Assembly: GCA_934378195.1 (NCBI GenBank)
Contig: CAKRPO010000022.1
Coordinates: forward strand, 1-35,454
Source of the DNA: an uncultured Blautia sp.
GTDB lineage: Bacteria > Bacillota > Clostridia > Lachnospirales > Lachnospiraceae
DNA length: 35,454 bases
Direction: 5' to 3'
Part shown: one piece after another, positions 1-35,454 of the stretch
Position numbering within the stretch: position 1 is the first letter of the stretch
Layout of the letters: every line of letters starts with the position of its first letter
Notes under the pieces: model-generated
Databases searched by the model: none
The model's input: only the letters and a program-made list of their open reading frames with translations
What the model was told of the DNA's origin: nothing
Program-made: the position numbers and the translations under genes

Positions 1-621
1 CCGGTACAGGGCGAAGGCGGTGTACATCCGGCAACAATGGAATTCATGCAGGGACTTCGTAAATTCTGTGATGAGAACGATATGCTTCTCCTGATCGATG
101 AGGTACAGACCGGATGGTGCAGAACCGGTGCCGTAATGTCTTATATGAACTATGGAATCAAACCGGATATTGTTTCCATGGCAAAAGCTCTTGGAGGTGG
201 AATGCCAATCGGTGCGATCTGTGCAACAGAAGAAGTTGCCAAAGCATTTACAGCAGGTTCTCATGGAACGACATTTGGTGGTCATCCGGTAAGCTGTGCA
301 GCAGCACTTGCAGAAGTCAACGAGCTTCTTGACAGAGACCTTGCCGGAAATGCAAAGAAAGTCGGCGATTATTTTGCATCCAAACTGGAAAAGCTTCCAC
401 ATGTAAAAGAAGTAAGACATCAGGGACTTCTGGTTGGTGTAGAATTTGATGATACCATTGGTGGTGTGGATGTAAAGCATGGCTGCCTGGATCGTAAGCT
501 TCTGATCACAGCAATCGGAGCACACATCATCCGTATGATTCCACCGCTTATCGTAACAGAAGAAGAATGTGACAAAGCAGTGGCAATCATCGAAGATACG
601 ATCAAATCTCTGGAAAAATAA
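1..621 (+). CDS. argD: Class-III PLP aminotransferase, ArgD-like (5'-truncated by window edge)
   Basis: The reading frame is open from base 1, so the start lies outside the window; about 207 residues of a roughly 400-residue protein are present. Visible class-III (ornithine/acetylornithine) motifs are QGEGGV at the very beginning, IDEVQTG around the PLP-ring aspartate, the PLP-lysine segment SMAKALGGG (Lys codon 184-186) and HGTTFGGHP. The family moves an amino group between an omega-amine (acetylornithine, ornithine, GABA, putrescine) and 2-oxoglutarate in the cytoplasm. The HGTTFGG block and length favour acetylornithine aminotransferase, but no arginine gene is visible nearby. A GABA or diamine transaminase is a possible alternative. 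A terminator follows directly. Confidence 0.75.
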   Translation, partial: PVQGEGGVHPATMEFMQGLRKFCDENDMLLLIDEVQTGWCRTGAVMSYMNYGIKPDIVSMAKALGGGMPIGAICATEEVAKAFTAGSHGTTFGGHPVSCAAALAEVNELLDRDLAGNAKKVGDYFASKLEKLPHVKEVRHQGLLVGVEFDDTIGGVDVKHGCLDRKLLITAIGAHIIRMIPPLIVTEEECDKAVAIIEDTIKSLEK

Positions 622-670
622 GAAAGCAGCAGGTAAATAAAGAAATAAGAAATACAGGCACAGGTGACAA

Positions 671-714
671 GGGCGTCGCGGATCATTGGAACATGGTTCG
701 CGCGCCTTTTTTTC
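671..714 (+). terminator. Intrinsic terminator after the aminotransferase
   Basis: GC-rich arms (GGGCGTCGCG at 671-680 and CGCGCGCC at 699-706) are followed by a run of seven T. It separates the aminotransferase from the cytidylate-kinase-like gene. Confidence 0.8.
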
Positions 715-755
715 TATTATAGTGTGATGAGAAATTCGTGTGAGAGGAAATCGAT

Positions 756-1376
756 ATGAGACATCTGGTTATAACGATTGGTTGTGAATATGGAGCCAAG
801 GGAAATGCCATAGGCAGAAAAATAGCGGAAGACCTCAATATCAAATTTTACAATCGTGATCTTGTTGATGAGATCATTGAAGAGGTTGGGATTCCGAAAG
901 AAATCATGGAAAAAGTTGAGGAAGGTGGAACCATTGCCGGTAAAGGCGCGGAAGGCGATGTCCGTGGCTCCTTTTCCAAATATGCGGATCTGACTGACCG
1001 TGCGATCCATGTACAGAAGCAGATTATACGAAAACTGGCAGAAAAAGAGTCCTGTGTGATCATCGGACGTTCTGCAGATTACATATTGAAGAATACAAAA
1101 GATATCAATCTTTTAAGAGCGTTTATCTATGCTCCGGATGAAGTGAGAATCCACAATATCATGAAAAGTCATAACTTATCTGAAAAGGATGCAAAGATTT
1201 TATTACTGGAAAAAGATAAACGCTATCATAAACGTCATCTGGCGCTGACAGGAAGTAATCGAGGTGACCGTCATAACAGAGATATCCTGATGGACAGTTC
1301 TTATCTTGGAATAGAAGGAACAGCGGAGTATCTCGAAGAATTAGTAAGAAGAAAATTTGAAAGCGGGGAGGAATAA
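756..1376 (+). CDS. Cytidylate kinase-like family protein
   Basis: The 206-residue protein opens with an ITIGCEYGAKGNAIG segment, which matches the modified nucleotide-binding start (ISREYGSGG-type) of the cytidylate-kinase-like family common in Clostridia. Further family-like features are the YNRDLVDEI block near residue 35 and CVIIGRSADYIL near residue 95, followed by a basic, charged helical second half. These proteins resemble nucleoside monophosphate kinases, but their true substrate is generally unknown, so CMP kinase activity should not be assumed. AGAGG at 743-747 precedes the ATG. The permease starts 4 bases after the stop, so the two are probably co-transcribed. Confidence 0.75.
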   Translation: MRHLVITIGCEYGAKGNAIGRKIAEDLNIKFYNRDLVDEIIEEVGIPKEIMEKVEEGGTIAGKGAEGDVRGSFSKYADLTDRAIHVQKQIIRKLAEKESCVIIGRSADYILKNTKDINLLRAFIYAPDEVRIHNIMKSHNLSEKDAKILLLEKDKRYHKRHLALTGSNRGDRHNRDILMDSSYLGIEGTAEYLEELVRRKFESGEE

Positions 1377-1380
1377 GACT

Positions 1381-2904
1381 ATGGGACAGAAAAAATCAGA
1401 ATTTGATAAAGTATTCAGTGCATGGGATATTCTTGTGATCGCTTTTGGAGCCATGATCGGCTGGGGCTGGGTCGTATCATCCGGTACCTGGATCGATGCC
1501 GGTGGCGTTGTAGGAGCAGCACTTGCTTTTGCAATCGGTGGCGTCATGATCTTCTTTGTAGGTCTTACCTATGCAGAACTGACAGCAGCCATGCCTCAGT
1601 GTGGAGGTGAGCATGTGTTCAGTTATAAGGCAATGGGACCTACCGGTTCTTTTATATGTACCTGGGCAATCATTCTTGGATATGTGGGTGTTACATGCTT
1701 TGAGGCCTGTGCATTCCCGACGATCATTACCTATCTGTGCCCGGGCTTCCTGAAAGGATATCTTTACACAGTAGCCGGATTTGATATTTATGCATCCTGG
1801 CTGGTTGTAGCGATCATCGTAGCTTTCCTGATCATGATGATCAATATCATAGGAGCAAAAACCGCAGCTGTCCTTCAGACAGTTCTGACCTGTATTATCG
1901 GCGGTGCCGGAATCCTTCTGATCGTTGCGTCTGTGATCAATGGTAACGTAGACAATCTCCAGGGACAGATGTTCATGGGTGAAACAACAGGAACTATGGC
2001 AAAAAATGTTCTGAAGGTTGCCGTTATCACTCCGTTCTTCTTTATTGGTTTTGATGTTATCCCGCAGGCAGCAGAGGAAATCAATGTACCTCTCAAAAAA
2101 ATCGGTAAAATGATGATTTTGTCCGTTGTGCTTGCAGTTGTCTTTTATTCCTTTGTAATTCTTGCTGTAGGTTATGTACTGAATCCGGAGGAAATCGCTC
2201 TTTCTCAGAGTACAACAGGGCTGGTAACAGCAGATGCGATGGCGAAAGCCTTCGGAACTTCTGTGATGGCAAAAGTAATTATCGTAGGTGGTATGTGTGG
2301 TATCGTGACATCCTGGAACTCCTTTATGATCGGTGGATCCCGTGCACTGTACTCCATGGCTGAGTCTTATATGGTGCCGAAAGTATTTGCCAAACTTCAT
2401 CCGAAGCACAAAACACCGGTCAATGCACTGATTCTGATTGGAATCCTTACCATGCTCGCTCCTTTTGCAGGACGTGTTATGATGGTGTGGATCTGTGATG
2501 CTGGTAACTTTGGATGCTGTCTTGCATATTGCATGGTTTCCATTTCTTTCCTGATTCTTCGCAAAAAAGAGCCTGATATGCCAAGACCGTATCGTGTACC
2601 GGCTTACAAATTTGTCGGAACAATGGCAGTCGTTCTTTCCGGATGCATGGTTCTGGTATACTGTATTCCGGGATCCGGCGGCACCCTGGTGATGCAGGAA
2701 TGGATGATGGTAGGAGGCTGGAGCCTTCTTGGAGTTGTATTTTATGTAGCATGCAAACTGAAATACAAAGAAAAATTCGGCAGTCTTATTGAAATCATTT
2801 CTGATGAAGATGCAGCATCTCTTATGCCAGAAGCTGACGATGAAGAACTGGATCTGGTCATCGATGCGGCAATTGATCGTGTACTTTCCAGAATGACCGC
2901 ATGA
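1381..2904 (+). CDS. APC-superfamily amino acid/polyamine permease
   Basis: This 507-residue, very hydrophobic protein should form about 12 membrane helices. Its first helix carries the APC-type unwound motif GAMIGWGW, typical of amino acid-polyamine-organocation transporters. A soluble acidic tail rich in Asp and Glu (last 40 residues or so) follows the last helix. The start at 1381 is preferred over an in-frame ATG at 1357 because GGGGAGG lies just upstream and the longer form would overlap the preceding gene. Uptake or exchange of an amino acid or amine is expected; the substrate is not readable. Neighbouring aminotransferase and alcohol dehydrogenase genes are compatible with an amine or GABA substrate, which is only an inference. 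Confidence 0.85.
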   Translation: MGQKKSEFDKVFSAWDILVIAFGAMIGWGWVVSSGTWIDAGGVVGAALAFAIGGVMIFFVGLTYAELTAAMPQCGGEHVFSYKAMGPTGSFICTWAIILGYVGVTCFEACAFPTIITYLCPGFLKGYLYTVAGFDIYASWLVVAIIVAFLIMMINIIGAKTAAVLQTVLTCIIGGAGILLIVASVINGNVDNLQGQMFMGETTGTMAKNVLKVAVITPFFFIGFDVIPQAAEEINVPLKKIGKMMILSVVLAVVFYSFVILAVGYVLNPEEIALSQSTTGLVTADAMAKAFGTSVMAKVIIVGGMCGIVTSWNSFMIGGSRALYSMAESYMVPKVFAKLHPKHKTPVNALILIGILTMLAPFAGRVMMVWICDAGNFGCCLAYCMVSISFLILRKKEPDMPRPYRVPAYKFVGTMAVVLSGCMVLVYCIPGSGGTLVMQEWMMVGGWSLLGVVFYVACKLKYKEKFGSLIEIISDEDAASLMPEADDEELDLVIDAAIDRVLSRMTA

Positions 2905-2961
2905 TACAGAAAATTTGCAAATGAAAAATTATTATATAGAAGAAAAGAGGCAGATCAGAGT

Positions 2962-4158
2962 ATGAATCCATTTGAATTTTTTATTCCGCAGAATATTATG
3001 GTAGGAGCAGGAACAATGGCAAAGCTTCCGGAATGTGCGAAGAAACTTGGCGGTTCCCATGCCATGTTGATCTCAGGTCCTACACTTCGTAAGATGGGAA
3101 TTGTGGATAAGGCAGCAGATTATCTGAAAGAAGCCGGTATGAAGGTGGATATCTTTACTGATGTGGAGGCCAATCCATCTGTAACAACGGTAGAAAAAGC
3201 TACGGATGCATTTAAAGAAGCCGGAGCGGATTTTATTGTTGCTCTTGGTGGAGGTTCCCCGATGGATGTCGCCAAAGCCGTCGGCGTGACTGCAAAATTT
3301 GGAGGCAGCATCACTGAATATGAAGGGGCACATAAAGTACCAGGAAAGATTGTTCCACTGATTGCGATTCCGACCACTGCAGGCACAGGTTCTGAGGTAA
3401 CGGCTTTTTCTGTTATCACAGATCATAGCAGAGATTACAAACTGACGGTATTCAGTTACGAACTGCTTCCGGCTTACGCGATATTGGATCCGGAGCTTTT
3501 GACATCGGCACCGGCATCTGTGGCAGCAGCGTGTGGTATTGATGCCTTTATTCATGCCGAAGAAGCGTATGTTTCTACCGCGGCTTCTCCGTTTTCAGAT
3601 GCAATGGCAGAAAAAGCAATGGAACTGATCGGCAAAAATATCCGCCGGTTTGTGGCAAGAAGGACAGACCTTGAGGCAGCAGAAGCAATGCTGACTGGTT
3701 CACTTTTTGCAGGAATTGCTTTTTCCTTTGCAAGACTTGGCAACGTTCATGCAATGAGCCATCCGGTGAGTGCTTTCTTTGATGTGCCGCATGGTGTTGC
3801 AAATGCAGTATTACTTCCGGTGATCGCAGAGTACAATGCTCTGGCAGACCATGGAAGATACCTGACGATTTATAATTACATCAGTCCGATACCTGCATTT
3901 GAGGATGAGTTTGAGCCACTGATGCTGGTAGATGCCATTCGTGAATTGAATGAAGATATTGGAATTCCGGAAAATCTGACCGCAGCCATCCGTCAGACAG
4001 CAAAACGTAAAGATCCGGAAAAAGAAGTTACGGACGAAGAAATCGAGAGTAAGATTGATGCAATGGCGGATGATGCCATGAAGAGCGGAAATATTGCAGT
4101 CAATCCGAGATCTTCAAAGAAGCAGGATATTGTGGAACTGTACTACAAAGCGTTGTAA
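2962..4158 (+). CDS. Iron-containing alcohol dehydrogenase
   Basis: At 398 residues this is the usual length for the group-III (Fe-dependent) alcohol dehydrogenases. The NAD-binding GGGSPMDVAK segment sits near residue 96 and the second conserved block IPTTAGTGSEVT near residue 137. The metal ligands are visible as Asp and His in CGIDAFIHA and two His in GNVHAMSHP and DVPHG. The enzyme should interconvert an aldehyde and an alcohol with NAD(P)H in the cytoplasm. Members include 4-hydroxybutyrate, 1,3-propanediol, lactaldehyde and butanol dehydrogenases, and sequence alone does not choose among them. It lies 57 bases after the permease on the same strand and is followed by a strong terminator, so it probably ends the operon. 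Confidence 0.88.
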   Translation: MNPFEFFIPQNIMVGAGTMAKLPECAKKLGGSHAMLISGPTLRKMGIVDKAADYLKEAGMKVDIFTDVEANPSVTTVEKATDAFKEAGADFIVALGGGSPMDVAKAVGVTAKFGGSITEYEGAHKVPGKIVPLIAIPTTAGTGSEVTAFSVITDHSRDYKLTVFSYELLPAYAILDPELLTSAPASVAAACGIDAFIHAEEAYVSTAASPFSDAMAEKAMELIGKNIRRFVARRTDLEAAEAMLTGSLFAGIAFSFARLGNVHAMSHPVSAFFDVPHGVANAVLLPVIAEYNALADHGRYLTIYNYISPIPAFEDEFEPLMLVDAIRELNEDIGIPENLTAAIRQTAKRKDPEKEVTDEEIESKIDAMADDAMKSGNIAVNPRSSKKQDIVELYYKAL

Positions 4159-4185
4159 CATATAATATAGAAGAAAAATGACAGA

Positions 4186-4232
4186 CAGTCATCTGCAGAA
4201 AGAGTTCAATATCTGTGGATGGCTGCCTTTTT
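4186..4232 (+). terminator. Intrinsic terminator after the alcohol dehydrogenase
   Basis: A 14-bp stem with some G-U pairs (4186-4199 with 4212-4225, loop of 12) is followed by CC and five T. It ends the permease/dehydrogenase unit before a separate promoter. Confidence 0.8.
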
Positions 4233-4253
4233 GCGAAAATCAGTAAGTCTGTA

Positions 4254-4282
4254 TTGAACGGATTGCTTTAAGAATATATAAT
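4254..4282 (+). promoter_or_regulatory. Sigma-A promoter for the XdhC-family gene
   Basis: TTGAAC (4254-4259) and a perfect TATAAT (4277-4282) are separated by 17 bases. It lies after the terminator of the previous gene and about 105 bases before the XdhC start. Confidence 0.75.
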
Positions 4283-4386
4283 TATTGATAAATGAGAGAA
4301 TGTAAGAAAACAGGAGCTATAATGTATATCGAAAAAAGAGAACAAACTGCTGAGAACAAAAGAAACAGCGACAAGTGAGGGAGAAT

Positions 4387-5424
4387 ATGAACCTTTTTGA
4401 ATTATATAAAAAAATGGATGAAAACCTGCAGTGTAAAAACAATCTGCTGGCAACGGTGCTGGAAGGAGCAGACACAGGAAATCGTTATTTCTTTTCAGAG
4501 GGAGAACTTCTGGGACAGACGGGTTCTTCAGAATTAAGTGAAGAGCTGAAAAGCCAGATCACAGAAACATCGCAGAGTGGTATTTATGAAATCGCGGGGA
4601 AGAAATTTTTTATAGAGCATCTGAAACAGCCGGCACATCTGGTGATCTGTGGGGCAGGACATGTGGCACAGCAGGTGATTCTTCTGGCAGCAAAAGTTGG
4701 ATTTGATATTACAGTACTGGAGGATCGGGTAAGCTTCGCAGGAGAGGCGAGGCGTGCCGGTGCCGATCGTGTGATCTGTGATAATTTTGAAGATGCACTG
4801 AAACAGATTCCGGGAAGTGAAGACACATATTTCCTGGTTGTGACCAGAGGACACCGTTACGACAGAGAATGTCTGGAGGCAATTTTGAAAAAAACGTATG
4901 CCTATGTTGGAATGATGGCAAGCAGAGGCCGGTCAGCGCTCCTTAAGAAACAGATGGCAGAAGACGGTTTTGACCGAAAAGCCCTGGATGAGATCCATAC
5001 GCCGGTAGGTCTTCCGATCAATGCAGAGACACCGGAGGAGATCGCAGTCTCGATTGTTTCAGAGCTGATCAGGGAAAAGAATCATATAAAGAAAACAAGT
5101 GGCTATGATTCGGAGCTTATGGGATATCTGACAGGAAAAAGCGAACCGGGGATGAAGCGGGCACTCGCGACGATCATATCAAGACGCGGCTCAGCTCCAC
5201 GGGAGATCGGAACCAAGATGCTGGTGCTGGAAGACGGAAGAATCATCGGCACGATCGGAGGTGGCTGCATGGAGAGTGAAGTACAGCATCTCTGCCTGCG
5301 CATGCTCCATGAAGAGCACGCAAAAGGCCAGATCTTTACAGTCGATATGACAGCTTCCCAGGCAGAAGAAGAGGGACTGGTGTGCGGTGGAACGATCAGG
5401 GTGTTTTTAGAGGTGGTATCATAA
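4387..5424 (+). CDS. XdhC/CoxI family protein with permuted domain order
   Basis: XdhC-family proteins bind molybdenum cofactor and help mature molybdenum hydroxylases such as xanthine dehydrogenase. In this 345-residue protein a Rossmann segment (VICGAGHVAQQ, residues 86-96) comes first, and the CoxI-type block (SRRGSAPREIGTK, then GTIGGGCMESEV) comes last, from about residue 255. In the usual family layout the CoxI block is N-terminal. Residues 20-60 look like a degenerate second CoxI half lacking the GSAPR motif. The ATG at 4387 is preferred to an in-frame GTG at 4375 because GTGAGGGAG lies upstream of the ATG. It appears monocistronic. No molybdenum hydroxylase or cofactor gene is visible in the window, so its client is unknown. 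Confidence 0.8.
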   Translation: MNLFELYKKMDENLQCKNNLLATVLEGADTGNRYFFSEGELLGQTGSSELSEELKSQITETSQSGIYEIAGKKFFIEHLKQPAHLVICGAGHVAQQVILLAAKVGFDITVLEDRVSFAGEARRAGADRVICDNFEDALKQIPGSEDTYFLVVTRGHRYDRECLEAILKKTYAYVGMMASRGRSALLKKQMAEDGFDRKALDEIHTPVGLPINAETPEEIAVSIVSELIREKNHIKKTSGYDSELMGYLTGKSEPGMKRALATIISRRGSAPREIGTKMLVLEDGRIIGTIGGGCMESEVQHLCLRMLHEEHAKGQIFTVDMTASQAEEEGLVCGGTIRVFLEVVS

Positions 5425-5453
5425 AATAAAAAATACAAATATGAAGAAATCTG

Positions 5454-5462
5454 TGATATAAT
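5454..5462 (+). promoter_or_regulatory. Extended -10 promoter for the DUF1002 gene
   Basis: TGATATAAT (5454-5462) is a perfect extended -10. No good -35 is seen 17 bases upstream (TACAAA at 5434-5439). Confidence 0.6.
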
Positions 5463-5488
5463 GCATCTATCAAATGAGAGCAAACGGT

Positions 5489-5516
5489 CCGTCAGCCGGA
5501 ATACAGCTACTGACGG
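5489..5516 (+). other. Leader hairpin before the DUF1002 gene
   Basis: CCGTCAG (5489-5495) pairs perfectly with CTGACGG (5510-5516) in the predicted 5' leader, about 10 bases before the Shine-Dalgarno GGAGG (5527-5531). There is no T run, so this may affect stability or translation rather than termination. Confidence 0.45.
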
Positions 5517-5539
5517 AATGTATAATGGAGGATGAAACT

Positions 5540-7294
5540 ATGAAAAAAAGAAGTGTTATTGTTGCAATGCTTTGCAGTATGTGTCTTGCAGTCACCGCTC
5601 CAATGCCGGTAATGGCAGACGGAACCAAGGTTGTTACACTTGGAGCAGACCTTACAGATGCCCAGAAGAATACCATGATGAATTATTTTAAGGCAGATGC
5701 CAGCCAGGTGCAGGTTATTACGGTAAACAATCAGGATGAGCATAACCTTCTTGGTAAATATATTCCGAGTGAGCAGATCGGAACAAGAACTTTGAGCTGT
5801 GCTTATGTGAAACCAACGCAGTCCGGCGGAATCAAGGTTCGTACAGCCAACCTGAATTATGTAACATGCAATATGATCGCAACAGCACTTTCCACAGCAG
5901 GTGTAACCAACTGTGAAGTCGTTGCAGCATGCCCGTATGAGGTATCCGGTACAGGAGCACTGACCGGTGTCATGAAAGCATATGAATCTGCAAGTGGACA
6001 GGAACTGGATTCCACAAAGAAAGATCTGGCTGCCAAGGAAGTAGTTGTTACCGGTGATGTAGCTCAGCAGGTAGGTCAGGACAACGCGACAAATATCATC
6101 AACCAGGCCAAGATGCAGATCATTGGAGATAATATCCAGAATGCGGATGAAATTTACAATATCGTAAATAACATCGCAGTACAGAATGGCGTGACACTGA
6201 GCCAGGATGAGCTTGACACGATCGTATCCCTTCTGCAGCAGATTGCACAGCAGAATTACGATATCCAGGAAATGAAGAAGACACTGGAGAATATCCAGCA
6301 GAACCTGGAGCAGAGTAAAGCACAGGAAAATGGCCAGCCAACACCTACTCCGATCGAGAGTGACGTTGCAGATGAAGGTACAGGCGATGATATTACTGAG
6401 AATGTAGACAGTGGTGCGCTGGGCGGAGATATTAAGGAAACATCTACAGAGGATCCGGGTCTTGCAGAGGAAACCGGAGCAGATACCAATGGCGGCAGCA
6501 GCAACGAATCGGATATACCGGAGCTGATTCCAGATGCAACAGAAGATGGAACGGTAGACGGAAGCACAGATGGCGATACAGAAGAAACTCCAGAGGAAGT
6601 TCCGGAAGAAACTCCTGACAATACAGAAGATGGTAATACAGACGGAAGCACAGATCAGATTCCGGAAGCAACCGAAGACGGAAGTACAGAAGGCACCGAT
6701 GAAGCTACCGATGAAAGTACCGGAGAAGACACCGAAAGTACCACAGAGGGAACAGACGAAAGCACAGGCGAAGAAGCTTCCACAGAGGATACCTTAAATA
6801 CAGACTCCCTGACAGAAGAAGGCAAAGTCAAATTCCAGCAGGCACAGCAGTTCTGCAAGGGCGAATATGAAGGTGACCTTGCGACTCTTCAGAGTGTTGT
6901 TGCAGATGTGACAGAACTTCCGGTAACTCTGGATACAGAAGTCGGAACCAAACTCAGCAAGAAAGTTCTTGAAGATTACATTAAGGTATTAAATGATGCC
7001 GGTGCTTCTTATGTACCGTCTGATACAGACAAATACATGTCTGCAGAGCTGAATGTACTTGACAAAGACATGAAAGCTGTTTTCAGCATTGATGCAGATA
7101 TCGCAGAAGATGATATTCTTGTAAATGTAGATGCTGAAACAAGACAGAAACTGTATGATGATACAATGAAGTTCTTTGCTAATCTTTACGGAGAAGCAAC
7201 CACAACAGATGATACAGAAGCTGCAGCAGAAGAAGGCACAGAGCAGGATGGTTCAGAAGCACCTGCTGAAGAAAGCACAGAAGAAGCTTATTAA
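5540..7294 (+). CDS. Secreted DUF1002 protein with long acidic Thr/Glu/Asp tract
   Basis: The start at 5540 is chosen because GGAGG lies 8 bases upstream and a typical signal peptide follows (KKR, hydrophobic core, cleavage after PVMA near residue 26). Residues about 28-270 resemble the DUF1002 family of exported Bacillota proteins, with TLGADLTDAQK near the start and a QQIAQQNYDIQEM helical segment at the end. Residues about 270-425 are a low-complexity tract of Thr, Glu, Asp, Gly and Ser, likely disordered. Residues about 430-555 form a second compact region beginning EEGKVKFQQAQQFC, and the last 25 residues are again acidic. No membrane anchor or LPXTG is seen, so it is probably released or wall-associated. 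Function is unknown. It has its own promoter and terminator. Confidence 0.8.
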   Translation: MKKRSVIVAMLCSMCLAVTAPMPVMADGTKVVTLGADLTDAQKNTMMNYFKADASQVQVITVNNQDEHNLLGKYIPSEQIGTRTLSCAYVKPTQSGGIKVRTANLNYVTCNMIATALSTAGVTNCEVVAACPYEVSGTGALTGVMKAYESASGQELDSTKKDLAAKEVVVTGDVAQQVGQDNATNIINQAKMQIIGDNIQNADEIYNIVNNIAVQNGVTLSQDELDTIVSLLQQIAQQNYDIQEMKKTLENIQQNLEQSKAQENGQPTPTPIESDVADEGTGDDITENVDSGALGGDIKETSTEDPGLAEETGADTNGGSSNESDIPELIPDATEDGTVDGSTDGDTEETPEEVPEETPDNTEDGNTDGSTDQIPEATEDGSTEGTDEATDESTGEDTESTTEGTDESTGEEASTEDTLNTDSLTEEGKVKFQQAQQFCKGEYEGDLATLQSVVADVTELPVTLDTEVGTKLSKKVLEDYIKVLNDAGASYVPSDTDKYMSAELNVLDKDMKAVFSIDADIAEDDILVNVDAETRQKLYDDTMKFFANLYGEATTTDDTEAAAEEGTEQDGSEAPAEESTEEAY

Positions 7295-7372
7295 GATACA
7301 GACAGATAAGATCTGACTCAGACTGCACATGCTAGATGCATAGTTCAACCCAACCCATAGAATGACAAAATA

Positions 7373-7416
7373 CCGGGATATCTTCTCCATATGAGAGAGA
7401 AGAATCCCGGCATTTT
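7373..7416 (+). terminator. Intrinsic terminator after the DUF1002 gene
   Basis: CCGGGAT with TCTTCTC (from 7373) pairs with GAGAAGA and ATCCCGG (to 7410) with a one-base bulge, followed by six T. Confidence 0.8.
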
Positions 7417-7461
7417 TTATGCAATATTATTCATACGAAAATCTTCCGACCTGAAACACCA

Positions 7462-7653
7462 GGAGAAATTTTCAAAGATTTCTCCATAAGATTAAATTTC
7501 CGTCAAACATCCAGCCCAGGGGTGTGCAGAGGGGACTGGCTTTAAGTCCCCTTTGCATTTCTCTTACATATCAATGTAACGAAAGGCTTCAGGATACCAA
7601 TCCTGAGTTAAAAATGTCAATATAAATTGACGGGCACATGGGAAGTCCCCATG
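7462..7653 (+). ncRNA. Candidate structured RNA: six consecutive hairpins in a gene-free stretch
   Basis: The 460-base gap between the DUF1002 gene and the methyltransferase holds no convincing reading frame. After the terminator it contains six short hairpins in a row: 7462-7485 (8 bp, GGAGAAAT/ATTTCTCC), 7526-7556 (12 bp, one G-U), 7564-7579 (TTACAT/ATGTAA), 7589-7606 (TCAGGA/TCCTGA), 7616-7631 (GTCAA/TTGAC) and 7637-7653 (CATGGG/CCCATG). No signature of a T-box, SAM, cobalamin, glycine or c-di-GMP riboswitch was recognised. It could be a small RNA or a leader of the methyltransferase gene. The call rests only on local complementarity. Confidence 0.4.
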
Positions 7654-7679
7654 AAAAACTGGAAATCCGAAGCATTCTG

Positions 7680-7688
7680 TGCTAGAAT
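7680..7688 (+). promoter_or_regulatory. Possible extended -10 promoter for the methyltransferase operon
   Basis: TGCTAGAAT (7680-7688) fits TGnTANNNT and lies 66 bases before the ATG. The -35 (TGGAAA at 7660-7665) is weak. Confidence 0.45.
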
Positions 7689-7754
7689 ATAAGAAGTTTT
7701 TATCTTTGAAAGTAAAAGAAAATCAAAAGAGAATCATCCGAAAGGGGAAAAAAT

Positions 7755-8957
7755 ATGAGTCTTGCAGTGGTCACACTGAAAAAAGGAGAAGGACGCCTTC
7801 TGAAATCTGGCGGAATGTGGGTGTTTGACAACGAAATTGCTACGATCATGGGAAGCTTTGTCAATGGAGATATCGTTCTGATCCATGATTTTGACGGTTA
7901 TCCGCTGGGAAGAGGATTTATCAATACCAACTCCAAGATTACGATCCGTCTGTTGACAAGAGATGAGAACCAGAAGATTGATGATAGATTTCTGGAGAAA
8001 CGTGTCCGCGATGCATGGGAATACCGCAAGAAAGTAACCGATACTTCCAGCTGTCGTCTGATCTTTGGAGAGGCAGATTTCCTGCCGGGACTTGTCGTGG
8101 ATAAGTTTGAAGATGTCCTGGTCGTGCAGTCACTCGCACTGGGAATCGACCGTCTGAAGAATACGATCCTGGAGCAGCTTCGTAAGGTTCTGGCAGAGGA
8201 CGGTATCGAGATCCGCGGAATTTATGAGAGAAGCGATGCCAAGGTTCGTAAGCAGGAAGGCATGGAGCTTTACAAGGGCTTCATCGGACCGGAATTTCCG
8301 ACATTGGTTGAAATCGTGGAAAATGGCGTAAAATATGAAGTAGATATTAAAGACGGACAGAAGACAGGATTTTTCCTGGATCAGAAATACAACCGTCTTG
8401 CGATACAAAAACTCTGTAAAGATGCCAGAGTCCTGGACTGCTTTACCCATACAGGCTCCTTTGCTCTGAATGCCGGTATTGCAGGAGCCAGAGAAGTTAC
8501 TGGTGTAGATGCTTCTCAGCTGGCAGTCGATCAGGCAACAAAGAATGCAAAGTTAAACGGACTGGATGGTAAAGTAAAGTTTATCTGTGAAGATGTATTT
8601 GAGCTTCTTCCGAAGCTTGAAGAGGAAGGAGAAAAATATGACGTGGTGATTCTGGATCCTCCTGCATTCACGAAATCCCGCAGTTCCGTCAAAAACGCAG
8701 TCAAAGGCTACAGAGAGATCAATCTGCGCGGCCTGAAGCTTGTCAAGGACGGTGGTTTCCTGGCAACCTGTTCCTGCTCCCACTTTATGGAGTATGAACT
8801 GTTTACCAGGACGATCGCACAGGCAGCCAGAAGTGCACATAAGAGACTTCGTCAGGTGGAATACCGTACACAGGCGCCGGATCATCCGATCCTCTGGGCA
8901 TCCGATGAATCTTATTATCTGAAATTCTATATTTTCCAGGTATGTGACGAAAAGTAG
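7755..8957 (+). CDS. Class I SAM-dependent rRNA methyltransferase, RlmI type
   Basis: At 400 residues it has the RlmI/RlmCD layout: an N-terminal PUA-like RNA-binding region (about 1-75, with the HPWVF-like segment GGMWVFDNEI), a linker, and a C-terminal Rossmann methyltransferase. The SAM motif I is LDCFTHTGSFALNA near residue 232, the acidic GVDAS follows, and motif IV is VILDPPAF near residue 298 with TCSCSHFM after it. The E. coli relative RlmI makes m5C1962 in 23S rRNA; that position is inferred by family only. AAAGGGG sits upstream of the ATG. The next gene starts 25 bases after the stop, so this gene probably leads a four-gene operon. Confidence 0.88.
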   Translation: MSLAVVTLKKGEGRLLKSGGMWVFDNEIATIMGSFVNGDIVLIHDFDGYPLGRGFINTNSKITIRLLTRDENQKIDDRFLEKRVRDAWEYRKKVTDTSSCRLIFGEADFLPGLVVDKFEDVLVVQSLALGIDRLKNTILEQLRKVLAEDGIEIRGIYERSDAKVRKQEGMELYKGFIGPEFPTLVEIVENGVKYEVDIKDGQKTGFFLDQKYNRLAIQKLCKDARVLDCFTHTGSFALNAGIAGAREVTGVDASQLAVDQATKNAKLNGLDGKVKFICEDVFELLPKLEEEGEKYDVVILDPPAFTKSRSSVKNAVKGYREINLRGLKLVKDGGFLATCSCSHFMEYELFTRTIAQAARSAHKRLRQVEYRTQAPDHPILWASDESYYLKFYIFQVCDEK

Positions 8958-8982
8958 TGATATAGCAGAAAGAAGGGCTTAA

Positions 8983-9393
8983 ATGAAAGACAAATTAAAT
9001 AAATTTATGCAGGGACGTTATGGAGTTGATGCGTTTGCACGTTTTACGATGGGTGTTGCTCTGGTGGCGATCATCATTTCCATATTTTTCCCTGGTGGCA
9101 ACCGGATCGGCGCTTTATTTGATACGATAGGGCTTTTGGTACTTCTGTATACATATTATCGTATGCTTTCCAGGGACATTCAGAAGAGATATGCAGAAAA
9201 TGAGAAATATCTTGTTGCAACAGCGAAGTTCAGACAGCGTTTTAACAGGGAAAAAAGTATGATGAACCAGCGCAAGACACATCATATCTATTCCTGTCCG
9301 GGATGTGGTCAGAAGATCCGTATTCCGAAAGGAAAAGGCAAGATTGAGATCGAATGTCCGAAGTGTCATACAAAATTTATCAAGAGAAGCTGA
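8983..9393 (+). CDS. Small membrane protein with C-terminal zinc ribbon
   Basis: This 136-residue protein has two hydrophobic helices (about residues 20-38 and 43-60), a basic linker rich in Arg and Lys, and a C-terminal zinc ribbon with two knuckles, CPGCGQKI and CPKCHTKF. The ribbon should face the cytoplasm. The cysteine spacing suits structural zinc binding as in many zinc-ribbon or rubredoxin-like proteins. The exact family is not recognised. It lies between the methyltransferase and the DUF5685/J-domain pair on the same strand, suggesting co-expression. Confidence 0.75.
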   Translation: MKDKLNKFMQGRYGVDAFARFTMGVALVAIIISIFFPGGNRIGALFDTIGLLVLLYTYYRMLSRDIQKRYAENEKYLVATAKFRQRFNREKSMMNQRKTHHIYSCPGCGQKIRIPKGKGKIEIECPKCHTKFIKRS

Positions 9394-9439
9394 CTGACTG
9401 CGACGGGAAATTGACACAGAGCGAAGATGAGGTAGAAAT

Positions 9440-10285
9440 ATGTTTGGATATGTAGTCATGAATAAACCGGAGATTAAATTCAAAGATTTTGATCTGTACC
9501 GTTCTTTTTACTGCGGACTGTGCCGGGAGCTCAGAGAGCACTACGGGATATCCGGACAGATCACGCTGAGTTATGATATGACGTTTGTAATCGTTCTGCT
9601 GAGTGCATTATATGAACCGCCGACCCGGAAGGGAACGACCAGATGCATTGTACATCCGGTACGAAAGCAGCAGGTACGCAAGAATGCCATAACAGAATAT
9701 GGTGCAGATATGAATATTTTTCTGACCTATTACAAATGCAAAGATGACTGGAACGATGAGCGGAAGCTTTTGAGCCTTGCTTATGGTAAACTTCTGGAGA
9801 GCAAGGAAAAGAAGAGTGAGCAGCACTGGAAAGCCAAGATCGATACGATCGTCTCCTGTCTCAACGAATTATCTGAGATGGAGAAAGTAAATGAGACCGA
9901 TGTGGACCGGGTGTCCGGCTGTTTCGGACGGATCATGGCAGAGATCTTTGCATACAGAGAAGATGTATGGGAACCGACTCTTCGGCGGATGGGATTCTAT
10001 CTTGGGAAATTTATCTATCTGATGGATGCGTATGATGATGTAGAAGAGGACATAAAAAAAGGAAATTACAATCCTTTTGCCAGAGATTATATAATAAAAG
10101 GGTTTGATGACAGGGTCAGGAGTATGCTGCTGATGATGATGGCAGAAACCTGTCGGGAATTTGAGAAACTTCCTATTATTAAGTATACAGATATCCTGCG
10201 GAATATTCTGTACTCCGGAGTATGGTGCAGATTTGAGGCAGTATCGGCAAAGCGCAGGAAAGAGCAGGAGAAAGAAGATGTTTGA
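9440..10285 (+). CDS. DUF5685 family protein
   Basis: This 281-residue, mostly helical, soluble protein begins [17 protein letters not shown] and carries a CxxC pair in YCGLCREL near residue 30, which is characteristic of DUF5685 proteins of Clostridia. Another notable segment is [18 protein letters not shown] near residue 200, whose acidic spacing recalls the metal-binding DDxxD or DxxxD motifs of isoprenoid synthases. That likeness is suggestive only. GAGGTAG precedes the ATG. Its last 8 bases overlap the J-domain gene, implying translational coupling and a shared function. The function of the family is unknown. Confidence 0.78.
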
Positions 10286-10913
10286 TCCATACAGTGTGCT
10301 GGGTGTTGACAGAAATGCATCCGATGAAGAAATCAAGAAGGCTTACCGTAAACTGAGCCGTAAATATCATCCGGATGCCAATATCAACAATCCGAATAAG
10401 GCACAGGCAGAAGAAAAATTTAAAGAAGTACAGCAGGCATATGAACAGATCATGAAGGAAAAAGAATATGGTTCTTCAGGAAGCTATGGTTCCTATGGTG
10501 GCTTTGGCGGTTTTGGAAGTCAGAGTCAGAATACGTATCAGGATGAAGAGGCTGTACGCCGACAGGCAGCGGCAAACTATATCAACAGCGGACATTACAG
10601 AGAGGCAATGAATGTACTTTCTGCGCTGCAGCAGAAAAACGGTCAGTGGTATTACCTGTCTGCAATGGCCAATATGGGACTGGGTAATAATGTGAATGCA
10701 TTGAATGATGCACGGAGCGCGGTTAACATAGAGCCGGACAATATGCAGTACCGGATGCTGCTTCAGAGACTGGAAGGTGGCGGCACCTGGTATCAGGAAC
10801 AGCAGAATCCGTTTGGCGGCATGCCTTCGGACGGCAGTGATTACTGTATGAAGCTCTGTCTTGCCAACCTGGCATGCAATCTCTGTTGCCCGGGTGGAAT
10901 GTTCTGCTGTTGA
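10278..10913 (+). CDS. J-domain (DnaJ-like) protein with cysteine-rich tail
   Basis: The 211-residue protein starts with a full J domain (residues about 1-65): [22 protein letters not shown] with the essential HPD, and the closing helix [13 protein letters not shown] Gly/Ser/Tyr-rich linker follows, then a TPR-like helical segment (about 90-160, with [11 protein letters not shown]). The last 23 residues contain seven cysteines, two of them as CC pairs. It should stimulate an Hsp70 ATPase, but lacks the DnaJ zinc-finger and substrate domains, so it is a specialised co-chaperone rather than DnaJ itself. The ATG at 10278 is preferred to an upstream in-frame one at 10161 because GGAGAAAG precedes it and the J domain starts there. 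Confidence 0.88.
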
Positions 10914-10964
10914 TTTTATGATCTTGTAATTGGTAATTTATTTCAAAAAAGTTTTCTAAAAAAA

Positions 10965-10993
10965 TTGACAATTTACAATTGTGATATTATCAT
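10965..10993 (+). promoter_or_regulatory. Promoter for ddh
   Basis: A perfect TTGACA (10965-10970) and TATCAT (10988-10993) are 17 bases apart. The leader to the ATG is about 77 bases and ends with AGGAGG. Confidence 0.7.
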
Positions 10994-11076
10994 AATGGGT
11001 GTGTTGTCGTGCTAAAGCAATGTAGTGGCAAAGAACGATACACTTGAATGGAAGTTAATAACAGGAGGAAATCACA

Positions 11077-12063
11077 ATGAGTATTCGTATTGGTATTTTA
11101 GGATATGGTAACCTTGGAAGAGGCGTAGAGTGTGCGATCAAGCACAATCCGGATATGGAACTGGTAGCAGTGTTCACACGTCGTGATCCTGCAACAGTCA
11201 AGATCCTTACAGAGACTGCTTCTGTTTATCATGTAGATGAAGCAGAAAAGATGAAAGATAAGATCGATGTTATGATTCTTTGCGGCGGAAGTGCTACAGA
11301 TCTGCCGGCTCAGACACCGAAATACGCACAGTGGTTCAATGTTGTAGACAGTTTTGATACACATGCCAGAGTGCCGGAGCATTTTGCAAATGTTGACAAA
11401 GCAGCATCTGAGAATGGTCATGTAGGAATCATCTCTGTAGGCTGGGACCCGGGAATGTTCTCCCTGAACAGAATGTATGCAAACGCTATTCTTACCAATG
11501 GTAAAGATTATACATTCTGGGGCAAAGGTGTAAGCCAGGGACATTCTGATGCGATCCGCAGAATCGATGGAGTCAAAGATGGCAAACAGTATACGATTCC
11601 GGTAGAAGCTGCACTGGAAGCTGTTCGTAACGGAGAAAATCCGGAACTGACAACCAGACAGAAACACACAAGAGAGTGCTTCGTAGTTGCAGAAGAAGGC
11701 GCAGATCTTGCACGTATCGAAAACGAGATCAAGACTATGCCGAACTACTTTGATGAATATGACACTACTGTACATTTCATTTCTGAAGAAGAGCTGAAAC
11801 GTGATCACAGCGGAATCCCGCACGGTGGATTTGTGATCCGCACAGGTAAGACAGGCTGGAATGATGAGAACAGCCATGTGATCGAATACAGCCTGAAACT
11901 GGATTCCAACCCGGAATTCACATCTTCCGTGATCGTTGCATATGCAAGAGCTGCATATCGCATGAGCCAGGAAGGACAGAAGGGATGCAAGACTGTATTT
12001 GATGTGGCTCCGGCTTATTTAAGTGCTCTGGATGGAGCAGAACTGAGAAAACATCTTCTGTAA
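11077..12063 (+). CDS. ddh: meso-Diaminopimelate D-dehydrogenase
   Basis: Ddh reductively aminates L-2-amino-6-oxopimelate with NADPH and ammonia to meso-diaminopimelate in one step. This supplies lysine and the peptidoglycan cross-linking residue and bypasses the succinylase or acetylase routes. The 328-residue protein has the expected length and the N-terminal NADPH-binding motif ILGYGNLGRG (residues 6-15), followed by VFTRRDP and the substrate-site region GWDPGMFSLNR and the FWGKGVSQGHSDA block. It stands alone with its own promoter and terminator. The two peptidoglycan-active proteins downstream fit a cell-wall neighbourhood, though they are transcribed separately. Confidence 0.93.
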   Translation: MSIRIGILGYGNLGRGVECAIKHNPDMELVAVFTRRDPATVKILTETASVYHVDEAEKMKDKIDVMILCGGSATDLPAQTPKYAQWFNVVDSFDTHARVPEHFANVDKAASENGHVGIISVGWDPGMFSLNRMYANAILTNGKDYTFWGKGVSQGHSDAIRRIDGVKDGKQYTIPVEAALEAVRNGENPELTTRQKHTRECFVVAEEGADLARIENEIKTMPNYFDEYDTTVHFISEEELKRDHSGIPHGGFVIRTGKTGWNDENSHVIEYSLKLDSNPEFTSSVIVAYARAAYRMSQEGQKGCKTVFDVAPAYLSALDGAELRKHLL

Positions 12064-12091
12064 TAAATGAAATGAAATTGTAAAATAAAAG

Positions 12092-12122
12092 AGGACAGGG
12101 CATCAGGCTCTGTTCTTTTTTT
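12092..12122 (+). terminator. Intrinsic terminator after ddh
   Basis: A 10-bp stem with G-U pairs (12092-12101 with 12107-12116) and a five-base loop runs into seven T. Confidence 0.85.
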
Positions 12123-12164
12123 GTATATGCAAATAGAAGAAAAATGGCAGATTTTACTTTTTTG

Positions 12165-12193
12165 TTGACGCAATTACAAACATGCGATATAAT
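12165..12193 (+). promoter_or_regulatory. Promoter for the cell-wall-binding NlpC/P60 protein
   Basis: TTGACG (12165-12170), 17 bases, perfect TATAAT (12188-12193); the ATG is 68 bases downstream. Confidence 0.8.
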
Positions 12194-12260
12194 ACCTACA
12201 TACTATTGTAACAAGATTGTAAAAAATATGAATAAATGTTCGTAGAAAGAGGTTAGATGT

Positions 12261-13898
12261 ATGGGAAAGGTATGCAAAAAGTCATGGATCGTTGCCATTT
12301 TCTTAGGAGTAATGCTTTTTGCAGCGGGCTTTGCATTTCAGTCAACGACTGTAGATACACAGGCTGCCACGACAGGATTCCGGACAATAAGCGGAAAGAC
12401 CTACTATTATAAGAATGGAAAGCCGGTAAAAGGCTGGCTGACCCTTAATGGAAAGAAATACTGCTTTAATACGAAAACCGGAGTCATGCTGAAAGGCTGG
12501 AAGGGCGGCTTCAACGTAAGACGTTATTTTAATCCGACTTCAGGCGTTATGTATACCGGCATGAAAAAAGTAGGCGGTAAGTATTACTATTTTGATCTCA
12601 GGACAGGATGTGCCAGGACTGGATTTGTCAGAGGTGGCGGCGGCAAGGTTGTCCGCTATTTCAGCACGACAGATCACACAATGGTAAAAGGCTGGATGCA
12701 GAATGACAAGAAACAGAAATGGTATTTTTCCAGCAATGGAAAAATGTTAATGGGACTGAATAAAGTAGGAGGCCGTTATTACTATTTTAATCCCAGTTCC
12801 GGTGTTATGACCAAGGGTTTTGTAACGACCAACAATGAAACAAGATATTTTTCTTCTTCCGGAGCTATGGTTACCGGCTGGACGAAGTCCGCACAGGGAA
12901 AGAGAAGATATTTTGACGGCAATGGTGTTATGTATAAAGGAATCAAGAAGGTAGGGAGCGCAACATACTATTTCAACACCAGTACAGGTATCGCTACTGG
13001 CGGCTGGGCAACATCCGGCGGAAACAAATATTATTTTGATACAAGTACACTGAAGATGATTTCAAATACATCCAGAACGATTGATGGAAAAATCTGTACG
13101 TTCAATTCATCTGGTGTTTTGACAAGCTCCAAACCGGTAAATTCCAATTCCAACAGTGCAAATCCTGCTTATTTTGCGGGTGATCCGAAACCGGCAGCAC
13201 AGACAGGTACAAGAACAATCAAGAATTTCCTTGCAGGTGCATTGAAACCAGTTGGCCAGGCGCTTTATATGTGGGGCGGCGGACATGGTTACGATGATTC
13301 TGTAAGACTTGGAGTAAGTTCCAAGTGGCAGAGTTTTTATCTCAGCCAGAGCAGCAGTTATAATTATAGAAACTACAATGATTTAAGTGCTGCAAATGAG
13401 GCAAAAGGTCTGGATTGTTCAGGATTTGTCGGATGGACAACTTATCAGACGCTGCGTAAATACAGTACCTGTGTATCCGGTGAGATTGGAGCCCTGTATA
13501 AAGGCTATGGATGGGGTTCTACTGTAACGCAGAATTATTTATCCAAGACAGGATGGAAGGTGTATCCGGGAGATATCGGTTACGATGGCGGACATACATG
13601 GATCATTCTGGGACAGTGTTCCGATAAGAGTGCGGTAATCGTTCATTCCACACCGAATGCAGGCGTTCAGATTTCCGGTACCTGTACACCTGGTGGTGAT
13701 TATGACAGCCAGGCAGTGGCACTGGCAAACAAATATATGTCCAGATATGCAGGATACAAGAAATATGAATATCGTACATCCTGTGGTAACTATATCCGTC
13801 GAGGAAACTATCTGAGATGGAACAGTACACTGTCCGATCCGGAGAGATTCAAGAGCAAGACCGCGGATGTGATCCTGAAAGAACTGTTTGGATTCTAA
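12261..13898 (+). CDS. Secreted cell-wall-binding repeat protein with NlpC/P60-like peptidase domain
   Basis: The 545-residue protein begins with a signal peptide (KKSW then a hydrophobic stretch, cleavage near residue 35). Residues about 38-290 contain roughly a dozen aromatic repeats of the choline/glucan-binding (CW_binding) type, seen as alternating GW-x-YYF and TGMKKVGGKYYYF units. After a Ser/Asn linker, a C-terminal NlpC/P60-like domain (about 315-520) has a likely catalytic Cys386 in GLDCSGFVGW, His445 in GGHTWI and His462 in IVHSTPN. Such enzymes cut peptide stems of peptidoglycan, while the repeats hold them on wall polymers. It is longer and less regular than standard P60 domains. 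Own promoter and terminator. Confidence 0.85.
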   Translation: MGKVCKKSWIVAIFLGVMLFAAGFAFQSTTVDTQAATTGFRTISGKTYYYKNGKPVKGWLTLNGKKYCFNTKTGVMLKGWKGGFNVRRYFNPTSGVMYTGMKKVGGKYYYFDLRTGCARTGFVRGGGGKVVRYFSTTDHTMVKGWMQNDKKQKWYFSSNGKMLMGLNKVGGRYYYFNPSSGVMTKGFVTTNNETRYFSSSGAMVTGWTKSAQGKRRYFDGNGVMYKGIKKVGSATYYFNTSTGIATGGWATSGGNKYYFDTSTLKMISNTSRTIDGKICTFNSSGVLTSSKPVNSNSNSANPAYFAGDPKPAAQTGTRTIKNFLAGALKPVGQALYMWGGGHGYDDSVRLGVSSKWQSFYLSQSSSYNYRNYNDLSAANEAKGLDCSGFVGWTTYQTLRKYSTCVSGEIGALYKGYGWGSTVTQNYLSKTGWKVYPGDIGYDGGHTWIILGQCSDKSAVIVHSTPNAGVQISGTCTPGGDYDSQAVALANKYMSRYAGYKKYEYRTSCGNYIRRGNYLRWNSTLSDPERFKSKTADVILKELFGF

Positions 13899-13935
13899 AG
13901 AGAAAAACAGAAATTAAATAAGAATGAAATATTAC

Positions 13936-13973
13936 GGAGAAGTTTCAATATACCGAAGCTTCTCCTTTCTTTT
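13936..13973 (+). terminator. Intrinsic terminator
   Basis: An 11-bp stem with one G-U pair (13936-13946 with 13955-13965) is followed by TTTCTTTT. Confidence 0.8.
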
Positions 13974-14025
13974 GCGGAGTTTTTAACAAATGTTACAAAA
14001 TATTAAACTTTTTAACGATTTCCTC

Positions 14026-14054
14026 TTGCAATCAAAAGAAGCTTGTGTTAATAT
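14026..14054 (+). promoter_or_regulatory. Probable promoter for the coiled-coil NlpC/P60 gene
   Basis: TTGCAA (14026-14031), 17 bases, TAATAT (14049-14054); both boxes match 4 of 6 consensus positions. It lies 72 bases before the ATG. Confidence 0.5.
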
Positions 14055-14125
14055 GTAAAAGAACTTGAGAAAGATATTTCATAAATATTACGAAATAGAG
14101 TTAAAAAGATTATGAGGTGAGAAAC

Positions 14126-15535
14126 ATGAAAAAAAGAATTGTTTGCCTGACGTTAGCATTAATGATGACAGCATCTCAGGTTGTCAGTGTAAGCGCGTCA
14201 AGAGAAGATGAACTGAGAGAGGAGCAGGCAGCTACAAGCGCACAGCTTGATGCTACATATGCACAGATCGATCAGCTCTACTCCGCTAAGCAGCAGTTAC
14301 AGGATGAGATCAATTCTCTCGATGCAAATCTTGTAAATGTCATGGTTTCCATTCAGACCCTGGAAGGGGACATTAGTAATAAAGAAGCAGATATCCAGCA
14401 GACACAGGCTGACCTGCAGAAAGCACAGAATGCTAAGGACAAACAGTACGCAGCTATGAAACAGCGTATCCAGTATCTGTACGAAAAAGGTGGAAATGAA
14501 GCATGGTTCCAGATGATGATGAGTGCAGATAATCTTTCTGAACTTCTTACAAAAGCTGAGTATACTCAGAAGATGTATGATTATGACAGACAGAGCCTTG
14601 AGAAATACGCAAATACAATTACACAGGTAACAAACCTTGGAAATCAGTATGAGCAGGAAAAAGCTGAACTTGAAGGTATGAAGCAGGAATATGAAGCTCA
14701 GTCAGTAGACCTTCAGAATCAGATCGATACAAAGAAAGCAAACTCCGCAGACTGTGATAATGAAATCGCTTATGCACAGGAGATGGCTAACGAGTATGCA
14801 AACCTGATCCAGGAACAGCAGGCAGAGATCGAGCAGCTTGAAGCAGAGCGTATTGCAGCTGAAGAAGAAGCAAGACGCCAGGCAGAAGCTGAGGCAGCCG
14901 CAGCCGCTGCTGCAGCTGAAGAAGAAGCAGCACAGCAGGAACAGGAAGATCAGACAGTATACGATGAGGACGGAAATGAAGTAGATGCTGATGAAGCAGC
15001 AGAAAACGGCGATACCGTATATGATGAAGACGGAAACGAAGTAGAACCGAGTGAAGATACTTCCAGTGACAGCAGCAGTGACGACGTAGAATATGATGAG
15101 TATGGCAATGTGATCGACAGCGACAATACAGTTGATCCTGATACAGTAGATTCTTCCAGCAGCTCATCCAGTTCTTCAAGCTCATCCAGCGGCTCAGGAT
15201 CTTCAATCGTAGATTATGCTACACAGTTTGTTGGCAACCCATATGTATGGGGCGGCACAAGCCTTACAAGCGGTGCTGACTGCTCTGGATTCACACAGAG
15301 TGTCTATGCACAGTTTGGATACAGCCTCCCGAGAACATCTTATGAGCAGCAGAACTGGGGAACAGAAGTTTCTTATGCAGATGCTCAGCCGGGTGACCTG
15401 ATCTGCTACGGTGGACATGTTGCAATCTATATGGGTAACGGACAGATTGTACATGCATCCAACTCCAGAGATGGTATCAAGATCAGTAACGATGCTACTT
15501 ACAGAACAATTCTTTCTGTAAGAAGACCGTCATAA
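14126..15535 (+). CDS. Secreted coiled-coil NlpC/P60 peptidoglycan endopeptidase (PcsB/SagA-like layout)
   Basis: The 469-residue protein has a signal peptide (residues 1-27, cleavage after VSA), then a long coiled coil (about 30-270) with YEKGGNEAWFQMMMSADNLSEL, the hallmark of the PcsB-type N-terminal domain. An Ala/Glu-rich helix follows. Next comes an acidic linker with three copies of a YDEDGNEV-like unit and a run of 13 serines. The last 115 residues or so are an NlpC/P60 domain with Cys386 in GADCSGF, His431 in GGHVAIYMG and His443 in IVHASNSR. It should cleave D,L-endopeptide bonds in septal or lateral peptidoglycan, with the coiled coil as a regulatory arm, as known for PcsB. The start at 14126 follows GAGGTG; an in-frame GTG at 14117 is less likely. 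Confidence 0.92.
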   Translation: MKKRIVCLTLALMMTASQVVSVSASREDELREEQAATSAQLDATYAQIDQLYSAKQQLQDEINSLDANLVNVMVSIQTLEGDISNKEADIQQTQADLQKAQNAKDKQYAAMKQRIQYLYEKGGNEAWFQMMMSADNLSELLTKAEYTQKMYDYDRQSLEKYANTITQVTNLGNQYEQEKAELEGMKQEYEAQSVDLQNQIDTKKANSADCDNEIAYAQEMANEYANLIQEQQAEIEQLEAERIAAEEEARRQAEAEAAAAAAAAEEEAAQQEQEDQTVYDEDGNEVDADEAAENGDTVYDEDGNEVEPSEDTSSDSSSDDVEYDEYGNVIDSDNTVDPDTVDSSSSSSSSSSSSSGSGSSIVDYATQFVGNPYVWGGTSLTSGADCSGFTQSVYAQFGYSLPRTSYEQQNWGTEVSYADAQPGDLICYGGHVAIYMGNGQIVHASNSRDGIKISNDATYRTILSVRRPS

Positions 15536-15556
15536 TTTTTAGAAAAATGTATTTAT

Positions 15557-15590
15557 AAAAACGGTGGTGTAAAAACTGCCGTTTTTCTTT
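15557..15590 (+). terminator. Intrinsic terminator
   Basis: AAAAACGG (15557-15564) pairs with CCGTTTTT (15579-15586); the stem extends inward by G-U pairs and is followed by CTTT. Confidence 0.75.
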
Positions 15591-15621
15591 TTCTCAAAAA
15601 AGAAAAGGTTTTGCATTTGAC

Positions 15622-15650
15622 TTGACTTTTGGCTGAAAAAGTATTAATAT
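15622..15650 (+). promoter_or_regulatory. Promoter for the amino-acid ABC importer
   Basis: TTGACT (15622-15627), 17 bases, TAATAT (15645-15650). Transcription would start near 15657, at the foot of a terminator-like hairpin. Confidence 0.65.
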
Positions 15651-15657
15651 GGCGTAA

Positions 15658-15699
15658 AGCGCAACGGAGCACTTGATAGTTTCGTGCGCTCTTTTTTTT
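15658..15699 (+). terminator. Terminator-like hairpin in the leader (possible attenuator)
   Basis: AGCGCA (15658-15663) pairs perfectly with TGCGCT (15685-15690), followed by C and eight T. An alternative inner pairing of GAGCAC (15667-15672) with GTGC/GCTC is possible. The hairpin lies between the predicted start of transcription and the Shine-Dalgarno of the binding-protein gene, so it could attenuate the operon. No T-box motif or leader peptide was found. Confidence 0.6.
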
Positions 15700-15724
15700 A
15701 TTTGAACGTCAGGAGGAAACGAAA

Positions 15725-16576
15725 ATGAGAAAGAGTAAAATGTGGAGAATGTTGACAGTTGCTGCAGTAGCAGCATCTATGACTTGTGGTATCGTGGGAG
15801 TACAGAGTGTCAGTGCGGATGATAAGAAAACTTTGAAAGTCGCAATGGAATGTGGATATGCACCATACAACTGGACACAGCCGGATGATTCCAACGGAGC
15901 CGTACAGATTTCCGGAAGTTCCGATTATGCATATGGCTATGATGTTATGATGGCTAAGAAGATCGCAGATGAACTTGGTTATGACCTTGAGATCGTGAAG
16001 CTTGACTGGGATTCCCTGGTACCGGCAGTGCAGTCCGGACAGGTTGACTGTGTTATCGCAGGACAGTCCATCACCAAAGAACGTCAGCAGATGGTTGATT
16101 TCACAGATCCATATTACTATGCATCTATCATCACTCTGGTAAAAGAGGATGGAGACTATAAAGACGCAGCAAGTGTAGAAGACCTCAAGGGAGCAACCGT
16201 TACTTCCCAGCAGAATACGATCTGGTATGATTCCTGTCTGCCGCAGATTCCGGATGGAAATATCCTGCCTGCACAGGAAAGTGCACCGGCTATGCTGGTA
16301 GCCCTTGAATCTGGTAAATGCGATGCTGTTGTAACAGATATGCCTACAGGAAAAGCAGCATGCGTAGCTTATCCGGATTTCAAACTTCTTGATTTCACAG
16401 GTACAGATGGTGCATTTGAAGTATCTGATGAAGACATCAACATCGGTATTTCTCTCCAGAAAGGCAACGATGAACTCAAAGACGCTATCAACGGTGTATT
16501 AAGTGAAATGACAGAAGATGATTATAATAAGATGATGGATGAGGCAATTTCTGTACAGCCGCTTTCCGAGTCATAA
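15725..16576 (+). CDS. Amino-acid ABC transporter substrate-binding protein (SBP_bac_3)
   Basis: This 283-residue protein has a signal peptide and a family-3 solute-binding fold: KVAMECGYAPYNW at the start of the mature part, YGYDVMMAKKIADELGY, VDCVIAGQSITKERQQMVDFTDPYY near residue 115 and a closing helical tail. It should capture a polar amino acid outside the membrane and deliver it to the permease and ATPase encoded next. A clear lipobox cysteine is not seen: the only Cys (TCG, near residue 20) lacks the usual L-A/S-G/A context, and signal peptidase I cleavage after VSA near residue 32 looks more likely. AGGAGG precedes the ATG. The substrate is not readable. Confidence 0.88.
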   Translation: MRKSKMWRMLTVAAVAASMTCGIVGVQSVSADDKKTLKVAMECGYAPYNWTQPDDSNGAVQISGSSDYAYGYDVMMAKKIADELGYDLEIVKLDWDSLVPAVQSGQVDCVIAGQSITKERQQMVDFTDPYYYASIITLVKEDGDYKDAASVEDLKGATVTSQQNTIWYDSCLPQIPDGNILPAQESAPAMLVALESGKCDAVVTDMPTGKAACVAYPDFKLLDFTGTDGAFEVSDEDINIGISLQKGNDELKDAINGVLSEMTEDDYNKMMDEAISVQPLSES

Positions 16577-16588
16577 AGGAGGAGCAAA

Positions 16589-17383
16589 ATGCTGCCTGAG
16601 AGTTTTGGAGGAAGAATCATCTATCTTCTTCAGCAATATGGCCCTTCTTTTGCGAAGGGTGCCGGAGTCAGCATGTGGCTGGCACTGGTTGGAACACTTT
16701 TTGGCTGTATCATCGGTTTTCTCGTAGGTATTGTGCAGACGATCCCGGTGGACCGCAATGATTCCACTGCCAAAAAAGTAATTATTAAAGTTGTCAAATT
16801 CATTATGGCCTGCTATGTGGAGTTCTTCCGTGGAACTCCTATGATGGCACAGGCGATGTTTATCTACTTCGGTAGTGCATACCTGTTCAACATCAATATG
16901 TCCATGTGGTTTGCCGCGATCTTTATTGTATCAATCAATACAGGTGCATATATGGCGGAGACTGTCCGCGGTGGTATCCTTTCGATCGATCCAGGTCAGA
17001 CAGAAGGTGCCAAGGCAATCGGTATGACACATGTACAGACGATGATTAATGTCATCCTTCCGCAGGCGCTGCGCAATATCATGCCGCAGATTGGCAACAA
17101 CCTGATCATCAACATCAAAGATACCTGTGTACTTTCTATCATTGGTACCGTAGAACTTTTTTATACGACAAAGGGTGTGGCAGGTGCACTGTATACATAT
17201 TTTGAGTCCTTCACGATCGCTATGGTCATTTATTTCATCATGACATTCACCTGTTCCAGAATCCTGCGTGTGCTCGAGCACAAGATGGATGGACCGGATA
17301 ATTACGATCTGGCGACCGCAGATACCCTGACTCATACCAGCGGTATGTATTCTTATAAGGAAAGGAAGGACAGCAGAGAATGA
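16589..17383 (+). CDS. Amino-acid ABC transporter permease
   Basis: The 264-residue membrane protein belongs to the His/Glu/Gln-type permease family (HisM/GlnP-like). The family signature appears as VEFFRGTPMMAQ near residue 80 and the EAA loop as ETVRGGILSIDPGQTEGAKAIG near residue 130, which contacts the ATPase. About five membrane helices are expected, with a hydrophilic C-terminal tail of about 30 residues. AAGGAGG lies 12 bases after the preceding stop. Its stop overlaps the ATPase start as ATGA, showing tight translational coupling. Most likely it acts as a homodimer because only one permease gene is present. Confidence 0.93.
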   Translation: MLPESFGGRIIYLLQQYGPSFAKGAGVSMWLALVGTLFGCIIGFLVGIVQTIPVDRNDSTAKKVIIKVVKFIMACYVEFFRGTPMMAQAMFIYFGSAYLFNINMSMWFAAIFIVSINTGAYMAETVRGGILSIDPGQTEGAKAIGMTHVQTMINVILPQALRNIMPQIGNNLIINIKDTCVLSIIGTVELFYTTKGVAGALYTYFESFTIAMVIYFIMTFTCSRILRVLEHKMDGPDNYDLATADTLTHTSGMYSYKERKDSRE

Positions 17384-18120
17384 GTGAAACGATCCTGGAA
17401 GTACAGCATCTGGGAAAATCCTTCGGAAACAACGAGATTTTGAAAGATATCGATTTCTCTGTAAAGCCAAAGGATGTGACATGTATCATCGGACCTTCCG
17501 GTTCCGGTAAATCCACGTTGCTGCGCTGCATGAATCTTCTGGAGACACCGTCATCCGGTGAGATCCGATACCATGGAACAAACATCATGGACAAACATGT
17601 GAATGTCCCGGAGTACCGCTCTAAAGTTGGTATGGTGTTCCAGAACTTTAATCTTTTTAATAATATGACCGTTCTCAAAAATTGCACGGTCGGACAGGAA
17701 AAAGTCCTGAAGAAAAGTAAAGAAGAGGCACACAAAAATGCCATGATGTATCTGGAAAAGGTAGGCATGGCACCGTATATCAATGCAAAGCCGAAACAGC
17801 TTTCCGGTGGACAGAAGCAGAGGGTTGCGATCGCGAGAGCTCTTGCGATGGAGCCGGAAATCCTGCTTTTTGATGAGCCGACTTCCGCACTGGACCCACA
17901 GATGGTTGGGGAAGTTCTGGAAGTTATGCGAACACTTGCCAAAGATGGTCTGACCATGATCATCGTCACACATGAGATGGCATTCGCCAGAGATGTGGCC
18001 AAACACGTGATTTTCATGGGCGATGGTGTTATTGTAGAAGAAGGCACCTCCCAGCAGATTTTTGAAGATCCTCAGAAAGAAATGACGAAAGAGTTCCTGA
18101 GCCGTTTCCGTAATGCATGA
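17380..18120 (+). CDS. Amino-acid ABC transporter ATP-binding protein
   Basis: The 246-residue ATPase of the polar amino-acid importer has Walker A GPSGSGKST (residues 38-46), the Q-loop VFQNFNLF (86-93), signature LSGGQKQR (141-148), Walker B ILLFDEP (161-167) and the switch His in VTHEM. Length and motifs match GlnQ/HisP-type subunits. It energises uptake through the permease encoded just upstream, whose stop codon it overlaps. No U-rich terminator follows at once; a GC-rich hairpin cluster begins directly after the stop codon. Confidence 0.95.
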   Translation: MSETILEVQHLGKSFGNNEILKDIDFSVKPKDVTCIIGPSGSGKSTLLRCMNLLETPSSGEIRYHGTNIMDKHVNVPEYRSKVGMVFQNFNLFNNMTVLKNCTVGQEKVLKKSKEEAHKNAMMYLEKVGMAPYINAKPKQLSGGQKQRVAIARALAMEPEILLFDEPTSALDPQMVGEVLEVMRTLAKDGLTMIIVTHEMAFARDVAKHVIFMGDGVIVEEGTSQQIFEDPQKEMTKEFLSRFRNA

Positions 18121-18251
18121 CGGGGAACTGCCCCGTTGCCCGCCAGTGATTTGGCAATTTGAAAACCTTATGCGAGGGGAGGGCGCTCACAGTTGCGAAG
18201 GCCGCTCTCCCCTCGCGCACCCTACCTGGCCACGCAAAGCAAGTGGCTGGT
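18121..18251. repeat. GC-rich cluster of hairpins (palindromic element, unidentified)
   Basis: Starting at the base after the ATPase stop, this stretch is clearly richer in GC than its surroundings and holds CGGGG/CCCCG (18121-18135), TTGCC/GGCAA (18136-18157), a 14-bp stem (18172-18185 with 18203-18216, core GCGAGGGGAG/CTCCCCTCGC) and an 8-bp stem (18226-18250, TGGCCAC/GTGGCTG core). None is followed by a T run. It contains no reading frame of note. It may be a dispersed intergenic palindrome (REP or MITE-like) or a structured 3' end for the ABC operon mRNA. Confidence 0.45.
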
Positions 18252-18319
18252 TTGGAAGATAGTATTTTTGTGCCATGAAGTTTTGTATATAAAAAATACA
18301 ATCTGCAAAAAAACATTTC

Positions 18320-18348
18320 TGGACATGGGAAAAAATGTAATATATTAT
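18320..18348 (+). promoter_or_regulatory. Promoter upstream of the cobalamin riboswitch
   Basis: TGGACA (18320-18325), 17 bases, TATTAT (18343-18348). Transcription would start just before the riboswitch. Confidence 0.7.
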
Positions 18349-18377
18349 AAAGTTGTAAATAAATAACATTTGTTGGT

Positions 18378-18600
18378 TTTGAACCAGCCTTTGTGAGTTC
18401 CTGTGCGATACTTTGCATATGGATTAAAAGGGAAACCGGTGTAAATCCGGTACGATCCCGTCACTGTGATAGGGAGTTGCAGAACATAATATCCACTGGA
18501 CAGACAGCAGTCAGTCTGGGAAGGAGTTCTGGAGCGAGGATCTTAAGTCAGGAGACCTGCTTACAAATGATAAGATATGATTCTTACGGTAGATAGGAAG
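18378..18600 (+). promoter_or_regulatory. Cobalamin (B12) riboswitch
   Basis: The conserved core is plain: GGGAAACCGGTGTAAATCCG at 18430-18449, CCGTCACTGTGATAGGGAG at 18458-18476, CCACTG near 18493, TGGGAAGG near 18518 and the B12 box AGTCAGGAGACCTGC at 18546-18560. Aptamer ends are approximate. A transcription terminator lies about 20 bases after the aptamer, so binding of adenosyl- or methylcobalamin should favour termination. Such switches control B12 synthesis, cobalt or corrinoid uptake, or B12-independent isoenzymes. Here the downstream genes are a broken permease and aldolase and then yiaK, which is not a normal B12 target set. Confidence 0.95.
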
Positions 18601-18618
18601 CATTGTTTTTTTGTGTGC

Positions 18619-18654
18619 AAACGTCCGTACTATTTTGTTTACGGATGTTTTTTT
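18619..18654 (+). terminator. Riboswitch expression-platform terminator
   Basis: ACGTCCGTA (18621-18629) pairs with TACGGATGT (18640-18648), followed by seven T. From 18655 to 18795 no convincing gene or site was seen apart from the Shine-Dalgarno GGAAGGAG (18783-18790). Confidence 0.85.
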
Positions 18655-18795
18655 CTGCACTTTTTTGCGTCGTATATCGAGGACGCGAATTTCCCCCTTG
18701 CCATTTTTACAATTGAATCAGATCTGGTTAAAATCGCTGATACTGTGAACGAAGTGAACAGTGACAAAACCTCTATAATGTAGGAAGGAGAAACA

Positions 18796-18948
18796 ATGTC
18801 AAAAAAACAATTTGGAAAAAGGCTCCTGCAGATTCTGATTGTTCTGATCGGTGTAAGTTTCTTTACCTTTGGACTTACCTATTGCAGTTTCCGTACTGAC
18901 ACCAATGTTTGTATCCCAGACACAGGACGAACTGTACGCATACTATAA
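18796..18948 (+). pseudogene. 5' fragment of a peptide/nickel-type ABC permease gene, truncated at a fusion junction
   Basis: A strong Shine-Dalgarno (GGAAGGAG) precedes ATG 18796. The first 29 codons read MSKKQFGKRLLQ and ILIVLIGVSFFTFGLTY, the typical first cytoplasmic stretch and membrane helix of DppB/NikB-type permeases, which normally continue to about 310 residues with a PGDP-like motif right after this helix. Here homology stops at about base 18882. The frame then runs through shifted aldolase sequence (CSFRTDTN) to a stop at 18946-18948. The remaining product would be a 50-residue single-helix peptide. Its place behind a B12 riboswitch suggests the original operon imported cobalt, nickel or a corrinoid; that is an inference. 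Confidence 0.7.
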
Positions 18949-19471
18949 AGAAATTGCAGAGAGTACATCACTTCCGATCATTCTTTATAACAATAAGCCG
19001 AAGACAAACGTAACCATCACACCGGCTACTGTTGCAAGACTGGCTGAAATTGACAATATCGTTGCAGTAAAGGACAGCACCGGTGATATGACAAATGCAG
19101 CAGAGTATATTCGTCTGACAAGAGATAATGATAATTTCCACGTACTGATGGGAAGAGATACTCTGATTCATGCAGCTCTTTGCTATGGTGCAACAGGTGC
19201 AATCGCATCCTGTGCGAATGTAGCTCCACGTATTGCTGCTGACATTTATGATAAATACATGGAAGGTGATCTCAAAGGATCTCTGGACGCACAGTTTAAA
19301 CTGGCTCCGCTCCGTATTGCATGCGGTATGGGTACTTTCCCGGCTGTTATCAAAGAAGGACTTGTACAGGAGGGAATTCCGGTAGGAAAATGCCTGTCTC
19401 CAATCGGCGAGCTGACACCGGAAGAGAAAGAAAAACTTCACAAAGTTCTGGTTGACATGGGACTGGTTTAA
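18883..19471 (+). pseudogene. 3' two thirds of a DapA/NanA-family aldolase gene
   Basis: From about 18884 the frame reads AVSVLTPMFVSQTQDELYAY and continues to a normal family C-terminus. The Tyr of ILYNNKP and the Schiff-base Lys of VAVKDSTGD are present. About 196 of the usual 300 residues remain. The first 100 or so, with strands 1-4 of the barrel and the substrate-binding GTTGE segment, are missing. No Shine-Dalgarno or own start is visible: the only in-frame upstream start is a TTG at 18869 that lies in permease sequence, one base out of the permease frame. DapA-family members include dihydrodipicolinate synthase, N-acetylneuraminate lyase and sugar-acid aldolases. The following YiaK-type gene favours a sugar-acid role before truncation. 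Confidence 0.78.
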
Positions 19472-19538
19472 TGTAAAATAAGTACTGTTTACAGATACGA
19501 TAAATATCTCCCACAAAATAAAAAGGCAGGAATGTGCG

Positions 19539-20546
19539 ATGCGAATTTTCTACGAAGAAATGAAAGAAAAGTTACAGAGCATTCTTGTGAAAAATGGTTT
19601 CGATGAGAAACGTGCAGAGGAATCGGCGAAGAATTTTGCCGATTCTTCTTTGGATGGAGTATATTCTCATGGCTACCAGCGTTTTCCAAGAGTGATCGAA
19701 TATATCAAAAAAGGCTACATTGATGTCGATGCAGTGCCGGAAAAAATCACCGGATTCGGCGCAGTGGAACGTTGGGACGGACATCTTGGAATGGGAAATC
19801 TCAATGCAAAGATGGCGATGGACAGAAGTATTGAGCTGGCCAAAGAACATGGAATCGGTATGGTTGCAATGTCCAATACTAATCACTGGATGCGTGGCGG
19901 TGCTTATGGCTGGCAGGCTGCAGAAGCAGGCTGCATCGGTATCTGCTGGACAAATACCTGCCCGAATATGCCGGCCTGGGGTGCTGTGGATGGCAGGATC
20001 GGAAACAATCCATTCGTTCTGGCAGTACCGGATCAGAATGGAAATCACGTAGTTGTTGATACGGCGATGGCACAGTATTCTTACGGCAAGCTTTCTGTAT
20101 GCAGACAGAACGGCGAACAGCTTCCATATCCGGGTGGTTACGATGAGGAAGGCAATCTGACCTGTGATCCGGCTGCTATTGAGAAGACACGAAGAGTCGT
20201 TCCGATCGGTTACTGGAAAGGATCAGGTCTTTCAATCGTTCTGGATCTGATCGGTGGTATGCTGACCCTTGGCAGGACCGTGACAAAAGTAGGAAAAGAA
20301 TGCGAGTCCGAATATGGTCTGACACAGGTATTTATTGTAATCCGTCCGGAAGTTCTGAATCAGGATCCAGAAAAAGCACAGAAAATACTGGAAGAGACGC
20401 TGAAAGATATCCAGGATTCTGTACCGGAAAAAGAGGGACGCGCCGTTCGCTATCCGGGGCAGGGAACGCTGCTTCGCCGACAGCAGAATATCAAAAACGG
20501 AATTCCGGTCAATGAGGAAATATGGAAAAAGATATGTGAATTATAA
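19539..20546 (+). CDS. yiaK: YiaK-type 2,3-diketo-L-gulonate/3-dehydro-L-gulonate dehydrogenase (Ldh2/malate-LDH family)
   Basis: The 335-residue protein belongs to the LDH2/MDH2 family of NAD(P)-dependent oxidoreductases, distinct from classical lactate dehydrogenases. Family marks are DGVYSHGYQRFPRVI near residue 39 with the catalytic-site His, NTNHWMRGGAYGW near residue 113, VVDTAMAQYSYGKL near residue 168 and GYWKGSGLSIVLDLIGGML near residue 225. YiaK of E. coli reduces 2,3-diketo-L-gulonate in ascorbate or related sugar-acid use; the motif set fits this branch well. AGGCAGGA precedes the ATG. It follows the aldolase fragment by 67 bases and may now depend on the B12-riboswitch promoter. 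It is intact with its own terminator. Confidence 0.85.
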   Translation: MRIFYEEMKEKLQSILVKNGFDEKRAEESAKNFADSSLDGVYSHGYQRFPRVIEYIKKGYIDVDAVPEKITGFGAVERWDGHLGMGNLNAKMAMDRSIELAKEHGIGMVAMSNTNHWMRGGAYGWQAAEAGCIGICWTNTCPNMPAWGAVDGRIGNNPFVLAVPDQNGNHVVVDTAMAQYSYGKLSVCRQNGEQLPYPGGYDEEGNLTCDPAAIEKTRRVVPIGYWKGSGLSIVLDLIGGMLTLGRTVTKVGKECESEYGLTQVFIVIRPEVLNQDPEKAQKILEETLKDIQDSVPEKEGRAVRYPGQGTLLRRQQNIKNGIPVNEEIWKKICEL

Positions 20547-20557
20547 AAATATAAATA

Positions 20558-20593
20558 AAACTCCAATCATATCATGTTGTGACTGGAGTTTTT
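20558..20593. terminator. Bidirectional terminator between yiaK and lacI-type gene
   Basis: ACTCCA (20560-20565) pairs with TGGAGT (20584-20589), with a further ATCA/TGAC part inside. A-rich and T-rich flanks allow termination of both converging genes. Confidence 0.75.
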
Positions 20594-20606
20594 ATGATTC
20601 TGTAAT

Positions 20607-21641
20607 TTATTGTGCCAGTTTTGTAGTTTCGCGGTTGATTAGAATAGGAGGTATTATTTTGTGTACTGGTTCAGAAGAAAGTTCTGGTTTTCTTTTGTGA
20701 CGATCTGTAATCTGAGCATTCAGGATTTCAACGGCGGTAACAGCAATTTTCTCAATTTGCTGTCCAACGGTACTGATTGGGACGATTGCCTCTCTTGAAA
20801 CCGGAGAATCATCGAAACCTATGAGTTTATAATCATCAGGCAGAGAACCGTATTTTTGAATAAGGTGATTGAGCATGATATTGGCAAAGGTGTCGTTTGG
20901 GAGGAAAATTCCCTTGACTTTATCCGGGTATTTTCTGTCAATATCCTCGAGAAGTTCCCTGAGGATGCGAGATGTTTCTTCATAGGTATGACCAGTATCC
21001 GTAAGAATCAGTTCGTGAGGAAGCTGATATTCTTTACAGATATCTGAAAAACCTCTGATACGTCCATAAGAAGGAACCTGCGGTGAAAGGTCTGCATTAA
21101 TATGAATAAGTACGTCAGCTCCTGTTTTGACAAGAAGACTGGTGGCCTGAATTCCACCCATATAGTTATCGGTATTGACGCTGCTGACATATTGATCTTC
21201 ACGTTCGATCGTAACGATCGGGATAGGGTAGTTGGCAAGTTCACGTGAAGGGATTGTGTGGCTGAGAATGATCATTCCTTCAATTTTATAGGCAAGGAGC
21301 TCCTGGATATAATTTCGTTCAGTTGTTTCGTGATCATCCCCTGTAAAAACGAGAAATTTGTATCCGTAGGTTTCATAGGTCTTTAGTATTTGACTCAGAA
21401 TTTCTGAATAATAATGTAGATAAAGGTTTGGGATAATAACCCCGATAAATTCTGTCTTTCCGTTTGCGAGAATCCTCGCAACTTTATTTTCTTTATAGTT
21501 TAATTTCTCAAGAGCATCTGCGATGATCTGCTGATTTTCCAGGGTAAGGGAGTCCGGATTATTGAAATATCTGGAAACAGTTGTTTTGGAAAAACCAGTA
21601 TATTTTGCAATATCATTGAAGGTTATATTCTTTTTCCCCAT
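20607..21641 (-). CDS. LacI-family transcriptional regulator of the beta-fructoside locus
   Basis: The 344-residue protein has a LacI-type helix-turn-helix at residues 6-30 (TFNDIAKYTGFSKTTVSRYF, with the hinge helix at LNYKENKVARILAN) and a C-terminal periplasmic-binding-like effector domain starting EFIGVIIPNLYLHYYSEIL, with late motifs FLPNDTFANIMLNHL and LIGFDDSPVSREAI. It is transcribed away from the sugar ABC operon, and palindromic operators with a central CG, typical for LacI proteins, lie between them. It most likely represses the operon until a sugar such as sucrose, fructose or its phosphate binds. The effector is inferred only from the GH32 gene. The gene converges on yiaK across a shared terminator. 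Confidence 0.9.
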   Translation of the reverse strand: MGKKNITFNDIAKYTGFSKTTVSRYFNNPDSLTLENQQIIADALEKLNYKENKVARILANGKTEFIGVIIPNLYLHYYSEILSQILKTYETYGYKFLVFTGDDHETTERNYIQELLAYKIEGMIILSHTIPSRELANYPIPIVTIEREDQYVSSVNTDNYMGGIQATSLLVKTGADVLIHINADLSPQVPSYGRIRGFSDICKEYQLPHELILTDTGHTYEETSRILRELLEDIDRKYPDKVKGIFLPNDTFANIMLNHLIQKYGSLPDDYKLIGFDDSPVSREAIVPISTVGQQIEKIAVTAVEILNAQITDRHKRKPELSSEPVHKIIPPILINRETTKLAQ

Positions 21642-21711
21642 ATGAAAGTCCTTTCAATAAAAAAATTTATAAAATTTAAATATCTTCGATATTTGTAAGC
21701 TATCTAAAAGA

Positions 21712-21717
21712 AGTATA
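21712..21717 (-). promoter_or_regulatory. Probable -10 of the LacI-type gene
   Basis: On the minus strand TATACT lies 70 bases before the ATG. The -35 (TTGTTC, plus coordinates 21735-21740) is weak. Operator site 1 lies just upstream of it. Confidence 0.45.
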
Positions 21718-21766
21718 ACAGAAAATCAGAAACAGAACAAGGATAACCAGTAACAGAATTGGTTAA

Positions 21767-21778
21767 GTAACCGGTTAT
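21767..21778. promoter_or_regulatory. LacI-type operator, site 1
   Basis: GTAACCGGTTAT matches the perfect palindrome at 21881 in 11 of 12 bases. It lies upstream of the -35 regions of both divergent promoters, 114 bases from site 2. Confidence 0.65.
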
Positions 21779-21840
21779 GTAAAATATTAACAAATTAAAA
21801 AGAAAGAATTTGTATATATCAATGAAAAACAATAGAATAC

Positions 21841-21869
21841 TTGACGAAATGATATTTGGATGGTATTAT
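21841..21869 (+). promoter_or_regulatory. Promoter of the beta-fructoside ABC operon
   Basis: TTGACG (21841-21846), 17 bases, TATTAT (21864-21869). Start of transcription is expected near 21876, right before the double operator. Confidence 0.8.
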
Positions 21870-21880
21870 CAAATCATAAA

Positions 21881-21903
21881 GTAACCGGTTACTTTACCGG
21901 TAA
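21881..21903. promoter_or_regulatory. Double LacI-type operator, sites 2 and 3
   Basis: GTAACCGGTTAC (21881-21892) is a perfect 12-bp palindrome, and TTACCGGTAA (21894-21903) is a perfect 10-bp palindrome one base later. Both lie just downstream of the expected transcription start, where a repressor would block initiation or elongation. Confidence 0.8.
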
Positions 21904-21935
21904 CACAGAGCGAACACAGGGAAAAGGAGGAGCAC

Positions 21936-23258
21936 ATGAAGAAAATAAAACTGATTCTTCTTGCCGGTCTGGCTATGGCAGTCAGTCTTACCGGTTGTCA
22001 GAAAAAGGAAGTAAAGCCCGGCGATGTAGAAGGATATGATGAAGGAGAACAGTATCTTTCCATATGGGTACACAGTATCGAAGATACTGCAGAAGGACAG
22101 GTCTACAGAGAATGTGTAGACAGCTTTAATGAAAAATATAATGGCAAATATTTTGCAGATATCGAATTTATTCCGAGAAATGACAGCGGTGGCGGTTATT
22201 CGGACAAGGTAAATTCTTCGGTATTATCAGGCGGTCTGCCGGACGTTCTTACTCTGGATGGACCGAATGTGGCGGCTTATGCAGAGAATGGCATCATACA
22301 GCCGCTGGCAGATCTGACAGACGAAGAAAGAGGCGAATATCTGGAATCCATTCTGGATCAGGGTACTTATAACGATAAGCTTTATGCACTCGGAGTTATG
22401 GAATCCAGCGTAGGCCTTTACTATAACAAAGACATCCTTGAAGAAGCCGGAATTGAGGTTCCGGATGCAGACCATCCGTGGACGACATCAGAATTTATGG
22501 ATATTCTGGCTAAGCTGAAACCGCTGATGGATGAGAAGAATGGATATCCGATCGACATGACCTTCCCGGTAGGTGAATCCAGCATTTATTACTATGCCCC
22601 ATTTATCTGGGCAAACGGTGGTGACCTGGTAAGCGAAGACGGCCTGACAGTGGATGGATATTTCAATTCAGAAAAGAATGTTGAAGTTATGAATTATTTC
22701 CACCAGATCGTAGAGAACAAATACATGTCTGAAGCTCCGATCGAGAATCTGTTTGAAAGTGGAAGAGCAGCCTTCAAATTTGACGGTGCGTGGGAAGTAA
22801 ACACAATTTACGAGAACTATCCGGATGTAAACCTTGGCGTTGCACCTTATGTAGTTGGTGATGACTGGGATGGTGAAAGATATACACCGACAGGCTCCTG
22901 GGCATTTGCAGCATCTTCAGAAACAGACAATATTGAAGGTGCAACAGAGTTGGTCAAATGGATGAGTGGTGTGGAAAGTGGTGTGAGAATCTGGAATGAA
23001 GCAAAATCACTTCCTTCTACATATAAGGCATTTGAACAGATCGATGTATTCCAGACAGATGAAAACTATAATGCGCTTTACCAGCAGTTAAGCAAATACG
23101 GACACCCGAGACCAAAAACTCCTGTATATCCACAGGTAAGTACATCTTTCCAGCAGGCATTAGAGAGTATCGGACTGGGCGGAAAAGATGCACAGACAGA
23201 ACTGGATAAATCTGTAGAAAGGATTAACGCGAAACTGGAACGTTATACGAGAAAATAA
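21936..23258 (+). CDS. Sugar ABC transporter substrate-binding lipoprotein
   Basis: The 440-residue protein has a lipoprotein signal with lipobox SLTGC (Cys21) and a family-1 extracellular sugar-binding fold: LSIWVHSIEDTAEG near the mature start, VNSSVLSGGLPDVLTLDG near residue 90, YALGVMESSVGLYYNKDIL near residue 148, and FKFDGAWEV with PTGSWAFAAS in the second lobe. It should bind a short oligosaccharide outside the membrane. The promoter-proximal place, the operators in front and the GH32 at the end indicate sucrose or fructo-oligosaccharides. GGAGG precedes the ATG. Its stop overlaps the next start as TAATG. Confidence 0.92.
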   Translation: MKKIKLILLAGLAMAVSLTGCQKKEVKPGDVEGYDEGEQYLSIWVHSIEDTAEGQVYRECVDSFNEKYNGKYFADIEFIPRNDSGGGYSDKVNSSVLSGGLPDVLTLDGPNVAAYAENGIIQPLADLTDEERGEYLESILDQGTYNDKLYALGVMESSVGLYYNKDILEEAGIEVPDADHPWTTSEFMDILAKLKPLMDEKNGYPIDMTFPVGESSIYYYAPFIWANGGDLVSEDGLTVDGYFNSEKNVEVMNYFHQIVENKYMSEAPIENLFESGRAAFKFDGAWEVNTIYENYPDVNLGVAPYVVGDDWDGERYTPTGSWAFAASSETDNIEGATELVKWMSGVESGVRIWNEAKSLPSTYKAFEQIDVFQTDENYNALYQQLSKYGHPRPKTPVYPQVSTSFQQALESIGLGGKDAQTELDKSVERINAKLERYTRK

Positions 23259-24157
23259 TGAAGAAAAAAGAATCAATCTTAGGAATGGCTTTCTTTGGCC
23301 CGGCACTGGTACTTCTCACATTGTTTTTATTCCTTCCGATGGTGCTGACACTGGTATTCAGTTTTACAGATTACTTTGCACTGAACCCGGATATGACACA
23401 CTTTGTGGGCCTGGAAAACTACATAAACATATTTAAAGACGAATTATTTGTAAAATCTTTCCTGAACACAGTCAAATTTGTAATCATCATTGTACCGTGT
23501 CAGTGCATCGGAGCACTTGTTCTGGCACTTGCGATCAACAAAGTCACACATTGTAAAAAATATTTCAAAGTTGCATTTTTTATTCCGGTTGTAATGTCGC
23601 TGGCAGTTGTATCAACACTCTGGATGGATATCTACAGCCCGGAAGGAATTTTAAATACATTACTTGCACATTTTGGAATCAGCGCGCAGCCGTTTATCCA
23701 CAGCGCAAAACAGGCACTTCCGTCTATCGCGGTCATGAGTGTATGGCAGGGTGTCGGATATCAGATGATCATTTTCCTTGGTGGACTTCAGAATATTAAT
23801 CCGGCGCTTTATGAAGCAGCTGAGATGGATCATGCAAGTGCATGGCAGAAATTCAAAGATATCACACTTCCGGAACTGAAACCACTTTGTGTATTTGTAT
23901 TTATTACCGTTACGATCGGTGCATTCCGAATGCTGGTACAGCCGATGGTCATGACCGGTGGTGGCCCGGATCACTCAACCTACACACTTGTATATGATAT
24001 TTATGAGACCGGTACAATGAACTGGGAGATGGGACTTGCATCTACAATGGCAATCGTATTTACAATATTTGTCGTCATACTGACGATCATACAGAATGTA
24101 CTGACCAAAGGAAAGGAGGAGAAAAAACATGTTAACAAAAAAGCAAAAAACATTTAA
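23258..24157 (+). CDS. Sugar ABC transporter permease, MalF/UgpA type
   Basis: This 299-residue membrane protein has the usual six helices of sugar-importer permeases and the EAA loop LYEAAEMDHASAWQKFKDITLP near residue 190, which docks on the ATPase. The first helix follows directly after a short basic N-terminus. It forms the heterodimeric channel with the next gene product. The start codon shares its first base with the binding-protein stop, and the end overlaps the next gene by 29 bases, so translation of the three proteins is coupled. Confidence 0.93.
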   Translation: MKKKESILGMAFFGPALVLLTLFLFLPMVLTLVFSFTDYFALNPDMTHFVGLENYINIFKDELFVKSFLNTVKFVIIIVPCQCIGALVLALAINKVTHCKKYFKVAFFIPVVMSLAVVSTLWMDIYSPEGILNTLLAHFGISAQPFIHSAKQALPSIAVMSVWQGVGYQMIIFLGGLQNINPALYEAAEMDHASAWQKFKDITLPELKPLCVFVFITVTIGAFRMLVQPMVMTGGGPDHSTYTLVYDIYETGTMNWEMGLASTMAIVFTIFVVILTIIQNVLTKGKEEKKHVNKKAKNI

Positions 24158-24980
24158 CTGGATCCTGGCAGCTTTTCTTCTTGTACTCTCTATATTTTTC
24201 CTGTTTCCGGTCATCTGGATGCTTGCAAACTCCTTTAAACCAGATGCAGCGATCACAGCAGATATGAATTCCATAGCAGCATTTATTCCGCCTGCTTTAA
24301 ATGGGAATTATTTTGAAAACTATATTACGATCCTGACAGATACCAATTTCCTTCGTTATATGCTCAATACGCTTGGATATGCGGCACTGCTGATCGTACT
24401 TGGTGTAATTGTAAACGGACTTGCAGGCTATGCACTTGCAAAGATAAACTTCCCGTTCCGTGACCAGTGGCTTCTGATCATCATGATGCTTCTGATCGTA
24501 CCGACAGAAACAGTTATCACGATACATTTCCTGATCATAGCCAAGGCAGGACTTCTGAATACCGTGATCGGATATGTACTTCCGATGATCGTGAATCCAT
24601 TTAACATCTTCCTGTTCCGACAGGTATTTGTGAGTCTGCCGGATGATGTTTATGAGGCGGCACAGCTTGATTTCTGCAGCCCGGTAAAATATTTCTTTAC
24701 CATGGTACTGCCAATGTCAAAGACAGTCGTTGCAACTGTCAGTGTATTTACATTCCTCGGAGTATGGAATGACTATCTCTGGCCGTCACTTGTATTTACA
24801 TCCAGTGATCTTCTGACCGCACAGATTGGTCTGAACTCCATCACATCCAATGACAATACAACAATGGGACAGACACTTGCAGTAATCACACTGATCACAA
24901 TCCCTGTTATTATTATTTATGCACTGTTTTCCAAACAGATCGTAGAAGGCGTAACTTCAACTGGTTCCAAGGAGGGTTAA
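24129..24980 (+). CDS. Sugar ABC transporter permease, MalG/UgpE type
   Basis: The 283-residue second permease subunit has about six helices and a conserved EAA loop (VYEAAQLDFCSPVKYFFTMVLP near residue 178). The ATG at 24129 is supported by AAGGAGG at 24112-24118 and by the usual LTKKQKTFNWILAAFLL start. The gene begins inside the end of the first permease gene. Together they form the membrane pore for the sugar bound by the upstream lipoprotein. The ATPase gene follows after 6 bases. Confidence 0.93.
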   Translation: MLTKKQKTFNWILAAFLLVLSIFFLFPVIWMLANSFKPDAAITADMNSIAAFIPPALNGNYFENYITILTDTNFLRYMLNTLGYAALLIVLGVIVNGLAGYALAKINFPFRDQWLLIIMMLLIVPTETVITIHFLIIAKAGLLNTVIGYVLPMIVNPFNIFLFRQVFVSLPDDVYEAAQLDFCSPVKYFFTMVLPMSKTVVATVSVFTFLGVWNDYLWPSLVFTSSDLLTAQIGLNSITSNDNTTMGQTLAVITLITIPVIIIYALFSKQIVEGVTSTGSKEG

Positions 24981-24986
24981 TCAATT

Positions 24987-26081
24987 ATGAGTTTTATCGA
25001 ATTTAAACATATCGGAAAAAAATATGCAGGAGTAGAACATAAATCTGTAGACGATTTTAATCTTAATATAGAAGAAAAAGAATTTATCGCATTTGTAGGA
25101 CCGTCCGGTTGTGGCAAATCCACGACACTTCGTATGATCGCTGGATTCGAAGAGATTACAGAAGGAGATCTCTACATTGACGGTAAAAGAGTGAACGAGA
25201 CGGCACCGAGAGACCGTGGTATTGCGATGGTATTCCAGAACTATGCCCTGTATCCGCATATGACCGTAGAAAAAAATATCGGATATGGTCTGAAGAACAT
25301 GAAGATGCCGGCAGACCAGATTAAGAAAAAAGTAGACTGGGCAATTGACATTCTGGGACTGCAGGAATTTCGTTACAGAAAACCGAAGAACCTTTCTGGT
25401 GGCCAGAGACAGCGAGTGGCACTGGGACGTGCAATCGTAAAGAATCAGAAGGTATTTCTGATGGATGAGCCATTGTCCAATCTGGATGCAAAGCTTCGTG
25501 TCAGCATGAGAACTGAGATCAGCAAGCTGCATCGTGAAATGGGCGCAACAACGATCTATGTTACACATGACCAGGTCGAGGCCATGACCATGGCAGATCG
25601 TATTGTCATTATGAAAGAAGGCGTGATCCAGCAGGTTGGAAAACCGATGGAACTCTACGATCATCCGGTAAACAAATTCGTTGCAGGATTTATCGGATCT
25701 CCGCAGATGAACTTCTTTGATGTTACCTTAAAAGGAAATGAAGTTACATTTGAAGACGGAAATAAATTGGTACTTCCGGAAGCTATCCTTAAGAAACTGA
25801 ATGGAAAAGAAGGCGAGATGACACTTGGTATCCGTGGAGAAGATCTCAAAATGGATGCACAGAATCTGGAACTTTATAAAGAAAATAAAATGAAAGCCGT
25901 GATCACAGATACAGAAGTTATGGGAAATGAAAACAACCTGTACTTCCAGTTCGGAGGCTGTCAGGCAGTTGCCAGAGTTTCCAAATACGAGATCAGTCAG
26001 GTGGGGGATGAGATTGAGTTTGTATTTATGCCATCCAAGATCCATTTCTTTGATAAAGAAACTGAGATGAACTATTTATAG
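24987..26081 (+). CDS. Sugar ABC transporter ATP-binding protein, MsmK/UgpC type
   Basis: The 364-residue ATPase has Walker A GPSGCGKST (residues 38-46), Q-loop VFQNYALYPHM (82-92), signature LSGGQRQR (136-143), Walker B FLMDEP (157-162) and switch VTHDQVEAMTMAD. A C-terminal regulatory OB/TOBE region (about 235-364) follows, as in MalK and MsmK; it contains LGIRGEDL. It couples ATP hydrolysis to sugar import. Unlike many Clostridia, where one MsmK gene elsewhere serves several importers, this operon carries its own ATPase. The start follows GGAGG by about 8 bases. Confidence 0.94.
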   Translation: MSFIEFKHIGKKYAGVEHKSVDDFNLNIEEKEFIAFVGPSGCGKSTTLRMIAGFEEITEGDLYIDGKRVNETAPRDRGIAMVFQNYALYPHMTVEKNIGYGLKNMKMPADQIKKKVDWAIDILGLQEFRYRKPKNLSGGQRQRVALGRAIVKNQKVFLMDEPLSNLDAKLRVSMRTEISKLHREMGATTIYVTHDQVEAMTMADRIVIMKEGVIQQVGKPMELYDHPVNKFVAGFIGSPQMNFFDVTLKGNEVTFEDGNKLVLPEAILKKLNGKEGEMTLGIRGEDLKMDAQNLELYKENKMKAVITDTEVMGNENNLYFQFGGCQAVARVSKYEISQVGDEIEFVFMPSKIHFFDKETEMNYL

Positions 26082-26095
26082 GAGAAACGTTGCCA

Positions 26096-26332
26096 ATGAA
26101 AGAAGTAAAGATTTTTTTAGGAACAATAGAAAGAGTAAAAGATTTTGTCAATGCTGTGACACGTCTGGACTGTGATGTGGATATTGTTTCCGGAAGATAT
26201 GTGATTGACGCGAAATCAATCATGGGAATATTCAGTGTGGATCTGTCCAAAGCGGTTGATCTGAGAATTCATGCAGAGGGCAAAGAAGCAGAAAAAGCAA
26301 TGGAAGTAATTCGTCCATTTTTAGAAAAATAA
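26096..26332 (+). CDS. HPr-like protein lacking the active-site histidine (Crh-like)
   Basis: The 78-residue protein aligns over its full length with HPr, the phosphocarrier of the sugar phosphotransferase system. The regulatory-serine segment AKSIMGIFS (Ser41, matching Ser46 of B. subtilis HPr) is conserved. The active-site segment IHARPA is absent: the position of His15 is Thr10 and that of Arg17 is Glu12. It therefore should not carry phosphate from enzyme I, but could be phosphorylated by HPr kinase on the serine and act with CcpA, as Crh does. The ATG at 26096 is preferred to a TTG at 26090 because GGAGAA lies about 9 bases upstream. It sits between the ATPase and the GH32 hydrolase. Confidence 0.82.
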   Translation: MKEVKIFLGTIERVKDFVNAVTRLDCDVDIVSGRYVIDAKSIMGIFSVDLSKAVDLRIHAEGKEAEKAMEVIRPFLEK

Positions 26333-26347
26333 GAAAGTGAGCAGAAT

Positions 26348-27652
26348 ATGCAGAAAATATATGTAAAACCGAAAGACTACTGGATAAATGACCCGAATGG
26401 CTTTATATATTACAAAGGCATGTATCATCTGTTTTACCAGTGCTTCCCGTATGGGCCGCGCTGGGGACGGATGCACTGGGGACATGTTGTCAGCAAAGAT
26501 CTGGTGAACTGGGAGGAACAGGGAATTGCACTGTTTCCGAGCAAAACGGATGATCGGAGCGGATGTTTTTCCGGAAGCGCGATTGAAAAAGATGGTAAAA
26601 TGCAGCTGTATTATACAGGTGTAAATTATCTTACAGAAAATCCGGAGGATATCAATTTATGTGTGGATGAACATTTTGTATCTGCACAGCTGATGATCAC
26701 TTCTGAGGATGGTATTCATTTTGACAATATCAGAGACAAAAAGACGGTGATCCCAGTCATTCATGATGCATCCATCGGAGATGCACGTCACACAAGAGAT
26801 CCGAAAGTCTGGAAAGACGGGGACAGATGGTACATGGTACTTGGAAGTACCATCAATGATAAACAGGGAAAACTTCTGTTCTTCACAAGTACAGATGGAG
26901 AAGAATGGAAATTTGAAAATTCTGTAACCAGAGAAAACTTCGGCTGGATGTGGGAATGCCCGGATTATTTTGAAGTGGATAACAGCCAGGTAGTGATCTT
27001 TTCACCGATGCAGTTGTTTAAAGATGGTAAGGCAGACGATGCACAGACAGTATGCATGCAGGTAACATTTGATAAAGAAACCTGTGATGTGAAACTGCCG
27101 GAAAAATACCAGTTCCTTGATTATGGAACAGACCTTTATGCACCGCAGAGCACTCTGGATGAGAGTGGCAGAAGAATCCTGACAGCATGGCTCCGCATGC
27201 CGGAGCCGGTAGAGGGAAAATGGCAGGGAATGATGTGTATTCCGCGTGTTGTGGAAGTAAAAGAAAATCATATTTATTTCCGCGTTCATCCGAATATTCA
27301 GGCGGCATATACAAGAGCAATTGCTGTACCGTCTGAAGCTGATGAAAGTGGATATCGTCTGAGCTTTTCTCTGAAGGATGGGGATAAAGTAAATATCGGT
27401 GGATATGTGATTTCCAGAGAGGGCAATAAAATCTGTACAGACAGAAGCAGGCTGTTTGAAAGATTCCCTGATCACAGAGTGAAATTTGAGACACCGGAGC
27501 TGAAAGACGGGTTCGAGATTGAGGCATATGTGAACCCGAACCAGATCAGTGTTTTTGTAAACAATGGTGAAGCGGTGATCACCAATGCTGTGTATGGCCT
27601 AAGTGAAGAAATAGAGACAGATGTAAAAGTGAAAATAGAAACTATAGAATAA
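26348..27652 (+). CDS. Glycoside hydrolase family 32 beta-fructosidase (intracellular)
   Basis: The 434-residue enzyme carries all three GH32 active-site motifs: WINDPNG with nucleophile Asp15, RDP with Asp151, and WECPDYF with acid/base Glu203. Residues 1-290 or so form the five-bladed propeller and the rest a shortened beta-sandwich. No signal peptide is present, so it acts in the cytoplasm on sugar delivered by the ABC importer, releasing fructose from sucrose or fructo-oligosaccharides. Because uptake is by ABC and not by a phosphotransferase, the substrate is probably not phosphorylated, although sucrose-6-phosphate hydrolases have similar motifs. It ends the operon before a strong terminator. 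Confidence 0.94.
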   Translation: MQKIYVKPKDYWINDPNGFIYYKGMYHLFYQCFPYGPRWGRMHWGHVVSKDLVNWEEQGIALFPSKTDDRSGCFSGSAIEKDGKMQLYYTGVNYLTENPEDINLCVDEHFVSAQLMITSEDGIHFDNIRDKKTVIPVIHDASIGDARHTRDPKVWKDGDRWYMVLGSTINDKQGKLLFFTSTDGEEWKFENSVTRENFGWMWECPDYFEVDNSQVVIFSPMQLFKDGKADDAQTVCMQVTFDKETCDVKLPEKYQFLDYGTDLYAPQSTLDESGRRILTAWLRMPEPVEGKWQGMMCIPRVVEVKENHIYFRVHPNIQAAYTRAIAVPSEADESGYRLSFSLKDGDKVNIGGYVISREGNKICTDRSRLFERFPDHRVKFETPELKDGFEIEAYVNPNQISVFVNNGEAVITNAVYGLSEEIETDVKVKIETIE

Positions 27653-27653
27653 T

Positions 27654-27693
27654 AAAAACTCCGGTCATGAAGAAATTTGTGACCGGAGTTTTT
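27654..27693. terminator. Bidirectional terminator between GH32 and GntP genes
   Basis: AAAAACTCCGGTCA (27654-27667) and TGACCGGAGTTTTT (27680-27693) are perfect complements with a 12-base loop, and both strands have a U run. Confidence 0.92.
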
Positions 27694-27763
27694 GGGTGTG
27701 AAAATCTGTTGATAAGTGGAGTTTGATCAATGAGTTGAGGAGATATGTACAATAAATATTATA

Positions 27764-29023
27764 TTATCCAATAATCAAATACAGTATTACAGATATGGTG
27801 GTACTTGTAATACCAACTATCGCTTCAAATGGAATTAGTTTCATACGGTCTTTAATTTCCATTGACACAGAACCGCCTGTTGCATGGAAGAAGGAGCCAT
27901 GAGGAAGAGAGTCTAATACTGTTGAACCAGCATGAATCATTGCTGCTGCACTGAGTGCAGGAACTCCCGCGCCAACTAGAGTGTCTGCAAATGTCTGAGA
28001 TGCGATTGTAGCACCTGAAGTAGTAGATGCCGTTGCTGCTGCCATCAGAATACCGGAAAGAGGTGCCAGAACAAATGTAGGCATATTTAAAAAATCCAGA
28101 AGATGGATCATATCATATTGCAAAGCGGAGGTTTTGATAATACCTGCAAGGGTTCCGGTTCCAATTAGAAGGATGGAAACACCGACAACTTTGCTCAATC
28201 CAAATTCAGTAATGGAAATGATTTCTTTTGATTTTCCCGTTACAATAATGCTGACCAGACCACCTACCGGCAGTGCAATGAGTGGATCAATGGAAATTCC
28301 ACACAGAGGTCTTAATGCAAGGAGAATGATGACTGTAAGAGGTCCGCAGATTGCAGGAATGAATCCTGGAAGTTCTTTCTTTTCTCCTGATACCAGACCT
28401 GCAAAATTTTCAGATTCATTTTTGTGTGAAAGAATTCCTGCAAGAATCACAGTGACAATCAGTGCACAAAGTGCGGGAATGATATTTTTGACCATCAGCG
28501 AAGTCAGATTAACGTGAAAAGCTTCGGAGGCAGCGATGGTATTCGGGTTGGGAGAGATAATATTTCCGGCTTTTCCGCCACCAATCATGGCAAGGAGAAT
28601 ACCACTTTTGGAAAGGTTTGCTTTCTGTCCGATGGCAATAGCGATTGGTGCAACTGTAATGACAGAGATATCTACAAACACACCTACAGAACAGATGATC
28701 ATAGTTGCAATGGAAATTGCAGCAACTGCACGCTGCTTTCCTAATTTTGATACAATTGTGTCGGCTATTTTTTCAGCGGAGCCAGTCTTGATAAGTGCTC
28801 CTGCAAGAATACCGGATGTTAGGATTCGCAGAATAGAAGACATCATGCCCTGTGCGCCGGAAATCATAGTATCTACGGTAGTAGCGAGATCACCGCCACC
28901 AATGATTCCGCCCAGAAGAGCACCGATGATAAGAGAGTATGCCGGATGTACTTTTTTAATAATCAGTATGATTGCAATTACAAGTCCGATGAGGGCACCA
29001 AGCGTTGTAAATTCGTATGTCAT
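27764..29023 (-). CDS. GntP-family permease (probable glycerate or gluconate transporter)
   Basis: This 419-residue, very hydrophobic protein (about 12 helices) belongs to the GntP gluconate/glycerate:proton family. Typical segments are LGGIIGGGDLATTV near residue 37, GGGKAGNIISPNPNTIAASEAF near residue 152 and the late GSTVLDSLPHGSFFHATGG block. The gene lies 21 bases after glycerate kinase on the same strand, so D-glycerate is the most likely substrate, followed by gluconate. GGAG lies about 10 bases before the ATG. A shared bidirectional terminator lies 70 bases downstream. Confidence 0.9.
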   Translation of the reverse strand: MTYEFTTLGALIGLVIAIILIIKKVHPAYSLIIGALLGGIIGGGDLATTVDTMISGAQGMMSSILRILTSGILAGALIKTGSAEKIADTIVSKLGKQRAVAAISIATMIICSVGVFVDISVITVAPIAIAIGQKANLSKSGILLAMIGGGKAGNIISPNPNTIAASEAFHVNLTSLMVKNIIPALCALIVTVILAGILSHKNESENFAGLVSGEKKELPGFIPAICGPLTVIILLALRPLCGISIDPLIALPVGGLVSIIVTGKSKEIISITEFGLSKVVGVSILLIGTGTLAGIIKTSALQYDMIHLLDFLNMPTFVLAPLSGILMAAATASTTSGATIASQTFADTLVGAGVPALSAAAMIHAGSTVLDSLPHGSFFHATGGSVSMEIKDRMKLIPFEAIVGITSTTISVILYLIIG

Positions 29024-29044
29024 AGTATGTTCACTCCTTAGTTA

Positions 29045-30184
29045 TCATTTGATTTCCTGAATCAGGCGGAATACCTGTTCTACAGTAGTTATCATATTTT
29101 TTCTTGCATTTTCCGGATCCATAGCTTCGTTTAAGGTTGTAACTGTGCGAAGGATTGGGAAAAATGCGTCAATACCGTGCTGGTTACAGAGAACGGCATC
29201 TTCTGTAACACATCCGGAAAAAGCCAGTACAGTTTTAGCGTGTTTTTTTGCAATTTCGGCAACACCAATCGGTGCTTTGCCCATGACAGTCTGTCCGTCA
29301 AGTCGTCCTTCCCCGGTGACCACAATATCGGCATCTTTTACATATTCTTCAAGTCTGGTTTCTTCCAGGATAATTTTGATCCCTGATTCAAGAACTGCAT
29401 TTGTATAGGAAAGAAATGCGAATCCCAATCCGCCGGCGGCACCGGTACCTGCCTGTTTCATGTTTGCTTTTGGATATTTTTCCTGTGTGAGTTTGGCATA
29501 ATAGGCCATCCATTTATCCATCTGCATGATCATTGTTGGAGTGGCACCTTTTTGCGGACCGAAAATAGCACTGCATCCCTGTTCTCCGCAAAGGGTATTT
29601 GTTACATCGCATGCAACTTTAAAATGGCAGTCTTTTAATTCAGAAAGTACATGTGTATCTGAAATTTTTTCAATCAGCTGCAAGCCTTTTGCTCCATAAG
29701 GCACCTGTTGTCCATTGATATCCAGAAATTCGTACCCCAGTGCCTGTAACATTCCGATACCACCATCATTTGTTGCACTGCCACCGATACCGATAATAAA
29801 ATTTCGGCATCCTTTGTTGATTGCATCATGAATCAGTTCCCCTACACCAAAAGTGGTTGTATTTAATGGATTTCTGTCTGCTTCTTCTACCAATGTGATT
29901 CCGGCAGCAGCAGACATTTCAATGATTGCGGTGTGCGATTCATCAATAATTCCATATACAGCATCCATAGGTTCACCTAAAGGTCCGGTAACTCTGATTT
30001 TTTCAATTCTACCATTCATGCCCAGAGCCAGAGCTTCTACCGTTCCTTCTCCTCCGTCTGCCAGCGGACGTACAATGACTTCTGCATCATTGCATGCGCG
30101 GTGGATACCTTCTGAAATTGCGGATCCTGCTTCCAGCGAACTTAAACTTCCTTTAAGAGAATCAATTGCTACTACAACTTTCAT
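29045..30184 (-). CDS. glxK: Glycerate 2-kinase (GarK/GlxK type)
   Basis: The 379-residue enzyme matches the GarK/GlxK glycerate kinase family: VVAIDSLKGSLSSLEAG at the N-terminus, GIGGSATNDGGIGMLQALG near residue 115 and GTGAAGGLGFAF near residue 245, with VVTGEGRLDGQT in the last third. It phosphorylates D-glycerate to 2-phosphoglycerate, feeding lower glycolysis. The start at 30184 is chosen because GGAGG lies 8-12 bases upstream, overlapping an alternative in-frame ATG at 30199. It is the first gene of a two-gene operon with the permease, divergent from the CdaR-type regulator. Confidence 0.93.
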   Translation of the reverse strand: MKVVVAIDSLKGSLSSLEAGSAISEGIHRACNDAEVIVRPLADGGEGTVEALALGMNGRIEKIRVTGPLGEPMDAVYGIIDESHTAIIEMSAAAGITLVEEADRNPLNTTTFGVGELIHDAINKGCRNFIIGIGGSATNDGGIGMLQALGYEFLDINGQQVPYGAKGLQLIEKISDTHVLSELKDCHFKVACDVTNTLCGEQGCSAIFGPQKGATPTMIMQMDKWMAYYAKLTQEKYPKANMKQAGTGAAGGLGFAFLSYTNAVLESGIKIILEETRLEEYVKDADIVVTGEGRLDGQTVMGKAPIGVAEIAKKHAKTVLAFSGCVTEDAVLCNQHGIDAFFPILRTVTTLNEAMDPENARKNMITTVEQVFRLIQEIK

Positions 30185-30203
30185 ATGTAAAACCTCCATT
30201 TGT

Positions 30204-30215
30204 AAAAGCGCTTTT
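30204..30215. promoter_or_regulatory. cre-like palindrome in the glxK leader
   Basis: AAAAGCGCTTTT is a perfect 12-bp palindrome preceded by TGT, similar to CcpA cre sites (TGAAAGCGCTTTCA type, 11 of 14 matching). It lies between the glxK promoter and its start codon, where CcpA would act as a block. Confidence 0.5.
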
Positions 30216-30234
30216 TAATTTCTTTGTTGAGCAA

Positions 30235-30243
30235 AGTATATCA
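30235..30243 (-). promoter_or_regulatory. Extended -10 of the glxK-gntP operon
   Basis: On the minus strand TGATATACT fits an extended -10; no good -35 is seen. On the plus strand TAGACA (30252-30257), 16 bases, GATAAT (30274-30279) is a weak candidate promoter for the CdaR-type gene. Confidence 0.45.
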
Positions 30244-30331
30244 GAAAAAATTAGACAGATATATGTTATAAGTGATAATATATAAGAAAAAAACACAATA
30301 AAATTATTTTATATAACAAAAGAGGGGAAAT

Positions 30332-31417
30332 ATGTCAATTCATTTATCAAAAAGAATGGCACAGAAAATTGTTGATACGGTAAAGGATGTATGCGGACAT
30401 GATATTAATTTTATAAATACAGATGGTATTATTTTTGCAAGCACAAATGAAAAACGAATCGGGGAATTTCATGAGATTGGAAAAAAGGTTATAGATACAA
30501 AAGAAATTATAGAAGTGGAAACAGATAACAGTTTCTATGGAACCCAAAAGGGTGTAAACATTCCATTCATTTATAAGCATGAAATTATTGCCGCAATAGG
30601 AATCAGTGGAATTCCGAATGAAGTCAGAAAATATGCAGTGCTTGCACAGAAGATCACCAGCCTTTTGCTGAAAGAACAGGAGCTGGATACTTTGAACTAT
30701 GGCAACAGAAATCAGGAAGACTCTGTAGTTCGGGCTCTGACAGAAAATAAAACGGTTAATCGGGAATTTCTTCAGGAATTTCTGGAAAAAAGAAACCTTG
30801 ATATTAAAGAAGATTACAGAACGTTCATCATCCGGCTGGATTCCAGATACAATTATTCCAATATGGCCATGTTGGAGGGAGAAATCTATAAATTTTTTAA
30901 TCATATTCCATCTGTTATGATTTCTGCAAATTATCTCAGCGATTATCGACTGATGATCAGTGAGAAAGACTTTTGCATCTGGAAAAAACAAATCTTTCAG
31001 TGGGCAGAAAGCTATAAAAAAATTCTCGCGGTGGGAATAGGAAGCAGCGAATCCATACATCGCCAGAATATTTCCTGTTCCCGTGGCGAGATTGCATTGA
31101 AAAGTCTTAGATCCTGGCAAAATATAGCATGTTATGATGACCTTGTACTGGAAATCATTACGAGTTCAATTCCTTCGGAAGTAATGCAGGCCTACAGAGA
31201 AAAAACAATAAATAAGCTGGAACATGAAGATATTGAATTATTGAGACTCTATTTCTCATATGAAATGTCTCTGCAAAAAACTGCTGAAGTTTTGTATGTT
31301 CACAAAAATACTGTTCAGTACCAGTTGAAACGGATCGAGTCTCTAACGGGTTATGATCCGCGTAAATTTACAGACGCGGTAATCTTATATATGGCATTGC
31401 TGAGTCTAAATGGGTGA
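30332..31417 (+). CDS. cdaR: CdaR-type (sugar diacid) transcriptional regulator
   Basis: The 361-residue protein has an N-terminal sugar-diacid recognition domain (about 1-135, with MAQKIVDTVKDVCGHDINFIN and the IPFIYKHEIIAAIGISG segment) and a C-terminal PucR/CdaR helix-turn-helix (about 300-360, SLQKTAEVLYVHKNTVQYQL). E. coli CdaR activates genes for glucarate, galactarate and glycerate use; D-glycerate is a natural inducer. Being divergent from glxK-gntP by 147 bases, it most likely controls that operon. AGAGGGG precedes the ATG. The middle region (about 140-290) is a GGDEF-like degenerate fold in this family, without catalytic residues. Confidence 0.88.
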   Translation: MSIHLSKRMAQKIVDTVKDVCGHDINFINTDGIIFASTNEKRIGEFHEIGKKVIDTKEIIEVETDNSFYGTQKGVNIPFIYKHEIIAAIGISGIPNEVRKYAVLAQKITSLLLKEQELDTLNYGNRNQEDSVVRALTENKTVNREFLQEFLEKRNLDIKEDYRTFIIRLDSRYNYSNMAMLEGEIYKFFNHIPSVMISANYLSDYRLMISEKDFCIWKKQIFQWAESYKKILAVGIGSSESIHRQNISCSRGEIALKSLRSWQNIACYDDLVLEIITSSIPSEVMQAYREKTINKLEHEDIELLRLYFSYEMSLQKTAEVLYVHKNTVQYQLKRIESLTGYDPRKFTDAVILYMALLSLNG

Positions 31418-31474
31418 TTATTTCAATTCTTTTCCAGCGGTGAAGAGGTTTAGCATTTAGGAAATTCAAAATAC

Positions 31475-33370
31475 TTACCGTGTTACACCGCGTTTTTTCT
31501 TGGCGAGATACATTTTCTCATCGGCGAGATTGATATAATCGTTGAGTGAGAAAAGTGGGTCATCTGCGACAACAAAGCCGATGCTGGCTTCGATTGGGAA
31601 GGCCATATGGCTGTTGTCAGAAAGAGTCTCAAGAGAAGCTGTAATATCCTGTGTAAGTTTCTGCATCTGTGTATGGGTATAGTCAGGAATGATGCACACA
31701 AATTCATCACCGCCATAGCGCATAGATACGGAATTGGCAGGAGCCTGCTGTCGAATTACGGATGCAATGCTGCTGATAGCAAGGTTTCCCATATCGTGTC
31801 CAAAATTGTCGTTGATATATTTCAGATGATCGGCGTCAATGAACATAATTCCGACAGGTTTTTCATTTTGCATATACTGATGGAACATGGGGAGTGCCAG
31901 TTTCTCATAAGCCATACGGTTATAAAGTCCGGTGAGGGAATCATGGATATAAAGCTGTGAAAGCTGTTTGTTTTTCTTTCGGAGGATCAGCTTTCCATAA
32001 AGTGCCTCGATAGCTGTGCGGAAAGTATTCAACGTTTCAAAAAGAAACTGATGTGTGAGAAGGTAATCGCAGTTTTCAAGAACCAGATAGCCAATCTCCC
32101 GTTCACGAAAATGAACCGGAGCAAAGAAGTATACATTTTGGATGCTGGAATCGGAATTTTCTGGAAGCAGAGTTCCTTTTGAAAGATCCAGTTCGCGTGA
32201 TTCATTTCCGATATGTGGATAAACGACCGTCATTTGTTCCGGATATCCGCTGTTCAGATGCAGATCATCCGGAATTTCAGGAAGTGCATCGATTTTTTCC
32301 AGAAGAAAGATATCTGGATTCATAAGCAGGGACAGATTTCCGCAGCCATGAGTGGAAAGCCATATATGCAGATGTTCGGCAAGTTCGGTGAAACTGGTAC
32401 AGTCAAGCAGATAGCGGTTGAGCTCCATCATCCAGTTCTGCATATCACTTTGGTGTACTTCAGACATAATGTTATTGGCAACATATTGACCGCGGTCAGC
32501 CGGATTGACAGGAGTACAATGGCAGCTTTCCTGGAATACATGTGTGACCGGAGCGTAAATATGACTGGAAACCTCTTTTTTATCCCATATTTCATGAAAA
32601 AGTTTCAGAGCATTATACAGAATTTCAGACTTGGAAAAACCAACAGTCGTTATACGAGGGGTAAAGAAAGAAGCCTTGTTTTCGTTGTCAAATCCTGTTA
32701 CGAGAAAATCATCCGGAATTTTGTAACCGGATTCTTTGGCTGCCAGACAGACGCCTACAGCAATATTATCATTTGCGCATACAAAAGCATCCGGGAGCAG
32801 CTCTTTGTTTTTGAATTCATGAAAAGCATGAATGCCAGTTTCGATTTTATAATTCTGACCTGTTACACGTTCCGGTTCGAAAGGAATTTTATAACTCCGG
32901 AGAGCTTCTTGGTAAGCAAGAAAACGCTGCTGGTCTTCGTAGCTTGATTCAGGACCATGTATATAGTTGATCGTTTGACAGTGATGTCTGGTGACCAGAT
33001 GATCGATCAGCGTGCGGATAGCTTTCTGATTGTCAATACCGGAAAAATACATTCCGGGAATCTTTTCCAGAAGAGAAACAACAGGTACAGAAGCCTTTCT
33101 GGCAAGTTCGATAATCTCTTTTTTAACAGAAGTGTCCAGAATATTTGCAAGATCCAGAATGATCCCGTCAAAAGCAGAAAGATCCGGAAGCTGGATGATA
33201 TTATATTCACCTGCATTAAAATTCTGGTCTTTGCTGAAGTTGCCAAAGCTGTGGAAGACATACAGATCTGCATCAAACGGATGCTCGGCCATGTAGCGGC
33301 GATATCCTTCAATCCAGGCATAGGTGACATAACGTTCCCAGCCATCTGTGATAAGTGCTATTTTTTTCAT
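31475..33370 (-). CDS. Cytoplasmic sensor diguanylate cyclase: LacI-type ligand-binding domain fused to GGDEF (copy 1)
   Basis: The 631-residue protein has no signal peptide or membrane helix. Residues about 1-280 form a LacI-type periplasmic-binding domain (MKKIALITDGWERY, YFSGIDNQKAIRTLIDHLV, FVCANDNIAVGVCLAAKESGY) without the DNA-binding part. Residues about 310-450 are a middle domain of GAF-like appearance (APVHFREREIGYLVLENCDY). The GGDEF domain starts at about 465 (IHDSLTGLYNRMAYE), has FIDADHLKYINDNFGHDMG, and an intact GGDEF at 553-557. It should make c-di-GMP in response to a small ligand, probably a sugar. The product-inhibition site RxxD is absent (PANS). It lies 30 bases after its paralogue, with a weak Shine-Dalgarno (GGGG). 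Confidence 0.9.
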   Translation of the reverse strand: MKKIALITDGWERYVTYAWIEGYRRYMAEHPFDADLYVFHSFGNFSKDQNFNAGEYNIIQLPDLSAFDGIILDLANILDTSVKKEIIELARKASVPVVSLLEKIPGMYFSGIDNQKAIRTLIDHLVTRHHCQTINYIHGPESSYEDQQRFLAYQEALRSYKIPFEPERVTGQNYKIETGIHAFHEFKNKELLPDAFVCANDNIAVGVCLAAKESGYKIPDDFLVTGFDNENKASFFTPRITTVGFSKSEILYNALKLFHEIWDKKEVSSHIYAPVTHVFQESCHCTPVNPADRGQYVANNIMSEVHQSDMQNWMMELNRYLLDCTSFTELAEHLHIWLSTHGCGNLSLLMNPDIFLLEKIDALPEIPDDLHLNSGYPEQMTVVYPHIGNESRELDLSKGTLLPENSDSSIQNVYFFAPVHFREREIGYLVLENCDYLLTHQFLFETLNTFRTAIEALYGKLILRKKNKQLSQLYIHDSLTGLYNRMAYEKLALPMFHQYMQNEKPVGIMFIDADHLKYINDNFGHDMGNLAISSIASVIRQQAPANSVSMRYGGDEFVCIIPDYTHTQMQKLTQDITASLETLSDNSHMAFPIEASIGFVVADDPLFSLNDYINLADEKMYLAKKKRGVTR

Positions 33371-33400
33371 TATAAAAACCCCATTGATAAAAAACTCTGT

Positions 33401-35296
33401 TTATTTACGTGCTGCCCGGCGAGCTTTTTTTGATGCGTACATTTTTTCGTCGGCAAGATTAATATAGTCATTGAGCGATAATTCAGTATTTTCGGCGATA
33501 ACAAAACCAATGCTTGCTTCAATCGGAAAAGAAGAAGGATTATTCTTTGAAAGGACAGACAGCGCATCGGTAATCTGCTGTTCTAATTCCTGGATCTGTT
33601 TTTGAGCTGTGTCAGGAATGACACATACAAATTCATCACCACCATAACGCATGGAGACTGCACCGGGCGGACAATGCCTGTGAATGACAGAAGCAATGCT
33701 GCTGATAGCCAGATTTCCCATATCGTGACCGAAATTATCATTGATATATTTCAGATGATCTGCATCTATGAACAGAATTCCGACAGAACGGGATTCATCC
33801 ATACATTTCTGAAATAATGGAAGAGCTAATTTTTCATAAGCCATACGATTATAAAGTCCGGTGAGCGGATCGTGGATATAAAGCTGTGATAACTGTTTTG
33901 TCTTTTTTCTCAGGATCAGCTTTCCATAGAGTGCTTCTATGGCAGTCCCAAAAGTGCGGAGCGTTTCAAAAAGAAACTGGTGCCGGGTCAGATAGTCGCA
34001 GTTTTCGAGGATCAGATATCCGATTTCGCGTTCGCGGAAATGCACAGGAGCAAAAAGATAAATATGTGCATCTTCTGAATTGCCCGTATCAGGAAGGAGT
34101 TCTCCGGATGAAAGATTGAGCTGGGCAGAACCGGAAGTATGAGGATATACGATTGTCATTCGGCCGGGATATCCAATGCTTTTGTAGATGGCGTCAGGAA
34201 CTTCAGGAAGCTGGTCCACATTTTCAAGCATAAAGATATCTGTATTCATGAGCAGATACAGACTTCCGCAGTTGTGCTCGGTAAGCCATGTATGCAGATG
34301 GTCAGCAAGTTCAGTAAAACTGTTGCAGTCAAGAAGAAAACGATCAAGATCCATCATCCAGTTGAGCATGTCCCCCTGACGGACTTCAGCCATGATCTGA
34401 CTGGATACATATTTTCCCGGATCTGCAGGAAAGAGGGAAGTGCAGCCACTGCTTTCACGATATATGCAGCGGGTAGGTGAAAAAAACTGACTGGATTTAT
34501 CGGTGCCATTCCAGATGTCGGCAAGAAGACACAGTGCATTATACATGATATGTGCCTTGGAAAATTCAACAGTTGTGATAGGCGGATAAAAGTTTATGGA
34601 TCTTGTCGTATTGTCAAATCCGGTCACAAGAAAATCACCGGGGACAGAATATCCGGCATCCTGCGCAGCAAGACAGACACCTGCGGCAATATTGTCATTA
34701 GCGCAGACAAAAGCTTCAGGAAGGAGTCCGCGTTCCTGAAAAACAGTAAAGGCCTTGAGTCCTGTTTCTACTTCATAGTTCAATTCATATATACGATCTG
34801 GTTCAAAGGCGATTCCATGTTTTTTAAGTGTATCTTTGTAGGCGAGAAAACGTTGGTGATTTTCCTGGTTTCCAATAATACCGCCGACATAATTGAGTTT
34901 TGTACACTTGTGTCTGGTGATCAGATGTTCCATCAGAGTACAGATTGCATGGTAATTGTCAATTCCTGAAAAATAAAGATCCGGTACTTTGTCAAGAAGA
35001 GAAATGACGGGAACAGATGCTCTTCTGGCACGGATTATGACTTCTTCTTTAAGTTCGTGGTCAGGAATAAGAGCAAGATCAAGAAGAATTCCATCGAAGT
35101 CTGAAAGCCTGGGAAGTCGGAAAATGTTATATTCACCGACATTGTAGCTCTGATCCTGACTGAAGTTTCCAAAACAGTGAAAAATGTATAAATCTATATC
35201 GGAATTATGGTCAGAGATATATCGTCGATATCCATGAAGCCATTCATGAGTCAGGTAGCGGGCCTGGCCATTTGTGATAAGTGCGATTTTTTTCAT
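33401..35296 (-). CDS. Cytoplasmic sensor diguanylate cyclase: LacI-type ligand-binding domain fused to GGDEF (copy 2)
   Basis: This paralogue of copy 1 is also 631 residues and co-linear throughout, so the pair is a tandem duplication. The binding domain (MKKIALITNGQARYLTHEWL, YFSGIDNYHAICTLMEHLI, FVCANDNIAAGVCLAAQDAGY) differs more than the GGDEF half (IHDPLTGLYNRMAYE, FIDADHLKYINDNFGHDMG, GGDEF at 552-556), suggesting that the two copies sense different ligands but share output. No RxxD inhibition site is seen (PPGA). GGGAG lies 10 bases before the ATG. It is the promoter-proximal gene of the pair. No EAL or PilZ gene is in the window. Confidence 0.9.
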   Translation of the reverse strand: MKKIALITNGQARYLTHEWLHGYRRYISDHNSDIDLYIFHCFGNFSQDQSYNVGEYNIFRLPRLSDFDGILLDLALIPDHELKEEVIIRARRASVPVISLLDKVPDLYFSGIDNYHAICTLMEHLITRHKCTKLNYVGGIIGNQENHQRFLAYKDTLKKHGIAFEPDRIYELNYEVETGLKAFTVFQERGLLPEAFVCANDNIAAGVCLAAQDAGYSVPGDFLVTGFDNTTRSINFYPPITTVEFSKAHIMYNALCLLADIWNGTDKSSQFFSPTRCIYRESSGCTSLFPADPGKYVSSQIMAEVRQGDMLNWMMDLDRFLLDCNSFTELADHLHTWLTEHNCGSLYLLMNTDIFMLENVDQLPEVPDAIYKSIGYPGRMTIVYPHTSGSAQLNLSSGELLPDTGNSEDAHIYLFAPVHFREREIGYLILENCDYLTRHQFLFETLRTFGTAIEALYGKLILRKKTKQLSQLYIHDPLTGLYNRMAYEKLALPLFQKCMDESRSVGILFIDADHLKYINDNFGHDMGNLAISSIASVIHRHCPPGAVSMRYGGDEFVCVIPDTAQKQIQELEQQITDALSVLSKNNPSSFPIEASIGFVIAENTELSLNDYINLADEKMYASKKARRAARK

Positions 35297-35328
35297 CTTA
35301 AGACTCCCACAGAAATATAATTATGTCT

Positions 35329-35334
35329 ATTATA
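35329..35334 (-). promoter_or_regulatory. Probable -10 of the diguanylate cyclase pair
   Basis: On the minus strand a perfect TATAAT lies 32 bases before the ATG. The -35 17 bases away (TGGTAT) is weak. Confidence 0.5.
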
Positions 35335-35378
35335 ACGAAGTATGATGGAAAATACCAGACTTTTTGTATAATTATATA

Positions 35379-35410
35379 CAAAAATGACAGCCTTGGGAAA
35401 GCTGTCATTT
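35379..35410 (-). terminator. Terminator of a minus-strand gene beyond the right edge
   Basis: AAATGACAGC (35382-35391) and GCTGTCATTT (35401-35410) form a perfect 10-bp stem. Read on the minus strand it is followed by TTTTTGT, so it should end a gene located to the right of the window. Confidence 0.7.
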
Positions 35411-35454
35411 ACAGGTTCGACTTGTATGATGTATTTTGGGAAATTTGTGAAGTT

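What the first reader, a model, noticed from the sequence alone, without database searches (positions are those of the whole stretch)
18796..19538. Two truncated genes fused out of frame: ABC permease start joined to the last two thirds of a DapA-family aldolase
The first 29 codons after ATG 18796 are a normal DppB/NikB-type permease start. At about 18882 the sequence changes to a DapA/NanA-family aldolase in another frame (from about 18884), missing about 100 N-terminal residues. Both homologies stop at the same point, with no transposon or obvious direct repeat. A single deletion would explain it; a mis-joined assembly would look the same.
Basis: partly seen in the sequence, partly recalled or inferred. 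Interest (0 to 1): 0.72.

Follow-up and report, generated by a model that had tools for sequence, protein, structure and literature searches.

The report
Deletion scar joining two broken genes
A stretch of about 20,000 bases appears to have been lost from a gut Blautia-like bacterium, cutting one gene for a metal importer and one for a sugar-acid enzyme and joining what is left; it looks like a real deletion of a known kind rather than an assembly error, and it removed genes of a pathway linked to gut inflammation.

Summary
Window 18796-18882 is the first 29 codons of a NikB-type ABC permease. From 18883 the sequence is the last 195 of 296 codons of a DapA-family aldolase, in another frame. 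In Blautia sp. MSJ-19 both halves lie on one contig and strand about 20.4 kb apart, and both genes are complete. The missing segment holds the rest of a nickel-type importer operon and a glucarate/galactarate (gud/gar) cluster. The joint is blunt and has no repeat. Misassembly is unlikely: a distinct allele of the same 50-residue chimera heads a protein cluster standing for 8 contigs. The aldolase stump shows no decay, so the deletion looks young. G009 keeps a gud/gar cluster at the same place, without nik genes; G046 has only one gar-type gene there. A cobalamin riboswitch and terminator survive in front of the stumps and an intact dehydrogenase gene; riboswitch control of that gene is possible but unproven. 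Verdict: a natural deletion with an out-of-frame deletion-born fusion, a new member of a known kind.

The parts
18320..18348 (+). promoter-like site upstream of the riboswitch (TGGACA-17-TATTAT)
   Evidence: consensus match only, 10 of 12 (10 such sites found in the region, 5.0 expected)
18378..18578 (+). cobalamin riboswitch aptamer, RF00174
   Evidence: 113.2 bits, full length, gathering score 31.5; also found in 8 of 8 relatives' nikB loci given to (8 of the 10 compared)
18621..18655 (+). intrinsic-terminator-like hairpin plus U-run after the aptamer
   Evidence: fold z = -3.34, 0 of 200 shuffles fold as well; a similar hairpin and T-run are seen by eye in the relatives' leaders; missed by the simple scan, whose loop limit is 8
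18706..18734 (+). promoter-like site after the terminator (TTTACA-17-TAAAAT)
   Evidence: consensus match only, 10 of 12; if real it would bypass the riboswitch
18796..18882 (+). 5' stump (29 codons) of the nikB-type ABC permease gene
   Evidence: 81 of 87 bases identical to MSJ-19 nikB, whose product passes the NCBIfam Opp2B cut-off
18882..18883 (.). deletion joint (about 20.37 kb missing relative to MSJ-19)
18796..18948 (+). 50-aa out-of-frame chimeric ORF made by the joint
   Evidence: cluster representative P0122 is 98% identical over its whole length and stands for 8 contigs
18883..19471 (+). 3' stump of the GudL-like aldolase gene (last 195 of 296 codons), without its own start
   Evidence: Pfam DHDPS; 98% aa identity to MSJ-19
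19452..19479 (+). promoter-like site before the dehydrogenase (TTGACA-16-TAAAAT)
   Evidence: consensus match only, 11 of 12; TAAAAT kept in MSJ-19, not in L002 or L005
19539..20546 (+). intact Ldh_2-family dehydrogenase gene left behind by the deletion
   Evidence: NCBIfam NF009750 453 bits, cut-off 316; Pfam PF02615; 94% aa to MSJ-19

Best explanation
In an ancestor of this Blautia-group strain one deletion of about 20.4 kb joined codon 29 of a riboswitch-controlled nikB permease gene to codon 102 of a gudL-type aldolase gene. Shown: the undeleted layout in a relative, the two intact parent genes, the joint without visible repeats, and the same chimeric peptide in at least one other allele. 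Inferred: the joining was repeat-independent (illegitimate, end-joining-like). The consequence is loss of function: the nickel/cobalt-type importer operon and the gud/gar cluster are gone from this locus, and neither stump is expected to make a working protein. The cobalamin riboswitch, its terminator and the downstream dehydrogenase gene survive. Read-through from the riboswitch promoter when cobalamin is scarce may now reach the dehydrogenase; this last step is inferred, and I give it about one in four.
For:: window 18282-18881 = MSJ-19 C1:294065-294626 and window 18883-20556 = C1:314994-316666, same contig, same strand; nikB (312 codons) and the aldolase (296 codons) are complete there; nikB aligns over at least 310 of 312 residues in eight further genome loci at 82-83%; the aldolase match begins at residue 12 or earlier in 78 of 80 loci; in 10 of 10 permease loci the base after the joint codon is C, and in 10 of 10 aldolase loci the base before the joint is A, while the window has T in both places, so no microhomology is visible. 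P0122. P0016, a 188-aa aldolase starting at the window's first in-frame ATG (18905), which fits the joint but could also be a gene cut at a contig edge; the gud/gar cluster lies at the same chromosomal place in G009.
Against: The window's whole genome is not held, so copies elsewhere cannot be excluded. None of 64 genus genomes (up to 6 candidates scored each) and none of 397 family genomes (2 scored each) shows a match across the joint. P0122's cluster may include the window's own contig among its 8. The nik operon next to the gud/gar cluster was seen in MSJ-19 only; G009 has no nik match at that place. The strain's own parent sequence is unknown, so deletion length and bluntness are read from relatives (MSJ-19 about 11-16% diverged at the flanks).
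Confidence: 0.92

Rival explanations
1. Assembly artefact: two distant stretches were joined by the assembler or by a chimeric molecule.
For: No read data can be seen. No held genome with DNA across the joint was found.
Against: P0122, a distinct allele of the same 50-aa chimera, heads a cluster standing for 8 contigs from two sources, the longest 65.7 kb. P0016 fits the truncated aldolase. No direct match longer than 6 bases lies within 100 bases of the breakpoints. Both halves would have to come by chance from the same strand of one 21 kb region.
Confidence: 0.04
2. Promoter and riboswitch capture is the selected feature: the deletion was kept because it put the Ldh_2 dehydrogenase under cobalamin control.
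For: Riboswitch and terminator look intact. No forward-strand terminator-like site was found between the joint and the dehydrogenase (a scan that also missed the riboswitch terminator). The dehydrogenase frame is intact.
Against: Promoter-like sites lie after the terminator (18706-18734, 10 of 12) and directly before the dehydrogenase (19452-19479, 11 of 12), so the riboswitch may be bypassed. There are no expression data. In MSJ-19 the dehydrogenase gene follows gudL directly, so its partners were probably among the deleted genes.
Confidence: 0.15
3. The truncated aldolase or the 50-aa chimera is a functional small gene.
For: The aldolase stump is open to its normal stop. On the window branch 0 nonsynonymous and 4 synonymous changes could be placed; of 49 differences from MSJ-19, 46 are synonymous.
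Against: Conservation is expected if the deletion is young. 101 residues, among them GTTGE at 46 (its role as a barrel active-site motif is recalled), are gone. I see no ribosome-binding site before TTG 18869 or ATG 18905 (by eye). P0016 has V where the window and the seven relatives compared have A.
Confidence: 0.03
4. MSJ-19 is derived: the nik-gar block was inserted between two pre-existing short fragments.
For: G046 has no such block at this place. G009 has the gud/gar part but no nik genes there.
Against: An insertion would not turn two out-of-frame stumps into two complete conserved genes. Intact parents are widespread.
Confidence: 0.01

Closest known systems
Deletion-born fusions (Kaul et al., bioRxiv 2026, PMC12803068; seen: parts 1 and 2 of 9 and found passages)
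   Same: A multi-kilobase deletion joins the start of one ORF to the end of another. The split state is ancestral. Their mlaE-htpX case also joins in-frame to out-of-frame sequence.
   Different: Here the novel ORF is only 50 codons and a riboswitch leader is kept in front. The words riboswitch, Blautia and Clostridia occur 0 times in the held main text.
gud/gar pathway of commensal Bacillota with the DapA-like aldolase GudL (Nat Commun 2025, PMC11775122; seen: found passages)
   Same: The segment missing here holds, in MSJ-19, galactarate dehydratase, a glucarate-dehydratase-like gene, two tartronate semialdehyde reductases and a DapA-like aldolase. The paper calls the capability strain-specific and names Blautia producta.
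   Different: MSJ-19 has a GntP-type permease in the cluster; the paper's E. clostridioformis uses an ABC transporter, garABC. Here the cluster is lost from the locus.
Cobalamin riboswitch RF00174 upstream of nickel-type ABC importer genes
   Same: Aptamer, terminator-like hairpin and nikB start are kept as in relatives.
   Different: The importer genes are gone; the leader now precedes two stumps and a dehydrogenase gene.

Membership tests
Deletion-born fusion | start of one ORF joined to the end of another by a deletion | tested here: met
Deletion-born fusion | ancestral state is unfused | tested here: met
   intact parents in MSJ-19 and other genomes; gud/gar cluster at the same place in G009; no formal ancestral-state reconstruction was made
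Deletion-born fusion | a novel ORF spans the joint | tested here: met
   50-aa ORF; a 98% identical protein is predicted in other assemblies
Deletion-born fusion | expressed or under selection | not testable with these tools
   no expression data; too few alleles
GudL clade (intact relatives of the stump) | Met at the position called M110 in the paper | tested here: met
   M109 in MSJ-19; 79 of 80 loci have M, one has L. Position mapped by the TPMF motif; the paper's sequence was not held
GudL clade (intact relatives of the stump) | Schiff-base lysine (K167 in the paper) | tested here: met
   K164 in MSJ-19, K in 80 of 80 loci, and kept in the stump
GudL clade (intact relatives of the stump) | Lys at the position called K194 in the paper | tested here: inconclusive
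   the nearest columns read G-R-D at 191-193 in 80 of 80 loci, no Lys; without the paper's sequence the column cannot be fixed
GudL clade (intact relatives of the stump) | neighbours are gar/gud genes | tested here: met
   MSJ-19, G009, L002, L005
Cobalamin riboswitch RF00174 | aptamer above gathering score | tested here: met
   113.2 bits against 31.5
Nickel-type Opp2 ABC importer (intact relative) | permeases above curated cut-off | tested here: met
   Opp2B 392.5 against 350, Opp2C 331.1 against 300
Nickel-type Opp2 ABC importer (intact relative) | NikA-type binding protein above cut-off | tested here: not met
   Opp5A_nikA 310 bits, cut-off 600; the two ATPases also pass none of the cut-offs shown, so the cargo is not settled

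The most novel reading that the evidence does not exclude
The deletion rewired a sugar-acid dehydrogenase gene into a cobalamin-riboswitch regulon: with B12 scarce, transcription passes the terminator, crosses the two stumps and expresses the dehydrogenase. It would be a natural example of riboswitch capture by deletion, carried in a gut lineage that has given up oxidized-sugar catabolism at this locus.
Probability: 0.25. Interest if true: 0.5.

Novelty: new member of a known kind. Interest (0 to 1): 0.33.

Why it matters
It gives a base-level footprint of how a gut commensal lineage lost gud/gar genes. The pathway is reported as strain-specific and linked to gut inflammation (PMC11775122, found passages), and this joint lets carriers of the loss be recognised. 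It also leaves a cobalamin riboswitch in front of unrelated genes, which makes natural riboswitch capture directly testable.

Tried and rejected
Plasmid collection, near mode: no match. Viral contigs, exact joint pattern: 0. No match across the joint in 64 genus genomes or in 397 family genomes drawn from a larger group. Direct repeats at the breakpoints: nothing longer than 6 bases; inverted, 8 bases. Transposon at the joint: none; a PD-(D/E)XK transposase-family gene lies inside the segment that MSJ-19 keeps, not at its ends. Decay of the stump as a clock: no nonsynonymous change could be placed on the window branch, which says only that the deletion looks young. Paper search for riboswitch plus deletion fusions: no title that I judged relevant among the 15 listed of 20,054 (listing only). 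Searches listed 10 of 20 and 10 of 53 papers and gave the two papers used. No claim that something is not in print is made.

Full report
What is there. The first 29 codons after ATG 18796 (to 18882) are a NikB-type ABC permease start, 81 of 87 bases identical to the intact gene of Blautia sp. MSJ-19. From 18883 the sequence is the end of a DapA-family aldolase gene (Pfam DHDPS, profile positions 99-286, E 6e-44), beginning at residue 102 of 296. The frames do not agree: the permease frame continues for 21 codons into a 50-aa ORF ending at 18948, while the aldolase frame runs to 19471.

The relative. The scan of genome contigs gave MSJ-19 as the nearest relative (98% aa on the aldolase part). 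Its genome G001 holds both halves on one contig and one strand: window 18282-18881 at C1:294065-294626 and window 18883-20556 at C1:314994-316666. The interval is about 20.37 kb. By a script that lists ORFs of 100 codons or more it contains the rest of nikB, 14 complete genes and the first 101 codons of the aldolase gene. The 14 are nikC, a family-5 binding protein, two ATPases of nikD/E type, a periplasmic-binding-like protein, a PD-(D/E)XK family gene, two tartronate semialdehyde reductases, a PrpR-like sigma-54 activator, a GltD-like protein, a LysR-like regulator (named by eye, no call), galactarate dehydratase, glucarate dehydratase and a GntP permease. Galactarate dehydratase, both reductases, the GntP permease and the two ABC permeases pass NCBIfam cut-offs. 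Glucarate dehydratase (733 against 828.7), the binding protein (310 against 600) and the two ATPases do not.

Intact parents are common. Among loci at over 60% identity (the only rows printed), nikB aligns over at least 310 of 312 residues in eight further genus genomes at 82-83%; two more loci have it at 60%, and one (L096) aligns in two pieces. For the aldolase, 78 of the 80 kept loci (of 113 found) align from residue 12 or earlier. The two exceptions start at 16 (L010) and at 99 (L054); L054's match begins 24 bases from the end of its contig.

The joint. At the joint codon the window reads TAT|TGC. In 10 of 10 permease loci (MSJ-19 included) the next base is C, and in 10 of 10 aldolase loci the preceding base is A, so no microhomology is visible. 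Within 100 bases of the two breakpoints in MSJ-19 the longest direct match is 6 bases and the longest inverted match 8. This speaks for repeat-independent joining, and against an assembler joining on a shared word.

Not an artefact. A search of about 5.8 billion proteins with the 50-aa chimera returned P0122: 50 aa, 98% identical over the whole length, a cluster of 3 members on 8 contigs, longest 65,702 bases, sources ncbi and ena. It has the same joint residues and one difference, most simply explained by one base that is silent in the aldolase frame and equals the MSJ-19 base (inference). Because the database is clustered at 90%, the window's own contig may be among the 8; the representative itself is not the window's sequence. 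P0016 (188 aa, 8 members) starts at the first in-frame ATG of the stump and differs from the window at 3 residues; it fits the joint but could also be a gene cut at a contig edge. Against this, no match runs across the joint in 64 genus genomes (up to 6 candidates scored each) or 397 family genomes (2 scored each), so no carrier was found among the genomes searched.

Age. Between window and MSJ-19 the stump has 49 differences, 46 of them synonymous. On the window branch 4 synonymous and 0 nonsynonymous changes could be placed with six outgroups, and 39 could not be resolved. The dehydrogenase showed 27 and 11 on the window branch with two outgroups. The stump is undecayed, as expected for a young deletion; the test has little power.

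The leader. A full-length cobalamin riboswitch lies at 18378-18578 (113.2 bits), followed by a hairpin with a U-run at about 18621-18655 (z -3.34). The same layout stands before nikB in relatives (by eye; riboswitch in 8 of 8 loci given, of the 10 compared). After the deletion the leader precedes the two stumps and the intact Ldh_2 dehydrogenase (NF009750, 453 bits, cut-off 316). The simple scan found no forward-strand terminator between joint and dehydrogenase, but it also missed the riboswitch hairpin. It found forward promoter-like sites after that hairpin (18706-18734, 10 of 12) and before the dehydrogenase (19452-19479, 11 of 12), with 10 such sites in the region against 5.0 expected. Whether the dehydrogenase is now under cobalamin control is open.

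The locus. Window and G046 match in the same order in blocks from 325 to 35402. In G046, however, the amino-acid ABC operon is followed after 58 bases by the sugar ABC/GH32 operon; there is no nik or gud block in the 39.8 kb held. One tartronate semialdehyde reductase gene (92% to MSJ-19) lies next to the GGDEF gene, perhaps a leftover. G009 (80% identical over the amino-acid ABC genes) has that operon, then after about 9 kb the gud/gar cluster with an intact aldolase, then cdaR, garK and the same right-hand gene. No nik gene matched in that stretch, so the nik and gud blocks side by side are known from MSJ-19 only. Eight other genus genomes fetched downstream of the operon showed no gud/gar gene in the 4.5-13 kb held; three of them reached a contig end within 7 kb, too short to show a cluster 9 kb away. 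The place looks like a variable metabolic slot.

Known kinds. Kaul et al. (PMC12803068; parts 1 and 2 of 9 and found passages seen) describe deletion-born fusions, including one joined to out-of-frame sequence, and note promoter capture near deletions. PMC11775122 (found passages seen) describes the gud/gar pathway with the DapA-like aldolase GudL and calls it strain-specific. Two of its three residue markers are met in MSJ-19's aldolase; the third could not be placed and no Lys was seen near it. The window case joins these two themes and is a new member of a known kind.

Noticed in passing
20607-27652: A LacI regulator, sugar ABC transporter and GH32 (sucrose/fructan type) operon follows directly; 88.5% identical in G046, with no match above 77% and only short ones in MSJ-19 at length, so the right flank of the scar was also remodelled.
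   Followed up: partly
31475-33370 and 33401-35296: Two adjacent paralogues join a LacI-type sugar-sensing domain to a GGDEF diguanylate cyclase domain; Pfam found no helix-turn-helix in either.
   Followed up: no
27764-31417: GntP-type permease, glycerate kinase and CdaR-type regulator genes; the kinase and regulator are only 64-69% alike in DNA to those beside gudL in L001, L002 and L005 where they matched, so probably of separate origin.
   Followed up: no
7357-7579: A repeat of roughly 140-200 bp with three related copies in the MSJ-19 region (near C1 290.3, 293.9 and 302.5 kb).
   Followed up: no
18730-18765: About 35 extra bases between riboswitch terminator and nikB start compared with MSJ-19.
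   Followed up: no
12261-13898: A protein with choline-binding-type cell wall repeats.
   Followed up: no
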